A stretch of DNA of 64,000 nt, from NCBI RefSeq assembly GCF_040256745.1, contig NZ_CP138335.1:1302001-1366000 (forward strand), read 5' to 3'. Position numbers and translations under genes: made by a program. Shown here piece after piece: positions 1-64,000 of the stretch. Within the stretch, counting starts at the first letter, position 1. The number at the start of each line of letters is the position of its first letter. The stretch comes from Scrofimicrobium sp. R131 (lineage in GTDB: Bacteria; Actinomycetota; Actinomycetes; Actinomycetales; Actinomycetaceae). Under the pieces are notes generated by a model. That model had not been told where the DNA came from, ran no database searches, and saw only the letters and a list, made by a program, of their open reading frames with translations.

Positions 1-1
1 G

Positions 2-652
2 GTGATTATTGCGGTGGCCTCTGAGCAAGATTCTGATCTGAGCGCCCTCGAAGAGGCGGAGATTCCGACCATCGTTGTGGACCGCCGCGTGCAGGGCTTT
101 TCAGGCGATTCCGTCGTCTTGGACAACATTCAGGCCGGCAAGCTGGCCGCAGAGCATCTGCTAAAACTTGGCCATACTCGCATTCTCGGTCTGTTCGGCC
201 CCTCTGCTGCGTCGACCACTTTCGACCGGTACATAGGCTTCAAGGCCGCATACGAGAACTCTCAAAACAGAAACTACGGCACTTCCTCGCTGCTGACCGA
301 TATTAGAGCTGATCAGGCTCAGGCTGTAACTGCACATGCCCTCCGAGGAGGGCTCAGGCCAACCGCAATCTATGCTGCCAACGGCGCCCTCAGCGCGGGC
401 GCATATCGAGCGGTTCAAGCTAGCGGTTTGCGGGTACCGGAAGACATCTCGATCCTAGGTACCGACGATACCCCGTGGGCCACCATGGTCCGACCCGCAC
501 TCTCAGTCATCACTCAGCCGGTCGCCGAGATGGGTAAAGTCGCCGCGGAAAGATTAGTGAAACGCAATCAGAACCCCGAGGTTGAGCCACTTCACCTGGT
601 TCTCTCCCCCGAACTGGTAATCAGGGAAACGACCGGACCCATCCATCAGTAG
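2..652 (+). CDS. LacI-family transcriptional regulator, 3' part (cut by window start)
   Basis: The visible 216 residues form the C-terminal effector-binding, periplasmic-binding-protein-like domain of a LacI/GalR regulator. Typical landmarks are the stretch LLKLGHTRILGLFGP, the cofactor-loop region ISILGTDDTPWA and the ending ELVIRETTGP. The DNA-binding helix-turn-helix lies upstream of the window, so the first codon here is not the real start. The gene is followed by a sugar ABC importer on the same strand, and a 12-bp palindrome typical of LacI operators sits between them. It is therefore probably the local regulator of that importer. The ligand cannot be read from the sequence. Confidence 0.85.
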   Translation: MIIAVASEQDSDLSALEEAEIPTIVVDRRVQGFSGDSVVLDNIQAGKLAAEHLLKLGHTRILGLFGPSAASTTFDRYIGFKAAYENSQNRNYGTSSLLTDIRADQAQAVTAHALRGGLRPTAIYAANGALSAGAYRAVQASGLRVPEDISILGTDDTPWATMVRPALSVITQPVAEMGKVAAERLVKRNQNPEVEPLHLVLSPELVIRETTGPIHQ

Positions 653-736
653 GTGCGCTGACAGCGTTACCGATTCGAGATATCAAGAAACGCCAGAAGC
701 CGTTGACAGGTGAGAGGAGGCAAACTAAGCTCCGAA

Positions 737-748
737 GTAATCGATTAC
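737..748. promoter_or_regulatory. Palindromic LacI-type operator candidate upstream of the sugar ABC importer
   Basis: The sequence GTAATCGATTAC is a perfect 12-bp palindrome with a central CG. This is the usual symmetry of operators for LacI/GalR proteins. It lies about 110 bases upstream of the binding-protein gene and directly downstream of a LacI-type regulator gene. Binding by that regulator is inferred. Confidence 0.5.
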
Positions 749-856
749 ATCCATCCACTCGATCGATCTTGACACCTTCCTTCACAGGTGAAGGAACCGA
801 AATCTAGATGCAGTCACTCCAATCAAAAGCACACGAAGCACGACTCAGGAGTAAAA

Positions 857-2182
857 ATGTTTAACAGGAAATGGCGCTGGGCAGCTGCAGGAGCTGCAGC
901 ACTGATGGCAGCAACGTCGCTGGCAGGTTGCGGCGGATCTGACGGAAAGCAGAGCGGTGAGACCACCACCGAGCTTGGGAGCGGTGAAGCCGGGCAGCTG
1001 ACATTTGTCTACATGGGGGACGCCGATCAGCAAAAAGCGTTCACCTCGCTCTTTGAAGTATTCAACAAGGATTATCCAGACATCAAACTCAAGGCCATGG
1101 GGATTCCCAGTGGCGACTGGGCTACCTTCTCCAACACCGTCGCCACCCGGTTGGCCGGCGGAGAGAAGATCGACATCATTCAGGTAGCAACTGAAGGACA
1201 GCGTCTGTTCGCATCCAAGGGGATCCTGACCGACCTCGATCCATTTATCGAGAAAGACAAGGACTACGTCGATGAGTACTGGGAAGACATCGACCCCAGG
1301 CTGAAAGAGTTCAACGAGAAGTATGCCTCCGGCCCCAACGGTGAGACGGTCTTCATTCCGGGTGGCTACAACACCATGGCGCTCTATCTAAACAAATCAA
1401 CCTTTGAGGCAGCCGGGGTGGAGATCCCGGAAAACGGCGACTGGACCTGGGATGAGTTCCTCGACGCTGCCCGCCAAATCAAAGAAAAGACCGGGGCCTT
1501 TATGATGCCGGCTTCCTCCTCGTACTTTGGCGCGATCATGCCCTGGCTGACTACCAACGGCACCTCCACCTTCAATGACGACTGGACCCAGCCCACCTTC
1601 AACAGTCCCGCAGCAGTCGAGGCCGCCAGCTTTGCCCGCCAGCTGGTGGAGGAAGAGCTGGTTCCAGCTCCCGGCGGCCAGTTTGATGTCAACTCGGCGT
1701 TCAAGCAGGGAAAGCTAGCCGCGATTGACGGTGGCCGGTGGGTGACGCTCGGGATCCGCGATATGGACGTCGTCGATGACACGGTGGTGGTCAATTGGCC
1801 CACCAAGGTCGGACACGGCTCCCCCGTCGGCTGGGATGCCTGGAACATCACCGAACGCTCCGAGAACAAGGATGCTGCCTGGACATTCATCAAGTTCCTC
1901 ATGTCCAAGGAGGCGGGCGAGTACTTTGCCAGTGTGGGTGGAACCATCGTTCCTGCGCGACTTTCGGTAGCTGAGTCTTCCTACTTCACCGACAACGCCC
2001 CGGCCGAGGTCACCCGCCTGGCTGATGCAATGAGCTGGGCCACCGCTATTCCATCGATCGACCGTGGTGCCGAAGCACAGAAGATCATGGAGGAATCCTG
2101 GCTCACAATCATTTCGGGCCAAGGCGACGCTCAGGCTGTCTTGGACAACGCCCAGGACCAACTGGCCGCACTCGTCGAGTGA
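857..2182 (+). CDS. Sugar ABC transporter substrate-binding lipoprotein
   Basis: A 441-residue extracytoplasmic solute-binding protein of the carbohydrate (family 1) type. The start at 857 is preferred over a GTG 23 codons upstream because it has an AGGA ribosome site just before it and gives a clean lipoprotein signal: a basic start, a hydrophobic stretch and the lipobox LAGC near residue 24. The mature protein has the features of this family, for example the region GHGSPVGWDAWNI in the C-terminal lobe. It should capture an oligosaccharide or sugar outside the membrane and pass it to the two permeases that follow. No ATPase gene is present here; such systems often share a general MsmK-type ATPase. 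Confidence 0.9.
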   Translation: MFNRKWRWAAAGAAALMAATSLAGCGGSDGKQSGETTTELGSGEAGQLTFVYMGDADQQKAFTSLFEVFNKDYPDIKLKAMGIPSGDWATFSNTVATRLAGGEKIDIIQVATEGQRLFASKGILTDLDPFIEKDKDYVDEYWEDIDPRLKEFNEKYASGPNGETVFIPGGYNTMALYLNKSTFEAAGVEIPENGDWTWDEFLDAARQIKEKTGAFMMPASSSYFGAIMPWLTTNGTSTFNDDWTQPTFNSPAAVEAASFARQLVEEELVPAPGGQFDVNSAFKQGKLAAIDGGRWVTLGIRDMDVVDDTVVVNWPTKVGHGSPVGWDAWNITERSENKDAAWTFIKFLMSKEAGEYFASVGGTIVPARLSVAESSYFTDNAPAEVTRLADAMSWATAIPSIDRGAEAQKIMEESWLTIISGQGDAQAVLDNAQDQLAALVE

Positions 2183-2193
2183 GGACTTTCGCC

Positions 2194-3096
2194 GTGACTG
2201 ATAAAAACGGTCAGGCACGCAGCCGCCGACGCGATTTCCGCGTCGGCTGGCTGTATGCCAGCCCGGCCATGCTCCTGTTTCTGGTCTTCATTGCCGGACC
2301 ATTTGTCTTTTCGTTCGTGTTGGCTTTCATGAAGTGGGACCTTCTGACCGATCCCAGCTGGGCCGGCTTCGCCAACTTTCGGGCACTCTTCTCTGATCCG
2401 CTCCTTCCAAAGGTGCTGGGAAATACGTTTGTGTTCGCACTTGCTTCGGTAGTGACGCACCTGGGGTTCGGGTTTCTCCTGGCCCTTGGTGTTAATCGCC
2501 TGATCCACCGGGCAGCCAACTACTTTGTCCGAGCCGCGATCTTCTTCCCGTTCCTGATTTCATGGGCAGCGGTATCACTTCTCTGGAAGTACGTCCTGGA
2601 CCCTACCTTCGGATACGTCGGCCAGTATGCTGCCATGCTTGGTTGGAAGATTCCGAACTTCTTTACCGAGCCATCCTGGGCCTTGCCGGCCATCATCTTT
2701 ATCGATCTTTGGCACACGCTCGGCTTCACCTTCATCATTCTCTTGGCAGGGCTGCAAACCGTCCCGCGAGAACTGGTTGAAGCAGCCAAGATTGACGGAG
2801 CTAGCACCCGCCAAATCTTCTGGAAGGTGACCGTTCCGCTCATGTCACCCACGCTGTTTTTCGCCACCATCATTACCTTCATCGGTGCATTTCAGGTTTT
2901 TGATCCAATCCAAATCATCACGCGAGGCGGGCCGCAAAACTCAACCAAGACCATCGTGATGTACCTCTACGAGCGTGGATTCCAAGCATTTGACATGGGG
3001 TACGCAGCCGCGGTGGCCATCCTCGTGTTTGTCATCGTCATGATCGTGACCCTGATTCAGTTTGCCGGCCGGAAGAAATGGGTGTTTGAAGGATGA
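2194..3096 (+). CDS. Sugar ABC transporter permease, MalF/LacF type
   Basis: An inner-membrane permease of about 300 residues with six predicted membrane segments. The signature EAA loop is visible as ELVEAAKIDGASTRQIF, the contact site for the ATPase subunit. A GTG at 2194 is favoured as the start because GAGG lies nine bases upstream; another GTG at 2179 overlaps the stop of the binding protein. It forms a heterodimer with the next gene product and moves the sugar delivered by the lipoprotein. The stop overlaps the next start as ATGA, showing translational coupling. Confidence 0.9.
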   Translation: MTDKNGQARSRRRDFRVGWLYASPAMLLFLVFIAGPFVFSFVLAFMKWDLLTDPSWAGFANFRALFSDPLLPKVLGNTFVFALASVVTHLGFGFLLALGVNRLIHRAANYFVRAAIFFPFLISWAAVSLLWKYVLDPTFGYVGQYAAMLGWKIPNFFTEPSWALPAIIFIDLWHTLGFTFIILLAGLQTVPRELVEAAKIDGASTRQIFWKVTVPLMSPTLFFATIITFIGAFQVFDPIQIITRGGPQNSTKTIVMYLYERGFQAFDMGYAAAVAILVFVIVMIVTLIQFAGRKKWVFEG

Positions 3097-3986
3097 GTCT
3101 ACAAAACCGCCTCAAGTTCGACAGCCCGCAGCCCGATCTGCTGGACCGCGCTGCCCAGCCCCGACGGAAGAAAAAGGGCGACGCCATCTTGGCCGTGGTC
3201 CTGGTGATCTTTGGGCTCTGGATGATCATGCCGATCATCTGGATGATCTCTACCAGCTTTACCGTCTCGACGGAGGCTTTCACCTCCCCGCCCAAGTGGC
3301 TGCCGATACCGTTCACGTTTGAGAACTTCGCCGACGTGTTCGACTACATGCCGTTCGGGCAGCAGTTCTTCAACTCGGTCGTCCTCGCGGTGATTCAAAC
3401 CGGTGGTTCGCTGTTGGTTTCGGTACTGGCCGCCTACGCATTTTCCCGAATTGCTTTCCCGGGCAGTGGGACAATCCTGGTTGGGATGCTGTCCGCCCTG
3501 ATGATTCCGGCACAGCTAGTTATCATTCCGGTCTTCATCATGATGAGAGGGCTGCACCTGGTCGACACGTTGGCAGCGCTCTGGCTGCCAGCCCTGATTA
3601 ATGTGTTCCAAATCTTCTTCTTGACTCAGTATTTCAAGACGATCCCCCGAGAACTTGACGAGGCCGCGAAGCTGGACGGAGCTGGACACGGGTGGATCTT
3701 GTTCCGCCTGCTCCTGCCGCTGTCGAAGCCAGCCCTGGCAGCCTTGGCTATTCTCAGCTTTGAAGCATCCTGGAACGGGTACTTCGGTCCATTGATCTTC
3801 CTTTACAGCCCGGAAAAGATGACCCTCCCTCTGGGTCTGGTTACTCTCCAGAATGGATTCGGCTCGGCCCCAGCCGCGGTTGTCTTTGCTGCCATCACGA
3901 TGGTGGTCATTCCGCTGCTGGTGGTTTTCCTCATCTTCCAAGAGCAGTTCGTGGAGAGCATTGCCTCCGCCGGCCTGAAGGGTTAG
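3093..3986 (+). CDS. Sugar ABC transporter permease, MalG/LacG type
   Basis: The second permease of the importer, 297 residues, with a cytoplasmic N-terminus of about 35 residues followed by membrane segments. Its EAA loop reads ELDEAAKLDGAGHGWILF. It starts at the ATG overlapping the stop of the first permease, with GAAGGA just upstream as ribosome site. The gene order of binding protein, MalF-type and MalG-type permease is standard for carbohydrate-uptake importers of this class. The substrate is not evident from sequence. Confidence 0.9.
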   Translation: MSLQNRLKFDSPQPDLLDRAAQPRRKKKGDAILAVVLVIFGLWMIMPIIWMISTSFTVSTEAFTSPPKWLPIPFTFENFADVFDYMPFGQQFFNSVVLAVIQTGGSLLVSVLAAYAFSRIAFPGSGTILVGMLSALMIPAQLVIIPVFIMMRGLHLVDTLAALWLPALINVFQIFFLTQYFKTIPRELDEAAKLDGAGHGWILFRLLLPLSKPALAALAILSFEASWNGYFGPLIFLYSPEKMTLPLGLVTLQNGFGSAPAAVVFAAITMVVIPLLVVFLIFQEQFVESIASAGLKG

Positions 3987-3991
3987 CTGAG

Positions 3992-4684
3992 ATGGGCACC
4001 TCGCTCCAACACGTGGACCCCATCCTCCAGCGGCTGCCGCGGGCAGCTTGGGCAACGCTTCCCGCAGGGTTAGGGGTGGGACTACTTCTGTCCCTCCTGC
4101 TTTACTTCCTGTTGCCTTGGATCGGGGTGGGTGCGGGCGCCCTGCTGGCCAATGCATGCCTCTTGGCTATCTGTCCTTTGGTGCACCGCCTTCAAGATGA
4201 AGTCACGATGGAGGCGAGCTCCGTCAGGTGGTGCCTATTAGCTCGCAAACTGCTCGTAGTGCTGATTCCTCCTACCTTGATGCTAACCGGCGGTGTCGTT
4301 TTCCTCGAGGGTGAGGCGCCGCTATGGGTCCAAGCAGCGGCCATCGGCGCCGTCCTGGCCGCATGCCTTTGGTACGCATTACAGTTGGTCACGATTCCCC
4401 TATTCTTCGCCCGCCCCGAAGCGAATTTGAGCGCAGTTCTTCGCACGTCTATCTTCGCGGTTGTCCGACGACCAATTCCCCTCCTGGGGGCGGTGGCAGG
4501 AATCTTGATGGCAGGCTCAGCAATCCTCAAGTGGCAGCCTCCACTCGCCGCCCTACTACCCCTCCTGGTCGCTACGCTCTCGGTGGCCGCGGCGTGGCCG
4601 ACGCTGGTGGCGAGCGGAGTGCGGCCCCTCAATCTGGTCCCCCTGCCCGCGGACCAAACCAAGATTGAGATTAATTCGGCCTAA
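3992..4684 (+). CDS. Small multi-pass membrane protein, possibly DUF624/YesL-like
   Basis: A 230-residue protein with about five or six hydrophobic segments, starting five bases after the MalG-type permease and so probably the last gene of the importer operon. Proteins of the YesL (DUF624) group are small membrane proteins often placed next to carbohydrate ABC importers, and the length and context fit. I cannot recognise a decisive motif, so the family assignment is tentative. Its role in transport or regulation is unknown. Confidence 0.6.
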   Translation: MGTSLQHVDPILQRLPRAAWATLPAGLGVGLLLSLLLYFLLPWIGVGAGALLANACLLAICPLVHRLQDEVTMEASSVRWCLLARKLLVVLIPPTLMLTGGVVFLEGEAPLWVQAAAIGAVLAACLWYALQLVTIPLFFARPEANLSAVLRTSIFAVVRRPIPLLGAVAGILMAGSAILKWQPPLAALLPLLVATLSVAAAWPTLVASGVRPLNLVPLPADQTKIEINSA

Positions 4685-4778
4685 CCCCCGGTCTCCTCCC
4701 GAAGATCCCCCCGGAATTTCCAGAGATAGATCACGTTTTACCGGCCACATCTGCCCGCCAAGGTCCCCGTGACCTTTG

Positions 4779-4797
4779 TCCACAGTGGTATTGTGGA
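4779..4797. promoter_or_regulatory. Inverted repeat in the moaB leader
   Basis: TCCACA and TGTGGA are separated by seven bases, 25 bases upstream of the moaB start and just before its ribosome site (GGAGGT). This could be an operator or a small hairpin controlling the moaB-moaE-moaA operon. The function is a guess, and the rest of the 137-base gap shows nothing clear. Confidence 0.25.
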
Positions 4798-4821
4798 AAA
4801 AGGCTTTTTGGAGGTGGCTAG

Positions 4822-5328
4822 ATGACCGACTTGGCAGCAACAGTAGTGGTGGTTTCCGACCGCTGCTACCGCGGCGCAGAGACGGACCGAACCGGACCCA
4901 AACTGGTTGACGGTTTGCGAGCTGCCGGTCTTACCTGTCCCGATCCGGTGGTCGTCCCGGACGATTTGGAACTGATTCGCGGAGCGGCCACCGCAGCCCT
5001 CGCTTCGGGCACCCGGTTGCTGATTGCCGCCGGAGGCACGGGCGTCTCCCCCCAGGACATCACGCCCGAGGCGGTAGTCCCCTTGGTGGTCACCCCGCTG
5101 CCGGGCCTGGCCCAACTGCTGATCCAGGTATCCTTGGAGCAGACTCCCTACGCAGCTCTTTCCCGCCTAGTGGTTGGGTTGACCGGGGAGCGAGCCCTGC
5201 TGGTGGCTCAACCGGGAAGCGTGAATGCAGCTGAAACCACCCTGCACCACCTCGTTCCCCTACTGCCGCACCTTTTCGAACAGTTGGACCGGACTGAAGC
5301 TCCCACGGGAGGATATGTTGAGCACTGA
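4822..5328 (+). CDS. moaB: MoaB/MogA-family molybdopterin adenylyltransferase
   Basis: A 168-residue cytoplasmic protein of the MoaB/MogA fold, which adenylylates molybdopterin before metal insertion. The family core is seen in the stretch LLIAAGGTGVSPQDITPEAV and in the region PGLAQLL. A GGAGG ribosome site lies at the right distance from the ATG. It opens a three-gene operon with moaE and moaA, whose starts both overlap the gene before. The cofactor made here is needed by the nitrate reductase encoded further along the window. Confidence 0.9.
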   Translation: MTDLAATVVVVSDRCYRGAETDRTGPKLVDGLRAAGLTCPDPVVVPDDLELIRGAATAALASGTRLLIAAGGTGVSPQDITPEAVVPLVVTPLPGLAQLLIQVSLEQTPYAALSRLVVGLTGERALLVAQPGSVNAAETTLHHLVPLLPHLFEQLDRTEAPTGGYVEH

Positions 5329-5770
5329 GCTAATGGTGGAGCTGAGCTCCGAACCTATCGACGTAGTTCGTCAACTGGCAGCGGCCAGCGGCAGCCAGCA
5401 CGGAGCCACCACCATGTTCCTCGGTTCCGTCCGCGACCATGATCCGCAGGTAGGACAGGAGCGGGTCGTTGCCATCGAGTACAGCGCCCACCCCGAGGCG
5501 TCAGCTACGCTGCAGCGGGAAGTGGCGCAGTTGGCGGAGGAGACGCTGGCGGAGGACTGGTCCGGCGTGGACGCCCGGGTAGTGGTGATCCACCGGATCG
5601 GACCGGTCCAGGTGGGTGAGCCCGCCATGCTGGTAATTGTCTCCACCGCTCATCGCCACCCCGGCTCGAAACTGGTGCCGGCGCTGGTGGAAAGAATCAA
5701 GGCCACCGCTCCAATTTGGAAGCGGCAAATTCTGGCAGACGGGAGCAGCCAATGGTCGAATCTGCCCTGA
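5315..5770 (+). CDS. moaE: Molybdopterin synthase catalytic subunit MoaE
   Basis: A subunit of about 151 residues of molybdopterin synthase, which converts cyclic pyranopterin monophosphate to molybdopterin using sulfur carried by MoaD. The family signature is clear: HGATTMFLGSVRDHD near the N-terminus, IEYSAHPEA, IHRIGPVQVGEPA, and the active-site region ERIKATAPIWKRQ at the end. The start at 5315 overlaps moaB by 14 bases and lies very close to GGGAGGA. An in-frame TTG at 5318 or ATG at 5333 is also possible. Confidence 0.92.
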   Translation: MLSTELMVELSSEPIDVVRQLAAASGSQHGATTMFLGSVRDHDPQVGQERVVAIEYSAHPEASATLQREVAQLAEETLAEDWSGVDARVVVIHRIGPVQVGEPAMLVIVSTAHRHPGSKLVPALVERIKATAPIWKRQILADGSSQWSNLP

Positions 5771-6786
5771 GATTGGCTCCAAGCCAACAGACTCATCCGC
5801 AACTGGTCGACACGTTCGGCCGGGTACACCGGTCCATGCGCCTGTCGGTGATCGACAAATGTCAGCTGCGTTGTACCTACTGTATGCCGGCTCAGGGCCT
5901 GCCCTGGTTGAGTAAATCCGAGCTTCTCACCCTCGATGAGATCTACCGGATTGCCAGCATCGCGCACTTTGCCGGCTTCACCGAGTTCCGGATCACCGGG
6001 GGCGAACCTCTCATTCGCACCGACGTTCCCGAACTGGTTCAGCGTCTCTCTGACCTGTCGAACCCCAGCGCGCCCATTGATCTGTCCCTGACGACTAACG
6101 CCGTCCTGCTGGATCGCTACGCTCAGGCATTGAAGGATGCCGGTCTGAACCGGGTCAACATCTCGTTGGACTCGCTTCGGCGCGATCGGTTCAAGGCACT
6201 CACCTTGCGCGACCAGCTGCCCCAGGTGCTGCGGGGACTCGAGGCGGCCAAGAATGCAGGACTCTCCCCCATCAAGTTGAACACCCTGCTGATTCCCGGG
6301 GTGAATGACGACGAGGTCCTGGACCTGGCCGACTTTGCCCTGACCAACGGCTATCAGCTGCGGTTTATCGAGCAGATGCCGCTCGGCGACAGCCCCTGGG
6401 ATGGTTCCACCATCATTACCCAGCAGCAGATCCTGGATCAGCTTTCCACCCGGTACTCGCTCACCGAGGTTCCGGGGCGTGGTAGCGCCCCCGCGGCACA
6501 GTGGTACGTGGACGGAGGGCCGGCCACCATCGGCGTCATTGCCTCCGTGACCAAACCGTTCTGCGGAGACTGCGACCGGCTGCGCCTGACCGCCGACGGC
6601 CAGTTGCGAACCTGTCTCTTCTCTGACAAAGAGACCGACCTGCGGACTCCGCTCCGGGAGGGAGCGACCGACGCGGAGTTGCTCGACCTAATGGGGATGG
6701 CCACTTGGGCCAAAGAGGCCGGGCACCTGATCGGCAAAGCCGGTTTCCAGGTGCCCGAGCGGAACATGAGCCGGATCGGCGGCTAG
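5752..6786 (+). CDS. moaA: GTP 3',8-cyclase MoaA (radical SAM)
   Basis: A 344-residue radical SAM enzyme that, with MoaC, makes cyclic pyranopterin monophosphate from GTP. The N-terminal cluster motif is CQLRCTYC (Cys37, Cys41, Cys44). The C-terminal cluster is FCGDCDRLRL followed by Cys in RTCLF. The chain ends in Gly-Gly, which is important for activity in this family. It starts at 5752 inside the end of moaE, with GGGAG upstream. Its stop codon shares the bases CTAG with the stop of moaD on the other strand. Confidence 0.95.
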   Translation: MVESALRLAPSQQTHPQLVDTFGRVHRSMRLSVIDKCQLRCTYCMPAQGLPWLSKSELLTLDEIYRIASIAHFAGFTEFRITGGEPLIRTDVPELVQRLSDLSNPSAPIDLSLTTNAVLLDRYAQALKDAGLNRVNISLDSLRRDRFKALTLRDQLPQVLRGLEAAKNAGLSPIKLNTLLIPGVNDDEVLDLADFALTNGYQLRFIEQMPLGDSPWDGSTIITQQQILDQLSTRYSLTEVPGRGSAPAAQWYVDGGPATIGVIASVTKPFCGDCDRLRLTADGQLRTCLFSDKETDLRTPLREGATDAELLDLMGMATWAKEAGHLIGKAGFQVPERNMSRIGG

Positions 6787-7031
6787 CCTCCGGCAAACGG
6801 GGGCAGGACCTCCAGCTCGATCGCGTCCCCACTCCAGGTGGCGTCACCGGAAACTACCTGCCCGCCCTGCAGGAAACTGCAGGCTGAGAGTGGCTGTGCA
6901 ATCCCGTCTCCGTGCCGCGCCACCACCTCATCCTTTAGCTGGGCCAGGCCGTCGGCCTGATAGCTCTCGCGTTCCGTTCCGGCCCGATCCACCATGCCGG
7001 CGTAGTAGCGCACATTTACCGTCGCCATCAT
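6783..7031 (-). CDS. moaD: MoaD/ThiS-family sulfur carrier, molybdopterin synthase small subunit
   Basis: An 82-residue ubiquitin-like protein ending in FAGG. The terminal Gly-Gly is adenylylated by the MoeB/MoeZ enzyme and loaded with sulfur, then used by MoaE. It is the last gene of the minus-strand operon moeZ-moeA-moaC-mobA-moaD and begins directly after the mobA stop codon. Two ATG codons stand in a row at the start, so the N-terminus may be one residue shorter. Confidence 0.88.
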   Translation of the reverse strand: MMATVNVRYYAGMVDRAGTERESYQADGLAQLKDEVVARHGDGIAQPLSACSFLQGGQVVSGDATWSGDAIELEVLPPFAGG

Positions 7032-7640
7032 CTAGTCCTTTCCGGCGGCCAGATACTCCGCCACGTCCTGCGGGCTGTCCAGGTCCTGCAACAGCCGGGC
7101 TGCCACCGGAACGGTGGACACCCGAGCCGGCGCCATAAACCGGCGCACAGACAGGTCCCGTCCGGGGATCTCCTGAGCCCGCCCCTCCAAAAACTCACGC
7201 CGATAGAACCCCAGCAACCACTGAGTGTACCCGTCCGGAGCCAGGGCGCAGAGGGCATCCTCCGTCAACTCGTCGATCCGGGCTAACAGGTGCTCGATCG
7301 CTCCGGGCGCCTCGGGCAAATCACAGGCCAGCACGGCCACCAGCGGGGCGCTTCCCCCTCGAAGCGCGTTTAGCCCGGCCACGATCCCGGCGACCGGTCC
7401 CCCGAAAGCCGGCTCCTCCTGCGTTTGGACCCAGCGCGGGTCCCAGTCCGGTCCCAATGCCTCGTCGAGCGGGGCGCGCGGGCCCACCAGGCAGATCCGC
7501 TCGGCTCCGGAAACCGCCTCGACCGCGGAGGCGACCAGCGGTTTCCCGCCAATCGGCAGGGAAACTTTGTTTCGTCCCACCATCCGCCGGGAGCGACCGC
7601 CCGCCAGGACGATGGCGTCGTACTTCAGGCTCTCACCCAT
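7032..7640 (-). CDS. mobA: Molybdenum cofactor guanylyltransferase MobA-like
   Basis: A nucleotidyltransferase of about 202 residues that attaches GMP to molybdopterin to form the bis-MGD cofactor used by nitrate reductase. The nucleotide-binding signature is VLAGGRSRRMVGRNKVSLPIGG at the N-terminus, with ACDLPEAP in the middle as the metal-binding region. The start at 7640 overlaps the end of moaC by 16 bases; a start 12 codons upstream is less likely because the extra residues are arginine-rich and outside the fold. The nearby NarG is a bis-MGD enzyme, which fits. Confidence 0.88.
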   Translation of the reverse strand: MGESLKYDAIVLAGGRSRRMVGRNKVSLPIGGKPLVASAVEAVSGAERICLVGPRAPLDEALGPDWDPRWVQTQEEPAFGGPVAGIVAGLNALRGGSAPLVAVLACDLPEAPGAIEHLLARIDELTEDALCALAPDGYTQWLLGFYRREFLEGRAQEIPGRDLSVRRFMAPARVSTVPVAARLLQDLDSPQDVAEYLAAGKD

Positions 7641-8092
7641 GTGCCCGACCGTCCGCCGCGCTTTTCTTCCAGCCAAATCCGCTCAATGTAGGCGCCGCGG
7701 TCGACTCCTTTAACCATGTCGATGGCGGTGAGCGCAGCGCAGGAGACCGCGGTCAGGGCTTCCATCTCAATCCCGGTCGCATCGGCCGTTTTGACCGTGG
7801 CCGCAATCTCGATGGTGTTTTCCGTCAGTTCCAGGTCGATCGTGACCGCGTGGACCGCAATCGGGTGCGCCAGCGGGATCAGCTCCGGGGTTCGCTTGGC
7901 CCCCTGGATCCCGGCCACCCGAATGACCGCCAGCACGTCGCCTTTTCGCGCGGCCTGTTCTTCGATCAGCTGGATCGTCTCGGGGGCGCAGCGAACTACC
8001 CCGCTCGCTCGCGCCTCGCGCTCACCGGGGGTCTTCCCGCTGATGTCAACCATGTGGACTTCGCCAGCCCGGTTCAGGTGCGTCAGGTTCAC
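7625..8092 (-). CDS. moaC: Cyclic pyranopterin monophosphate synthase MoaC
   Basis: A 155-residue enzyme that completes the first step of molybdenum cofactor synthesis with MoaA. Clear family motifs are MVDISGKTPGEREA, GIQGAKRTPELIPLAHP and the C-terminal TGIEMEALTAVSCAALTAIDMVKG, which holds the catalytic Asp and Lys. It starts with GTG at 8092, overlapping the moeA stop, so it is translationally coupled. Confidence 0.95.
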   Translation of the reverse strand: MNLTHLNRAGEVHMVDISGKTPGEREARASGVVRCAPETIQLIEEQAARKGDVLAVIRVAGIQGAKRTPELIPLAHPIAVHAVTIDLELTENTIEIAATVKTADATGIEMEALTAVSCAALTAIDMVKGVDRGAYIERIWLEEKRGGRSGTWVRA

Positions 8093-9336
8093 AGAATGTC
8101 CTCCACATCGACCAATTGTCCCGCTTGGACGAACTCAACATCGGCCGGAATCACGCACAGGGCGCTGGCCTGAGCAAGGGTGGCCACCAGGTGCGAGCCG
8201 GACCCGTGCGCCGAGGTCGGCTCGAACACTACCTGCCCCGCTGCGTTCAACCGCACCCGCCCGGGAACGTACTGGGAGCGTCCCTGCGGCGACTTCCAAC
8301 TGGCCCCGGCTCGAATCTGCCGGCGCGGCGTCTGCGGGTTCACCTGGCCGGTCAGAGTCCTGATAAACGGACGCCCGAACACGTGGAAAGAGATGAACGC
8401 TCCGACCGGATTTCCCGGAAAGGCCAGCAGCGGCGTCCCTTTCCAGACCGCGTATCCCTGCGGCTTCCCCGGCTGCAAGGAGACCCGGTGGAAGGTCGAC
8501 TCCGCTTCGCCATCCAGCAGGTTGCGGACCACGTCAAACCGCCCGACGCTGACGCCCCCGGAGAGCAGCACCGCGTCGCACTGGGAGGTCAGCTCATCCA
8601 GCACGACAGCCAATTCTTCAGGCCGATCGGCCACCGCGTGGCGCCTGATCACCCGCGCCCCGCTCTCTTCGGCCAGCCCGGCCAACAAGTAGGAGTTGGA
8701 TTCGTAGATTTGCCCGGGTGCGAGGACACCTCCCGGTGGCACCAGCTCGTCTCCGGTGGAGAGCACCCCCAGGACCGGTTGGCGAACCACCTGGACCCGG
8801 CTCGTCCCCACCGCCGCAGCGGCCGAAAGTTGGCGCCCGGCTAGCCGCGTGCCCTGCACCAAGACGGTCTCACCGGAGCTGACATCTTCACCCGGATGGC
8901 GGACGTTCGCACCGGGTCGAACGGCCTCGCCGATCACCACCTGCCCGTCGTCTTCCTCGGTCAACTCGCTCTGAACCACGGTATCGGCCCCGGCGGGAAG
9001 GGGCGCCCCGGTCATGATCCGGACCGCTTCCCCGGCGCCGACGGCCACGTCTCGGGCCGGACCGGCCGGCTGCTCACCCACGATCCGCAGGCGGGCGGGC
9101 ACCTCTTCCAGATCCGCGGCCCGGACCGCATAGCCGTCCATCGCCGAGTTGGCAAAGCCGGGAATGTCGACCCCCGCCGTGATCGCCTGAGCCAGAACCC
9201 GCCCTCGCGCGGCCGCCAGCTCGACTTCTTCCCGCTCCTGGATCGCGAACCGTTCGGCGAGAGACCGGACCTGCTGCAGGTACTCAGCAATCTTGATTTT
9301 AGGTTGGCGGTCTCGCCTCTCGGGCGCATCACTCAT
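8089..9336 (-). CDS. moeA: Molybdopterin molybdenumtransferase MoeA
   Basis: A 415-residue protein that inserts molybdenum into adenylylated molybdopterin. It has the typical domain order: an N-terminal segment with PGFANSAMDGYAVR, the region GEAVRIMTGAPLPAGADTVVQ, the MoaB-like domain with LLSGGVSVGRFDVVR and FAFPGNPVGAF-like FPGNPVGAFISF, and a C-terminal beta domain. The length is normal for the family. The start overlaps the end of the moeZ gene by eight bases. Confidence 0.95.
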   Translation of the reverse strand: MSDAPERRDRQPKIKIAEYLQQVRSLAERFAIQEREEVELAAARGRVLAQAITAGVDIPGFANSAMDGYAVRAADLEEVPARLRIVGEQPAGPARDVAVGAGEAVRIMTGAPLPAGADTVVQSELTEEDDGQVVIGEAVRPGANVRHPGEDVSSGETVLVQGTRLAGRQLSAAAAVGTSRVQVVRQPVLGVLSTGDELVPPGGVLAPGQIYESNSYLLAGLAEESGARVIRRHAVADRPEELAVVLDELTSQCDAVLLSGGVSVGRFDVVRNLLDGEAESTFHRVSLQPGKPQGYAVWKGTPLLAFPGNPVGAFISFHVFGRPFIRTLTGQVNPQTPRRQIRAGASWKSPQGRSQYVPGRVRLNAAGQVVFEPTSAHGSGSHLVATLAQASALCVIPADVEFVQAGQLVDVEDIL

Positions 9337-10498
9337 GGACTACTCCTAGTGGTTCTCGGGTGGCGCCAACCTCCGTTGGGGCGCCGCTTTCACTCCAACC
9401 AGGGTAATCGCCCTGGAGGAGAAACACCTGCTCCAGTCCAGCTTCCGCCAGCAGCGTAGCTGCCTGCCGCGCCCGCACTCCGCGCTGACAGTAAATCACG
9501 GTGGCCCGACCGCCGGCCCGCCGGCTTAGCTCCTCAACCAGCCCCCCGGCGGTCTCGGCGGTGATTTGCCCGAGGGGAACCAGATCGGCCTCGGCCGCGT
9601 GTCCGGCAGCGAACTCGAACGGTTCGCGCACGTCGACCAAATAGTGACGAGTCGGATCCACTTCCAAGGCCGGGAGCTGCACCAACTCCGGGGCGGGTTT
9701 GGGAGCAAAGGTGAGCCGGGCCTCGGCCCCACCGGGCCGCAGCTCAATCACGTCGGTGCGAGCCCGAAGCGCGTCGATCACCATGACCCGGCCGTAAAGC
9801 GGTTCCCCAATCTCGGCTATGAGCTTGATCGCTTCCATGGCCATCACCGAGCCGGCCTGGCCGCACAGGGCCCCGAACACGCCCGCCTCCGCGCAGCTGG
9901 GCACGGTTCCGGGAGCGGGCGGCGTTGGAAACAAGTCCCGCAGAGTGTATCCGGCGGTGGCCTGGGGCGGACGAGCCCAAAAAATCGAGACCTGAGCGTT
10001 GAAACCCAGAATCGATCCCCAAACCACGGGAACGTTCAACTGCGCCGCCACATCGGAAACCAAATATCGAGTGGGGAAATTGTCGGTCCCATCCACCACC
10101 AGGTCGAAGCGCCCGATCAGGTCGGCCGCGTTGTCCTCCGTAAGACGGAGGGGGAACTCTTCGATCGACACCTCCGCCCCCGCCTGCGCGTGCACCCGCG
10201 CTGCCGCGGAGGTCACCTTGCTGGTTCCGATCGAGTCGAGATCGTGGATCACCTGGCGGTGCAGGTTGGTCTCTTCAACCACGTCGTCGTCCACCAGCCC
10301 CAGAGTGCCCACTCCCGCCGCCGCCAGGTATTGCAGCACCGGCGCGCCGAGGCCGCCCGCTCCCAGCACCAGGACCCGAGCCCGGCGCAGGCGCTCCTGT
10401 CCGGTCAGTCCCACCTCCGGAAGTCTGATTTGGCGCAAGTATCGAGCTCCGGGCACGTTCCCACCGGGTCGAACCGGCTCGCAACTAGGCAGATCCAT
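9329..10498 (-). CDS. moeZ: MoeZ/MoeB-like adenylyltransferase fused to a rhodanese domain
   Basis: A 389-residue two-domain protein. Residues 1 to about 260 are an E1-like adenylyltransferase with the nucleotide motif VLVLGAGGLGAPVLQYLAAAGVG, DNFPTRY, and CAEAGVFGALCG. The last 100 residues are a rhodanese domain with the active-site loop YCQRGVRAR. Such proteins adenylylate the Gly-Gly end of MoaD-type carriers and then transfer sulfur to them. It is the first gene of the minus-strand operon and is divergent from the molybdate regulator gene. Confidence 0.92.
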   Translation of the reverse strand: MDLPSCEPVRPGGNVPGARYLRQIRLPEVGLTGQERLRRARVLVLGAGGLGAPVLQYLAAAGVGTLGLVDDDVVEETNLHRQVIHDLDSIGTSKVTSAAARVHAQAGAEVSIEEFPLRLTEDNAADLIGRFDLVVDGTDNFPTRYLVSDVAAQLNVPVVWGSILGFNAQVSIFWARPPQATAGYTLRDLFPTPPAPGTVPSCAEAGVFGALCGQAGSVMAMEAIKLIAEIGEPLYGRVMVIDALRARTDVIELRPGGAEARLTFAPKPAPELVQLPALEVDPTRHYLVDVREPFEFAAGHAAEADLVPLGQITAETAGGLVEELSRRAGGRATVIYCQRGVRARQAATLLAEAGLEQVFLLQGDYPGWSESGAPTEVGATREPLGVVHE

Positions 10499-10590
10499 GG
10501 CTTTCCCCTCCTACAATTCCGCCTTCAACTCTACTAGGCCGCCGCCCACCACGACGGTCCACCACCACCTCATCTGCGCCTATTTTGATT

Positions 10591-10627
10591 TTTTCAAGCC
10601 GCATTTGCTGTGCTAACCTCGCTGGCA
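10591..10627 (+). promoter_or_regulatory. Possible promoter of a leaderless transcript for the TOBE regulator
   Basis: TTTTCA and TAACCT are separated by 17 bases, ending seven bases before the ATG at 10627. No ribosome-binding sequence is visible before that ATG, so transcription may begin at or next to the start codon, as is common in actinobacteria. The -35 match is weak. Confidence 0.3.
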
Positions 10628-11022
10628 TGGCACAATATCTGATCTCTGAGGCTGCCACCCTCCTGGGGGTGAGCTCCGACACCGTCCGGCGCTGGATCGC
10701 AGCGGACAAACTTTCCTCTGTCACCAACGCCCACGGCCGCCAGGTGATTGAAGGCGCCGATCTGGCCCGGTTCGCCCAGGAAATGGCACCGGCCGAACGC
10801 CAGGCAACCTGGGCCGGCTCTTCGGCCCGCAACCGAGCGGTCGGACTGGTGACTGAAATCATCGCCGATCAGGTGATGGCCCAGGTCAACCTGCAGTGCG
10901 GCCCGTTCCGGTTCGTCTCGCTCATGTCGCGAGAAGCCGTCGAAGAACTCAACCTGCAGGTCGGCGACACCGCTGCCGCCGTCGTGAAAGCTACCAACGT
11001 CATAGTCGAGGTTCCTAAGTGA
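10627..11022 (+). CDS. Helix-turn-helix and TOBE-domain molybdate-responsive regulator
   Basis: A 131-residue protein with a MerR/excisionase-like helix-turn-helix at residues 1-55 (LISEAATLLGVSSDTVRRWI) and a molybdate-binding TOBE (Mop) domain at about 65-131 (NRAVGLVTEIIADQVMAQV and LQVGDTAAAVVKATNVIVEV). It differs from classical ModE in its DNA-binding part. It directly precedes modA with a GTGA overlap, so it probably senses molybdate and controls modABC and perhaps the divergent cofactor operon. Confidence 0.85.
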   Translation: MAQYLISEAATLLGVSSDTVRRWIAADKLSSVTNAHGRQVIEGADLARFAQEMAPAERQATWAGSSARNRAVGLVTEIIADQVMAQVNLQCGPFRFVSLMSREAVEELNLQVGDTAAAVVKATNVIVEVPK

Positions 11023-11855
11023 GAATTGCTACCCGCCGAAAGTCCGCTCTCCTAACCCTGCCACTCCTGCTGGCGCTGTCACTGGGCGCCTGCTCGTCCC
11101 CCGCCTCCCAATCGGATCAGACTCAGCCGGATCAAACCCAGTCCGACTCCTCCCAGTCCACGCCCGCGCCAGCAGCCGGGGAAACGACCACTCTCCAGAT
11201 CAGCGCCGCCGCCTCGCTCAAATCGGTGTTTGAGCCCCTGATTGAAGCCTTCGAACAGGAGCACCCGGACATCAAGATCGCCTCGGTCAACTTCGACGGC
11301 TCCCCTACCCTGGTCGAGCAGATCGTGGCCGGGGATCCGGTCGACGTGTTCCTGTCCGCCGACACCAAAAACATGGACAACCTGGCCGAACAGGGCGAGG
11401 TTGCCGGTGAACCGGAGATTTTTGCCACCAACTCGATCACGTTGGCCGCCCCGGCCGCCAACCCCGCGGGGCTGAAGGAGCTCGGCGATATCGAGAGCAG
11501 TGACGTCGCCATTGTCACCTGCGCCCCCGAGGTTCCGTGCGGCGCCGCCACCGGCCGGCTGCTCGAGTCCGAAAACATCACCATCGATCCCGTCAGCCTG
11601 GAACAGAACGTTTCGGCCGTAGCTGCGAAGCTGGCGGCGGACGAGGCGGACGGCGGCTTCATCTACCAAACGGATGTGCTGGCCAACGACGGCAAAATCA
11701 TCGCGATTGACACGCCCGCGATCGACCCCAATCAGTATCCGATCGCGGTGGTGAAGTCCTCCAAGAACCAGGAGGCCGCGCAGACGTTCGTTGACTTTAT
11801 GCTCAGCCCGAAGGCATTGGCAATCCTGAAGGAATTCGGTTTTGGGGCCCCGTAG
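11019..11855 (+). CDS. modA: Molybdate ABC transporter substrate-binding lipoprotein ModA
   Basis: A 278-residue extracytoplasmic protein. It starts with GTG at 11019, overlapping the previous stop. The signal peptide ends in the lipobox SLGAC around residue 25, followed by a Ser/Gln/Asp-rich linker. The ModA family features are present: LQISAAASLKSVFEPL with the anion-binding serine region, FDGSPTLVEQI, and GDPVDVFLSAD. It binds molybdate outside the membrane and delivers it to ModB. Confidence 0.92.
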   Translation: MRIATRRKSALLTLPLLLALSLGACSSPASQSDQTQPDQTQSDSSQSTPAPAAGETTTLQISAAASLKSVFEPLIEAFEQEHPDIKIASVNFDGSPTLVEQIVAGDPVDVFLSADTKNMDNLAEQGEVAGEPEIFATNSITLAAPAANPAGLKELGDIESSDVAIVTCAPEVPCGAATGRLLESENITIDPVSLEQNVSAVAAKLAADEADGGFIYQTDVLANDGKIIAIDTPAIDPNQYPIAVVKSSKNQEAAQTFVDFMLSPKALAILKEFGFGAP

Positions 11856-12639
11856 GGGACGCCTGCTCCTAGGAATGCTGGCCGCCCTAGCTGCGGCCAG
11901 CATTTTCCTGCCGATTGTGGCCCTCCTCTGGGGGGCCAATTGGCAAACCTTCGGGAGCGACATTGCTGCTCCCGAGGCCCGAAGCGCCCTGCAACTCTCT
12001 TTCGCCACCGCCCTGGTCACGACCCTGGTCTGCCTGCTCCTAGGCGTGCCGCTGGCTCTCTACCTGGCCCGCTCCTCCTCGGGCTTGGCCTTCGGGATCC
12101 GCCTGCTGGTGAACCTGCCGCTGGTGATGCCCCCGCTGGTCGGCGGGCTGGCCCTGCTGATGCTGTTTGGTCGGCGCGGTCTGCTGGGCGGGCCGCTCTA
12201 CGACCTGTTCGGGTTCCAGTTGGGCTTCACCACCCCCGCAGTAGTGGTGGCGCAGATTTTCGTCGCCCTCCCCTTTATGGTGATCACGGTTGAGGGGGTG
12301 GCTCGGACCATTTCTCCCGAACACGAGATGGTGGCCGCCTCCCTGGGCGCCACCCCGGCCGCCGTCTTCTGGCACGTCACCGTTCCCCTGCTGAAGCCCG
12401 GCCTGGTCGCGGGAGCGGTCCTGTCGTTCTCGCGCGCCCTAGGCGAGTTTGGGGCCACCGCCCTGTTTGCCGGCAACCGACCCGGAGTGACACAGACGAT
12501 GCCCCTCGCCATCTACACCGCATTTAATGGAGGCGGGGTCAGCGCCTCGGCCGCCACCGCCCTGGCCATCCTGCTGATGGGCGCCTCGATCGTGGTGATG
12601 CTGCTGACCGGGTCGTGGGATCGCCGAGGAGCCAAATGA
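11842..12639 (+). CDS. modB: Molybdate ABC transporter permease ModB
   Basis: A 265-residue membrane protein with about six hydrophobic segments. The ATPase-contact loop is seen as EHEMVAASLGATPAAVFWHVTVP. A TTG at 11842 is chosen as the start because AAGGA stands eight bases upstream; the ATG at 11875 has AGGA directly adjacent, which is too close. This start overlaps modA by 14 bases. It forms the membrane channel for molybdate with ModC. Confidence 0.92.
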   Translation: MGPRRGRLLLGMLAALAAASIFLPIVALLWGANWQTFGSDIAAPEARSALQLSFATALVTTLVCLLLGVPLALYLARSSSGLAFGIRLLVNLPLVMPPLVGGLALLMLFGRRGLLGGPLYDLFGFQLGFTTPAVVVAQIFVALPFMVITVEGVARTISPEHEMVAASLGATPAAVFWHVTVPLLKPGLVAGAVLSFSRALGEFGATALFAGNRPGVTQTMPLAIYTAFNGGGVSASAATALAILLMGASIVVMLLTGSWDRRGAK

Positions 12640-13676
12640 GTAACCTACAGGCGTCCTTTACCCTCCGCCGAGGCGAGTTTGAACTCCGACTGGACGAGGA
12701 GTTCCCGGCGGGTACCGTGACCGCCATTGTCGGCCCGAACGGTTCCGGAAAGACAACTCTGGTCCAGGCTCTGGCCGGTTTTCTCCCGATCACTACCGGA
12801 CAGATTAGGAGCGGCGACCGCTGGCTGGCTCAGGCTGAGACCAAACTGAGCCTGGCGCCCCACCAGCGCTCCGCCGTCCTCCTCCCCCAGTCCGCCAGCC
12901 TCTTTCCCCACCTGACCGTGGCCGAGAACATCCTGTTTGGCCCCCGCCACCAGCGCCTCCCCAACCGGGATGTCATTTTGTCTCACTGGTTGGAGGAGCT
13001 GAACTTGAGCGAGTTGGCCGAGCGTCGACCCGATCAGCTCTCGGGCGGTCAGCGCCAGCGGGTGGCCCTGGCCCGGGCCCTGGCCGCTGACCCGCAGCTC
13101 CTGCTGTTGGACGAGCCGGCCGCCGCCCTGGACGTGACGGGCGCCAGTGAGTTTCGGCGGGTGCTCGCGGAGCAGTTGGCCACCCACTCGGTCACCACCC
13201 TCCTGATTTCTCACTCCCCGGCTGACGTCCTGGCCCTGGCGGATCGGGTGCTCTTGCTGGAGGATGGCCGCGTCAGCTTCCACGGCTCCGCCACCTCCCT
13301 TTGGGAGCGGCCCGCCGCCGGGTTCGCGGCTCACTTCGTTGGAACCAACACTCTGCCCGCCACCCTCGACCCCGAAGGCAGGCTTCAACTGGACGACGGG
13401 GTTTCGCTGATGCTGGCGTCCACTCCTGCGGCGCCCGGGCGGGTGACCGTCACGGTGGCCCCGCAGTCGCTGTTCCTGCAGCCGGCCCCCGGTCGCCTCA
13501 GCTGGTCCACCCGCGTGCGCGAGGTCGACGCGTTTGACGGGGGCTACGTCGTGCGCGTGGAACGGCCGCAGACCCTATTTATTCACCTCACTCCACCTGA
13601 GTACTGGCGCCAGCCGCTTCAACCCGGGGCTGAAGTAGAGGTCTGGGTCAACCCGGCGGACCTGCGCGTCTACTAA
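12636..13676 (+). CDS. modC: Molybdate ABC transporter ATP-binding protein ModC
   Basis: A 346-residue ATPase. Walker A is GPNGSGKTT, the signature is LSGGQRQRVALARAL, and Walker B is LLLLDEPAAALD. The last 70 or so residues look like a single TOBE domain (VREVDAFDGGYVVRVE). The ATG at 12636 overlaps the modB stop as ATGA. It powers molybdate import for the cofactor genes next door. About 190 bases without a clear gene follow before narK. Confidence 0.93.
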   Translation: MSNLQASFTLRRGEFELRLDEEFPAGTVTAIVGPNGSGKTTLVQALAGFLPITTGQIRSGDRWLAQAETKLSLAPHQRSAVLLPQSASLFPHLTVAENILFGPRHQRLPNRDVILSHWLEELNLSELAERRPDQLSGGQRQRVALARALAADPQLLLLDEPAAALDVTGASEFRRVLAEQLATHSVTTLLISHSPADVLALADRVLLLEDGRVSFHGSATSLWERPAAGFAAHFVGTNTLPATLDPEGRLQLDDGVSLMLASTPAAPGRVTVTVAPQSLFLQPAPGRLSWSTRVREVDAFDGGYVVRVERPQTLFIHLTPPEYWRQPLQPGAEVEVWVNPADLRVY

Positions 13677-13870
13677 CCAACATCTGTCACCGGATTGGTA
13701 TTTAAACAAACGTTTCGTGACGGAAAACGCGTAGACGGGACGGATGACCCGCTGGAGCCACAGGTAATAAATCGCGAAATCTCGCCATTTTGAGGAAGAC
13801 CAATATTTCACAGACCCCTCGTGATAATCATGGTGGATCAACGTCTACTCAGCACAACCGAGGGATCTCG

Positions 13871-15232
13871 ATGAACCAAACTACTGCAGCAGCTGGCAAA
13901 CCCAAGAAAGCAAGCCGTTTTGATCTGCACGACTGGAACCCGGAAGACCCCGAGAAGTGGGACTCAAAACTGGCATGGCGCACCCTAGCCGTCTCCACCT
14001 TCTCCCTAACCATTGGATTCTGCGTCTGGTACCTGGTCAGCGCAATCGCCCCCAAACTCAATGAGATCGGCTTCGACCTCTCCCAAAACCAGCTCTACTG
14101 GCTGGTGGCCATTCCGGGTCTTTCCGGCGGCCTGATCCGGCTGATCTACATGTTCCTGCCGCCCCTGATCGGGACGCGGAACCTGATTGGCTACACGTCG
14201 CTTCTGTTCGTCATTCCCATGTTCGGTTGGTTCCACGCGATCCAGAACCCGGGCACGCCCTACTGGTGGCTGCTGGTACTGGCCGCCCTCACCGGGATCG
14301 GCGGTGGCTGCTTCTCCGGCTACATGCCCTCCACCGGGTACTTCTTCCCCAAGCGCAAGTCCGGAACCGCCCTCGGCCTGCAGGCCGGGATCGGCAACTT
14401 CGGCGTTTCCCTGATTCAGTTCATGGGTCCCTGGGTGATGGGCTTTGGCCTGCTGGGTATCCGTTGGATCACCCCGGTCGACACGCACGGCGGTCCCCTC
14501 CGGGTCTTCAACGCCGCCATTGTCCTGGTTCCGTGGGCCGTGTTGGCATCGGTCCTGGCTTTCATCTACCTGCGTAACGTTCCGGTCAAGGCCAACTTCC
14601 GTCAGCAGATGGACATCTTCGGCAACAAGAACACCTGGCTGCTGACCCTGATCTACATCATGACCTTCGGCGCTTTCGCCGGTTTCTCCGCCCAGCTGGC
14701 CCTGATCATCAACTCGACGTTTGGGAAAGACTCCGTTTTCGCCACCTCTGGCCAGTACGACGTTTCCACCCTCCCGCTCGGCGCCTCGTTCGCCTTCCTG
14801 GCGCCGCTGATCGGGTCAACAGTTCGAGCCGCCTGGGGCCCGCTCTGTGACCGCTTCGGTGGCGCGATCTGGACGTTCATTGGCGGGGCCGGCATGACCG
14901 TCTCGGCGGTCGTGGCCGCCTTCTACCTGCGGGCCAACAGCCCGTCCGACTTCTATCCGTTCCTGTTTGCCATGCTGGTGATGTTCTTCTTCACCGGCCT
15001 TGGCAACGCCGGAACCTTCAAGCAGATGCCAATGATCATGGGCCCCCGTCAGGCGGGCGGCGTGATTGGTTGGACTGCGGCAATCGCCTCGTTTGGGCCC
15101 TTCTTTGTCGGGGTGGCTCTGACCATGACTTCGCCGCAGAGCTTCATGATTGGTGCGGCCATCTACTTCGCACTGTGCACGGTGCTCGCGTGGATCTACT
15201 ACGCGCGTCCCCGGGCTCCTTTCCCCGGCTAA
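13871..15232 (+). CDS. narK: Nitrate/nitrite transporter NarK (major facilitator family)
   Basis: A 453-residue, 12-segment transporter of the nitrate/nitrite porter group. It brings nitrate to the cytoplasmic active site of NarG and/or exports nitrite. Family stretches include GIGGGCFSGYMPSTGYFFPKRKSGTALGLQAGIGNFGVSLIQF and GNAGTFKQMP. The ATG at 13871 is preceded by GAGGGA. An in-frame start 27 codons upstream is possible but would add a polar, unconserved segment. It heads the narK-narGHJI cluster. Confidence 0.93.
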   Translation: MNQTTAAAGKPKKASRFDLHDWNPEDPEKWDSKLAWRTLAVSTFSLTIGFCVWYLVSAIAPKLNEIGFDLSQNQLYWLVAIPGLSGGLIRLIYMFLPPLIGTRNLIGYTSLLFVIPMFGWFHAIQNPGTPYWWLLVLAALTGIGGGCFSGYMPSTGYFFPKRKSGTALGLQAGIGNFGVSLIQFMGPWVMGFGLLGIRWITPVDTHGGPLRVFNAAIVLVPWAVLASVLAFIYLRNVPVKANFRQQMDIFGNKNTWLLTLIYIMTFGAFAGFSAQLALIINSTFGKDSVFATSGQYDVSTLPLGASFAFLAPLIGSTVRAAWGPLCDRFGGAIWTFIGGAGMTVSAVVAAFYLRANSPSDFYPFLFAMLVMFFFTGLGNAGTFKQMPMIMGPRQAGGVIGWTAAIASFGPFFVGVALTMTSPQSFMIGAAIYFALCTVLAWIYYARPRAPFPG

Positions 15233-15253
15233 CCACAGAGACAAGAGGTAATA

Positions 15254-18200
15254 ATGAGCAACAAATCTCCGGACACTCTCCCCGCGATGGTGGCGAAGCT
15301 GGGCTCCTACCTGCGTCCCACCACCACGGACGTAAATGCCCGCCAGCTCTTCCTCGAAGGAGGACGGGAAGCTGACGTGTTCTATCGCCAGCGATGGAAC
15401 CACGACCGCACGGTTCGCTCCACCCACGGAGTGAACTGCACCGGTTCATGCGCCTGGAACGTGTACGTCAAGGACGGCGTCATCACCTGGGAAACGCAGA
15501 ACGTGGACTACCCCTCCACCGGGGCCGACTTCCCCGAGTACGAGCCGCGCGGCTGCCCCCGTGGCGCCGCCTTCTCCTGGTACACCTACTCGCCCACCCG
15601 GGTCCGCTACCCCTATATTCGGGGCGTCCTGCTGGACTACTACCGGGAGGCCAAGGCTCGGCTGAAGGATCCGGTCCTGGCGTGGCGCGACATCGTCGAA
15701 GATCCCGCCAAGGCCAAGGCCTACAAGCAGGCCCGCGGCAAGGGTGGCCTGGTGCGATGCAACTGGGATGAGGCGCTGGAGATTTCCGCGGCCGCCCACG
15801 TGTACACCTCCAAGCGGTACGGGCCGGACCGGATGGCCGGGTTCTCCGTTATCCCCGCAATGTCGATGATCTCCTACGGGGCCGGCTCGCGCTTCTACGA
15901 GCTGATGGGCGCCACCATGCTGTCGTTCTACGACTGGTATGCGGACCTCCCGATGGCTTCCCCGCAGGTGTTCGGAGACCAAACCGACGTGCCCGAGTCG
16001 GGCGACTGGTTTAACTCCGGCTACCTGATCATGTGGGGTTCAAACATTCCCCAGACCCGGACCCCCGACGCCCACTTCATGACGGAAGCCCGCTACCACG
16101 GCCAGAAGGTCGTCGCGGTCTCCCCCGACTACGCGGACAACACCAAGTTCGCGGACGAGTGGTTGCGGATTGCTCCCGGCACCGACGCCGCCCTCGCCAC
16201 GGCCATGGGCCACGTGATTTTGAAAGAGTTCCACGTAGACCGGAAAGAGCCGTTCTTCCTGGACTACATGAAGAAGTTCACGGACTCCCCGTTCCTGGTG
16301 AAGCTGAAGGCCAAGGATGGCGCCTTCGTTCCCAGCAAGTTCCTCACCGCTGCGGACCTGGCCCACCTGGATGCCGCCGTACCGGTGGCGGACCCGAACC
16401 TGCCCCAAACTGAACATGCCGAGTTCCGCACCCTGGTGTGGGACCGCACCAAGGGGATCGCCGATCCGGGCGGCACGCTGGCCGACCACTACGGTGAATC
16501 CGGCCAGGGCAAGTGGAACCTGGAGATGAAGGGGATCAACCCGTTCCTGACCCTGTCCGAGGTGGACCGGGCCAAGGGCGTTGAGGTCCTCCTTCCCCGG
16601 TTCGACCTGCCGGCCGCCTCAGATCAGGAGAACCTCGGCGCGGGCGTCATGCACCGCGGCGTTCCCGCCGTCCGGTTGGGCGACGAGTACGTAACCACGG
16701 TTTACGACCTGCTGCTGGCCCAGTACGGCGTGTCCCGTCCGGGACTGCCCGGCTCCTGGCCCACCGGCTACGAGGACATGGACGAGCCGGGCACCCCCGC
16801 CTGGCAGTCGCAGTTCACCGGGGTTCCCCCGGCGGCCGCGGAACGGGTTGGACGCGAGTTCGCCCAGAACGCAATCGACTCCAAGGGCCGCTCCATGATC
16901 GTGATGGGCGCCGGCACCAACCACTTCTACCACTCGGACACCATCTACCGGACCTTCCTGGCCCTCACCTCAATGTGCGGCACCCAGGGCGTCAACGGCG
17001 GCGGATGGGCCCACTACGTGGGTCAAGAGAAAGTTCGTCCGCTGACCGGTTGGGCCCAGTACGCCTTTGCGCTGGACTGGCACCGTCCGCCCCGGCAGAT
17101 GATCGCGGCCGGCTTCTGGTATCTGCTGACCGACCAGTGGCGCTACGACGGCACTCCGGCCCAGAAGATCATGTCTCCGCTGGCCGAAGGCGACTGGGAG
17201 CGCAAGACCACTGCTGACACGCTGGTCGAGTCGATGAAGCGCGGGTGGATGCCCTCCTACCCCACCTTCTCCAAGTCGACCCTGCTGCTGGGCCAGGAGG
17301 CCCGCGAGGCCGGGGTTGAGCCGGCGAAGTGGATCGTCGATCAGCTGAACAAGGGCGAGCTCTCCTTCGCCTGTGAAGACCCGGACAACCCGGAGAACTT
17401 CCCCCGGGTGCTGACCTCGTGGCGGACGAACCTGCTGGGCTCGTCGGCGAAGGGGGCCGAGTTCTTCTACCGGCACATGATCGGGTCCGATTCGGCCGCT
17501 ACCGCCGAAGAGGTGCCCGAGGATCGTCGGCCCGAGAGCATGGTCTGGCGCGAGGCCGCCGCCACCGGCAAGGTGGACCTGCTGCTGACCCTGGACTTCC
17601 GGAACACTTCCTCCACCCTCTACTCCGACATCGTGCTGCCCGCGGCCACCTGGTACGAGAAGGACGACCTGTCGACCACCGACATGCACCCCTTCATCCA
17701 CGCGTTCGATGCGGCTATCGATCCGCCGTGGGAGGCCCTGACCGACTTCCAGGTGTTCCAACAGCTGGCCCAGAAGGTCCAGGAAATGGCCATTGTCCAC
17801 CTCGGCAAGCAGACCGACGTAATCCCGGTGCCCCTTTCCCACGACACCCCCGACGAGTATGCCAACCCGGCCGGAATCGTTCCGAACGTGGACGAGGTGG
17901 GGTTGATTCCCGGGGTGACGATGCCGAAGCTGGTCGTGGCAGAACGCGACTACACGCAGCTGGCACTGCGCTTCAACTCGATGGGTCCCCTCCCCGAAAA
18001 GGTTGGGCTCCTGACGAAGGGCGTCAAGTACGACCCGACGATCGAGGTGGAAAAGCTCCGGCACCTGAACGGCGTGGCCCCGACCGGCCGCCCGCTGCTC
18101 GACACGGCGAAGAAGGCGGCCGACATGGCCATGCACTTCTCCGGCGCCACCAACGGCCGCCTCGCCACCACCGGGTTCGAGGACCTGGAGAAGCGGACCG

Positions 18201-18985
18201 GAACCGAGTTGGCCGACCTGGCAGCCGGGGACGAGGAGAAGCTGATTACCATCGGCCTGCTGCAGTCCAAGGGCGCCCAGCCGGTCATCACCACTCCCGA
18301 GTGGACCGGATCCGAGCACGGTGGTCGCCGGTACAGCGCGTTCGTGCAGAACATCGAACGGGGTCGCCCGTTCCACACGCTGACCGGGCGCCAACACTAC
18401 TACCTGGATCACGACTGGATGCGCGACATCGGCGAGTCGATGCCGATCTTCCGGCCACCCCTCGACCTGCACCACCTCTACGGTGAGGCCGCGGTGGGGT
18501 CGACCGGGAAGACGGCGGACGGAGTCCACGTAGCGGTTCGCTACCTGACCCCGCACCACAAGTGGGCGATCCACTCCCAGTACTTCGACAACCTGCACAT
18601 GCTGACCCTGAACCGCGGTGGCCAAACCGTGTGGATGAGCCCCCAGGATGCTCAGACGGTCGGAGTCGAGGACAACGACTGGATCGAAGCTTGGAACCGG
18701 AACGGTGTGGTGGTAGCCCGGGCGATCGTCTCGCACCGGATGCCCCAGGGCACCGTCTACATGTACCACGCGCAGGAACGCACGATGGGTACCCCGCTGT
18801 CGGAGACCTCCGGCAAGCGCGGCGGGATTCACAACTCCCTGACCCGGATCATGATCAAGCCGTCCCACCTGGTGGGTGGCTATGCTCAGCATTCCTACGC
18901 CTTCAACTATGTCGGGCCCACCGGCAACCAGCGCGACGAAGTGACGCTGATCCGCAAGCGCAGCCAGGAGGTTGATTACCAATGA
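15254..18985 (+). CDS. narG: Respiratory nitrate reductase alpha subunit NarG
   Basis: A 1243-residue membrane-associated molybdoenzyme that reduces nitrate to nitrite in anaerobic respiration. The FS0 cluster ligands are His58, Cys62, Cys66 and Cys101, each nine residues later than in E. coli NarG. The molybdenum-ligating aspartate is Asp231 in the stretch YDWYADLPMASPQ. The length matches the family. It uses bis-MGD, whose synthesis genes lie upstream in this window. The ATG follows GAGGT, and the stop overlaps the narH start. Confidence 0.97.
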   Translation: MSNKSPDTLPAMVAKLGSYLRPTTTDVNARQLFLEGGREADVFYRQRWNHDRTVRSTHGVNCTGSCAWNVYVKDGVITWETQNVDYPSTGADFPEYEPRGCPRGAAFSWYTYSPTRVRYPYIRGVLLDYYREAKARLKDPVLAWRDIVEDPAKAKAYKQARGKGGLVRCNWDEALEISAAAHVYTSKRYGPDRMAGFSVIPAMSMISYGAGSRFYELMGATMLSFYDWYADLPMASPQVFGDQTDVPESGDWFNSGYLIMWGSNIPQTRTPDAHFMTEARYHGQKVVAVSPDYADNTKFADEWLRIAPGTDAALATAMGHVILKEFHVDRKEPFFLDYMKKFTDSPFLVKLKAKDGAFVPSKFLTAADLAHLDAAVPVADPNLPQTEHAEFRTLVWDRTKGIADPGGTLADHYGESGQGKWNLEMKGINPFLTLSEVDRAKGVEVLLPRFDLPAASDQENLGAGVMHRGVPAVRLGDEYVTTVYDLLLAQYGVSRPGLPGSWPTGYEDMDEPGTPAWQSQFTGVPPAAAERVGREFAQNAIDSKGRSMIVMGAGTNHFYHSDTIYRTFLALTSMCGTQGVNGGGWAHYVGQEKVRPLTGWAQYAFALDWHRPPRQMIAAGFWYLLTDQWRYDGTPAQKIMSPLAEGDWERKTTADTLVESMKRGWMPSYPTFSKSTLLLGQEAREAGVEPAKWIVDQLNKGELSFACEDPDNPENFPRVLTSWRTNLLGSSAKGAEFFYRHMIGSDSAATAEEVPEDRRPESMVWREAAATGKVDLLLTLDFRNTSSTLYSDIVLPAATWYEKDDLSTTDMHPFIHAFDAAIDPPWEALTDFQVFQQLAQKVQEMAIVHLGKQTDVIPVPLSHDTPDEYANPAGIVPNVDEVGLIPGVTMPKLVVAERDYTQLALRFNSMGPLPEKVGLLTKGVKYDPTIEVEKLRHLNGVAPTGRPLLDTAKKAADMAMHFSGATNGRLATTGFEDLEKRTGTELADLAAGDEEKLITIGLLQSKGAQPVITTPEWTGSEHGGRRYSAFVQNIERGRPFHTLTGRQHYYLDHDWMRDIGESMPIFRPPLDLHHLYGEAAVGSTGKTADGVHVAVRYLTPHHKWAIHSQYFDNLHMLTLNRGGQTVWMSPQDAQTVGVEDNDWIEAWNRNGVVVARAIVSHRMPQGTVYMYHAQERTMGTPLSETSGKRGGIHNSLTRIMIKPSHLVGGYAQHSYAFNYVGPTGNQRDEVTLIRKRSQEVDYQ

Positions 18986-20616
18986 GAGTTATGGCCCAAA
19001 TTGCGATGGTGATGAACCTCGACAAGTGCATCGGCTGCCATACCTGTTCCGTCACCTGTAAGCAGACGTGGACGAATCGGTCCGGCACCGAGTACATGTG
19101 GTTCAACAACGTGGAGACCCGCCCCGGCGGCGGGTACCCGAAGGGCTGGGAAGATCAGGACCGCTGGCACGGCGGCTGGAAGCGCAAGGCCAACGGCAAG
19201 CTGGTCCCCCGCTCTGGCGGCCGCCTCCAGGTGCTGTCCCACATCTTCGCCAACCCGCGTCTGCCGGAAATTGAGGAGTACTACGAGCCCTGGACCTACG
19301 AGTACGACAAGCTGCTCTCGGCCCCCAAGGACTCCAAGCACTTCCCGGTGGCCCGTCCCATTTCGCAGATCACCGGCGAGCCGATCGACAAGGTCAGCTG
19401 GGGCCCGAACTGGGATGACGACCTGGGCGGTGGCGAGCAGGTCCTGAAGGACGACCCAATCTTGGACAACATCTCCACCAAGGTCAAGGCCGAGATCGAG
19501 CAGTCCTTTATGTTCTACCTGCCTCGGATCTGTGAACACTGCCTGAACCCCACCTGCATGGCGGCCTGCCCCTCCGGCGCGATCTACAAGCGGACCGAGG
19601 ACGGCATCGTCCTGGTGGATCAGGACCGGTGCAAGGGCTGGCGCATGTGCGTGTCTGCCTGCCCCTACAAGAAGGTCTACTTCAACCACCAGACCGGCAA
19701 GGCCGAGAAGTGCACCCTGTGCTACCCGCGCCTGGAGGTGGGCGAGCCCACCATCTGTTCGGAAACCTGCGTGGGCCGGCTCCGCTACCTGGGTGTCATG
19801 CTGTACGACGCCGACCGGGTGGTTGACGCCGCTGCGGTCGAGGATCCGCAGGACCTGTACGAGGCTCAGTTGGATATCCTGCTGGACCCGCGCGATCCCG
19901 AGGTGGTGGCCGCGGCTGAAGCCAGCGGGATCAGCGCCGAGTGGATCACCGCGGCCCAGGAGTCCCCGGTGCTGGCCCTGATCAAGGACTACCGCCTCGC
20001 CCTGCCCCTGCACCCCGAGTACCGGACTATGCCGATGGTTTGGTACGTCCCGCCGCTCTCCCCCGTGGTGGACGCCGTGACGGCCGCCGGGGCGGACGCC
20101 GAAGATCACCGAATCCTGCTGACCACCCTGTCGAAGATGCGGATCCCGCTGGACTACCTGGCCGAATTGCTCACCGCCGGTGACACCAAGCCGGTCGAGC
20201 TGGCCCTGCGCCGCCTCGCCGCCATGCGTTCCTACATGCGCAACATCAACCTGGGCATGGAGCCGAACACCGAAGCGGCGGAAGCCGTCGGGATGACCGG
20301 GGAAGAGCTCGAGGCCATGTACCGTCTGCTGGCCATTGCCAAGTACGACGATCGGTACGTGATTCCGATGTCGTCCTCGGCCCCGGCCCCGCGGATGGCC
20401 GAGCTCGGGATCGACACCGAGTCGCTGAACGACGAGGCGTTCCTGGGCAACCAGCCCGCCTCGATGCCCAAGGGCGGCGTTGGCCCCGGCTCGGGCGCTC
20501 CCGCGGCCTGCTACGGCAGCCCCGGTTGTGGAGCGGCTGGTGGTGGCGGCGACGTGCGCGAGCCGGTTTATATCGACCTGCGCACCTGGGACCCCCACGG
20601 AGGCCGACATGAGTAA
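18982..20616 (+). CDS. narH: Respiratory nitrate reductase beta subunit NarH
   Basis: A 544-residue iron-sulfur subunit that carries electrons from NarI to NarG. Four cluster motifs are visible: CIGCHTCSVTC, CEHCLNPTCMAACP, CKGWRMCVSACP (a tryptophan replaces one cysteine, the mark of the [3Fe-4S] centre) and CTLCYPRLEVGEPTICSETC. The C-terminus carries a glycine-rich stretch with two extra cysteines (AACYGSPGCGAAGGGG) whose role is unknown. A second ATG three codons in is an alternative start. Confidence 0.96.
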   Translation: MRVMAQIAMVMNLDKCIGCHTCSVTCKQTWTNRSGTEYMWFNNVETRPGGGYPKGWEDQDRWHGGWKRKANGKLVPRSGGRLQVLSHIFANPRLPEIEEYYEPWTYEYDKLLSAPKDSKHFPVARPISQITGEPIDKVSWGPNWDDDLGGGEQVLKDDPILDNISTKVKAEIEQSFMFYLPRICEHCLNPTCMAACPSGAIYKRTEDGIVLVDQDRCKGWRMCVSACPYKKVYFNHQTGKAEKCTLCYPRLEVGEPTICSETCVGRLRYLGVMLYDADRVVDAAAVEDPQDLYEAQLDILLDPRDPEVVAAAEASGISAEWITAAQESPVLALIKDYRLALPLHPEYRTMPMVWYVPPLSPVVDAVTAAGADAEDHRILLTTLSKMRIPLDYLAELLTAGDTKPVELALRRLAAMRSYMRNINLGMEPNTEAAEAVGMTGEELEAMYRLLAIAKYDDRYVIPMSSSAPAPRMAELGIDTESLNDEAFLGNQPASMPKGGVGPGSGAPAACYGSPGCGAAGGGGDVREPVYIDLRTWDPHGGRHE

Positions 20617-21274
20617 GGCCCGGTTTGTCAGCGCACCCGCGTTGGTGCCGCTCGACACCACCCCGTGCACGCCGGAGCAGATGCGGGCCACCCACATGCT
20701 GCTCTCGGTGCTGCTCGACTATCCGGGTGAGAAGTTCGACCAGGCGCTCGCCGCCGCGGTGGACTTGCCCGCCCCAATCCAGGCGGACCTGGACCAGTTC
20801 GTGGCCTGGGCACAGGAGGCCGGAGAACGCGACGTGCGCTCGCACTACGTCGATATTTTCGACCAGCAGCGCCGGTGCGCCCTCTACCTGTCCTACTACG
20901 TGGCCGGGGACACCCGGCTCCGGGGCAGCGCCATTCTGGGATTCCGCCAGTTCCTCACCGCTCTTGGTTACGAGCTGGACCGGGATGAACTGGACGACTA
21001 CCTGCCGGTGATCCTGGAGCTGTCGGCTCTCAGCGGGGACCACCTCGTCTGGGAGTTGCTGGCCTCGCACCGGGAAGGGATCGAAGTGATGCGCTCGGCG
21101 CTCTACCAGGCCGAGTCCCCCTACCGACACCTGCTCGACGCCCTCGCGCGGACCCTGCCGGAAGTAGATGCCGACACGTACGAGCGCTTCCAGCGCCTAG
21201 TTACCCAGGGCCCGCCCACCGAAATGGTTGGCGCCCAACTGTCCACCCCCTGGCCCACAAGGAGTCACCAATGA
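20609..21274 (+). CDS. narJ: Nitrate reductase assembly chaperone NarJ
   Basis: A protein of about 221 residues of the NarJ/TorD chaperone type, which holds apo-NarG until cofactor insertion. The region QRRCALYLSYYVAGDTRLRG followed by FRQFL and the stretch DELDDYLPVILELSAL are typical. It starts inside the end of narH (overlap eight bases) and its stop overlaps the narI start. Confidence 0.92.
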   Translation: MSKARFVSAPALVPLDTTPCTPEQMRATHMLLSVLLDYPGEKFDQALAAAVDLPAPIQADLDQFVAWAQEAGERDVRSHYVDIFDQQRRCALYLSYYVAGDTRLRGSAILGFRQFLTALGYELDRDELDDYLPVILELSALSGDHLVWELLASHREGIEVMRSALYQAESPYRHLLDALARTLPEVDADTYERFQRLVTQGPPTEMVGAQLSTPWPTRSHQ

Positions 21275-22080
21275 GTGCCCTCGATATTTTCCTGTGGATC
21301 ATCTTCCCCTACGTTTGTTTGGCGACGCTGATCCTTGGTCTCATCTGGCGCTGGCGCACCGACAAGTTCGGTTGGACCAGCCGGTCGTCCGAAATCTACG
21401 AACGCACCTGGCTGCGGATCAGCTCTCCGCTGTTTCACTTTGGCATCCTCTTCGTGGTGCTGGGGCACTTCGGAGGCCTGGTCATTCCGGCCAGCTGGAC
21501 CGAGGCGGTTGGCGTCAGCGAGCACATGTACCACCTGGTCGCGGTCGTGATGGGCTCGCTGGCGGGCGCGGTCGCGATTGTCGGGTTGATTGGCCTGCTG
21601 ATCCGTCGGTTCAAGTACAAGTCGGTTCGCTTCGCCACTTCGCGCGGCGACATCGTCATGTACATCTTTCTGCTGATCCCGATCGCCCTGGGCGCATCGG
21701 CGACAGTCCTGACGCAGATTTTCGGCGATCCGGGCGGCTACAACTACCGGGAGACCATCTCCCCCTGGTTCCGCTCGCTGTTCTACTTCCAGCCGGATGT
21801 TGCCCTGATGGTGGATGTGCCCCTGGTCTTCAAGCTGCACATTATCGCCGGGTTCCTGCTGTTTGCTATGCTTCCATTTACCCGACTGGTTCACGCGGTA
21901 GCGCCCCCGGTGCTGTACCCGGCCCGGCCCTACATGGTGTACCGCTCTCGGGCAACCACGGTCGGTCGGCCTGCGGTCGCTCGCGGATGGGAGCCGATTC
22001 CCACTACCTCGGAGCAGGTGCGCAAGCGCAAGCGGACCGGCCACAAGGTAGAACACATGCAGAAGGTCAGCGACCGTTAG
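21271..22080 (+). CDS. narI: Respiratory nitrate reductase gamma subunit NarI
   Basis: A 269-residue cytochrome b subunit with five membrane segments that oxidises quinol and anchors the enzyme. Histidines in the second and last segments (SPLFHFGILFVVLGHFGG and FKLHIIAGFLLFAMLPFTRLVHAV) are the expected haem b ligands. The last 50 residues are a charged cytoplasmic tail. It is seven bases from the next gene, a regulator. Confidence 0.94.
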   Translation: MSALDIFLWIIFPYVCLATLILGLIWRWRTDKFGWTSRSSEIYERTWLRISSPLFHFGILFVVLGHFGGLVIPASWTEAVGVSEHMYHLVAVVMGSLAGAVAIVGLIGLLIRRFKYKSVRFATSRGDIVMYIFLLIPIALGASATVLTQIFGDPGGYNYRETISPWFRSLFYFQPDVALMVDVPLVFKLHIIAGFLLFAMLPFTRLVHAVAPPVLYPARPYMVYRSRATTVGRPAVARGWEPIPTTSEQVRKRKRTGHKVEHMQKVSDR

Positions 22081-22087
22081 TAGGTAA

Positions 22088-22804
22088 ATGCCCGTGACAA
22101 AGCAACCGCGTGCAATATCGCAAACGATATCTGTCGTGGCGGGACTGACCCCCACGCAGCACCAGGTCCTGCAGGAGCTGGCCAAGTCTCCCGACCCGCT
22201 CCGGGTGGAAGAGCTGGCTCAGCGACTCAGCCTGCACGGAAACACCATCCGTGGCGTTCTGGCTCAGCTCCTCAAGTTGGACCTTGTTAGTCGGCGGGCA
22301 GAAGAAACCGAGAAGCGCGGACGGCCGTCCTGGCTCTACGAAGCTCGGGCGGCCGCCGATGCGCAACTGGTGATGGAGGGGTTCGCCTCGCTGATGTACG
22401 CCCTGACCGAACAGTTGGAGCGGACCTCTCCGGATCCGGTCGAGGCGGCTCGGAAGCTCGGAGCACACTGGGGATCGCAGATTCTGGAGGACCAGCAGGT
22501 TCCCGATCACCAGGCCATGCGAGAGGCCTTACAGGCAGAGTACCCGGTTCACATCACCAAGTTGCGGCTGCTGATGTCGCGCCTTGGCTTTCAGGCCACC
22601 GGCAGCGAGGACGACCACGTCATCGAACTGCATCAGTGCCCGCTGGTGGACAACCGGGAGGACGCCGAGCCCAGTCTGATCTGCGAAATCCATCACGGGA
22701 TGATTCAGCAGGTGGTCAGCTCGACCTCAAACGGCCGGCTCAGCGCCAAACTCTGTCCTTTCTCCGGAACCGGCTACTGCGGGGTTGAGTTTCAGGAGAC
22801 CTAA
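22088..22804 (+). CDS. Winged-helix regulator with C-terminal cysteine motif (SufR-like)
   Basis: A 238-residue protein with an N-terminal winged helix-turn-helix at about 20-80 (ELAKSPDPLRVEELAQRLSLHGNTIRGVLAQL). The C-terminal half contains four cysteines: HQCPL, LICEIHHG, KLCPF and GYCGVEF. This arrangement resembles the iron-sulfur-binding SufR-type regulators, which sense oxygen, nitric oxide or cluster status. It lies seven bases after narI and is probably in the nar transcript, so a role in controlling nitrate respiration is inferred. Its 3' end overlaps the convergent epimerase-like gene by 65 bases. Confidence 0.75.
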   Translation: MPVTKQPRAISQTISVVAGLTPTQHQVLQELAKSPDPLRVEELAQRLSLHGNTIRGVLAQLLKLDLVSRRAEETEKRGRPSWLYEARAAADAQLVMEGFASLMYALTEQLERTSPDPVEAARKLGAHWGSQILEDQQVPDHQAMREALQAEYPVHITKLRLLMSRLGFQATGSEDDHVIELHQCPLVDNREDAEPSLICEIHHGMIQQVVSSTSNGRLSAKLCPFSGTGYCGVEFQET

Positions 22805-23774
22805 GCTGTCCCTGGGCCTGGAACCACCGGACCGTATCGGCCACCGTGTCGGCCAAAGGCCGGGACTGGTACCCGAGCTCCTCGGTTGCCCGCCGGTGAG
22901 AGAAGTTGGCCGGTGCCCCCAGAGCGTGAAGTGAATAGCTGGTATACAGCGGCGCCGTTCCCCGAATTCGGTAGTAGAGTTCGGCGAGCGGCGCTGCTGC
23001 TTTTGCGAACCAGGTCGGCAGCAGTTGGAGCGACCGGCGCCGGTGAACCTGCTCGGCCACCTGGCGCACCACGTCATTGACGGTGGCGTAGTGCCCCGAC
23101 AGGATGTAGTTGCGCCCGCTCTCTCCCCGTTCCAGCGCTGCGATCGCCCCCTGGGCCGCATCGCGAACGTCGACAAAATCGTAGCCGCCCGGCACCACCG
23201 CGGTCAGGGCACCGGTGGCGGCGTCCCTAATCAGCCGGGTCAGGTGGGTATCGGTGTAGACGTTGGGGCCGATCATCCCCGAGGGGTGCAGCACCACCCG
23301 CCACAGATCAGTGGCTCCCATCACCAGGGCGGTGGCCTCCGCCTTGGTTCGGGCGTACTCGCCGTGGACCAGGTTCGGGTCGAAGACCTCGGTCTCCACG
23401 ATGGTTGAGCCGTCGGTGGGTTCCGGAATCGCGTGCACCGAAGAGATGTAGGCGAGGCGGTCCACCTGTTGCCGCCGGCAGGCCTCGACCACGTTGGCGG
23501 TTCCCTCCACGTTGACCCGGTGGACCCGCTCGGTCACCCGACCGTTGATGCTGACGATCCCGGCGGCGTGGACAACGTAGCGGGTTCCTTCCGCGGCAAA
23601 AGCACGGTCCAGCGTCTCCGGATCCAGCACGTCGATCTGGGCGGTCTCGCCCGACGGCAAAGCGGGGGGCCGCTCCTCGCCCAAAATACAGGCGCGGACT
23701 CGCTCCCCCCGCTCAACCAGGATGCGGATCAGGTTATTGCCGAAGAATCCATCGGCTCCGGTGACAATCCACAG
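22740..23774 (-). CDS. NAD-dependent epimerase/dehydratase-like protein, start unclear
   Basis: A short-chain dehydrogenase of the extended type, about 345 residues. The dinucleotide motif reads VTGADGFFGNNL at the very N-terminus, and the catalytic YxxxK is in GEYARTKAEA. Reading upstream, the frame meets a TGA at 23790-23792 without passing any ATG, GTG or TTG before the nucleotide motif. I place the start at a CTG (23774); an ACG at 23783 has a better-spaced AGGTGA. The first standard codon is a TTG at 23684, which would remove the nucleotide motif. A small frameshift is an alternative. Its substrate is unknown. Confidence 0.7.
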   Translation of the reverse strand: MWIVTGADGFFGNNLIRILVERGERVRACILGEERPPALPSGETAQIDVLDPETLDRAFAAEGTRYVVHAAGIVSINGRVTERVHRVNVEGTANVVEACRRQQVDRLAYISSVHAIPEPTDGSTIVETEVFDPNLVHGEYARTKAEATALVMGATDLWRVVLHPSGMIGPNVYTDTHLTRLIRDAATGALTAVVPGGYDFVDVRDAAQGAIAALERGESGRNYILSGHYATVNDVVRQVAEQVHRRRSLQLLPTWFAKAAAPLAELYYRIRGTAPLYTSYSLHALGAPANFSHRRATEELGYQSRPLADTVADTVRWFQAQGQLRSPETQPRSSRFRRKDRVWR

Positions 23775-23794
23775 TGGTGACGTAGCTGCTCACC

Positions 23795-24385
23795 TCATTC
23801 GGCAACCTGGTCGATCACCGCGTCCGCCACTTCCCGCATTGACAGGCGACGATCCATCGAGGTCTTTTGAATCCAGCGGAACGCTTCCGGTTCGCTCATT
23901 TCCATCTTTTCCATCAGGAGTCCCTTGGCCCGGTCTACCCGCTTGCGGGTTTCCAGCCGCTCGGCCAGGTCGGCAATCTCATCTTCCAGCGACTCGATCT
24001 GCGAGTAGCGCGACAGTGCGATCTCAACCGCGGGAATCAGGTCGGCCGGTCCGAACGGCTTGACCACGTAAGCCATGGCCCCGGCTTCGGACGCGCGCTC
24101 CACCAACTCGGTCTGCGAGAAAGCAGTCAGCATCACCACGGCGCAGGAGATCTCCTTCAGGATCTCTTCGGAGGCCGTGATCCCGTCCATCTTCGGCATC
24201 TTGACGTCCATCACGATCAGATCGGGTTCAAGCTCAAGCGCCAACTTCACTGCCTCTTCGCCGTCACCGGCTTCCCCGACCACTTCGTATCCGGCGCCCC
24301 GCAGGGTCTCCACAATATCCAAGCGAATAAGAGTCTCATCTTCGGCAACAAGTACCCGCTTGGTATCCACCGATTCCTTGGTCAT
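23795..24385 (-). CDS. pdtaR: ANTAR-domain response regulator, PdtaR type
   Basis: A 196-residue regulator with a receiver domain at residues 8-125 (phosphorylation site in DLIVMDVKMPKMDG, conserved Lys in VVKPFG) and a C-terminal ANTAR RNA-binding domain at about 135-190 (DRAKGLLMEKMEMSEPEAFRWIQ). ANTAR proteins act as antiterminators by binding tandem hexaloop hairpins in RNA. The matching histidine kinase is not in the window. AAGGA precedes the ATG. Confidence 0.92.
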   Translation of the reverse strand: MTKESVDTKRVLVAEDETLIRLDIVETLRGAGYEVVGEAGDGEEAVKLALELEPDLIVMDVKMPKMDGITASEEILKEISCAVVMLTAFSQTELVERASEAGAMAYVVKPFGPADLIPAVEIALSRYSQIESLEDEIADLAERLETRKRVDRAKGLLMEKMEMSEPEAFRWIQKTSMDRRLSMREVADAVIDQVAE

Positions 24386-24474
24386 TATGCTCTTCCTTAG
24401 TTTGTCAGCGTACTGGTAAGTATCTTATCCTTAGATGGTGCCTGCGTTGGTGTCTTTGACTTCGCGGAGGCGCT

Positions 24475-24551
24475 GCCCCGATAGCCCAACTGGCAGAGGC
24501 GGTCGGCTCAAACCCGGCTTGTTGTGGGTTCGAATCCCACTCGGGGTACCA
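24475..24551 (+). tRNA. tRNA with CAA anticodon (Leu-type anticodon, short variable loop)
   Basis: A 77-base cloverleaf including an encoded CCA end. The acceptor stem is GCCCCGA with TCGGGGT, where the first pair is a G-U wobble. The D arm has the GG pair and a stem of three pairs. The anticodon stem is GTCGG/CCGGC with loop CTCAAAC, giving anticodon CAA. The variable loop has only five bases, and the T arm is GTGGG-TTCGAAT-CCCAC. A leucine tRNA normally has a long variable arm, so this is not a standard tRNA-Leu. Confidence 0.8.
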
Positions 24552-24682
24552 GTGTCCTCTGCATCCGACCAACGATTTGGCCGGCCCTCTCGGGGGTTGG
24601 CAACTTTTTCCGCTCCCACCCAGCCCGTTGGGCCCGGCGGCCACTGTTCGCTCACTGCGAAGCAGATCAAGGGCGGCCGCCC

Positions 24683-24793
24683 ATGACCAAAGACACTTTT
24701 CCGGTAGAGTATCAGGCAAATGTGTCCTTCCTCACCGACTTTTGTGGAGTGCTCAACGCAATATCGGGCAACAAGTCCCAAGGAGCCAAATGA
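24683..24793 (+). CDS. Possible 36-codon leader ORF before the YbhN-type gene
   Basis: A short reading frame starts with ATG directly after the perfect palindrome GGGCGGCCGCCC (24671-24682) and ends with a stop that overlaps the next start as ATGA. The overlap hints at coupled translation, but there is no strong ribosome site and the peptide has no recognisable family. It may be chance. Confidence 0.2.
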   Translation: MTKDTFPVEYQANVSFLTDFCGVLNAISGNKSQGAK

Positions 24794-25746
24794 CAGAGCC
24801 CGCGCACCTGTCCCTCTCCCCCGGAACCCGTAAACACCTCGGCATCGCGCTCATGATCGGCCTGGTGCTAGTCGCGGCTCTGGTCGTCTTCCACACGATG
24901 AACCCGGAACAGATGGAGAAAACTCTGCGGGAAGCCAACCCCTGGTGGCTGGTGGCAGCCGTGGGGGCGGGGGCGGTGACCTGGGTTGGGGCCGCGCTCC
25001 CGGTGGTGGCATTCGCCCCGGTTCCAACTCCATTTCGCGACTCACTCCTGGTTCAGATGGCCTCGTCCTTTGCCGGCGTGGTGGCTCCGTCGGGTCTGGG
25101 CGGGTTTGCCGTCACCGTGCGCTACTTCGTCAAACGTGGGGTCCAAACCACCGCCGCCGTCGGCACTTTGAGCCTGATCGAGATCGCCGTCTTTCTAACC
25201 ACGTTGCCGCTGGTGTTGGTTGCGGTCCTGTTTGCCGGCCTCTCACCGGATCTGCATCTGAACTTCAAACTGTTTCTCTGGATCGGGCTGGGACTCGCGG
25301 TGGTCCTCGGGGGCGCGCTCGCTCTTCCCCAGCTTCGCCGCTGGTCCGGCTCCCAGCTGAGGGAGCTGTGGGCCAAGACCAAGCCGCAACTAATCTGGGT
25401 TTCTCACCACCCCAAGCGGCTGGCTGTGGCCGGAACTGGAGCACTGATTCAAACCCTCGGTTTCATCGGCGCGGCCGGGGCCTGCCTGGCCGCTTTTGGC
25501 CACGACCTGAGTTTGTGGGCAGTCGGCGCCGCCTACCTGGTGGCCAACACTCTGGGCTCCATGATTCCGGTGCCGGGCGGTGTTGGCTCAATTGAGGCCA
25601 GCCTGGCGGCAGCACTGCACCTGGCAGGGGCGCCGGTGGCCACCGCGATCTCGGCCGCGGTGGCCTTCCGCCTGGTCACCTTCTACTTTCAGATCCCGGT
25701 CGGTTACGTCGCCCTGCGAGTCCTCCGGCACCGGCAGTTAGTTTGA
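24790..25746 (+). CDS. YbhN/UPF0104-type integral membrane protein
   Basis: A 318-residue protein with about eight membrane segments, of the flippase-like group related to the membrane part of lysylphosphatidylglycerol synthases. The characteristic motifs are FAGVVAPSGLGGFAVTVRYFVKRG in the first half and GSMIPVPGGVGSIEASL in the second. The ATG has AGGAG seven bases upstream. Its exact function is unknown; some relatives are thought to move lipids or lipid-linked sugars. It converges with uxuB, separated by a shared hairpin. Confidence 0.8.
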   Translation: MTEPAHLSLSPGTRKHLGIALMIGLVLVAALVVFHTMNPEQMEKTLREANPWWLVAAVGAGAVTWVGAALPVVAFAPVPTPFRDSLLVQMASSFAGVVAPSGLGGFAVTVRYFVKRGVQTTAAVGTLSLIEIAVFLTTLPLVLVAVLFAGLSPDLHLNFKLFLWIGLGLAVVLGGALALPQLRRWSGSQLRELWAKTKPQLIWVSHHPKRLAVAGTGALIQTLGFIGAAGACLAAFGHDLSLWAVGAAYLVANTLGSMIPVPGGVGSIEASLAAALHLAGAPVATAISAAVAFRLVTFYFQIPVGYVALRVLRHRQLV

Positions 25747-25783
25747 TCCGGGTGGTGGAGCCACTTGGGCCCCACCCGGATCA
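25744..25783. terminator. Hairpin between convergent genes
   Basis: TGATCCGGGTGG and CCACCCGGATCA form a perfect 12-bp stem with a 16-base loop. It begins in the stop codon of the YbhN-type gene and ends just before the uxuB stop, so it can serve both strands. There is no clear T-run. Confidence 0.6.
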
Positions 25784-25785
25784 GC

Positions 25786-27195
25786 TCAGCCCTCGGCCAG
25801 TGCCAGCAGTTCCTTGGCCGCCTGGACCAGGCTGGCGGTCAGACTCTCGTCCCCGGCCAGTTCCGGCGCCGCGTAGGCCAACACTTTGGCGGCTGCCTCT
25901 TCCAGGGTGCCGGCCGCCAGTTCCAGCACCTTGGCCTCCTGCGCATCCACCACCGGTGCCCCAACTCCGCGCAGGTGCAGCAGCCAGCCGGCCAGGGCTC
26001 GAACAGCGGCCGGAGCCGGCGCCCCCTCGCAGGCACTCGCGATCAGGACCGGTGCGATCCGAACCGGGATCTTCTGGGAACCATCGTGGGCAATCTGGGC
26101 CAGCAGGTGTCGAATGTTCGGGTTCTGGTAGCGCTCGGTCAACGCTGCCGCGTACTCCTCCCACGGGACGCTCAGCCGCGGACCCGCAGCTGCCCACCAC
26201 TGCTGCACCCAGTCTCGAACCAGCGGATGCTCGATGGCAGCCCCCACCGTTTCGAGGCCCAGGATCGGCGCGCAGTAGGCCATCAGGGAGTGGGAACCGT
26301 TTAGCATCCACAGTTTCCGCTGCTCGTAGGGTTCGACGTCGGCCACCACCTGGGCGCCGGCACTCTCCCATCTGGGTCGGCCGGCTGGAAACTCGCCGCT
26401 GATCACCCATTCGCTAAACGGTTCGGTGGGCACGGGGGCCGCATCCAGGTAACCCTGCTGCGCCTCGCATTTGGCCCGGTCCTCCTCGGTGGTGGCCGGC
26501 GTGATCCGGTCCACCATACAGGTGGCCCAGGAAATTTGCTCCTCAATCCAAGCTGACAGGCTCGATTCCACCTGCTCGGCCGCCTCGACAATCACCCGCT
26601 TGAAGGCCTGGCCATTGTTGGGAATGTTGTCGCACGGCAAAATTGTCAGTGCGCCAACCCCCGCCGAGCGCCGGGCCAGGAACCCGGCCAGGATCCGAGC
26701 CGGAGCCGTGGCCACCGGGGTGGCTGCAATCCGGTCCACGGTGAGTTCACCGCCCGCCACCAACTCGGCCAGGGCAGCCAGATCGGCGGCCACCGCGGGG
26801 TCGGCCAGGTCCAGCCCACCGTCCTCCGCCCGATAGTAGCCGGCTTCGGTCACGGTCGAAGTGACGACGGCCAGGTCGGGTGAGGCCAGGTAGCCGATCA
26901 GCTGGGCGTAGTCAGCGGCCGGGTGGACCACGGAAATCGAAGAGATGACCTCAAAGCTGTCCCCCGCCGCTCCCTTGGTGATCAGCGTGTAGAGCCCATC
27001 TTGCGGGGACAGCAACTCGGCCATGGTCGGACGGCGCCCGGTGAAGGCCGCAATCCCCCACTGCTCTGCATCGTCCGCATGCTCGGTGTACCACGCCTGG
27101 TGGGCCCGGGTGAAGTTCCCCAAGCCCAGGTGGACCAGGCGAATCGGAGCGGCCGGACGGCCGTGGTTGGTTCGGTTTAGCTGGGGCAGGCTCAT
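25786..27195 (-). CDS. uxuB: Fructuronate reductase / mannonate oxidoreductase UxuB-like
   Basis: A 469-residue NAD-dependent enzyme of the polyol-specific long-chain dehydrogenase family. The N-terminal nucleotide part has HLGLGNFTRAHQAWYT, and the catalytic site reads KLWMLNGSHSLMAY with the conserved Lys, Asn and His. The partner gene uxaC, whose stop overlaps this start by four bases, makes fructuronate as the best substrate, giving D-mannonate. It is the last gene of the minus-strand operon that begins with beta-glucuronidase. A mannitol dehydrogenase is a less likely alternative. Confidence 0.85.
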   Translation of the reverse strand: MSLPQLNRTNHGRPAAPIRLVHLGLGNFTRAHQAWYTEHADDAEQWGIAAFTGRRPTMAELLSPQDGLYTLITKGAAGDSFEVISSISVVHPAADYAQLIGYLASPDLAVVTSTVTEAGYYRAEDGGLDLADPAVAADLAALAELVAGGELTVDRIAATPVATAPARILAGFLARRSAGVGALTILPCDNIPNNGQAFKRVIVEAAEQVESSLSAWIEEQISWATCMVDRITPATTEEDRAKCEAQQGYLDAAPVPTEPFSEWVISGEFPAGRPRWESAGAQVVADVEPYEQRKLWMLNGSHSLMAYCAPILGLETVGAAIEHPLVRDWVQQWWAAAGPRLSVPWEEYAAALTERYQNPNIRHLLAQIAHDGSQKIPVRIAPVLIASACEGAPAPAAVRALAGWLLHLRGVGAPVVDAQEAKVLELAAGTLEEAAAKVLAYAAPELAGDESLTASLVQAAKELLALAEG

Positions 27196-28619
27196 AGTTT
27201 GAATGCTCTCTTCGGTTGGGAAACGACGAGGTCGACCGCAACTTCGGCCGCCTCATCCAGGGTCAATCGGTGTTCGGCAACCAGGTTGCCGAGGAATGAA
27301 CAGTCCACCCGCCGGGCCACGTCGTGCCGGGCCGGAATGGAGCAGAATGCGCGGGTGTCGTCGATAAAGCCGGAGGTCTTGTAGAAGCCCGCGTAACCGG
27401 TCACAGACCGGCGGAAGCGCATAATCGCGTCGGTCTCATCGATGAACCACCAGGGAGCACCGACGTAGACGCCGCGGTAGTAGCCCGCCAGCGGAGCCAG
27501 CTCGCGCGAATAGACCGTCTCGTCCATGGTGAACACCACCAGTTGGAAGTTCTCCGCGTTGCCAAACTCGGTCAGCATGGGCTGCAGGGCCCGGGAGAAC
27601 TCGACCGCGTGGGGAATGTCGCCCCCTACGTCGGCCCCAAACCGCGCGAACGCCTCCAGGTCGTGATTGCGAACCACCCCGGGGTGCAGGGTCATGACCA
27701 GTCCGTCTTCCGCGGCTAGCTTGGCCTGGTCAAAGACCATGTGCCGGCGCAGAGCCGTCGCCCCCTCCGGACTGATCTTCCCGGCCAAGGCCTCGGCGAA
27801 CAGTTCTTCGGCCACCTTCGGTTCCAGCGGCTCGCACCGGGCGTCCGAATGCGAGTGGTCGGTAGAGACGGCCCCGTGGTCTTTGAAGTACTGGCGCCGG
27901 CGTCGCATCGCCTCAAAGTGGGACGCGTACGAGTCGATCTCAATTCCTGCCGCCTCACCCAGGCGAGCGGTCAGCTCCGCCCAGTCAGCCCGGGCCGGTT
28001 CCAGGTAGGCATCCGGGCGGAACGTGGGGACCACCCGACCGTCCCAGCTGGGATCTGCCGCCAGCGCCGCGTGATCGGCCAGGTCGGAGGCGGGGTCATC
28101 CGTCGTGGCCAGCGCCTCGATGTTGAAGCGGCGGTACAGCGCTCGCGGCCGAAACTCCGGTTTGGTCAGGGCGTCGGCAATCTGGTCGTAAATTTCATCG
28201 GCCGTTTCGGCGGAGGGTCGGACCCGGACCCCGAAGACGTCGTGGAACTCAGATTCAAACCAGAACTGAACCGGGGTGCCCCGGAAGTAGCGCCAGTTTT
28301 CGCACAGGAGTCGGAAAGCTCGGCGCGCCTGGTCGGGGCTAATCGGACTGCCCACGGGAACACCCAGCTCACTCAGGTCCACCCCACCAGCACCGTGGAG
28401 CATGCGGTTGGTGTAGTGGTCGGGAGTGAGCAGAAGCGTGGTTGGGTTGTCGAAGGGAGTGTCGTTCGCCAGCCACTCAACCGGCACGTGTCCGTGCGGG
28501 GAAATGATCGGAAGGTCCCGGACTAGGCCGTAGAGTTCCCTGGTGATGTCTCGCACTTTGGGGTCAGCCGGAAACAGCCGGTCCGGGTGAAGAGCCAACG
28601 GAGGTTTGGAAATTGACAT
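27192..28619 (-). CDS. uxaC: Glucuronate isomerase UxaC
   Basis: A 475-residue uronate isomerase of the amidohydrolase superfamily, converting D-glucuronate to D-fructuronate in the cytoplasm. Family hallmarks are ISPHGHVP near residue 40, FNIEALATTDDP, the stretch MTLHPGVVRNHD and the C-terminal ARHDVARRVDCSFLGNLVAEHRL. The length is normal. It sits between the LacI regulator gene and uxuB in the same operon, directly after the supply of free glucuronate by the beta-glucuronidase. Confidence 0.95.
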   Translation of the reverse strand: MSISKPPLALHPDRLFPADPKVRDITRELYGLVRDLPIISPHGHVPVEWLANDTPFDNPTTLLLTPDHYTNRMLHGAGGVDLSELGVPVGSPISPDQARRAFRLLCENWRYFRGTPVQFWFESEFHDVFGVRVRPSAETADEIYDQIADALTKPEFRPRALYRRFNIEALATTDDPASDLADHAALAADPSWDGRVVPTFRPDAYLEPARADWAELTARLGEAAGIEIDSYASHFEAMRRRRQYFKDHGAVSTDHSHSDARCEPLEPKVAEELFAEALAGKISPEGATALRRHMVFDQAKLAAEDGLVMTLHPGVVRNHDLEAFARFGADVGGDIPHAVEFSRALQPMLTEFGNAENFQLVVFTMDETVYSRELAPLAGYYRGVYVGAPWWFIDETDAIMRFRRSVTGYAGFYKTSGFIDDTRAFCSIPARHDVARRVDCSFLGNLVAEHRLTLDEAAEVAVDLVVSQPKRAFKL

Positions 28620-28661
28620 GATGCATCCTTCTTTCCGGTAGTGCGCTTCGGCGCGCGATTA

Positions 28662-29684
28662 CTAGTCGAGGGTCGGGGCGGGCCCGATACTGTCACGGGT
28701 CACAAACTTGGTGGGAACGGTGATTAGTTCAGCGCTCGGGGCGCTGCGGTGTTTGAGCTGGCTGATGAGGGCGCGGGCCGCTCGCACCCCGAGCATCTTG
28801 GCCGGCGGGGCAATTGAGGCCAAAGTTGGGGTGGTCAGGAACGCCGCGATCGAGTTGTCCACCCCCACCACCGAGACGTCGTTGGGGACGGTCATCCCGG
28901 CTCGGTGCACGAACTTCATGAAGCCGACCGCGACCAGGTCATTGAACCCAATCACCGCGCCGGTGCGCTGGTAGAACCACTGTTTGCCGGCTTCGGCCCC
29001 GCCCTCCAGGGAGGGGGCATTTGGTCCGATCCGACGAACCTGGAACCCCATTTCTTTGCCGATGGTGGAGATGGCCCGCCACCGAACCCCGTCGGCCCAC
29101 GAGGCCGTCGGACCCGACAGGTAGGTGACGCGCGTGTGACCGAACCGGGCCAGTTCTTCGAGTGCCTGGCGGACACCTCGATCGGTGTCGGTGATGACCG
29201 AGGGGATCCCGGCCATTTCCCGGTTGGCTGCCACCACCGGGCGCACCTTCACGATTTGGTTGATGGAGGAGTCGCTCATCCGGGCCGAGGCGAGGGCCAC
29301 CCCGTCCACCATGTTGAGGATGGCGTCCACCGCCTGGCGCTCACCAACCTCGTCCTCCTGCGTGTCCATCAGCAGGACGGTGTAGCCGTGCTGCATGGCT
29401 TCACTTTGGAAGCCCCGCATGATTTGGGCGTAGATCGGGTTGGTCACGTCGGCGACGACGAAGGCGAGGATGTGGTTGGCTTCTCCGCGTTCTCCCCGGG
29501 GAACCGGCTTGGAGCGGTAACCCAGGGCTTCAGCCACCTCCCGAATTCGCTGCCCAGTTTGGGCGTTGACCCGTCCGGGACGGGAGAATGCACGCGAGAC
29601 CGTGGAGGGGGCCACCCCCGCGGCCTCGGCCACATCGTAAATGGTCACCCGCCGATCGCCGTCTGATTCTGAACTATCACTCAT
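28662..29684 (-). CDS. LacI-family regulator of the glucuronide island
   Basis: A protein of about 340 residues with an N-terminal helix-turn-helix (VTIYDVAEAAGVAPSTVSRAFSRPGRVN, residues 14-41) and a sugar-binding C-terminal domain. The start at 29684 is chosen because GGTGAG lies upstream at a good distance; it overlaps the larC end by eight bases. It lies inside the operon, between larC and uxaC, so it is likely autoregulated. It may bind the TTGCCA/TGGCAA repeats found before uidA and before gnd. The inducer is unknown; a uronate or aldonate is likely. Confidence 0.9.
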   Translation of the reverse strand: MSDSSESDGDRRVTIYDVAEAAGVAPSTVSRAFSRPGRVNAQTGQRIREVAEALGYRSKPVPRGERGEANHILAFVVADVTNPIYAQIMRGFQSEAMQHGYTVLLMDTQEDEVGERQAVDAILNMVDGVALASARMSDSSINQIVKVRPVVAANREMAGIPSVITDTDRGVRQALEELARFGHTRVTYLSGPTASWADGVRWRAISTIGKEMGFQVRRIGPNAPSLEGGAEAGKQWFYQRTGAVIGFNDLVAVGFMKFVHRAGMTVPNDVSVVGVDNSIAAFLTTPTLASIAPPAKMLGVRAARALISQLKHRSAPSAELITVPTKFVTRDSIGPAPTLD

Positions 29685-31149
29685 TGATCTCACCACCTTG
29701 TGAGGCATCGCCCTCAGCGTCTTCGCTCAGGTCGGGGGCCGGCCAGGGGGCCCCGGGGTAAAGGCCTTCGCTCCACGCCTCCACGCCGGCGCGAGCAAGA
29801 ACAATTCGTTGCGGCTGATCCAACACGCGGGCCACCCGCTCCACGTCTACGAACTCGGCCGTGGCCTGCTGAATCGTAGCTCCCGGGCCGTCCCCGGAAA
29901 TCTTGATTCGAACCGGCTGCCCTTCCAGGTCGATCGTTCGCCAAATCCGCTGCAGGACCCGGCGATAGCCGGGGGCGGAGATCCGAATCCCAATCGTGGA
30001 CGTGTGGGTGACGAAAGCATCGGTAACCGCATCCAGGTGCTGCTGGTACGAGAGCGCGCTCAAAGTGTGTCCGGGTCGACCCTTCTTCATCACAATCGGG
30101 GTGAGCCAGACGTCGATCGCTCCCGCATCAAGCACCCGGTCGTAGACGGCGGGCCAGAGCCGGGGATCAAGGTCGTCCACATTGGCTTCGATCAGGTGCA
30201 CCGCCTGGACCGCCGGATCTGTCACCGGGGCTTCCACTACCGACGCGGTTCCCTTGGTTCCGATCAGGACGCGGACCAAGCCGGGCCGGTCGGCGCGGAT
30301 CCGGGTGCCGGCCCCGCGTCCTACCGACTCCACCAGCAGGGATGGGAGCGGCTCCACCGCCTGGCAGACGGTCCGGATCAGGGTCATCCCGGTCGGGGTG
30401 CAGAGCTCCCCCACCTCGGGGCCTCCCCCAGCTTCAATCTGCCAGCCGCGGGCCAGCTCGGCCACGGCCGGCGGCGGAACGGCCAGGGTCCCGTGGGAGG
30501 TTTGAATCTGCCCGGCCCCCACCGCCACGACGGAAGAGGTGGCCGAGGTGATGTTCAGCGTGCGCAGAGCCTCGCACACCCCGACAATGTCGCCGATAGA
30601 GTCGAGCGCACCCACCTCGTGAAAGTGAACCGAGTCGACGGTATCGCCGTGGGCACGCGCCTCGGCCTTTGCCAGGCGCCGAAAGGCGGCCCGAGCCCAG
30701 TCGCGAGTCTTTTCGGGCACCCCGGAGTGATCCAACATTTCCTCGATCTCGGCCAGGTGCCGGACGGGGGGCTCCGGCTCGTCCGCGATCACGTCCACCT
30801 TCAAAGCGGCCATGCCACCGCGCTTGACGGCCCTCGTCTGCAGATGCAACTTGCCGGGGGCCACTCGGTCCAGGACGGTGGCAATCGAACCCGCGTCCGC
30901 CCCCGCGTCGATCAGGGCCGCCAGCAGCATGTCGCCGGCCACCCCCTCGGAAGCGTCGATCCACAGGCTTCGTTCGGGAGTCTCCGGGGTGTTCAGCCAG
31001 ACCTGGCCCGGTTCAATCCGCCGGCCCGGCGCGACCGGCTCCCCGTCGGCATTGACGTGGTGATGGTGCGGTTCCGGCTGGGCACTCACTTCGGCCACCG
31101 CCGCAGCCAGGGTGGCTTCCAGCGATTCGGTATCAACTGCTTCAGTCAT
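29677..31149 (-). CDS. larC: Nickel insertion protein LarC (nickel-pincer cofactor synthesis)
   Basis: A 490-residue protein that inserts nickel into the pyridinium bis-thioacid nucleotide to finish the cofactor of LarA-type enzymes. Recognisable regions are LWIDASEGVAGDMLLAALIDAGAD, VHFHEVGALDSIGDIVGVC, ELCTPTGMTLIRT and EANVDDLDPRLW. A histidine run (PEPHHHHVNADGE) near residue 30 could hold nickel. The start at 31149 overlaps larB by eight bases. It is a single full-length gene, without the programmed frameshift known from Lactiplantibacillus. Confidence 0.92.
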   Translation of the reverse strand: MTEAVDTESLEATLAAAVAEVSAQPEPHHHHVNADGEPVAPGRRIEPGQVWLNTPETPERSLWIDASEGVAGDMLLAALIDAGADAGSIATVLDRVAPGKLHLQTRAVKRGGMAALKVDVIADEPEPPVRHLAEIEEMLDHSGVPEKTRDWARAAFRRLAKAEARAHGDTVDSVHFHEVGALDSIGDIVGVCEALRTLNITSATSSVVAVGAGQIQTSHGTLAVPPPAVAELARGWQIEAGGGPEVGELCTPTGMTLIRTVCQAVEPLPSLLVESVGRGAGTRIRADRPGLVRVLIGTKGTASVVEAPVTDPAVQAVHLIEANVDDLDPRLWPAVYDRVLDAGAIDVWLTPIVMKKGRPGHTLSALSYQQHLDAVTDAFVTHTSTIGIRISAPGYRRVLQRIWRTIDLEGQPVRIKISGDGPGATIQQATAEFVDVERVARVLDQPQRIVLARAGVEAWSEGLYPGAPWPAPDLSEDAEGDASQGGEINE

Positions 31150-31837
31150 TGGTTGGCTCCTTTCGGGCGGGGGCGCTAATTTGGGCGGCCAGGTGTCCGG
31201 CTCCGTAGCCGTTGTCGATGTTGACCACACTGACTCCGGGGGCGCAGGCATTGAGCATCGACAGCAGTGCGGCCACCCCGCCAAAGGAGGCACCGTAGCC
31301 CACGGAGGTGGGCACGCCGATCACGGGGGCCCGAACCAGACCCGCCACCACCGAGGCGAGGGCACCTTCCATCCCGGCGACGACCACCACGGCGGCGGCC
31401 TCTTCCAGCAGCCGGCGGTGCTTGAGGATCCGGTCCAGGTTGGCCACGCCCACGTCAACCAACTCGATTACGTCGCGGCCCAGGTAGCGGGCGGTAAGCG
31501 CGGCTTCGCGGGCCACCGGCAGATCGGAGGTGCCGGCGCAGGCCACCACCACCCGGCCCCCAACCGGCTCGGGGACGGCTCCGGGCCACGCAACCAGCTG
31601 TGCCTCCGGATAGTACTGGGCCCCGGGAAGCTGGGACAGGACCGCCTCAGCTCGGGCCCGGTCGGCCCGGGTGAACAGCACGTGGCCCAACTCGGCCACC
31701 CCCACCCCCTCCGACTTCAGGCGCCACAGGCGGGCGATCTCAGCGCACTGGTCGACCGTTTTGCCCTCCGTGAAGACGGCTTCGGCATAGCCGCGACGCT
31801 GGTAGCGGCCAAAGTCCAGATCGGCAATCGGCTGCAT
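31142..31837 (-). CDS. larB: LarB, nicotinate adenine dinucleotide carboxylase/hydrolase
   Basis: A 231-residue enzyme for the first step of nickel-pincer cofactor synthesis, adding CO2 to the pyridinium ring of nicotinic acid adenine dinucleotide. It resembles PurE in its C-terminal half: ACAGTSDLPVAREA, VAGMEGALASVVAGL and PVIGVPTSVGYGASFGGVAALLSMLNACAPG. The cysteine at about residue 198 fits the conserved active-site position. It lies between larE and larC with a two-base gap and an overlap respectively. Confidence 0.93.
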   Translation of the reverse strand: MQPIADLDFGRYQRRGYAEAVFTEGKTVDQCAEIARLWRLKSEGVGVAELGHVLFTRADRARAEAVLSQLPGAQYYPEAQLVAWPGAVPEPVGGRVVVACAGTSDLPVAREAALTARYLGRDVIELVDVGVANLDRILKHRRLLEEAAAVVVVAGMEGALASVVAGLVRAPVIGVPTSVGYGASFGGVAALLSMLNACAPGVSVVNIDNGYGAGHLAAQISAPARKEPTND

Positions 31838-31839
31838 CG

Positions 31840-32721
31840 CTAGGCCGGCCGTTTCATCAGCGACAGGGTGAAGGAACCCGACTGGATCCCACCCAGATCC
31901 AGGGTGGCGTAGCCAAAGCCAGCCGCCTTGACGCCTTCCAGCAAGCGGGCCCTCAGTTCCGGGTCGGCCAGCAGGCCAAACTCGGCCACCGGCACCTCAA
32001 TCCGGGCAATGGTGCCGTGGTGGCGGACGCGGCAGTCGGTGAATCCGGCCGCGAAGACGGCTTCTTCGGCCGCGTCGATGGCCGCCAACTTTTCGGCGGT
32101 GACCTCCTGGCCGTGGGGGATCCGGCTCGACAGGCAGGGGGTGGCCGGCTTGTCGGCGCTGATTAGCCCCATTGCATCCGCGATCGCTCTGATCTGAGCT
32201 TTGGTGGCCCCAACCAGGGGACGCAGCACCTGGTGCTCGCCGGCGGCTCGTTGGCCCGGACGGTCGGGGCGGCGCGAGTCGTCAGCATTTTCCCCGTAGG
32301 CCACGGCCGCGATCCCGGGCAAGTCCAGGTGGTCAAAGCGGGTGAACAGCTCGGACTTGCAGAAGTAGCACCGGTCGATGCCGTTGGCGACGTAGTTGGG
32401 ATCCTCGATTTCTTCGGTCTCGACCTCGATCACTTCCAGGCCCAGCTGTTCGGCCTGGCGGTGGGCGAAGGCCCGCTCCCGCCGGGCCAGCGACGGGGAG
32501 ATCCCCAGCAGCAACACGGTGCGGGCGCGACCGAGGGCCCGGGCGGTGAGGGCCGCCAGGACGGTTGAGTCCACCCCACCCGAGTAGGAAATCCCCAGGC
32601 GGGATCCGGGGGCCCGATCAACCACCTCGCCCACCTGGACCGCTACCGATTCGGCAATTTGCTCCAGCTCGGCGGGCAGTTCGACCCGCAGGTCGGCAGC
32701 CGGGTAGACCAGCGAACTCAT
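31840..32721 (-). CDS. larE: LarE, ATP-dependent sulfur transferase (three-cysteine type)
   Basis: A protein of about 293 residues of the PP-loop ATPase fold (SGGVDS at residues 47-52) that converts the two carboxylates of the cofactor precursor to thiocarboxylates. It has CYFC at 118-121 and Cys196 in TPCLSSR. The single-cysteine enzyme of Lactiplantibacillus gives up its own sulfur; the three-cysteine form is associated with a [4Fe-4S] cluster and possibly catalytic turnover. The ATG overlaps the beta-glucuronidase stop as ATGA, tying cofactor synthesis to glucuronide use. Confidence 0.92.
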   Translation of the reverse strand: MSSLVYPAADLRVELPAELEQIAESVAVQVGEVVDRAPGSRLGISYSGGVDSTVLAALTARALGRARTVLLLGISPSLARRERAFAHRQAEQLGLEVIEVETEEIEDPNYVANGIDRCYFCKSELFTRFDHLDLPGIAAVAYGENADDSRRPDRPGQRAAGEHQVLRPLVGATKAQIRAIADAMGLISADKPATPCLSSRIPHGQEVTAEKLAAIDAAEEAVFAAGFTDCRVRHHGTIARIEVPVAEFGLLADPELRARLLEGVKAAGFGYATLDLGGIQSGSFTLSLMKRPA

Positions 32722-34505
32722 CGCGACCCCTCTTTCCGCGCCTGCGCTTGCCACCGCTGCCGCACCGCGTAGGCCGCCGCCTTGGGTTCGCGTTCGCGGG
32801 TGAACATGCCCTTCTTGTTGCCACCCACCCGGATGATTCCGGGGGCGGTTTGGAAGTCGGCAAAGTTCCACATCTGTTCGCCCACCACCTGGTCGAACTC
32901 GTCAAACACCCGGTGGAACATGTCCAGCATGTCCACCTGGTACTCCTCCGACCAAGGCCGGTGAAACAGGTCCCGCAGGCCCGACAGCGTGTCCGGGCCG
33001 TACTCGGTGAACACGATCGGCTTTCCGGGGAACGCCTGTACCCAACCCGCCACCTCGGTTCGCAGATGCGCTTCCGCGTCGGCCAGGTTGCCCGTGTCGA
33101 CGTACCACCCGTAGTACCGATTCAGCATGATCACGTCGAACAGATCCATGCATTTTTCGAGGTGGGGCGGGGACAGCATCACGTTGACGTAGCTGACCGG
33201 GCGGGTGGGATCGGCGGCGCGGGCCACCTGGGCGAGCGGCTCAAAGTAGGCCCGCGACTCCTCGCTGGAGGACTCGGGCTCATTGGCAATCGACCACATG
33301 ACCACGCTCGGATGGTTCTTGTCGCGCGCAATCAGCTCTTGAATATGGCGGGCGTGCACGTCCCGGGTCCGGTCGTTGACAGTCTGCTCTGAGAACGTCA
33401 CCAACTGATCCTGGTTGCCAAACAGCCCCCCGGTCAGGCCCACATTCAGGCCGACTGCGGCCGTTTCGTCGATCAGGACGAAGCCCTCGCGGTCCGCGTA
33501 GTCCAGCACTTCCTCCGCGTAGGGGTAGTGGGAGGTGCGGAACGAGTTGGCCCCCTGCCACTTCATCAGCTCGAAGTCGTGGACCATGGACACGTCGTCG
33601 TGGGCTTTGCCCCGAATCGGGTTGTCTTCGTGGCGGCCGTAACCGCGGAAGTAGAACGGCTCGCCGTTGATCAAGAACTGGGAATCTTTTACTTCCACCG
33701 TCCGGATCCCAAACGGCTGCGGGTAGGTGTCCTCATCGGCCTGCACTTCCAGGGTATAGAGGTAGCCCCGACCCGGTTGCCATCGGTGAGCCTGCCTGAC
33801 CCGCACCTCCCCGGTCGAGCCGGTGGCCTCAGCTACGGCCACCCCGGCCTGATCCAGGATCCGCACGCTCACCTGCTCCGCCCCGGGTGCCTCCACCCGG
33901 TAGCGAACCAGGCCATCTTCCCCGGCCAGGTCGGTAGTGACGGTCACATCGACCACGCTTACCGGTGGGCGGGTGTACAGCAGGACCGACCGGTGAATCC
34001 CGGCGTAGTTGTAGAAGTCATGGAAGTAGCGCTGGACCTGGCGGCCACTGACGTCAGTCTGAATGAAACCCGGTGGCAACGTTTGCCAGGACAGTCGGTT
34101 GTCCACCGAGACCGTGACCGTGAACGGCTGGCCCGGGGTCACCAAGTCGGTAATGTCGGCCTCGAAGGGCAGGTAGCCACCGTCGTGGCGCACCACTTCG
34201 ATCCCGTCGACATACACCACGGCCGAATGGGTGACCGAGCCGAACCGGAGGATCAGGCGGTAGGACCCGAGCCGGCGCGGAGCCCGGGCCTCGCGCTGGT
34301 ACCAGGCCAAGCCCACCAGGTCGTGCACGGCGTTGTCGACCGTAATATCGTTGTACGAAGCCGGCACCGGCATTGACCTCGGTGCTGGCAATCCGGTGGC
34401 AAACCATCGGTCGGTATTTCCAAGGTCCGTTGGGTCAATCTGGAAATCCCAGAGGCCGTCCAAACTGTAGACGTCGCGCGAACACGACTGGCGAACTGAC
34501 AACAT
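32718..34505 (-). CDS. uidA: Beta-glucuronidase, GH2
   Basis: A 595-residue cytoplasmic glycosidase releasing D-glucuronate from beta-glucuronides. Catalytic residues are Glu409 (SIANEP) and Glu501 (VFTEYG). The Asn-Lys pair that recognises the glucuronate carboxylate is Asn563-Lys564 in GGNKKGMFTRE. An insertion around residues 355-375 after the stretch FVLIDETAAVGL corresponds to the loop-1 class able to process small drug and hormone glucuronides. The start at 34505 has AAGGAG at a good distance. It opens the seven-gene minus-strand operon, and no signal peptide is seen. Confidence 0.95.
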   Translation of the reverse strand: MLSVRQSCSRDVYSLDGLWDFQIDPTDLGNTDRWFATGLPAPRSMPVPASYNDITVDNAVHDLVGLAWYQREARAPRRLGSYRLILRFGSVTHSAVVYVDGIEVVRHDGGYLPFEADITDLVTPGQPFTVTVSVDNRLSWQTLPPGFIQTDVSGRQVQRYFHDFYNYAGIHRSVLLYTRPPVSVVDVTVTTDLAGEDGLVRYRVEAPGAEQVSVRILDQAGVAVAEATGSTGEVRVRQAHRWQPGRGYLYTLEVQADEDTYPQPFGIRTVEVKDSQFLINGEPFYFRGYGRHEDNPIRGKAHDDVSMVHDFELMKWQGANSFRTSHYPYAEEVLDYADREGFVLIDETAAVGLNVGLTGGLFGNQDQLVTFSEQTVNDRTRDVHARHIQELIARDKNHPSVVMWSIANEPESSSEESRAYFEPLAQVARAADPTRPVSYVNVMLSPPHLEKCMDLFDVIMLNRYYGWYVDTGNLADAEAHLRTEVAGWVQAFPGKPIVFTEYGPDTLSGLRDLFHRPWSEEYQVDMLDMFHRVFDEFDQVVGEQMWNFADFQTAPGIIRVGGNKKGMFTREREPKAAAYAVRQRWQAQARKEGSR

Positions 34506-34594
34506 AAAGGCTCCTTTACCACGCGGTGCCATCAGATGTGACGGGCAGCATCAACTAAAGATATTGCACCAACCGGACCGCCGGCTAGGGGCAA

Positions 34595-34669
34595 GTTGCC
34601 GGTTGTTGCCACAAGCTGAGCGTGGGCTATCAGGTTCCTTTCAGGCAAATTGAGACAACACTTGGCAAC
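34595..34669. promoter_or_regulatory. TTGCC/GGCAA half-sites between uidA and the divergent transporter
   Basis: The 286-base gap between the two divergent genes contains GTTGCC at 34595, GTTGCCA at 34605 (ten bases apart, same helical face) and the inverted TTGGCAAC at 34662-34669. The same half-sites are clustered before gnd. They are good candidates for operators of the island's LacI regulator; binding is inferred. Confidence 0.5.
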
Positions 34670-34791
34670 ATTGCAGTGGTATTTGCCCCCCGTGCGAGAT
34701 TGTAGCTACCAATCATTTGGGACCTTCAACGAAGATGAAGTTGCTGAGCTCGTTGGCGGCGCAAGGAAGCGGCCAACACAAAAGGAGAGAA

Positions 34792-36228
34792 ATGGCTAGG
34801 CAAATTACCGACGTCCGCCCCTTCGGTTGGCGTGACAAGATCGGCTACATGTTCGGGGACTTCGGAAACGACTTCTCCTTTATTCTGCAAATGATGTTCT
34901 TCATGGTGTTCTACACCGACGTGATGGGCATCAGCGCCGCCCACGTGGGGACCCTGTTCCTGGTCGCCCGGATCGTGGACGCGTTCACCGACGTCGGAAT
35001 GGGCCGCCTGGTCGACCTGCTGCCGCCGTCCAAGAATGGCCGTTTCCGGCCGTGGATCCTGCGAATCGCAATCCCGGTCGCCCTGGCCTCCACCGCCATG
35101 TACATGCCGTTCGTCGTCGATGCCAGCTACGGAGTCCGGCTCACCTACATGGTGATCACCTACGTCATCTGGGGCTCGGTCTTCTACACGATGATCAACA
35201 TCCCCTACGGCTCCATGGCCGCCGTGGTCTCGGACAAGCCCGAGCACCGCGCCTCCCTGTCCGTCTTCCGCTCGGTCGGCGCCCAGCTGGCCTTCCTGAT
35301 CATCTCGGCGATTCTGCCCCGGGTGGTCAACGTCGATAACCAGCTTGACGGTGGCCGAATGGCAATCGCGGCCGCGGTCTGTTCGATTCTGGCCGTCCTG
35401 TGCTACGTCGCCTGTTACTCGCTGGTGCGAGAACGGATCATCCTGGCCCCTAAGTCCAAGGAAGATCAGGTCTCCTTCGGTCAGATGCTCGGGACGCTGG
35501 GCCGCAACCGCCCACTGCTGGCCCTGGTTGGCGGCGCGCTCCTGTTCCTGATTGGCTCCCAGGTGGCCGGCACGACCACTGCCTACCTGTGGAAGGACTA
35601 CTTCGGCGCCTTCGAGATGATGTCGTGGGCACAGATCGTTTCCATTGCCCCCGTCTTCCTGATCTCGGTGATTGCCACCCGCATCTCCATGAAGTACGGC
35701 AAGAAGGAACTGTTGGCTACCGCCCTGACCTTCTCCGCCCTCCTCTGTATCGTGGCCTACTTCCTGCACATCACCAGCCCGATGGTCTTCATCATCATCT
35801 TCTTCTTCATCTCCATCGGGGTGGGCTTCTACAACATCATCGTCTGGGCCATCATTACCGACGTGCTTGACTACCAGGAAGTTGTCACCGGCGAACGCGA
35901 CGACGGCACCATTTACGCGATCTACTCGTGGTCGCGCAAGCTTGGCCAGGCCGTGGCCGGCTACGTCGTTGGTTGGGCCGTTTCCCTGGTTGGCTACTCG
36001 GCCGAGCTGGCCAAAGCCGGTGAACCCCAAGCCGACTCCACCCTCCAGGGCATCTACCTGCTGTTCCTGCTGGTTCCCGGGGTCCTCTACCTGCTGACCG
36101 CACTGGTGATGGGCTTTGCCTACCCGCTCAGCAAGAAGAAGGTGATGGAGAACTTCCACACCCTCCAGGAACGTCACGCCGTTGGCGACGCCGGCAGCGC
36201 TGCGACCTCCGGGGCGCACGGAGCCTAG
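34792..36228 (+). CDS. GPH-family glucuronide/sugar cation symporter
   Basis: A 478-residue transporter with 12 membrane segments of the glycoside-pentoside-hexuronide family. Typical motifs are YMFGDFGNDFSF at the start, RIVDAFTDVGMGRLVD and IWAIITDVLDYQEVVTGERDDGTIYAIYSWSRKLGQA. The ATG at 34792 follows AAAGGAG. It is divergent from beta-glucuronidase and should import intact glucuronides for that cytoplasmic enzyme, as UidB does. Members of this family carry various glycosides, so the exact substrate is inferred from context. Confidence 0.88.
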   Translation: MARQITDVRPFGWRDKIGYMFGDFGNDFSFILQMMFFMVFYTDVMGISAAHVGTLFLVARIVDAFTDVGMGRLVDLLPPSKNGRFRPWILRIAIPVALASTAMYMPFVVDASYGVRLTYMVITYVIWGSVFYTMINIPYGSMAAVVSDKPEHRASLSVFRSVGAQLAFLIISAILPRVVNVDNQLDGGRMAIAAAVCSILAVLCYVACYSLVRERIILAPKSKEDQVSFGQMLGTLGRNRPLLALVGGALLFLIGSQVAGTTTAYLWKDYFGAFEMMSWAQIVSIAPVFLISVIATRISMKYGKKELLATALTFSALLCIVAYFLHITSPMVFIIIFFFISIGVGFYNIIVWAIITDVLDYQEVVTGERDDGTIYAIYSWSRKLGQAVAGYVVGWAVSLVGYSAELAKAGEPQADSTLQGIYLLFLLVPGVLYLLTALVMGFAYPLSKKKVMENFHTLQERHAVGDAGSAATSGAHGA

Positions 36229-36245
36229 TTAGGTTTCACCAACTC

Positions 36246-36280
36246 GGGGGGGGCAGGCCAACCGGCCTGCCCCCCCCTTT
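36246..36280 (+). terminator. Intrinsic terminator of the GPH transporter gene
   Basis: A perfect 14-bp stem (36246-36259 with 36264-36277), eight G-C pairs followed by CAGGCC/GGCCTG, with the loop AACC and a short T-run. It lies 17 bases after the stop codon. Confidence 0.85.
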
Positions 36281-36290
36281 GACGTCAAAA

Positions 36291-36319
36291 GTGGCCGGAC
36301 CCGCGATGGGTCCGGCCAC
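36291..36319 (-). terminator. Intrinsic terminator of the gnd-kinase-larA operon
   Basis: A perfect 12-bp stem (GTGGCCGGACCC with GGGTCCGGCCAC) and a five-base loop. Read on the minus strand it is followed by TTTT. It lies just after the LarA-like gene stop and stands back to back with the terminator of the convergent transporter gene. Confidence 0.8.
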
Positions 36320-36332
36320 CAGCTGCAAATAT

Positions 36333-37640
36333 CTACTTGGGAAGGTTCCCTCGTTCACTCTCTAGCCGGTGCAGCAGCTCACCGGCCTGCGGAACCACCA
36401 GGGTGTCCGGGTCGGCGGCCAGCGCTTCAAAGTCGACCTCGGACGGATCCAGGTACCGCAGGTTCACGCTCTCAACCACCCCGCGCGGAATGGAGGTCGC
36501 CAGGGTGACGGTCACCCGATTGGTTTCCTCGCCGGTTTCCGCGTCGTAGGAGCCGATTCCCCGCAGGTGAGTGGAATGGGCCAGCTCGCCCCAGGGATGA
36601 GACTTGAACCGATCCCACTGCTTTACGAAGTAGTCGCGATTGTGATACCCAATGTTCAGCAGCCCGGGGTGCATGTGCGCGATCTCGGTGATGTGCGGGG
36701 CGTAGAGGATTAGCTCTCCCCCGTCGGCCACCACCGGCTCCAGCTTGTAGAACCCCTTGGCCGCGGTCCAGATGTCCTCGTACATGGTCGGCATGATCGA
36801 GACGACTCGCCGGTAGGCTTTCGGCACGTACTTGACGTGAACTTCGGCGGAGACGTCCGCGCAGGCCTCCCAGGACGAGCGGGCGTCGCCAAAGGAGACG
36901 AACTGCAGGTCCAGGCTGCCGGGTTTCACAATCATTCCGAGCAGAAGCTTTTCCGAGGGGACCAGCGCTGCCGCCGCATCGATCATTCGACGGACCGGCG
37001 TGATGCCGCGCGCCCCAATCATGTCAAAGGAGGTGATGAGCGCGCCCACCCAGTGGGACATGTCGATCACGTCGTGACCGGACAGGCCCGGGAACAGGTA
37101 CTTGTTTCCCCCGGAGATACCGACTACCTCGTGCGGCAGGACCGGTCCCAGGATCAGGGTGATATCGGTGTCCACCACCATCTTGTTGACCAGGACCGTC
37201 ATGTCTCGGTCGGTCAACCGGCCGCCGGAAAACTCGCCAATCTGGGCCCGATCAATCGTCCCCAGGTTGGCGAATGTATCCTCGTCGCGCCAGGCATGAT
37301 TGAAGATCTGCCAGCCGGGGTACTCCCGGCTGAACTCGCCCGGCTCGGTGCCCATCAGTTGGGCAATAGCCGCTTCACTCATGTCGTCGTGCGTCCCCAG
37401 GGCAATCACGACCCGAACGTCCTTCGGCCTGTCGCCGAGGGCATCGCGGATGTGCTTAGCCATCATCGCCACGGGGGCGTGGCGGGTCCCGTCGGGCACC
37501 ACCAGCGTGACCCGCTTGCCGTCAAAGTCGTACCGACCCAACTCCGTCAGCACAAACTGACGGATTTGGTCCTCACTGAGCACCGTGTCAGGACCGCCCA
37601 GCCGGGCTGCCTCGGGCACCCCGGGATACAGCTCGCTCAT
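36333..37640 (-). CDS. LarA-family nickel-pincer-dependent hydroxyacid epimerase/racemase
   Basis: A 435-residue homologue of lactate racemase LarA. With the ATG at 37640, the catalytic pattern is kept: His84 (GTHDD), His170 (LPHEVVG), Lys180 (GGNKYLFPG, the residue that binds the cofactor covalently) and His196 (DMSHW). His170, Lys180 and His196 are each four residues before His174, Lys184 and His200 of Lactiplantibacillus LarA. AAGAGG precedes the ATG. It shares an operon with a sugar kinase and gnd. The family includes a D-gluconate 2-epimerase, and I propose D-mannonate/D-gluconate as its substrate pair. Lactate racemase is unlikely here. Confidence 0.85.
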   Translation of the reverse strand: MSELYPGVPEAARLGGPDTVLSEDQIRQFVLTELGRYDFDGKRVTLVVPDGTRHAPVAMMAKHIRDALGDRPKDVRVVIALGTHDDMSEAAIAQLMGTEPGEFSREYPGWQIFNHAWRDEDTFANLGTIDRAQIGEFSGGRLTDRDMTVLVNKMVVDTDITLILGPVLPHEVVGISGGNKYLFPGLSGHDVIDMSHWVGALITSFDMIGARGITPVRRMIDAAAALVPSEKLLLGMIVKPGSLDLQFVSFGDARSSWEACADVSAEVHVKYVPKAYRRVVSIMPTMYEDIWTAAKGFYKLEPVVADGGELILYAPHITEIAHMHPGLLNIGYHNRDYFVKQWDRFKSHPWGELAHSTHLRGIGSYDAETGEETNRVTVTLATSIPRGVVESVNLRYLDPSEVDFEALAADPDTLVVPQAGELLHRLESERGNLPK

Positions 37641-37642
37641 GA

Positions 37643-38716
37643 TCACCTCTTAACTCGGGCGTTTCCCGCCCAAATGGACCAGACCTGCTCTTCGTCGGCC
37701 GGGGTGGCGTAGTCGGCCACCGTGGTGGCCGCCAGAGCGCCGGTAGCCCAGCCGAACTCCATGCACCGCCGAGCTTCCCAGCCCTGCAAGATGCCGTAGA
37801 GGACGCCTCCGACCGAACCGTCCCCGCCGCCAATTCGGTCCATCACTTCGATGTCGCGCAGGTCGGCGACATTGAACTCGCCGTCATGCCAGAGGATCAT
37901 GCCCCACTTGTGCCGGTTGGCAGAGACCACCTCGCGCAGCGACGTCCCAATGTAGTGCGCCTGCGGGTAGGCCTGGGAGATCCGCGTGATCATCTCCTGG
38001 AAGTTCTGGATCTTGTCCGAAATAGATTCGCCCCCGGCTTCGGGACCCTGGATCCCCAGGCAAAGCTGGAAGTCCTCTTCGTTGCCGTACAGCACGTCGC
38101 AGTGGGAGGCGATCTCATGGAAGGCAGCCGCCAGCTCGTCTTCCCGTCCGGCCCAGAAAGAAGCCCGATAGTTCAGGTCAAAGGAGACGCGGGTCCCGTG
38201 TTCCTTGGCGCGGCGAGCCAGGTCGACGCACAGCTGTGACGTCGAGGGGGACAGCGCGGCAATCAACCCGGACAGGTGCAAGATCTTGACCCCGTCTTCG
38301 GCGAAGAGCCGGTCCAGGTCAAAGTCGGCGGCCGACAGGGTCAGCCCCACCTCCCCGGCGCGGTCGTTCCACACTCGGGGGCCGCGGCCGCCAAACCCGG
38401 AATCAGCGATGTTGAACTGGTGGCGATAGCCCCAGGCATCCCCCTGGGCCAACTCGGGCCCCTCGTAGGCCATCCCGCGTGAACGCAGGTTGGCCCGAAT
38501 CAGGTTGGAAATGGGCGAGCCGGCCACGAAGTTGGTCAGCACTTTGACGGGTTCACCCAGGGACGAGGCGATTGAGGCCACGTTGGTTTCCGCTGAAGTC
38601 ACGTGCAGCAGGAACCGGTCAGCCGTATGCACGGGAGCCCGATTCTCGGGGGTGATCCGCACACCCATCGAGGTGGGGACCACCAGTGACCAGCGAGCGT
38701 CGGCGCGAAGTTCCAC
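37643..38716 (-). CDS. PfkB-family sugar or sugar-acid kinase (KdgK-like)
   Basis: A 357-residue kinase of the ribokinase superfamily. The substrate/nucleotide region SFDLNYRASFW resembles 2-keto-3-deoxygluconate kinases. The catalytic motif reads DRIGGGDGSVGG instead of the usual DTTGAGDAF, keeping the catalytic Asp. It starts at GTG 38716, with GGAGG seven bases upstream, overlapping nothing of gnd except spacing of a few bases around its stop. Between gnd and a LarA homologue, gluconate is a likelier substrate than ketodeoxygluconate, because 6-phosphogluconate is what the neighbouring enzyme needs. This is an inference. Confidence 0.82.
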   Translation of the reverse strand: MELRADARWSLVVPTSMGVRITPENRAPVHTADRFLLHVTSAETNVASIASSLGEPVKVLTNFVAGSPISNLIRANLRSRGMAYEGPELAQGDAWGYRHQFNIADSGFGGRGPRVWNDRAGEVGLTLSAADFDLDRLFAEDGVKILHLSGLIAALSPSTSQLCVDLARRAKEHGTRVSFDLNYRASFWAGREDELAAAFHEIASHCDVLYGNEEDFQLCLGIQGPEAGGESISDKIQNFQEMITRISQAYPQAHYIGTSLREVVSANRHKWGMILWHDGEFNVADLRDIEVMDRIGGGDGSVGGVLYGILQGWEARRCMEFGWATGALAATTVADYATPADEEQVWSIWAGNARVKR

Positions 38717-38718
38717 GA

Positions 38719-40167
38719 CTAGGCCTCCACTTCCGGACGCCCCGGCTCCGCCCACAGGGTGTGGAACGAGCCTTCCTTGTCGATTCGCCGGTAGGTGTGG
38801 GCGCCGAAGAAGTCGCGTTGGCCCTGAATCAGAGCGGCCGGCAACCGTTCGGCCCGAACGCCGTCGTAGTAGGCCAGGGAAGAGCTAAACACCGGAGTGG
38901 GAGCGCCGTGCAGGGCCGCGGCCGCCACCAGTCGGCGCCAGTGCGGCAACGCCTCGACGATCTTGGCGTAGAAGTAGTCGTCGCCAATCAGCAGGGGCAG
39001 TTCGGGGTTCTTTTCGAACGCCTTGGTGATCTCACCGAGGAAAGCGGCCCGGATAATGCAGCCACCCCGCCAGATGCGGGCCATGTCGCCCAGGTTGATC
39101 TCCCAGCCGTACTCGGCGGCGGCCGCCTGAATCTCGTTGAATCCCTGCGAGTAGGCCACCACCTTGGAAGCGTAAAGTGCCTGGCGAACGTCCTCGATGA
39201 ATGCTTCCGGATCGGTCACATTCCAGTCCTCGGCTTCAGCGGCGAACTGCCGGGCAGCAGCGCGTTGAGCCGGGGAGGACGACAGGCCGCGAGCAAAGGT
39301 GGCCTCGCCGATCCCGGTGACGGGCACGCCCAGGTCCAAAGCTGTTTGGGTGGTCCAGGCACCGGTCCCCTTCTGGCCGGCAGCGTCGACAATCAGGTCC
39401 ACCAGCGGGGTGTCCCCGTCGAGTTGCCGGAGTACCTCGACCGAGATCTCCATCAGGTAGGAGTCCAGGTCGCCGCGGTTCCACTCCGCAAAAATGTCGG
39501 CAATCTGTGCCGGGGTCAGCCCGAGCGCGCGCCGCAACAGGTCGTAGGCCTCGCCAATCACCTGCATGTCGGCGTACTCAATCCCGTTGTGAACCATCTT
39601 GACGAAGTGGCCCGCACCGTCGGCCCCGACGTGGGTGCAGCAGGGCTCCCCGTCCACGTGCGCCGAAATCGACTCGAGCATCGGGCCGAGCCGGTCGTAG
39701 GACTCGGGTGAGCCACCCGGCATGATCGAGGGCCCCCACAGGGCCCCCTCTTCCCCACCGGAAACGCCGCAACCGACGAAGTGCAGTCCCCGTTCACGCA
39801 GGGATGCTTCGCGCCGGCGCGTGTCGGTGAACAGAGAGTTGCCGCAGTCGACAATGATGTCTCCCTCATCCATCCGCGCCGCCAGCTCCTCGATCACCGC
39901 GTCGGTGGCCTGGCCGGCCTTGACCATCACGATCGCACAGCGCGGCCGGGACAGTGCGGCAACGAAATCGTCCATTGATTCGCACGGAATGAAACCGGTT
40001 TCCGCACCGTACTTTTCCATCACGGATTCGGTGCGAGCTGGGGTCCGGTTATGGACCGCCACTTTGTGGCCGTGCCGAGCGAAGTTACGGGCCAGATTTG
40101 AGCCCATCACTCCCATCCCGGTGACGCCAATATCTGCACTACCTGCCTGGGGGGCGGGAAAAGTCAT
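38719..40167 (-). CDS. gnd: 6-phosphogluconate dehydrogenase (decarboxylating)
   Basis: A 482-residue enzyme converting 6-phosphogluconate to ribulose-5-phosphate and CO2. The nucleotide motif is VTGMGVMGSNLARNFARHGHKVAVHNRTPART, where NRT points to NADP. Further landmarks are VSGGEEGALWGPSIMPGG and the catalytic lysine in HFVKMVHNGIEY. The length fits the long homodimeric form. It is the first gene of an operon with the PfkB kinase and the LarA homologue, and its control region carries the TTGCCA repeats seen before beta-glucuronidase. Confidence 0.96.
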   Translation of the reverse strand: MTFPAPQAGSADIGVTGMGVMGSNLARNFARHGHKVAVHNRTPARTESVMEKYGAETGFIPCESMDDFVAALSRPRCAIVMVKAGQATDAVIEELAARMDEGDIIVDCGNSLFTDTRRREASLRERGLHFVGCGVSGGEEGALWGPSIMPGGSPESYDRLGPMLESISAHVDGEPCCTHVGADGAGHFVKMVHNGIEYADMQVIGEAYDLLRRALGLTPAQIADIFAEWNRGDLDSYLMEISVEVLRQLDGDTPLVDLIVDAAGQKGTGAWTTQTALDLGVPVTGIGEATFARGLSSSPAQRAAARQFAAEAEDWNVTDPEAFIEDVRQALYASKVVAYSQGFNEIQAAAAEYGWEINLGDMARIWRGGCIIRAAFLGEITKAFEKNPELPLLIGDDYFYAKIVEALPHWRRLVAAAALHGAPTPVFSSSLAYYDGVRAERLPAALIQGQRDFFGAHTYRRIDKEGSFHTLWAEPGRPEVEA

Positions 40168-40234
40168 TTCGTTCTCCTTCGTCGAAAATGTAGCTCAATC
40201 TAAGGTTCAACTGCCGACCGTTGAAATACCTACA

Positions 40235-40287
40235 GTTGCCACATTTTGCCACTTGCCAACCGGTTGCCATTGGCAACATCCGGCAAC
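40235..40287. promoter_or_regulatory. Operator cluster between gnd and the divergent GH3 gene
   Basis: GTTGCCATTGGCAAC at 40263-40277 is an inverted repeat of seven-base arms around one base. Additional TTGCCA copies start at 40236, 40246 and 40253, and an inverted GGCAAC lies at 40282-40287. The spacing of 7, 10 and 11 bases suggests several proteins bound side by side. It sits in the 205-base gap between the divergent gnd and GH3 operons and shares half-sites with the uidA promoter. Confidence 0.6.
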
Positions 40288-40372
40288 CTGAACTGTGGGA
40301 ACTGTGCCTTTGATTAGGTAATGATAGTCGGAAGGACCGATCAGGCGACGACGCCAAGGAGGAGTTTTCATC

Positions 40373-42145
40373 ATGGTTGATTTGACTGCCACCCCTTTCA
40401 ACTTGGACGAGGACGCGGTTCGCTGGGTCCGAGAGACCATCGCCCAGATGAGCGTGGATGAGAAGATCGGACAGCTCTTCGTCAACATGGGCGCAGAGCG
40501 AACCGAAGAATATCTGACCGGAGTCCTGGACAACTACCATATCGGGGCGGTCCGCTACAATCCCGGCACGGCCGCGGAAGTCTGGGAACAGAACCATATT
40601 CTGCAGACCAAGTCGAAGATCCCCCTGCTAATTGCCGCCAACACCGAAGCCGGTGGCAACGGCGCCTGCACCGACGGGACCTACGTCGGATTTGAGGTCA
40701 AAATTGGCGCCACCAACGATCCGAAGTGGGCCTACGAGATGGGTCGCGTTTCCGGAGTGGAAGCGTCCGCCATCGGCTGCAACTGGTCCTTCGCCCCGAT
40801 CGTGGACATCATGCGCAACTGGCGCAACCCCATCATTTCCAACCGTTCCTGGGGCGGGGACCCGGACCTGGTGCTGGAGATGTCCCGCGCCTACATGCGC
40901 GGGATCATGGAGTCGGGCATCCTGCCCGCGGCCAAGCACTTCCCCGGGGATGGTATCGACGAACGCGACCAGCACCTGTCCGCCTCGATCAACTCGTACA
41001 GCTGCGAGGAGTGGGACCAGACTTTCGGCCGGGTTTACCAGGGACTGATTGACGAGGGGCTGCCCTCACTGATGGTCGGTCACATCATGTTGCCGGCCTA
41101 TCAGCAGCGCTTCAACCCGGATCTGACCCCCGACGACCTGCTGCCGGCCACCCTGTCGAAGGAAATCCTCACCGACCTGCTGCGCGGACAGATGGGCTTC
41201 AACGGCGTGGTCGTCACCGATGCCTCCCACATGGTCGGCCTGACCGGTGCCATGGCACGCCGGGACCTGTTGCCAACCGCGATTGCCGCCGGTTGCGACC
41301 TGTTCCTGTTCTTCAATGATCCCGACGAGGACTTCGCCTGGATGAAGCAGGGCTACGAGAACGGTGTCATCACCGAGGAGCGCCTCCAGGAAGCCCTGGA
41401 GCGGATCCTGGGGTTGAAAGCCCGGCTCGGGCTGCACCGGACCCCGCGCGAACAGATCCTGCCCCCGAAGGAGGAGGCGCTGGCCCGGGTCGGTCTGCCC
41501 GAGAACAAGCAGTTGGCGATCGAGGTCACCGATGCGGCCGTGACCCTGGTCAAAGCCAAGCAGCCCGAGGTGCTTCCGCTGAGCCCGGACCGGTTCCCCC
41601 GCGTCCTCGTGGTGCCCGTCTCCGGCCCAATCAACCCGATTTCGGGAGCGTTTGGCGGGGGTGGCGCAGCCGAGCACCCCGCGATCAAGACCGCCCGTCT
41701 GCTCGAAGAGCGCGGGTACCAGGTGACGATCCACGAGTCCCTGTTCGACAAGCTGACCAAGATGAGCCGGGAAGAACAGGCCGATGCCGTGCGAAACGTG
41801 TACGCCTCGAAAGCTCCGATCGCCCAGATTACCGACAACTACGACCTGGTGGTCCTCGTCGGCAAAATCGACGGCATGATGCAGCCCACCGAGCGGGTCA
41901 TGTGGCCGGCCACAAAGGGAACGGTGGACATCCCCTGGTACGTCCACGAGGTCCCCACCATCTACGTGTCGATGGCCTCGCCCTACGATCTGGTGGATGT
42001 GCCGCAGGTGAAAACCTACATCAACGCCTACGACGACCGTGACTTCACCATCACCGCTGTGGTCGACAAACTCGAAGGCAAGTCGCAGTTCCGCGGGGTC
42101 TCCCCCGTTGACGCCTTCTGCGGCAAGCCGGACACTCAGATCTAG
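40373..42145 (+). CDS. GH3 glycoside hydrolase (NagZ-like catalytic motif)
   Basis: A 590-residue cytoplasmic glycosidase with a TIM-barrel domain to about residue 350 and a C-terminal alpha/beta domain. The motif AKHFPGDGIDERDQH (187-201) resembles the Asp-x-His signature of N-acetylglucosaminidases of this family, and the nucleophile is Asp283 in VVTDASHM. AAGGAGG precedes the ATG at a fair distance. It starts the six-gene plus-strand cassette and is divergent from gnd. A beta-N-acetylhexosaminidase is plausible, but other exo-beta-glycosidases cannot be excluded. Confidence 0.85.
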   Translation: MVDLTATPFNLDEDAVRWVRETIAQMSVDEKIGQLFVNMGAERTEEYLTGVLDNYHIGAVRYNPGTAAEVWEQNHILQTKSKIPLLIAANTEAGGNGACTDGTYVGFEVKIGATNDPKWAYEMGRVSGVEASAIGCNWSFAPIVDIMRNWRNPIISNRSWGGDPDLVLEMSRAYMRGIMESGILPAAKHFPGDGIDERDQHLSASINSYSCEEWDQTFGRVYQGLIDEGLPSLMVGHIMLPAYQQRFNPDLTPDDLLPATLSKEILTDLLRGQMGFNGVVVTDASHMVGLTGAMARRDLLPTAIAAGCDLFLFFNDPDEDFAWMKQGYENGVITEERLQEALERILGLKARLGLHRTPREQILPPKEEALARVGLPENKQLAIEVTDAAVTLVKAKQPEVLPLSPDRFPRVLVVPVSGPINPISGAFGGGGAAEHPAIKTARLLEERGYQVTIHESLFDKLTKMSREEQADAVRNVYASKAPIAQITDNYDLVVLVGKIDGMMQPTERVMWPATKGTVDIPWYVHEVPTIYVSMASPYDLVDVPQVKTYINAYDDRDFTITAVVDKLEGKSQFRGVSPVDAFCGKPDTQI

Positions 42146-42153
42146 GGGGAACT

Positions 42154-43020
42154 GTGGACTTTCAACCCAGCGCCGATTTTTTCGTCGGGATCGACTCGGA
42201 CGGGTGCGCGATGGACGCGATGGACATCAAGCATCAGGAATGTTTCACTCCCGCCTACATCAAGTATTTTGACCTGCAGGCCGCCTCGACCCTGGTCCGG
42301 GAAACCGCACTGTTCGTGAACCTGCATTCCACCACTCGGGGGCAGAACCGATGGGTCGCCCTGGCCCGGCTGTTCGAACTGTTGAAGCAGCGTCCCGAGG
42401 TGCTCGAACGCGGGGTCACCCTGCCGGAGGGCACCGAACTGCAGAAGTTCCTCGACTCGGACTTCCCCCGATCGGATGCGGGGATCGCCGCCTTTGCCGC
42501 GGAGAACCCGTCCGCGGAGATCGAGCAATGCATCGAGTGGGGCCACGGCGTCAACCGCCTGATCGAATGGATGGTCCACGGCTGCGCTCCTTTCCCCGGG
42601 GCACGCGAGGCGATCCAGGCGATGCAGGGCAAGGTCGACTGCATGACGGTCTCAGCCACCCCGATCGCGGCGTTGGAGCGCGAGTGGGCCGAGCACGATC
42701 TGGCTCGGTACATGCGGGTAATTGCCGGCCAGGAAATGGGCTCGAAAGCCCAGCACGTCCAGCAGGCCGCTAAGGGACGCTACCCCGATGATCACATCAT
42801 GCTGATTGGTGACGCCCCGGGCGACCGCGACTCCGCCTTCTCAGAGGGAGTCCTCTTCTACCCGATCAATCCGGGGGGAGAAGCCGAATCCTGGCGCCGT
42901 TTCCGCGAGGAAGCCCTCGACCGGTTCCTGGACGGCACCTACCGGGGCGCCTATCAGGACTCGCTGGTGGCCGAGTTTGAAGCTCTCCTTCCCGCCAACC
43001 CACCGTGGAAGACAATCTGA
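42154..43020 (+). CDS. HAD-superfamily hydrolase
   Basis: A 288-residue cytoplasmic protein starting with GTG after AGGGGG. The N-terminal motif is GIDSDGCAMD, a DxD phosphatase-type nucleophile site, and the C-terminal acidic motif is LIGDAPGDRDSAF. The cap region between them is large (about residues 30-150). It is nine bases after the GH3 gene and is followed by a TGATG overlap, so it belongs to the cassette. Phosphatase activity on a sugar phosphate is likely, but the substrate is unknown. Confidence 0.8.
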   Translation: MDFQPSADFFVGIDSDGCAMDAMDIKHQECFTPAYIKYFDLQAASTLVRETALFVNLHSTTRGQNRWVALARLFELLKQRPEVLERGVTLPEGTELQKFLDSDFPRSDAGIAAFAAENPSAEIEQCIEWGHGVNRLIEWMVHGCAPFPGAREAIQAMQGKVDCMTVSATPIAALEREWAEHDLARYMRVIAGQEMGSKAQHVQQAAKGRYPDDHIMLIGDAPGDRDSAFSEGVLFYPINPGGEAESWRRFREEALDRFLDGTYRGAYQDSLVAEFEALLPANPPWKTI

Positions 43021-43832
43021 TGTGGCGACTGACCGGATTTGCTGACGAGGCTGCCCCCGAACCAGCCGACCAGATTGCGTTGCTGCAGCGGCTGGGCCTG
43101 TCCCACGTGGAGTTGCGCTCCGCTTGGTTCACCAAGGTGCTGGATCTCGATTCCACTCAATTGGCGAACCTGCAGGCACAGTTCCAGGACGGGGGCATCT
43201 CCCTCTCAATGCTGGGGACGGACCTGGGGAAGATTCCGATTCAGGCCGACTTCGGTCCCCACCTGGACCGGACCAAGCGGGCAATGGAGGTGGCGGATCA
43301 GTTCGGCACCGACCGGATCCGAACGTTCTCTTTCTTCCTGCCCCCGGGTGAGGATCCCGCCCAATTTCGCCACCAGGTCCTGGACCGGCTGTCCGCCATG
43401 GTGGAGATCGCGGGCGACGCGAACAAGACCCTGATGCACGAAAATGAAAAAGAGATCTACGGCGACGTCCCCTCCCGGGTGACCGAACTGGCCGAGGCGC
43501 TGGATCCACGCCACTTTGAGCTGATCTTCGACCCGGCCAACTACGTCCAGTGCGGGGTCTCCCCGATGGACGCCTATCCCCTGGCGCGCACGACCTACAT
43601 TCATATCAAAGACGCCCGGGCCGACGACCACTCGGTCGTTCCTGCCGGCGAAGGCGACGGTCAGATCCCCCAGTTGCTGGAGGCGCTGGACCGGGACGGC
43701 TACGACGGGTTTTTCTCGATCGAACCACACCTGGGCGACTTCGACGCTTTCGGTGGCCTCTGCGGTCCGGAACTGTGGGAAAAGGCGTTCCGCTCCTTTG
43801 TCGAGTTGCTAGGGGACCGCCCATGGGCCTGA
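43020..43832 (+). CDS. Sugar phosphate isomerase/epimerase, TIM barrel
   Basis: A 270-residue xylose-isomerase-like TIM barrel. Metal ligands are visible as Glu in LMHENEKEIYGD, Asp in LIFDPANY, His in YIHIKDA and Glu in SIEPHLGD. The ATG at 43020 overlaps the previous stop as TGATG; a GTG at 43005 is an alternative start. Two such proteins and two Gfo/Idh/MocA oxidoreductases in one cassette suggest oxidation-assisted epimerisation or cleavage of a sugar. Confidence 0.82.
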   Translation: MWRLTGFADEAAPEPADQIALLQRLGLSHVELRSAWFTKVLDLDSTQLANLQAQFQDGGISLSMLGTDLGKIPIQADFGPHLDRTKRAMEVADQFGTDRIRTFSFFLPPGEDPAQFRHQVLDRLSAMVEIAGDANKTLMHENEKEIYGDVPSRVTELAEALDPRHFELIFDPANYVQCGVSPMDAYPLARTTYIHIKDARADDHSVVPAGEGDGQIPQLLEALDRDGYDGFFSIEPHLGDFDAFGGLCGPELWEKAFRSFVELLGDRPWA

Positions 43833-44833
43833 GGGCCGCCATCATCGGCTGCGGCGACATCCACGTGGTGCACCGCGCCGCGCTGGAGCGCCTACCCGAA
43901 GTGGACCTGGTGGCGGTGGCGGAGGTGGAGCCCTCCCGCTGCCCCTCCGACGTGCGAGCCTACGCCGACTACCGGGAGCTGCTGGAGCAGGAACGGCCCG
44001 ACGTGGTCCACATCTGCACCCCGCACGACCAGCACGTGGAGCCGGCGCTGGCGGCAGTAAGCCACGGAGTGCACGTGGTGTTGGAAAAGCCGCTGGCAGC
44101 GCACCTGCCGGCCGCCGAGCGCCTGGTCGAGTGCATGGTGGAGCGCCAGCAACCCGGGGTGAAGGTGGCCCTCTGCTATCAGAATCGCTACAACCTCTCC
44201 TACGCAAAAGCGAAAGAGCTGATCGACTCGGGCCGACTGGGCGAGGTTTACGGCTCCGTCGCCGCGGTGCCGTGGAAACGAACCCGCGACTACTACCAGT
44301 CCCGCCCCTGGCGCGGATCCTGGCGGCAAAGCGGTGGGGGCGTCCTGATCAACCAGGCCATCCATACGATCGACGCGCTTTCGTGGTTTTTCGGCGGGAT
44401 TGAAACGGTCTCCGGCATGGCCACCAGGACCGAGTTTGCCGACCTGATCGAGGTGGAGGACACCGCGTTTGCGCGGTTCACCCACCCGAACGGTCAGGTG
44501 AGCCAGTTCTTCGCCACCGTCACCGGACCGGTCCAGGCTCCCGTCAGCATCGACATTTTCGCCGAGCACGCCAACCTGCACATTCAAGATGGCCTCCTGG
44601 TCCAGTGGAAGGGCCGGCCGGAAGAGTACTACCCCGAGCGCCAACTCGGCGGTGAGGGCCGGGACTACTGGGGTGTCTCCCACGAACTGCTGATCGCCGA
44701 CTTCTATCGGCAGCTAGATCAACCGGAGCCATTCTGGCTCGGACCCGCTCAGGGCATCGAGGCCCTGCAGGTCATCAAACAAATCCAGGCCCAGTCACCC
44801 GAGTGGGCCGCACTAGTGCAAGTGGAGGGGTAG
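43823..44833 (+). CDS. Gfo/Idh/MocA-family oxidoreductase
   Basis: A 336-residue NAD(P)-dependent enzyme. The Rossmann motif is IIGCGDIHVVHRAALERLP, the conserved EKP is in HVVLEKPLAAH, and the catalytic region is GGGVLINQAIHTIDAL. It overlaps the preceding isomerase gene by ten bases. Members oxidise or reduce a sugar carbon, often making 3-keto intermediates. The substrate is unknown. Confidence 0.88.
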   Translation: MGLRAAIIGCGDIHVVHRAALERLPEVDLVAVAEVEPSRCPSDVRAYADYRELLEQERPDVVHICTPHDQHVEPALAAVSHGVHVVLEKPLAAHLPAAERLVECMVERQQPGVKVALCYQNRYNLSYAKAKELIDSGRLGEVYGSVAAVPWKRTRDYYQSRPWRGSWRQSGGGVLINQAIHTIDALSWFFGGIETVSGMATRTEFADLIEVEDTAFARFTHPNGQVSQFFATVTGPVQAPVSIDIFAEHANLHIQDGLLVQWKGRPEEYYPERQLGGEGRDYWGVSHELLIADFYRQLDQPEPFWLGPAQGIEALQVIKQIQAQSPEWAALVQVEG

Positions 44834-44836
44834 GCA

Positions 44837-45991
44837 ATGGTACGTTTGGGCATCATTGGGCTGGGCGCCCAGGGCAGCTTTTACGCAAACTTTATCGAGG
44901 CGGGACGGGTCGACCGGATGACGGTGGGCGCCATCTGCGACGTGGACCAGTCGAAACAGGCTCGGGCAGACGAGCTGGGGGTCCCCTTTTTCACCGACTA
45001 CTTGGAAATGCTAGATTCGGGGGCGGTCGACGCGGTGGTCACCACCGTCCCCCACTACCTGCACCCGGAAATGGGCATCGCCGCCCTTAGCCGCGGCATT
45101 CCGGTCCTGATTGAGAAGCCGGCCGGGGTCTACACCAAGCAGGTGGAGGAACTGTTCGACTACGCGGACCAGCATCCCGACGTTACCTTCGCGATCATGT
45201 TCAACCAGCGAACCAACCCGCTCTACGTCGATCTGAAAGCCTTGATTGACTCGGGCGAACTCGGTCAGTTGCGCCACACCTCCTGGATCATTACCACCTG
45301 GTGGCGCCCCCAGGCCTACTACGACCAGTCGGAGTGGCGGGCCACCTGGGGCGGCGAGGGCGGAGGGGTGCTGGTCAATCAGGCCCCCCACCAACTCGAC
45401 CTGTGGCAGTGGCTCTGCGGCAGCCCCGAGCGGTGCTTTGCCCGGCTCGGATTCGGGTTCCAGCGCGACATTGTCACCGAGGACGAGGTGAACGCGGTGG
45501 TCGACTTTGGCGGCGGCGCCTCCGGCCACTTCCTCACCTCCACCAACGACCTGATCAGCACCGACCGACTGGAGATCCTCTTTGACCGGGGCAAAGTCGT
45601 GGTGGATAACTCGGCCAAGGTGACCATCTACCGGCTAGTTGACGACGAACGGGCCATCTCTGACCGCACCACCCCGGAAGACGTGCGGCTCATGTTCACG
45701 GGGCAGACCGATCCGACCAGCTTCTACTCGGTCGAGGAAAAAGAGTACACCTCCGTCTGGGGAGAGCAGCACTGCCAGGTGCTGTCCAACTTTGCCGCCG
45801 CCATTCTCGACGGCGCTCCCCTGATCGCCCAGGGGCGGGAGGGCATCCGCGGCGTTCGCCTGGCCAACGCTATGCAGCTTTCGGCCTGGACCGACCGCGA
45901 CATCGACCTGGTCAACTTCCCGGCCGAGGAGTACCTGACCGAGCTAAACCGGCGAATTGCCGAAGAGGGCAAGTTCGCGCAGCGAGACTAA
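44837..45991 (+). CDS. Gfo/Idh/MocA-family oxidoreductase, second copy
   Basis: A 384-residue relative of the preceding protein but clearly diverged. The dinucleotide motif is GIIGLGAQGSFYANFIEAG, the EKP motif is VLIEKPAGVYTKQ, and the catalytic region is GGGVLVNQAPHQLDLW. It begins three bases after the first oxidoreductase. Two enzymes in tandem may work on different carbons or act in opposite directions on a keto sugar. Confidence 0.88.
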   Translation: MVRLGIIGLGAQGSFYANFIEAGRVDRMTVGAICDVDQSKQARADELGVPFFTDYLEMLDSGAVDAVVTTVPHYLHPEMGIAALSRGIPVLIEKPAGVYTKQVEELFDYADQHPDVTFAIMFNQRTNPLYVDLKALIDSGELGQLRHTSWIITTWWRPQAYYDQSEWRATWGGEGGGVLVNQAPHQLDLWQWLCGSPERCFARLGFGFQRDIVTEDEVNAVVDFGGGASGHFLTSTNDLISTDRLEILFDRGKVVVDNSAKVTIYRLVDDERAISDRTTPEDVRLMFTGQTDPTSFYSVEEKEYTSVWGEQHCQVLSNFAAAILDGAPLIAQGREGIRGVRLANAMQLSAWTDRDIDLVNFPAEEYLTELNRRIAEEGKFAQRD

Positions 45992-45999
45992 GGAGAATC

Positions 46000-46845
46000 A
46001 TGGCTGTTCTGGGCGTGCAGATGATGATGTTGAAAGAGCAGGTGGCCGAGGCGGGCATGTTTGCCGTCCTGGAGCGCCTGCGGGAGCTGGATCTGGACGC
46101 CGTCGAGGTGTCGCAGATTCCGATGGACGAGGCGAACACGGCCGACCTCGAACGGGGAGTATCCGAGTTAGGAATTGAGGTGGCGGCCCTCTCGATTGCG
46201 ATGGGGCCCTCCCCGGTTGGGGCCGACGACGTCACCACCAAGTTCGACAAGATTGTGGCTGACTGCCAGCGACTGGGAACCAGATTTGTCCGGATCGGAA
46301 TGATGCCCACATGGGCCATGACCTCCAGGGAGAACACCGAGAAGTGGGCGGCCCAGTGTCAGCCCTGGGCCGAGCGGTTTGCAGCCGAGGGCATCACGAT
46401 GTGCTACCACAACCACCACGTGGACCTGGCCCAGTTCGACGGCGAGCGGATTTTCGACATTGTTCGGCGCGTGGCCCCGGCACTGCAGTTTGAGGTGGAC
46501 CTGCACTGGGTTCAGCGCGGCGGAATGGCCCCGTTGGACATGCTAAAGGCCTACACCGGGGTCTGCCGGCTGATCCACGTGAAGGACTACCGGGTGGTGC
46601 CGCTGCCCCTGGAGGCCGATGAACTTCTCAAGCAGGGGGATTACCCCGGCTTCATGGCGCAGTTCCTCTCGTTGGCCCAGTTTGCCGAGGTGGGCGCGGG
46701 AAATATGAACTGGCCTGAGCTGCTGCCGGCCGCGATCGCCGCCGGAGCGGAGTACTTCCTGATCGAACAGGATGATACTTACGGCCGGGACCCGTTTGAC
46801 TGCATTCGCGACTCTCGGGAGTACCTGCGGTCGATCGGATATTAG
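46000..46845 (+). CDS. Sugar phosphate isomerase/epimerase, TIM barrel, second copy
   Basis: A 281-residue xylose-isomerase-like barrel with the metal-site stretches CYHNHHVDL, FEVDLHWVQRGG, RLIHVKDY and LIEQDDTYGRDP. The sequence is not a close copy of the barrel encoded at 43020. AAGGAG stands before the ATG. It is the last gene of the cassette and is followed by a strong terminator. Confidence 0.85.
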   Translation: MAVLGVQMMMLKEQVAEAGMFAVLERLRELDLDAVEVSQIPMDEANTADLERGVSELGIEVAALSIAMGPSPVGADDVTTKFDKIVADCQRLGTRFVRIGMMPTWAMTSRENTEKWAAQCQPWAERFAAEGITMCYHNHHVDLAQFDGERIFDIVRRVAPALQFEVDLHWVQRGGMAPLDMLKAYTGVCRLIHVKDYRVVPLPLEADELLKQGDYPGFMAQFLSLAQFAEVGAGNMNWPELLPAAIAAGAEYFLIEQDDTYGRDPFDCIRDSREYLRSIGY

Positions 46846-46870
46846 CTTTCCTGTGGAGGGGAAGATGAAA

Positions 46871-46899
46871 GGAGCCCGACCGGGAGGTCGGGCTCCTTT
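46871..46899. terminator. Strong hairpin ending the GH3 cassette
   Basis: GGAGCCCGACC and GGTCGGGCTCC form an 11-bp stem around the loop GGGA, followed by TTT on the plus strand and preceded by AAA/TTTC on the minus strand. It can also end transcripts coming from pyk and the small gene on the opposite strand. Confidence 0.85.
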
Positions 46900-46913
46900 A
46901 CTAGCAGATCAGG

Positions 46914-47141
46914 TTAGGCTGCCGTGATTTCCAGCCCCAAATAGGCTGCTGCGCGTTCGCGAGAGGCCGGTTGTTCCAACTCTTCTAGCGCCTGCGTCAC
47001 TTCCGGGTTAGTCCAATCGGAGAACCAGGGGCGCACAGAATCGGCCAGGCTGTTTTCCAACAGGTTATTTGCCTGCCGACCGCGCAGTAGATCACGTACC
47101 GAGACGAGTGCTACTACATTGTTGTTATTCAATTTTCTCAC
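46914..47141 (-). CDS. Small protein of about 75 residues, unknown family
   Basis: A short reading frame downstream of pyk on the same strand. A GTG at 47141 follows GGAAGAAG, and a TTG at 47132 follows AAGGTGAG; either could start translation. The product has an asparagine run near the start (LNNNN), then an amphipathic, acidic C-terminal half with SVRPWFSDWTNPEV and EELEQPASRERAAAYLGL. It has no membrane segment or signal peptide, and I do not recognise the family. It ends just before the shared terminator. Confidence 0.5.
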   Translation of the reverse strand: MRKLNNNNVVALVSVRDLLRGRQANNLLENSLADSVRPWFSDWTNPEVTQALEELEQPASRERAAAYLGLEITAA

Positions 47142-47279
47142 CTTCTTCTTCCTTCCAGGCAGTTGGGGTACGCAGCGATCGCGCAGTGAGCCAACTTGCC
47201 ACCTCAGTGCCTTCGTTCTGCGACTTCGCGCTGAAGGCAACTGATCAAGTATGGCAGACCTGGAGGAAGAAGGCAAGCC

Positions 47280-48701
47280 CTACTGGGTTTTCAGGTCTCC
47301 CACGTTGTGCACGCGGACCAGGTTGGATGAGCCCGGGACCCCCGGCGGCATCCCGGCGACCAGCACCAGACCATCGCCCATGTGGGCAATTCTAGCGTCC
47401 TGCACCACCTCGTCCACCAGCGCGACCATCTGATCGGTGTGCTCCGCCTCGGGTGCCAGAATCGGCTGCACCCCCCAGGAAAGGGCCAGCTGGTTTCGCA
47501 CCTCAACGATCGGGGTGAAGGCCAGGTGAGGAATTGGGCTGCGCAGGCGCGCCATCTGCTTGGCGGTGCTGCCCGTCTGGGTGAAGGTCACCAGGTAGCG
47601 CGAATCGAGGCTCTCGGCAATGTTGGCCGCGGCCTCGCAGATCACACCGGAGCGGTCCACCGCGAACGCACCCAGCGGGGCGATTCGTTCGCCACCGTTT
47701 TCCTCGGTGCTCTCGATGATGGAAGCCATGGTCCGAACCGCCTCGATCGGGTAGTCCCCGACGGAGGTTTCCCCCGACAGCATGACCGCGTCGGCGCCGT
47801 CCAAAATGGCGTTGGCGCAGTCGGAAGCTTCGGCCCGGGTGGGGCGCGGGTTGTGGATCATCGAGTCCATCACCTGGGTGGCCACAATCACCGGCTTGGA
47901 GGCACGGCGAGCCAGTTCAATGGCTCGCTTCTGGACCAGGGGAACCGCCTCCAGCGGCATTTCCACCCCGAGGTCGCCGCGGGCCACCATGATCCCGTCG
48001 AAGGCGTCAATCACGGAGGTGAGCGCGTCCACCGCCTGCGGCTTCTCAATCTTGGCGATTACCGGCCGAACGATCCCAACGTCCTCCATGATCTGGCGAA
48101 CATCGTCGTAGTCGGCGGCGTTGCGCACGAACGACAGGGCGATAAAGTCAGCCCCCACGCGCAGTCCCCAGCGCAGGTCTTCCCGGTCCTTCTCGGACAG
48201 GGCGGGCACCGAGACCGCCACGCCGGGCAGGTTCAGGCCTTTGTGATCCGACACCATGCCGGGAACTTCCACCCGGGTCACCACGTCGGTGTCGGTCACC
48301 TCAATCACCCGGACCGAGACGTTGCCGTCGTCGATTAGCAGGCGGTCACCGGGTCGACAGTCTCCTGGGAGACCCTTAAACGTGGTGCCAACCAACTCCT
48401 TGGTGCCGGGCACGTCCCGGGTCGTGATGGTGAAGATGTCACCCACTTCCAGCCGCTGAGGTCCCTCCGCAAAGGTCTCTAGCCGAATCTTGGGGCCCTG
48501 CAGGTCCACCAGCACCGCCACCGGGCGACCGGAGGTCTCCGAGGCACGGCGAACCCGCTTGATCACCTGCTCGTGCTGCTCAGCAGTGCCGTGACTGCGG
48601 TTAATGCGAGCCACGTCCATCCCGGCATCCACCAGGGCTTGGATTTGCTCCGGAGAGTCCGTTGCCGGTCCAATCGTGCAGACAATCTTGGCTCTACGCA
48701 T
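47280..48701 (-). CDS. pyk: Pyruvate kinase
   Basis: A 473-residue glycolytic enzyme making pyruvate and ATP from phosphoenolpyruvate. The N-terminus RRAKIVCTIGPATDSPEQI, the active-site stretch VIAKIEKPQAVDAL and FDGIMVARGDLGVEMPLE, and ATQVMDSMIHNPRPTRAEASDCANA are all standard. The gene follows lgt and the trp genes on the same strand, which is a common actinobacterial order. Confidence 0.97.
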   Translation of the reverse strand: MRRAKIVCTIGPATDSPEQIQALVDAGMDVARINRSHGTAEQHEQVIKRVRRASETSGRPVAVLVDLQGPKIRLETFAEGPQRLEVGDIFTITTRDVPGTKELVGTTFKGLPGDCRPGDRLLIDDGNVSVRVIEVTDTDVVTRVEVPGMVSDHKGLNLPGVAVSVPALSEKDREDLRWGLRVGADFIALSFVRNAADYDDVRQIMEDVGIVRPVIAKIEKPQAVDALTSVIDAFDGIMVARGDLGVEMPLEAVPLVQKRAIELARRASKPVIVATQVMDSMIHNPRPTRAEASDCANAILDGADAVMLSGETSVGDYPIEAVRTMASIIESTEENGGERIAPLGAFAVDRSGVICEAAANIAESLDSRYLVTFTQTGSTAKQMARLRSPIPHLAFTPIVEVRNQLALSWGVQPILAPEAEHTDQMVALVDEVVQDARIAHMGDGLVLVAGMPPGVPGSSNLVRVHNVGDLKTQ

Positions 48702-48786
48702 ACTTCACCATACCTATATCCATGCCCAATGCTGCGAACCCGCAGCGATCAACTCCTATCCTACGCTGTCCCGAGAAAGTCTCAGG

Positions 48787-49734
48787 TTAAATTGCCGTTT
48801 CCTCCCGTGAATCGGGCAACGGCTCGTCCTCTTCTGCCAGCTCAACAGCCACTCGGGCTGAGTCGTCAGCTTCTTCCACATCCTGCTTGCCCACGCGGGC
48901 AAAATAGTCGGCTCGCTCCGGTGGGAGCACTTCGGCCGGAGCCCCCACCCGCCTGGTGACGAAGAACAAGATGATCCCCAACACCACGACAAAGAGTGCG
49001 GTCCAGCCGTTCAGACGCAACCCCAGGTAGGTGCGCGCTTCGTCAATTCGGATGGCCTCAACCCAGAACCGACCCACCCCGTACATCACCAGGTAGAGCG
49101 ACATCACCTGACCGGACTTGAACCGGAACTGCCGGTCCAGCCAGATCAGCAGCAGCGCCATGGTGATATTCCAAATGCCCTCGTACAGGAAGGTCGGATG
49201 GAACAGGGTTCCCTCCGGGTACCCGGGGGGCAGGTGGGCAGCATCAATTTCCAGGCCCCACGGCAGGGTCGTCGGACCGCCGAACAGTTCCTGGTTGAAG
49301 TAGTTACCCCACCGGCCCAGCACCTGGGCCAGCAGAAGTCCGGGAGCTAACGCGTCCGCAAACGGGCCCACTCGCTGGCCGGCTCGCCGCAGTCCAATGT
49401 AGGCTCCGACCGCTCCCAGGGCGACGGCGCCCCAAATGGCCATGCCGCCTTCCCAGATTCGCAGGATCGCCCACGGGTCTTTGCCCGGCCCCCAGTACGA
49501 TTCAGGCGTCGTGAACACGTGGTACAGGCGACCCCCAACGATGCCGAAGGGGATGGCCCACAGGGCCGCGTCCAACACCACTTCGCCGACGCCGCCGCGG
49601 GCGCGATAGCGTTTGTACGCGACCCAGGTGGCGAGGGCCATCGCCGTCACCATCAAAATGCCGTAGGCGCGGATCGGAATTGGGCCCAGCCACCAGACTC
49701 CCTGGGCGGGCGAAGGAATCGACATTGCGATCAT
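48787..49734 (-). CDS. lgt: Prolipoprotein diacylglyceryl transferase Lgt
   Basis: A 315-residue membrane enzyme that attaches a diacylglyceryl group to the lipobox cysteine of lipoproteins, such as the two binding proteins in this window. The signature GRWGNYFNQELFGGPT and the stretches GGRLYHVFT and LYEGIWN are present with about seven membrane segments. A charged tail of about 50 residues follows. The start adjoins the trpA stop; an ATG three codons later is possible. Confidence 0.95.
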   Translation of the reverse strand: MIAMSIPSPAQGVWWLGPIPIRAYGILMVTAMALATWVAYKRYRARGGVGEVVLDAALWAIPFGIVGGRLYHVFTTPESYWGPGKDPWAILRIWEGGMAIWGAVALGAVGAYIGLRRAGQRVGPFADALAPGLLLAQVLGRWGNYFNQELFGGPTTLPWGLEIDAAHLPPGYPEGTLFHPTFLYEGIWNITMALLLIWLDRQFRFKSGQVMSLYLVMYGVGRFWVEAIRIDEARTYLGLRLNGWTALFVVVLGIILFFVTRRVGAPAEVLPPERADYFARVGKQDVEEADDSARVAVELAEEDEPLPDSREETAI

Positions 49735-50544
49735 CTAGTTGTTCCCTTTCCTGGCCCCGTCCACTCCCCGGCGCAATTCTTGAGCCAGGGCGGCGAGACT
49801 CGCTAGCGCCCTATCGTACTCCTGTGTCAACAGCGGTTTGATGAACGCGGAACCGACGATGACCCCGTCCGCGTAGGCGCCAATGTCGCGCGCCTGCTGC
49901 CCGTTAGAGACCCCCAGACCGACGCAGACGGTGTCGGCTCCGGCCGCGCGCACGCGCCCCACCAGGGCGGATAGGCGTTCGTCTATCCAGCTGCGCTGAC
50001 CGGTCACCCCCATGGCCGAGGCGGCATACACCCACCCGCGGCTCTCCTGGGCAATCAGTTTGAGCCGGTCCTCTGTGGAGGAAAGTGCGGCCAGAAACAC
50101 CCGCTCAAGGTCATACTGTTCGGAGGCCGCGCGCCACTGGGCCGACTCTTCCGGGGGAAGGTCCGGCGTGATCAGCCCCGAGCCGCCCGCAGCGGCAAAG
50201 TCCCGCGCAAAGCGCTCCACCCCGTACCAATGGACGGGATTCCAGTAGGTCATCGAGAGAATCGGAGCCCCGCCGGCGGACAGCTGTTCGACCGCTCCGA
50301 GCAGATCTTCCAGGTGAACGCCTCGCTGCAGGGCGATGGTGGTGGCCTGTTGAATCACCGGCCCATCCATGGCCGGATCCGAGTAGGGAAAGCCCAGCTC
50401 AATCGCGTCCACCCCGTTGTCCAACAGGACCTGGGCCGCCTCAATTGACTGTGGCACCGAGGGGAACCCGACCGGAAGGTAACCGATCAGAGCCGCGTTC
50501 CCGCGGGCAACTTGAGCTTTGATAACCGGGGTACTGCTGGTCAT
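49735..50544 (-). CDS. trpA: Tryptophan synthase alpha subunit
   Basis: A 269-residue subunit that cleaves indole-3-glycerol phosphate. Active-site motifs are [21 protein letters not shown] and PDLPPEE. The start at 50544 overlaps the trpB stop as ATGA; a longer reading frame upstream would run into trpB and is not credible. Confidence 0.95.
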
Positions 50545-51788
50545 TGGGCCACCTCCTTCTTTGACGGGTCCACTACTTCCTCTTTTGCCTGCCCCAAGCC
50601 GAAATAGGCCGCCGCCGTGTCCATATCTTTGTCGCCGCGCCCCGACAGGTTCACAATCACGGTCGGGTGGGCCGGAGCCTGTCCGGATTCCAACCACTCG
50701 AGCGCGGCCGCCAGCGCGTGGGCGGACTCAATCGCCGGAATGATTCCCTCCGTCTGCGACAGTCGGCGGAATGCCTCCATTGCGGCCGCGTCGGTCACGG
50801 GCAGATAGGTGGCCCGGCCACTCTCCGCCAGGTGGGCGTGCTGGGGCCCGACCCCGGGGTAGTCCAACCCGGCCGAAATGGAGTGGGAGGCACGAGTCTG
50901 GCCGTCACGTTCCTGCAGCACGTAGGTCTTGGCCCCGTGCAGGATGCCCACTTCCCCAACGGTGATCGAGGCGGCGGTCCGCCCGGTGGTGACGCCATCT
51001 CCCCCGGCCTCGGCCCCAAATAGGGCCACCTCCGGATCTGAGAGGAAAGCGGTGAAAATGCCGATCGCGTTGGAGCCGCCCCCAACGCAGGCGAAGACCG
51101 CGTCGGGCAGGGAGCCGGTTTGCGCCAGGATTTGGGCCCTCGCCTCGTCCCCGATTACCCGCTGCAGGTCCCGGACCATATCTGGGAACGGGTGTGGGCC
51201 GGCTGCGGTCCCAAACACATAGTTGGTGGTCTCCACGTTGGTCACCCAGTCGCGGAAGGCCTCGTTGATGGCATCTTTGAGGGTCTGGGACCCCTGGGTC
51301 ACCGCGATCACCTCGGCACCGAGCATCTGCATCCGGGCCACGTTCAGGGCCTGGCGCTCAGTATCCTCTTTGCCCATGTAGATGGTGCATTCGAGGCCGA
51401 GGAGGGCGGCGGCGGTGGCCGTGGCCACCCCGTGTTGACCGGCCCCGGTTTCGGCAATGACCCGCTTTTTGCCCAGTTCCCTGGTCAGGAGCGCCTGCCC
51501 CAGCACATTGTTGATCTTGTGCGAGCCGGTGTGGTTTAGGTCCTCGCGCTTGAGGAAGATTCGAGCGCCGGTTCCGGCGGCGAACCTGGGAACCTCGGTC
51601 AGAAGGGAGGGGCGGCCCGCGTAGTCGCGCAACAGCAGGTCGAACTCGGCCCGGAAACTGTCGTCATGCCAGAGGCGGTGCCACTCGCGATCGAGCTCAT
51701 CAATGGCGGCCATCAAAGGTTCAGCGGCAAACCGCCCCCCAAACTGGCCGAAGTAATGCTGAGTCGATTCTGGCACCTGTTCTGACAC
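50541..51788 (-). CDS. trpB: Tryptophan synthase beta subunit
   Basis: A 415-residue PLP enzyme joining indole and serine. The PLP lysine is in [11 protein letters not shown], and the phosphate-binding region is [10 protein letters not shown]. It begins with GTG directly after trpC and couples to trpA by a four-base overlap. Confidence 0.97.
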
Positions 51789-52634
51789 TTACATGTCCTC
51801 CCGCGCATCCTTTACCCGCTGCTTGCGGTCGGTCTTGAGCGCCGGATGCTGCCCGGCACTGACCATGTCTTTTATCTGTTCCAGGGGATTGCCCGATCGA
51901 ACCAGGGCCTCCCCCACCAGGACGGCATCCGCCCCTACTAGAGCATAGTCGAGCACGTCTCGGCTGTTGCGAACGCCCGACTCCGCGACGGCCACGACCT
52001 CGGCCGGAATCACGTCGATGACCTCTTCTACCACGCGGCGGTCCACGTCCAGCGTCTTCAGGTTTCGCGAGTTGACGCCAATCAGGTCGGCCCCCGCCTC
52101 CAGCGCACGGAGCGCCTCCAGCCGAGAGTGCGCTTCCACCAGCGGTGTCATTCCCAACGACTTGACCCGCTCAACAAATGAGACCAGGACCGGCTGCTCC
52201 AGCGCCGCTACGATCAGCAGGACGGCGTCAGCTCCGTGAGCTCGCGCCTCGTGGATCTGGTAGGGCGTCACGATGAAGTCTTTCCGCAGGACCGGGATGT
52301 CCACCGCGGCCCGGACGGCGTCCAGGTCGGCCAGGGAGCCGTGGAAACGTCGTTCCTCGGTCAGGACCGAGACCATGGCGGCCCCACCTTCCTCGTACAG
52401 GCGAGCCAGATGAGCCGGATCGGGAATGTCTGACAGTTGACCCTTGGACGGTGAGGCCCGCTTGACCTCGGAGATGATCGAGACGGCTCCCGGCACGTCC
52501 CGCAGCGCGGAGATCACGTCTTTCGCATCCGGTGCCTGCTGAACGCGCAACTTCAGTTCATCCAGGGACACCTCGGCTTCGCGCCGAGCCACGTCTTCAC
52601 GAACGCCAGCAATAATCTCATCTAGAACGCTCAT
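51789..52634 (-). CDS. trpC: Indole-3-glycerol phosphate synthase
   Basis: A 281-residue TIM-barrel enzyme of tryptophan synthesis. The family motif [15 protein letters not shown], the stretch [27 protein letters not shown] and [15 protein letters not shown] are all present. Its ATG overlaps the hisI stop. No trpE is found between hisI and trpC, although many actinobacteria carry it there. Confidence 0.96.
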
Positions 52635-53002
52635 CGAACTGTTCCTCCTGCCTCGATGGAAGTAAAGGGCAGCGGTCCGCCGGCCTCAAAACAACTGCGG
52701 GTCCCAGTGTGACAGGCCGCACCAATCTGTTCGACTTGAAGCAGCAGGGCATCCCCGTCACAGTCCACTGAGATTCCCCGCAGGTACTGCCGGTGTCCGC
52801 TGGTGTCGCCCTTGCGCCAGTACTCCTGGCGCGATCGGGACCAGTAGGTGACCCGCCCCTCAGCCAGGGTCCGAGCCAGCGCTTCCTGGTCCATCCAGGC
52901 CACCATCAACACCTGTCCACCGTCGTAGTCCTGCACTACCGCACAGACCAACCCGGCCTCATTCCACTTGAGGCGCTCCCTAATCGCTCGTTCCAGTCCC
53001 AC
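52631..53002 (-). CDS. hisI: Phosphoribosyl-AMP cyclohydrolase HisI
   Basis: A 123-residue zinc enzyme of histidine synthesis. The metal motif region [28 protein letters not shown] and the stretch [25 protein letters not shown] are clear. It starts with GTG. The sister gene hisF is 6.6 kb away, beyond a sugar-use cassette. Confidence 0.95.
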
Positions 53003-53090
53003 CTCTGCATTGTGACACTTTTCCAGGTCAGGGGGTGAATCGAGTCACCTAAAGACAATGCTCCGATCGAGGATTGAGATTTGTGTTAGA

Positions 53091-53123
53091 AGAGTGCCGG
53101 AGCGGTTTGCGCTCCGGCACTCT
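53091..53123. terminator. Hairpin after the AraM-like gene
   Basis: AGAGTGCCGGAGCG and CGCTCCGGCACTCT form a perfect 14-bp stem around GTTTG. It lies 21 bases after the stop of the AraM-like gene on the minus strand and separates the cassette from hisI. No strong T-run follows. The rest of the 142-base gap holds a copy of TTTGTGTTA at 53080. Confidence 0.7.
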
Positions 53124-53144
53124 GATCGACACCCGCAGTAGCTG

Positions 53145-54503
53145 TTACGGGTGTCGGTGGCGCCCCCAGTAGCCTTCCGCGGAGAACAGCCGGGAGACTA
53201 CTTCGTCGAGCATTCCCACCTCAACCAACAGGTCCAAGATGGTGTACCTGGGGCGAATCATTTGCGCTTTGAAATGCGTCAGACGGAACCGGTCCCAATC
53301 AATCTGGATCATCTCAGGATGATAGGGAGCCCCCACCCGAGCTAGCTGATCGGCAATTTGCTCGGGAGAAGACAGCTGTGGAACGGCCCGGTCCACGATC
53401 TGGGGCCACCGAGATTTGATCAGGTTCAACCGATCTCGCAGCTCCGTCCCCGTCAGGTGCTTGCCTACGGTGTGTTTTACCCCCTCTTCCACGATCCGAG
53501 GATCGAGCAGAGCCCGAACCCGGGCCTCAACTTCCGCGTCAGATGGCGCCTCGGCCACCACCCGGTCCACATCCAGGTTGGCCAGGTCCAGTTGCAACGC
53601 TTCGGCCCAGAGGGCGCAGGAGGCTACCGTTCCCACCCCCACTTTGAACCCGTGCGAGAGCGGAGGATCCCAATCCGTGCCGTGCCCCTCCATTTCCCAC
53701 ACGTGGGAGAACTGGTGCCCGGCTCCGGATGCCGGCCGAGAGGACTGAACCGCCTGCATGGCTAAACCCGACATGATGTTGCCCTCGGTCAGCCCAACGA
53801 TCGCTGCCGGATCCCCCGCTGCAATCCGCTCCGGATCGGCGAGCGCCGCTCGCAGGGGTCCCTGCACCAGATCCCAGGCCTGCTGGTCAATCGGTTCGAT
53901 TTCCAACGCATCGGCCAGAATCCAGTCGGCCCCGGCCGGGATCTTCTCGATCAGGTCCCCGTAGCCGGTCGCGGTCAGCCGTTTGGGAGCGGCTGCGATG
54001 ATGTCAAAATCTGCCACCAACCCGGCCGGAGCCGGGCAGTCATGGGTGCTTTTGAACCCATCTTTGGAGATTGAGGCACCAAAAGAGGCAAACCCGTCGA
54101 CTGAGGCGGCCGTGCACACGTTCAGGTACGAGCGACCCAGTTCGCCACTGGCCAACTTGGCTAGATCAGACAGGGTTCCCGCGCCAATTGAACAGACGGA
54201 GACACCCTCGATCGGACGCAGATACTCCCGGAGCTGCTCCACGTTGGAGTATCCGGCGTAGAGGGTTGGGGTGCCGGGGAAGATGTACTCACTGTCGATG
54301 GTGACACCCGCCTCCTTCAGTGAGGCCACCACCGCGGTCCCGGCGGCCGCGTAGGTGTTCTCATCGGCAACTACGACGGCCCGCTGCCCGGGAAACAGAC
54401 GAGCGAAGAGCGCGCCTGTCTGCCCGACTACTCCCCGCCCCAGCAGTGCTTCTTTGGTGTCGGTAGCGGCTGCAACCGCCCGCTCCATCAGTGAATTGGA
54501 CAT
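53145..54503 (-). CDS. Sn-glycerol-1-phosphate dehydrogenase-like protein (AraM family)
   Basis: A 452-residue member of the iron/nickel/zinc-dependent alcohol dehydrogenase-like group. Landmarks are SIGAGTLSDLAKLASGE and VCTAASVDGFASFGASI for nucleotide binding, and the metal region with GAGHQFSHVWEMEGHG and SHGFKVGVGTV. AraM of Bacillus reduces dihydroxyacetone phosphate to glycerol-1-phosphate. Here it is the last gene of a cassette with an FGGY kinase and a HAD phosphatase, so oxidation of a sugar alcohol phosphate is also possible. Confidence 0.82.
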   Translation of the reverse strand: MSNSLMERAVAAATDTKEALLGRGVVGQTGALFARLFPGQRAVVVADENTYAAAGTAVVASLKEAGVTIDSEYIFPGTPTLYAGYSNVEQLREYLRPIEGVSVCSIGAGTLSDLAKLASGELGRSYLNVCTAASVDGFASFGASISKDGFKSTHDCPAPAGLVADFDIIAAAPKRLTATGYGDLIEKIPAGADWILADALEIEPIDQQAWDLVQGPLRAALADPERIAAGDPAAIVGLTEGNIMSGLAMQAVQSSRPASGAGHQFSHVWEMEGHGTDWDPPLSHGFKVGVGTVASCALWAEALQLDLANLDVDRVVAEAPSDAEVEARVRALLDPRIVEEGVKHTVGKHLTGTELRDRLNLIKSRWPQIVDRAVPQLSSPEQIADQLARVGAPYHPEMIQIDWDRFRLTHFKAQMIRPRYTILDLLVEVGMLDEVVSRLFSAEGYWGRHRHP

Positions 54504-54521
54504 GAGATTCCTTTCTAGGGC

Positions 54522-56084
54522 TCAGGCTTGCCGATCGACAATTTCGTGACTGAGCTGTTGTACCTGGGGATAGAGGCGCATGTATTTGTCCAGGTAGAAC
54601 TGGTACTCCTCGTGCGCTGCCGGGTCCGGTTCAATGCGCTCGGTCTCGCGCACCATGTTTCGGGCGGCATCCTGGATACTGGGATACAGGCCCGCACCGA
54701 CCGCTGCCAGCATGCAGGAGCCCAGGACCACCGCGTCCCCAACTTCGGTCAACACCACCGGCAGCCCCGTCACGTCGGCGTGCATCTGCATCCATTGCTT
54801 CGACTTCGTTGCCCCACCGGCTGCCACCAGCTCCTTCGGCTGGAACCCTGCATCTTTGAACACCTTCAGGTTGTGCGCCACGCCGTAGCAGACCGCCTCT
54901 TCAATCGCGCGATACATCAGTTCAGGATTGGTGGCCAGCGTCAGTCCCAGCATGGCTCCGCGAGCTTTCGAGTCGGTGTAGGGGGTTCGGTTCCCTTGGA
55001 AGTACTCGTTGATGATCAGCCCGTCACAGCCAATGGGAAGCTTCGAGGCACGTTCATCCAGGACTCGGTACGGGTTCATGTCCAACCGCTCCGCGGCCTG
55101 GGTGATGTCGCGAGCGAAGTTGTCTTTGAACCACTTGAGGACCGAGCCGGATGAAACCAGTCCGCCTTCAACAGTGTACTGGCCCTTCACCACCGAATCG
55201 GTGAAGCCACCGAAGAAACCGGCTCCGTAGGCCGGGTTGGCCGACTGGCCGGTGATAACGTGGGAAGAACCGGTGATCACCGCGATCTTGCCCGGCTCGA
55301 CGACACCGAGTCCGATCTGACCCGCCCACGCGTCCGCACACCCCTGAGCAACCGGCGTCCCGGGCAGGAGGCCCAAATCTGCGGCCGCCGTTGGGGTCAG
55401 TCCCCCAACTGGACTTCCCAGATCAACCACTCGCTCTGGCAACTTCTCAAAGACATCCCCGCACCCGATGTGTTCGTAGAATTCCACCGGCCAGCCGCCT
55501 CGGTCCCGGTTGTAGTACATCCGCTGTGCGGCAGAGTTAATGTTGACGGTCCATTCCCCGGTCAGGCGGAACGTCAGCCAATCGGGAGCGTCCACCAGCC
55601 GATAGGCAGCATGATAGGTGTCCGGATCGTTCTCCCGGAGCCAAGCTGCCTTGAACGGGTACCACTCCGCCGTGGCGGGCATCGTCCCTTGACCGTTGTA
55701 GTCGCGGGCCCAGTGCTCAATGGTCTCGGCTCGAGCGGACTGGTCGGTGGCGCGAACGTCCATCCACATGATGGCCCTTGTCAGCGCCTGCCCGTTCTGA
55801 TCCATGGCCACCACGGTCATGGTGGTGGCATCGTACGAGATCGACGCGATATCTTTGGCCCGCACTCCGGTTTCGTTCATCACGCGGTGAACTGAGGCCT
55901 TTAGCGCCTCCCACCAGTCCCCGGGGTCCTGCTCGGCTCGACCCGGGCGGGGATGGTGCGTTGGATACGGGGTAGCGGCAAAACCAATTGGGTGACCCTG
56001 CAGGTCAAAGATTGCAGCTCGGCAGGACTCTGTCCCAAAGTCGATTCCTAACAGGAAGGGTCCTTCGTAGTCTGGTAGTACCAT
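54522..56084 (-). CDS. FGGY-family carbohydrate kinase (ribulokinase-like)
   Basis: A 520-residue cytoplasmic kinase. The first ATP-binding region GIDFGTESCRAAIFD resembles ribulokinases, and CADAWAGQIGLG and the C-terminal VAAGGATKSKQWMQMHADV are typical of FGGY kinases. The ATG at 56084 has GAGGAG upstream; a start 15 codons earlier would overlap the HAD gene. It probably phosphorylates a ketopentose, tetrulose or polyol. The exact substrate cannot be read. Confidence 0.85.
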   Translation of the reverse strand: MVLPDYEGPFLLGIDFGTESCRAAIFDLQGHPIGFAATPYPTHHPRPGRAEQDPGDWWEALKASVHRVMNETGVRAKDIASISYDATTMTVVAMDQNGQALTRAIMWMDVRATDQSARAETIEHWARDYNGQGTMPATAEWYPFKAAWLRENDPDTYHAAYRLVDAPDWLTFRLTGEWTVNINSAAQRMYYNRDRGGWPVEFYEHIGCGDVFEKLPERVVDLGSPVGGLTPTAAADLGLLPGTPVAQGCADAWAGQIGLGVVEPGKIAVITGSSHVITGQSANPAYGAGFFGGFTDSVVKGQYTVEGGLVSSGSVLKWFKDNFARDITQAAERLDMNPYRVLDERASKLPIGCDGLIINEYFQGNRTPYTDSKARGAMLGLTLATNPELMYRAIEEAVCYGVAHNLKVFKDAGFQPKELVAAGGATKSKQWMQMHADVTGLPVVLTEVGDAVVLGSCMLAAVGAGLYPSIQDAARNMVRETERIEPDPAAHEEYQFYLDKYMRLYPQVQQLSHEIVDRQA

Positions 56085-56113
56085 TTTTTCGCTCCTCTTT
56101 GAGTCTTTACTTG

Positions 56114-56962
56114 TTACTTTTCTTGCCAATTGTGCTCATCCCACACTGCCCGCGGGACCAGCTGATCGACCCGGTCTAGCACCAGCGTCGGTCGATGATT
56201 GGGATCCAGCGCGCGAACGTCGTCCCAGGTGGACTCCCCAGTCAGGGGCAGAGCCGAACTCATGCCGGCGTTTACCGCCATCGCGATGTCGGTGGAAAGT
56301 CGGTCTCCGACCATCACCACATCTTTCAGGTCGACCTCCAAGTCCCCCAGCGCTTCACGCAGCATGATGGGATTCGGCTTGCCGATTATTTCTTTGCACT
56401 TGGTTCCGGTGCAGGCTTCAACAGCCGCGATAATGGCAGCGCAGTCCGGCTCGCCCCGACCCCCAGGGAACGGGCAGTAACGGTCGGGGTTGGTGGCGAC
56501 TAGAACAGCTCGCCGATGGAACCAAATGGCATCAAATGCAATCTGGAGCTTGCGGTAGTCGAAGGTGCGGTCGTACGAGGCGACCACGACATCGATTTCG
56601 GCGGGATCGTCACTCACCCGAAAGCCTGCCTCCACCAAGGCGTCCACCAGGGGGGCTTCCGCAATCGGGAACACGGTAGCATCCGGGTGATTCCGCTTCA
56701 GCCAGCGCACCGTGGTCACCACGGTGGAGGCAATCTCTTCCAGGTCGGCTTCGATCCCCAGCCGCGCCAGCTTCTCCAGGTACTGACGGGGGTTTTTGGT
56801 CGGATTGTTCGAGAGAAACCGGACGGGCAGCTCCCGCTCTCTCAGTTCGGCCAGCAGTCGGGCCGCGCCCGGAAGCAGGTGGTCACCGAGGTAAATCGTC
56901 CCATCCATGTCGAACACGTAGGCCTGATAAAACCGGTCCGCCCAGGTCTGAATCTCACTCAT
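56114..56962 (-). CDS. HAD class IIA sugar phosphatase (NagD/AraL-like)
   Basis: A 282-residue phosphatase with VFDMDGTIYLGD at the N-terminus, FLSNNPTKNPRQY as motif II, GKPNP near residue 200, and VMVGDRLSTDIAMAVNAGM at the end. The class IIA cap lies in the middle. The AraL protein of the Bacillus arabinose operon is of this type and occurs with AraB and AraM, as here. A role in clearing a toxic phosphorylated by-product is plausible. Confidence 0.88.
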   Translation of the reverse strand: MSEIQTWADRFYQAYVFDMDGTIYLGDHLLPGAARLLAELRERELPVRFLSNNPTKNPRQYLEKLARLGIEADLEEIASTVVTTVRWLKRNHPDATVFPIAEAPLVDALVEAGFRVSDDPAEIDVVVASYDRTFDYRKLQIAFDAIWFHRRAVLVATNPDRYCPFPGGRGEPDCAAIIAAVEACTGTKCKEIIGKPNPIMLREALGDLEVDLKDVVMVGDRLSTDIAMAVNAGMSSALPLTGESTWDDVRALDPNHRPTLVLDRVDQLVPRAVWDEHNWQEK

Positions 56963-56984
56963 CGCGCTAAACCCCCGCCTCGCC

Positions 56985-57959
56985 CTAGTCCAAGAACGGC
57001 ATCGCGGCCACGGCCACCAGCGTGTTCATCACCCAGATTGCTGCTGCCGGCGGATCAATGTGCGTATCGCCGTGGCTGTACATCAGGCGAGCCATCAGCT
57101 CCCCAACAAAACCAGCGATCACACCGAACACAATCCCAGCCAGCAGGCCCACCATACCGGAGCCACTGATCTTCAAGAAGGCAATCGCTGCCAGCGAGGC
57201 CGTGATGGTCATGTGGTGAGTCACCGGCATTCTCAGGCCGCCAGCCACAAAGAAGATACAGACAGCCGAAATAGCAAACGGCAACACGTGGGCGTTGTCG
57301 AGCATCCGCGCCCAGTGCTCGTCGGCCACCGAGAGCGGCAGGATGTAGCTTCCCACCACCATCGAGGCCCCGGCGGCCAGGGTCGATGCAAAGAGTGAGA
57401 CGGTGAGCAGTTGCTTGGGTTGTTCCTGCCAGTCCAGCCACCGCGCTCCCTCGGCCGGAGGAGTCAAACGGTGGAAGATCGAGGTGCGGCCAAACATAAC
57501 GCGGGCGACCAGAGCGGAGATAACCACGGTCAGCGCCACCGTATCCGTGTGCGATCCGAGCCAAGGGATCAGTTTAATCAGGCGCTCAACCAGGTATCCC
57601 CCCGCCCCAAACAGCGCACCCACCAGGAGCACGTCGGGCCGGTTCAGGCCGGCGAGTGGACTGTTGACATCTTTGCCGCCCCCGACCAGTACCTTCTTCC
57701 TGCCCGCGTAGGCGGCAGCAGCCACGCCGCCGGCAAAGGCGATGTGAGGCCCAAATACCGGCCCAAACGAGACGTAGTCCAAAATAATCGAGTTTCCGGT
57801 TCCCGCCAGAACCCCCAGGCCCAGCAAGATCGTGACTCCGGTAAACCCAAACGCGTAGTTTGCCCCAATCATGGCCCCAAACGCGCCCCCGGCCAGGGAC
57901 ATGAGCAGCCAGAATAGGTCCATATTGCCTAGAAATTGCATCGTTGCATCAGGCATCAT
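56985..57959 (-). CDS. Polytopic membrane protein, unknown family, possible transporter
   Basis: A 324-residue protein with about eight to ten hydrophobic segments, many glycine-rich (GGAFGAMIGANYAFGFTGV, IAFAGGVAAAAYAG). A histidine pair in RMPVTHHMTITASLA could lie in a substrate path. AGAAGGA precedes the ATG. It stands between the isomerase and phosphatase genes, and the cassette has no other transporter, so it may bring in the sugar or polyol. I do not recognise a characterised family. Confidence 0.7.
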   Translation of the reverse strand: MMPDATMQFLGNMDLFWLLMSLAGGAFGAMIGANYAFGFTGVTILLGLGVLAGTGNSIILDYVSFGPVFGPHIAFAGGVAAAAYAGRKKVLVGGGKDVNSPLAGLNRPDVLLVGALFGAGGYLVERLIKLIPWLGSHTDTVALTVVISALVARVMFGRTSIFHRLTPPAEGARWLDWQEQPKQLLTVSLFASTLAAGASMVVGSYILPLSVADEHWARMLDNAHVLPFAISAVCIFFVAGGLRMPVTHHMTITASLAAIAFLKISGSGMVGLLAGIVFGVIAGFVGELMARLMYSHGDTHIDPPAAAIWVMNTLVAVAAMPFLD

Positions 57960-58008
57960 AATCGATTCCTTCTATTCGTGTGTTGTGTGGTGACAGTGCA
58001 ACCGACGT

Positions 58009-58467
58009 TCAGCAGCCCCGCCGGTCGTAACTCTCGAGCGCCGCCACTTTCGGCGCCGACGCTGAAGCCTCGTCGAACTCGTAAGATAGCCACTCACGCA
58101 CCAGGCGCCGGGCCAACTCAATCCCGATCACCCGCTGGCCCATGGTAAGAACCTGCGCGTTGTTGGAGAGAACCAGGCGTTCGACGGAGAAGGAGTCGTG
58201 GGCCACCGAGGCTCGGATCCCTTCCACCTTGTTGGCCGCCATCGCCACCCCCATGCCAGTCCCGCAGATGAACAGACCGCGATCCGCCTTTCCTTCCGCA
58301 ATCAGCTGGGCGCCTTTGACGGCGACGTGAGGGTAGTCCACGTCTTCGCCACTGCGAACCCCAACATCGATCACTTCGGCCACGCGCGGGTCAGCCTCCA
58401 GATCCGCCTTCAAAATTTCCTTGTAGTCAAACCCGGCAATATCTGCTGCCACAACGATCCTGAACAT
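58009..58467 (-). CDS. RpiB/LacAB-family sugar-phosphate isomerase
   Basis: A 152-residue isomerase of the ribose-5-phosphate isomerase B group. The catalytic cysteine region is [23 protein letters not shown], followed by [26 protein letters not shown]. Besides pentose phosphates, members interconvert tetrulose phosphates in erythritol use. Its place in an operon with an FGGY kinase suggests isomerisation of the kinase product. Confidence 0.9.
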
Positions 58468-58784
58468 GAGTGCCTCCTTGCTAGTCCATCCCTCGACGAG
58501 GTTGAAAGTACTGTAACACGGTTTACGTTACTTGCAACAGGCTTTGTGTTAATCGTGGTTGTGGTTCACGACATAGGTGCAGGAAGGCAGACAGGCCTGA
58601 CCGGCCTAATCTCGATGACTGGCCACAGTTCACCCAGGTCCAGAGCCGATGGGCGCATTGCTGGAACTTCGGGCGGCGAACAGCCTAGACCTGAATCTAG
58701 GTCGGCAAGAAATGGCAATTTACCGCCGGTTTATCCCGGTCAGCGAGACCCGGTTCCCGGTGGGCATGTGCCACACATTTTGTG
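58468..58784. promoter_or_regulatory. Control region of the polyol/sugar cassette
   Basis: This 317-base stretch holds no credible gene. It contains GTAAC-N9-GTTAC (58513-58531), an inverted repeat close to the RpiB-like start, and TTTGTGTTA at 58543. A second copy of TTTGTGTTA and the inverted repeat ACACA-TTT-TGTGT (58773-58785) lie at its far end, in the DeoR stop codon. These are candidate DeoR operators and the likely promoter of the five-gene operon. Confidence 0.45.
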
Positions 58785-59588
58785 TTAGTCAGCGGCGACA
58801 GTGATCAGCTGGCCCGGCAGTCCCCGCAGTTCGGCCAAGGCCTCCGCCGGAGCGGATTCGTCCGTCACCAGGTAGTCAAAGTCAGCCAGGTCAGCAAACC
58901 GGTGGACAGACCGGCGCGAGAACTTCGAGCCATCCGCCAGCAGCATCTTGGATTCGCTGGCAGCCAACATCGCCTGTTTGACGTCAGCCAGTTCACGATA
59001 CGGGTGGAAGCAGCCACCCGCGGCGATCCCCGAAGTGGAGACAATGCAGATGTCGGCGTGGAGATCCCGGATCTGCTTCAGCGCGGCCGAGCCGACAGAA
59101 GCTTGAGCCCACTTTTGGTACTCGCCCCCGATGATCTGCAACTGCACGTCCGGGAGGGGCTCCAGTTGTCGAGCAGCCAGCAACGAGTTAGTGATCACGT
59201 TGAGCGGGCGCTGCCCGGCCAGTTGCACCACCGCGTAAATAGCGGAAGTGGAGTCGTCCAGCATGACTGTGGCCCGGACCGGAATCAAAGGATCAACCGC
59301 GAGCGCAAACCGCTCCTTGATCGCCGAGTTTTCCCCCATCCGAAACTCGGCACTCGCCTCGTTCAAAGTGGAAGCGAGCGCAAACACGCTTCCTTTCAGC
59401 AGCGTGACCAGGCCCTGCTCCTCCAGCGTGGCAACGTCGCGATAAATCGTCATGGTGGAGACACCCATGGTCTTGGCCAACACCTCAACTGGAAGAGAAC
59501 CCGAGTCCAAGACCAGGCGAGCCACGGCCTCTTGGCGACTGCGCTGTGCCTCCAACGTGCCCCGACCGCCCGAGGTTGCCTTACTCAT
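58785..59588 (-). CDS. DeoR-family transcriptional regulator
   Basis: A 267-residue repressor with an N-terminal helix-turn-helix (LPVEVLAKTMGVSTMTIYRDVATLEEQGLV, residues 32-61) and a C-terminal sugar-phosphate-sensing domain (MLDDSTSAIYAVVQLA, VSTSGIAAGGCFHPY, LADGSKFSRRSVH). It lies upstream of the cassette on the same strand and should repress it until a phosphorylated intermediate appears. Confidence 0.92.
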   Translation of the reverse strand: MSKATSGGRGTLEAQRSRQEAVARLVLDSGSLPVEVLAKTMGVSTMTIYRDVATLEEQGLVTLLKGSVFALASTLNEASAEFRMGENSAIKERFALAVDPLIPVRATVMLDDSTSAIYAVVQLAGQRPLNVITNSLLAARQLEPLPDVQLQIIGGEYQKWAQASVGSAALKQIRDLHADICIVSTSGIAAGGCFHPYRELADVKQAMLAASESKMLLADGSKFSRRSVHRFADLADFDYLVTDESAPAEALAELRGLPGQLITVAAD

Positions 59589-59612
59589 CTGTCTCTCCTC
59601 TCCTCCGACCCG

Positions 59613-60383
59613 CTAGGCCGGCCGGACTTCAAACCCGGCGGCAGCCAACGCTTCCTTGACGTCACTCACCCGCACTACCCCAAAGTGGAACACCGAGGCA
59701 GCCAGAACGGCATCCGCCCCCGCCTGAGCCGCCTCGACGAAGTGGTGTACTTCGCCCGCTCCGCCCGAGGCAATCAGCGGCACGCTGGTCACCTCGCGCA
59801 CCTGCGACAGCATCTCCAGATCGAAGCCGGTCCGGACCCCGTCGGCATCCATCGAGTTGAGCAGAACTTCGCCCACTCCCCGCTCCTGCGCCTCGTGAGT
59901 CCAGGCCAGGGCATCCACCCCGGCCGAGCGTTTACCGCCGTGGGTAGTCACCTCGTACCGGTAGGGTTGGAACTCCCCTTTGACCCGCCGGGCGTCGACC
60001 GACAGCACCAGCACCTGGGAACCGAAAGCTTTGGCCACCTCGGTGATCAGTTCCGGCCGGGCCAACGCCGAGGTGTTGACCGAAACCTTGTCGGCTCCGC
60101 AAGCCAGGAGGGCTTCCACGTCCGCCACGGTCCGAATGCCTCCCCCAACTGTCAGGGGCACGAACACTTCTGCCGCCGTCCGCCGAACCGTCTCTCGCAT
60201 GGTGCCGCGCTCCTCCAAGGAGGCGGACACGTCTAGGAAAGTCACCTCGTCCGCGCCCTGCGCACTGTAGACGGAGGCAAGCTCAACCGGGTCGCCGGCA
60301 TCGCGCAGGTTCTCAAAGTTAACTCCCTTGACCACGCGGCCCCCGGCAACGTCCAGGCAGGGAATAACTCGAATTGCGACCAT
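59613..60383 (-). CDS. hisF: Imidazole glycerol phosphate synthase cyclase subunit HisF
   Basis: A 256-residue TIM barrel of histidine and purine metabolism. The motifs [46 protein letters not shown] and [16 protein letters not shown] are diagnostic. The gene follows the FKBP-like gene by 14 bases and precedes the DeoR gene. Confidence 0.96.
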
Positions 60384-60397
60384 GGCTTGTCCTCTCG

Positions 60398-61315
60398 CTA
60401 GTCGCTCGGGGTGATGGTTCCCAGAATATCGATAACCGCGACGATTGTGTCGTCACCGTTCGCCAGGTCGGCCGGAATGGTCACCGCAATGCGCGAGCCG
60501 ACCCGCTGATCCACCAGGGCGTCCCGCAGACCCGGCCACAGTTCGTCCACCTCGTTGACCTGCGGCAACCCCTCACCCCAAGTGTTGGTCACCACGACGC
60601 CGTCGCCCCAGCGAGCCAGCAGAAACTGGGCCAACACCTGATCACCCATGTGAACCTGGGGACCATCACCGCGCAGCAACTGCTGCACGACCAGGTTGGC
60701 CGGGGGTTCCCCGGGTCGGTGGGTAATCACCGGGCCCTCCGCGTTCAGGGCCACGCTCAGCGGCCCATCCTGCTGGCCCACCTCGGTTCCCGTCGCGACC
60801 GTGGGGAGCAGATCGACAATCACCACCTCGGTGTCATCCCCGACCGGGCGCAGGACCAGCAGGCGGGTGCCTTCAGTTCGCCCCATCACCAGGTGCGACA
60901 GTTCGGGGCCCAGATCGTCAGCGCAGGCCTGCCCCATGACAAACTTGCCCGAGTCCAGCGCCCGCCCGTCACGCCCGGAGAAGCGATGCACCTGGGCCAC
61001 CACGGGCCGGTTCTCCTCAATCACGCGGCCCGTGCCGGCCTCAACCTCGGCCACCTTCAGTGACCCCACCTCGACCGGGGCGGGGACCCCAACCACCGGT
61101 GGCGCCCCCGGTCTTCCCCCAACCGTGACCAGGTCAAGTAGTCCCTTGACCTCGCCGGATTGGGAAGCCACTTCCCGGACCGGTGGGCGCTGTCCGACCC
61201 ACAGCCAGGCGGCCCCGAAGACCGCGATCAGCGCGATCACCGCCAGCACCAAGGTGAGGAGGAGCTGGCGGCGCTTTCGGTTGGAAGCGCGGGCGACGCG
61301 ACTGGGTGGGGTCAT
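60398..61315 (-). CDS. Membrane-anchored FKBP-type peptidyl-prolyl isomerase-like protein
   Basis: A 305-residue protein with a basic N-terminus and one membrane segment (about residues 18-40). Two FKBP-like regions follow: about 85-165 ([21 protein letters not shown]) and about 215-303 ([23 protein letters not shown], ending [11 protein letters not shown]). It may fold or hold exported proteins outside the membrane. Its ATG overlaps the pafA stop as ATGA. An FKBP-like gene after pafA is frequent in actinobacteria. Confidence 0.75.
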
Positions 61316-62679
61316 GCGGGCAACTGGGGGCTGGACTGCTCAATCGCGGCAATCAGCTGATCGACCGCTTCGCTTTCGGTGGCGAACGGGTCCTGCAGGG
61401 CCAGGTTCAGGCCCCCGTCTTCGAGCCGCAGGTGAATCCAGTCGCAAGCCAGGTCGCGCCGGTTCCGCTCGGCCGCAGCGATCACTCGGCCCCGCAGATG
61501 GGCGCGGGTGGTGGGCGGCGGGGTCGTCGTCGCCACCGTCACCTGCTCGGGACTGGTCAGCCGCAGCATTACCTGCCCTGCCTCCAATTTTCCGCGCAGG
61601 CCCGCCTCGGTGATGTCATGGTAGCTGAGCAGCAGCCGGGCCACCCGCGGGTCGGCCAGTTCGGCTCCGGACCGTTCCCGATACTGGTCGACCAATCGCT
61701 TCTTGATGGCAAAGTCGATCTCGGTCTCGATCGGAGCCCAATTCCCAGACCTGACGGCCTCGATCGCGCGCTGCCAGAGTCCGACCAGGTAGCGCTGCAT
61801 CTCGCTCAGCTCCGGTTCCAGTCCGAGGATCCGGTCCAGAATTTCCTGCTGGATGTCGACCGCCCGCAGCTGGCGCCCGTCCTGCATTGGCAGCAGCAGT
61901 TGCCCGGACAGGTCGAAGTTAATGGCTTGAATGGCCTCAATCGGGTCGGCCAGAGCCAGGTCGGCCAGGTGGATGCCCCGGTCCACCGCATCCAACAGGA
62001 GCTCGGTGGCGCCGACCTTCAGGGCCGTGGTCGGCTCGGCCATGTTCGAATCGCCCACAATGACGTGCATCCGGCGATACTCGGTGGCATCGGCCAGCGG
62101 CTCGTCCCGCGTATTAATAATCGGTCGAGCGCGGGTAGTGGCAGCCGAGACAGAGTCAAACATCTGGTCGGCCCGGGCCGAAAACACGTATTGAAGCTGG
62201 CCCTCGGGGTTCCGCTTCAGGTCACCGGCACCGGCCACCACCTGGCGAGTGACGAAGTAGGCGACCAGGGCGTCGGCCACCTCGCGAAAGTCGCGTCGCC
62301 GACGCAACAGGTAGTTCTCGTGGCAACCGAACGAGTTGTGGTCGAAGTCGAAGTTGTTCCGGAACAGGTGGATTCGTCCCGCCTCCAGGCGTCCGTTGGC
62401 CTCGGTGGCCAGGTCGGACAGCAGCTGGGATCCGGCCCGGTCCTGGGCCAGCAGGTCCCACAGGTTATCGCATTCGGCGGTGGCGTACTCCGGGTGCGCC
62501 CCGACGTCCAGGTAGAGTCGACCCCCGTTGGGCAGGAACATATTGGTGGTCCGGCCGCGCTGAATCAGCGGGGCAAAGAGCTCGCGCGCCGCCGCCTCCG
62601 CGTCGAGGTCACCCCCGGCGCAGGTAATCCCGTACTCGGTTTCGACCCCGTAAATGCGCCGGTCCACCCTACTGGCCAC
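61312..62679 (-). CDS. pafA: Pup-protein ligase PafA
   Basis: A 455-residue ligase that links Pup to lysines of target proteins. The N-terminal RRIYGVETEYGITC holds the catalytic glutamate and aspartate region, and FRNNFDFDHNSFGCHENYLLRR and RPIINTRDEPLADA are typical. GTG at 62679 would overlap the pup end by 11 bases; GTG at 62667, four codons later, may be the real start. Confidence 0.95.
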   Translation of the reverse strand: MASRVDRRIYGVETEYGITCAGGDLDAEAAARELFAPLIQRGRTTNMFLPNGGRLYLDVGAHPEYATAECDNLWDLLAQDRAGSQLLSDLATEANGRLEAGRIHLFRNNFDFDHNSFGCHENYLLRRRRDFREVADALVAYFVTRQVVAGAGDLKRNPEGQLQYVFSARADQMFDSVSAATTRARPIINTRDEPLADATEYRRMHVIVGDSNMAEPTTALKVGATELLLDAVDRGIHLADLALADPIEAIQAINFDLSGQLLLPMQDGRQLRAVDIQQEILDRILGLEPELSEMQRYLVGLWQRAIEAVRSGNWAPIETEIDFAIKKRLVDQYRERSGAELADPRVARLLLSYHDITEAGLRGKLEAGQVMLRLTSPEQVTVATTTPPPTTRAHLRGRVIAAAERNRRDLACDWIHLRLEDGGLNLALQDPFATESEAVDQLIAAIEQSSPQLPA

Positions 62680-62845
62680 CCTTTTGGACGAACCCCTGCA
62701 CGAACGCCTCCGCGTTCTGCTCCAACACGGTGTCGATCTCGTCCAGAATGGAATCCAGCGCGTTCACCTGAATCTGGCCGCCGGGCAGGTCCATCGGTTC
62801 TTCGTCGTCGGGACCGGAACCACCGTAAATCTGGGTGCTACTCAT
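62669..62845 (-). CDS. pup: Prokaryotic ubiquitin-like protein Pup
   Basis: A 58-residue protein. The C-terminal half is NALDSILDEIDTVLEQNAEAFVQ followed by GFVQKGGQ. The final Gly-Gly-Gln is the form that Dop deamidates to Glu before ligation by PafA. It lies between dop and pafA, with GAGGAAACA before the ATG. The N-terminal half is disordered and acidic, as expected. Confidence 0.96.
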   Translation of the reverse strand: MSSTQIYGGSGPDDEEPMDLPGGQIQVNALDSILDEIDTVLEQNAEAFVQGFVQKGGQ

Positions 62846-62854
62846 TGTTTCCTC

Positions 62855-64000
62855 CTACTTGGTTGGATCTGCCAGCGGGACGCGGCGATAGCTTTCGGCC
62901 TGGCCTTCGTCAAAGACCAGGGAGGTCCAGGATGCCTGCTTCAGGTCCGGGCGGGTGCTGACGGCCTGGCCGCGGGCCTGCGCTCGCGTTCCGCTCGGCG
63001 GGTTGTCGGCCGCCCAGGCGATCTCCTCATCCGAGAACAGCCGCTCAACCAGGCCGCGCGCGGCCAGGGCCTGGACCAGGGACTTCTCGGGACGCAGGTC
63101 CGACCACTGCAGGTCCATCGCGACCAGTCGGGCATCGTCCCAGCCCACTCCGAGGCGTTGGCGTTGGCGCTCCAGCAGCTGGTACTTGCCGATCCACTCC
63201 ACCTGGCCGGCCAGGGACATCGGGTCGGTCGCCAACTTGGTCAGCGTCTGGTCCCACCGGTCCAGCACCTCCTGCTGGTCCACCGTCGGCTGGGTGCCGG
63301 TCTCCGCAAAAGCGTCCAGGACCTTTTCCAGGTAGCGGCGCTGAATCTCAATCGCGGTCATTTCCGAGCCTTCAGCCATCGGCAGCTTGGTTTGCAGCGT
63401 CAGGTCCCGCGAGACGGTCTTGACCGCCCCGATCGGACCCAGCAGATCCAGGCCCTCCCAGGTCAGGTCGGTCCCCTGCTCGATGGCCCAGAGCACCAGC
63501 GCGGTGGTGCCGGTGCGCAGCAGAATCGAGACGTCGAACAGGTTGGCGTCACCGTTGATCACGTGGATCCGGCGCCACTGGTGGCCGTCGGCGTGCGGCT
63601 CGTCGCGAGTGTTAAAGATCGGCCGGTTGAACGTGGTCTCCAGGCCAATGTCGTTCTCCACGTAGTCGGCCCGCTGGGAGATCTGGAAGCCGGGTTGATC
63701 GGAGCGGGGCCCGAGGCCCACCCGTCCGGACCCGCAGAAGATCGGCCGGGTGACCATAAACGGAATGATGAACCGGATCAGGTCGTCCAGGTCCACCGAG
63801 CGCGGAACCTGGTAGTTCTCGTGAGAGCCGTAGGTGGCTCCCTTCCCGTCTACGTTGTTCTTGACCAGCACCAGGTCGGCTTCGCTCATGATCCGCTGGG
63901 CCACTACCTCGCCGGCCCGATCCCACCGGACCGCGTCGCGGGCACTGGCCACCTCGGGAGCCGAATACTCCGGGTGGGCGTGGTCGACGTAGAGGCGAGC
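62855..64000 (-). CDS. dop: Pup deamidase/depupylase Dop, 5' part beyond window
   Basis: The visible 381 codons cover most of Dop, and the frame is open to the window edge, so the N-terminus is missing. It is related to PafA but distinct: VKNNVDGKGATYGSHENYQVPRSVD, RPIFNTRDEPHADGHQWRRIHVI and the C-terminal SYRRVPLADPTK. It activates Pup by deamidation and removes it from proteins. It is followed by pup ten bases later. Confidence 0.95.
   Translation of the reverse strand, partial: ARLYVDHAHPEYSAPEVASARDAVRWDRAGEVVAQRIMSEADLVLVKNNVDGKGATYGSHENYQVPRSVDLDDLIRFIIPFMVTRPIFCGSGRVGLGPRSDQPGFQISQRADYVENDIGLETTFNRPIFNTRDEPHADGHQWRRIHVINGDANLFDVSILLRTGTTALVLWAIEQGTDLTWEGLDLLGPIGAVKTVSRDLTLQTKLPMAEGSEMTAIEIQRRYLEKVLDAFAETGTQPTVDQQEVLDRWDQTLTKLATDPMSLAGQVEWIGKYQLLERQRQRLGVGWDDARLVAMDLQWSDLRPEKSLVQALAARGLVERLFSDEEIAWAADNPPSGTRAQARGQAVSTRPDLKQASWTSLVFDEGQAESYRRVPLADPTK

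Follow-up and report, generated by a model that had tools for sequence, protein, structure and literature searches.

A LarA homolog of Scrofimicrobium sp. R131 predicted to epimerize D-mannonate to D-gluconate within a glucuronide-catabolic gene cluster

Introduction

The locus considered here, in a 64,000-nucleotide stretch of DNA from Scrofimicrobium sp. R131 (the window), encodes a LarA homolog beside a sugar kinase and a 6-phosphogluconate dehydrogenase, which raises the question of the acid on which this protein acts. The initial annotation had proposed an aldonate 2-epimerase with D-mannonate as its substrate. The enzyme class and the epimerization of mannonate and gluconate by GntE enzymes are already known (PMC7583248; PMC11770544), and a route from mannonate through gluconate to the pentose phosphate pathway was proposed earlier for Thermotoga (Rodionova et al., 2012, as cited in PMC6978723).

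Gene cluster and operon structure

The genes and sites of the cluster are listed below in window coordinates.

25786-27195, minus strand: uxuB-like polyol/mannonate dehydrogenase, predicted fructuronate reductase (Mannitol_dh domains)
27192-28619, minus strand: uxaC, glucuronate isomerase (NF002794, 533 bits, cut-off 387)
28662-29708, minus strand: LacI-family regulator (LacI and Peripla_BP_3)
29677-31293, minus strand: larC, nickel insertase (TIGR00299 and NF052512, both above cut-off)
31142-31837, minus strand: larB, synthesis of the nickel-pincer-nucleotide (NPN) cofactor (NF033503, 256 bits, cut-off 175)
31840-32871, minus strand: larE, sulfur insertase in the synthesis of the NPN cofactor (TIGR00268, 235 bits, cut-off 150)
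32718-34532, minus strand: uidA, beta-glucuronidase, GH2 (NF007538, 842 bits, cut-off 544)
34596-34611, plus strand: operator-like motif TTGCCGGTTGTTGCCA, between uidA and the symporter gene
34717-36228, plus strand: GPH-family glucuronide/hexuronide:cation symporter (TIGR00792, 334 bits, cut-off 231)
36333-37646, minus strand: larA homolog (hexonate-type LarAH), predicted D-mannonate/D-gluconate 2-epimerase (Lar_N; NF052594, 159 bits, cut-off 500)
37643-38716, minus strand: PfkB-family kinase, KDG-kinase-like, 357 residues from GTG 38716 (PfkB; 2afb)
38719-40167, minus strand: gnd, decarboxylating 6-phosphogluconate dehydrogenase (NF006765, 716 bits, cut-off 413)
40271-40286, minus strand: operator-like motif TTGCCGGATGTTGCCA, upstream of gnd

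The products of uidA, larE, larB, larC, uxaC, gnd and the symporter gene all score above curated cut-offs. The uxuB-like product gives a near tie between fructuronate reductase and D-arabinitol dehydrogenase models, both below cut-off, and could reduce another ketose acid. The sugar kinase and 6-phosphogluconate dehydrogenase of the initial annotation are genuine neighbors (PfkB; NF006765): gnd, the kinase gene and larA form one operon with gaps of 2 bp (gnd TAG-TC-GTG kinase and kinase TGA-TC-ATG larA), the start of the kinase being set by alignment with homologs. That annotation had not extended to the other genes found within about 11 kb, namely larE, larB and larC, uidA, the GPH symporter gene, lacI, uxaC and the uxuB-like gene, and the presence of the cofactor and uronate genes in the cluster makes the idea of a mannonate epimerase much stronger.

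The whole nickel-pincer cofactor pathway (larB, larC and larE) lies within the cluster of larA. LarC1 and LarC2 are fused in a single open frame, so that a full LarC needs no frameshift; the true start of larC is probably inside the listed open reading frame. The LarE sequence contains an SGGVDS motif and a CXXC...C motif of the [4Fe-4S] type, the latter being the motif of the T. maritima [4Fe-4S] LarE, unlike the sacrificial LarE of L. plantarum (PMC9283937).

The operator-like motif, TTGCCGGWTGTTGCCA, occurs twice in the window and in none of the shuffled sequences, a count that is by itself no test since the motif was derived from these two sites. One site precedes uidA by 64 bp and the symporter gene by 121 bp; the other precedes gnd by about 105 bp. 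Among relatives within the clade, every site of the looser form TTGCC-N3-TGTTGCC that was found lies outside mapped genes, and all but one have gnd, uidA/gph or larE at most 225 bp downstream. The LacI protein may be what binds this motif, but this is a guess.

An Rfam scan of 22-48 kb of the window returned one tRNA and nothing else. The adjoining region (40373-46845) encodes a GH3 glycosidase, two xylose-isomerase-like TIM barrels, two Gfo/Idh/MocA-like oxidoreductases and, at 42154-43020, a 288-residue protein without a hit in Pfam or NCBIfam; these genes look like a separate glycoside-oxidation cluster.

Sequence and predicted structure of LarA

The larA frame is intact and encodes 437 residues from GTG 37646 or 435 residues from ATG 37640. 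Its product matches Pfam Lar_N (E-value 4 × 10−21) and is the sole Lar_N match in the 2.22 Mb single-contig genome. In the GTG numbering, Asp52, Arg55, His86, His172, Glu173, Val174, Lys182, His198, Trp293 and Lys297 are invariant in 19 homologs with identities down to 28%. The Lar_N domain, the catalytic Asp/His/His/Lys set and the NPN-binding Arg/Lys/His set that define the LarA superfamily are thus all present. The initial annotation, numbering correctly from ATG 37640, had described His84, His170, Lys180 and His196 as an intact catalytic set, and the 10- and 16-residue spacings of the last three indeed equal those of His174, Lys184 and His200 in LarA. Two irregularities were seen among homologs: the LarA frame of one genome (G083:C196:540-1799) has one in-frame TAG, and the LarA match at L040:2947-4206 also includes a stop, which may be merely the terminal codon.

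The loop following the second catalytic histidine carries Glu173-Val174, and Trp293 is present on helix 11. An E-V or E-S loop together with a helix-11 tryptophan is the signature of LarAH groups 18, 19 and 20 (PMC7583248). The best NCBIfam model is NF052594, the LarAH18 hexonate equivalog, but the 159 bits obtained are below its cut-off of 500 and the protein is therefore not assigned to LarAH18. The malate racemase model gives 90 bits and the lactate racemase model (NF033504) 54 bits against a cut-off of 460.

The closest sequence of solved structure is T. maritima GntE2, a LarAH20 protein (4nar; E-value 1 × 10−51), compared with an E-value of 2 × 10−6 for lactate racemase. An AlphaFold2 model of LarA (pLDDT 93.5) retrieved 4nar first in a structure search (TM-score 0.85, r.m.s.d. 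2.8), with malate and lactate racemases after it. GntE2 and the window's LarA share the catalytic and NPN-binding residues, the loop glutamate, the helix-11 tryptophan and a uronate/gluconate gene context; they differ in sequence (about 29% identity) and in the loop, which is E-S in GntE2 and E-V here.

In a phylogenetic tree built without C. glutamicum GntE1, hexonate-type LarAH proteins are separated from the racemases of lactate and malate; the outgroups are partial sequences on long branches. The window's LarA groups with the hexonate types, the outcome expected from the initial proposal. A C. pilosum protein (L028), the closest of the Corynebacterium homologs compared and 53% identical, falls in the same clade on a branch at an unresolved fork at the clade base. 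The window's LarA presumably belongs to group 19, the GntE1 group; GntE1 is, by description, also actinobacterial, with the hexonate signature and a uronic acid gene context (PMC7583248).

Missing enzymes and the PfkB kinase

Absences from the genome were assessed by profile searches, with an estimated completeness of 100%. Neither UxuA (mannonate dehydratase) nor KDPG aldolase was found in profile searches of the complete genome; T. maritima, which has both, served as the control. No ManD-type dehydratase was found in the genome. A hidden UxuA substitute of this enolase-superfamily type was considered and rejected: MenC, above its own cut-off, accounts for the one strong match to MR_MLE_C, and a second match is weak (30 bits). 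No gluconokinase of the GntK (TIGR01313) or FGGY (TIGR01314) type scores above cut-off in the genome. The FGGY kinase at 54522-56129 was rejected for this role, as ribulokinase and xylulokinase models score first and the gluconokinase model gives 220 bits, compared with 338-368 bits for LarA-linked FGGY kinases in relatives.

The PfkB kinase has the KDG kinase 2afb as its closest solved relative (E-value 8 × 10−32), and its gene sits between gnd and larA in the window's clade. In many other loci an FGGY kinase gene is found beside uxuB; six of the seven such kinases tested score best on the gluconokinase model, although under its strict cut-off. In two loci (L053 and L074) a PfkB protein 74% identical to that of the window takes the place of the FGGY kinase. 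The window's protein has S-A-E-T-N where aldolase-linked paralogs (L056 and L062) have G-G-E-Y-N. The PfkB protein is predicted to be a former KDG kinase that now phosphorylates gluconate, with mannonate as the alternative substrate given the activities of L. suebicus (PMC6978723).

Replacement of UxuA across genomes

UxaC is present in 53 of the 131 genomes of the family. A hexonate-type LarAH accompanies it in all 22 genomes that lack UxuA and in two of the 31 that have UxuA (Fisher p = 6 × 10−13). Because the genomes are related, genera with a single state were also counted, giving six of six against one of 12 (p = 4 × 10−4); two genera hold both states. In these counts, weak UxuA matches of 18-29 bits in seven genomes (G021, G076, G077, G091, G119, G126 and a second match in G032) were taken for TIM barrels of other kinds, and G129, with matches of 58.8 and 31.7 bits split across contig ends, was scored as having UxuA.

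Ten of the 22 genomes without UxuA have the window's LarA type: the genome of the window is counted among them, and in the others the identity is 59-84%. The remaining 12 have only a second LarAH type that is 27-31% identical to it. The second type scores above the LarAH18 cut-off in both representatives tested and adjoins uxaC, uxuB and an FGGY kinase gene in several genomes, which supports the guess made in PMC7583248 of a hexonate substrate for group 18. In six of the 12 genomes that rely on it alone, larA is not beside uxaC, which counts against the mannonate epimerase reading.

A true UxuA occurs in only one (Nakamurella lactea) of 57 genomes with a close homolog of the window's LarA. Among the window and 80 homologous loci, which were picked by LarA similarity and include many close relatives and some short loci, uxaC is near larA in 54, a uxuB-like gene in 49, gnd in 29 and UxuA in none.

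A sister genome (G071, locus L092) has gnd, pfkB, larE, larB, lacI, uxaC and the uxuB-like gene in order, without larA there; its only LarA homolog is of the LarAH18 type and lies about 40 kb away, a layout that looks like the substitution of one type for the other. Four sampled members of the window's own genus (g1; G015, G045, G066 and G084), as opposed to G000, have no UxaC, UxuA or LarA homolog, and the cluster is therefore an accessory one within the genus, either acquired here or lost from the other members. The G+C content of the cluster (0.650) is close to that of the window (0.637).

Proposed pathway

In the proposed pathway, glucuronides would be imported by the GPH symporter and hydrolyzed by UidA to release D-glucuronate, which UxaC would isomerize to D-fructuronate and the UxuB-like reductase would convert to D-mannonate. 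LarA, carrying NPN cofactor made by LarE, LarB and LarC of the same cluster, would then abstract the hydride from C2 and deliver it back to the opposite face, yielding D-gluconate. Phosphorylation by the PfkB kinase would give 6-phosphogluconate, from which Gnd would form ribulose 5-phosphate and CO2. This route would stand in for the standard branch, whose enzymes are UxuA, KdgK and KDPG aldolase; the genome lacks the first and the last of these. The sequence, fold, tree, pathway genes and the absence and replacement of UxuA agree in making an aldonate 2-epimerase acting on D-mannonate, as first proposed, the best-supported reading. We infer, with a probability of about 0.8, that larA encodes an NPN-dependent aldonate C2-epimerase converting D-mannonate to D-gluconate in a glucuronide-catabolic regulon.

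Alternative functions

The KM of C. glutamicum GntE1 for D-mannonate is 120 mM, and the authors of that work question whether this acid is the native substrate (PMC7583248), which counts against D-mannonate here; because this KM is very high, a related aldonate or a phosphorylated form could also be the substrate of the window's LarA. The order of the last two enzymes might be reversed, with the PfkB kinase phosphorylating mannonate and LarA epimerizing 6-phosphomannonate to 6-phosphogluconate. Extracts of Lactobacillus suebicus contain just such mannonate kinase and 6-phosphomannonate 2-epimerase activities, for which the genes are not known, and a gntE homolog is among the proteins expressed (PMC6978723); the lack of a recognized gluconokinase in the genome is also in favor of this order, which would in addition explain why GntE1 has a high KM when mannonate is not phosphorylated. 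However, free D-mannonate is a substrate of GntE1, GntE2 and LarAH15 (PMC7583248; PMC11770544) and the kinase linked to the same LarA type in relatives is a gluconokinase-like FGGY protein, so that the reversed order appears unlikely.

That the epimerase acts on a different acid from uronate catabolism, either an aldarate or a hexonate other than mannonate, is rather improbable. The GntE1 kinetics are in favor of this reading, and the conversion of D-glucarate to D-mannarate was proposed by the same authors (PMC7583248), but gnd requires 6-phosphogluconate, consistent with gluconate, and the exchange of UxuA and hexonate-type LarAH in genomes with UxaC best fits a step that consumes mannonate. 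The LarA fold and the promiscuity of some LarA enzymes (PMC11770544) would be compatible with a racemase of lactate, malate or a hydrophobic 2-hydroxy acid lying in a sugar acid cluster by chance. The loop is E-V rather than F-F or Y-K, the lactate and malate models reach 54-90 bits compared with 159 bits for the hexonate model, and both fold and tree separate these enzymes from the window's LarA; such a chance placement is hardly credible, and lactate racemase in particular was rejected because of the signature, scores and fold.

Comparison with known systems

The cluster shares with the canonical (isomerase) glucuronate pathway the UxaC and UxuB-like steps, the glucuronidase and the symporter, but differs in the absence of UxuA and KDPG aldolase and in an exit through gluconate and Gnd. 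T. maritima, unlike Scrofimicrobium sp. R131, has UxuA and KDPG aldolase in addition to GntE2. The LarAH18 proteins (NF052594, putative hexonate epimerase), for which no published activity was found in the literature surveyed, resemble the window's LarA in adjoining uxaC, uxuB and FGGY gluconokinase-like genes in sister genera and in likewise replacing UxuA, but are 28-31% identical to it and form a separate clade.

No report of a systematic exchange of UxuA for LarA or of a PfkB gluconokinase was found in a search that took in little of the subscription literature. On the best reading, the new elements are therefore the systematic exchange of UxuA for LarA homologs, a like role predicted for group 18 and a KDG-kinase-like PfkB protein that would act in place of gluconokinase.

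Conclusions

The evidence leans somewhat towards a general pattern in which Propionibacteriaceae, like many actinobacteria besides, regularly have a nickel-dependent epimerase in place of UxuA and thereby direct hexuronate carbon into the pentose phosphate pathway, with the gluconokinase step taken over by a former PfkB KDG kinase in the window's clade. A large set of LarA homologs would thereby gain a physiological role in glucuronide breakdown, and the assignment of group 18 as hexonate epimerases would be supported. The findings also suggest candidate gene types for the conversion of mannonate to 6-phosphogluconate in L. suebicus, which had been left without genes. With LarA using nickel as predicted, glucuronide utilization in these bacteria would become nickel-dependent.
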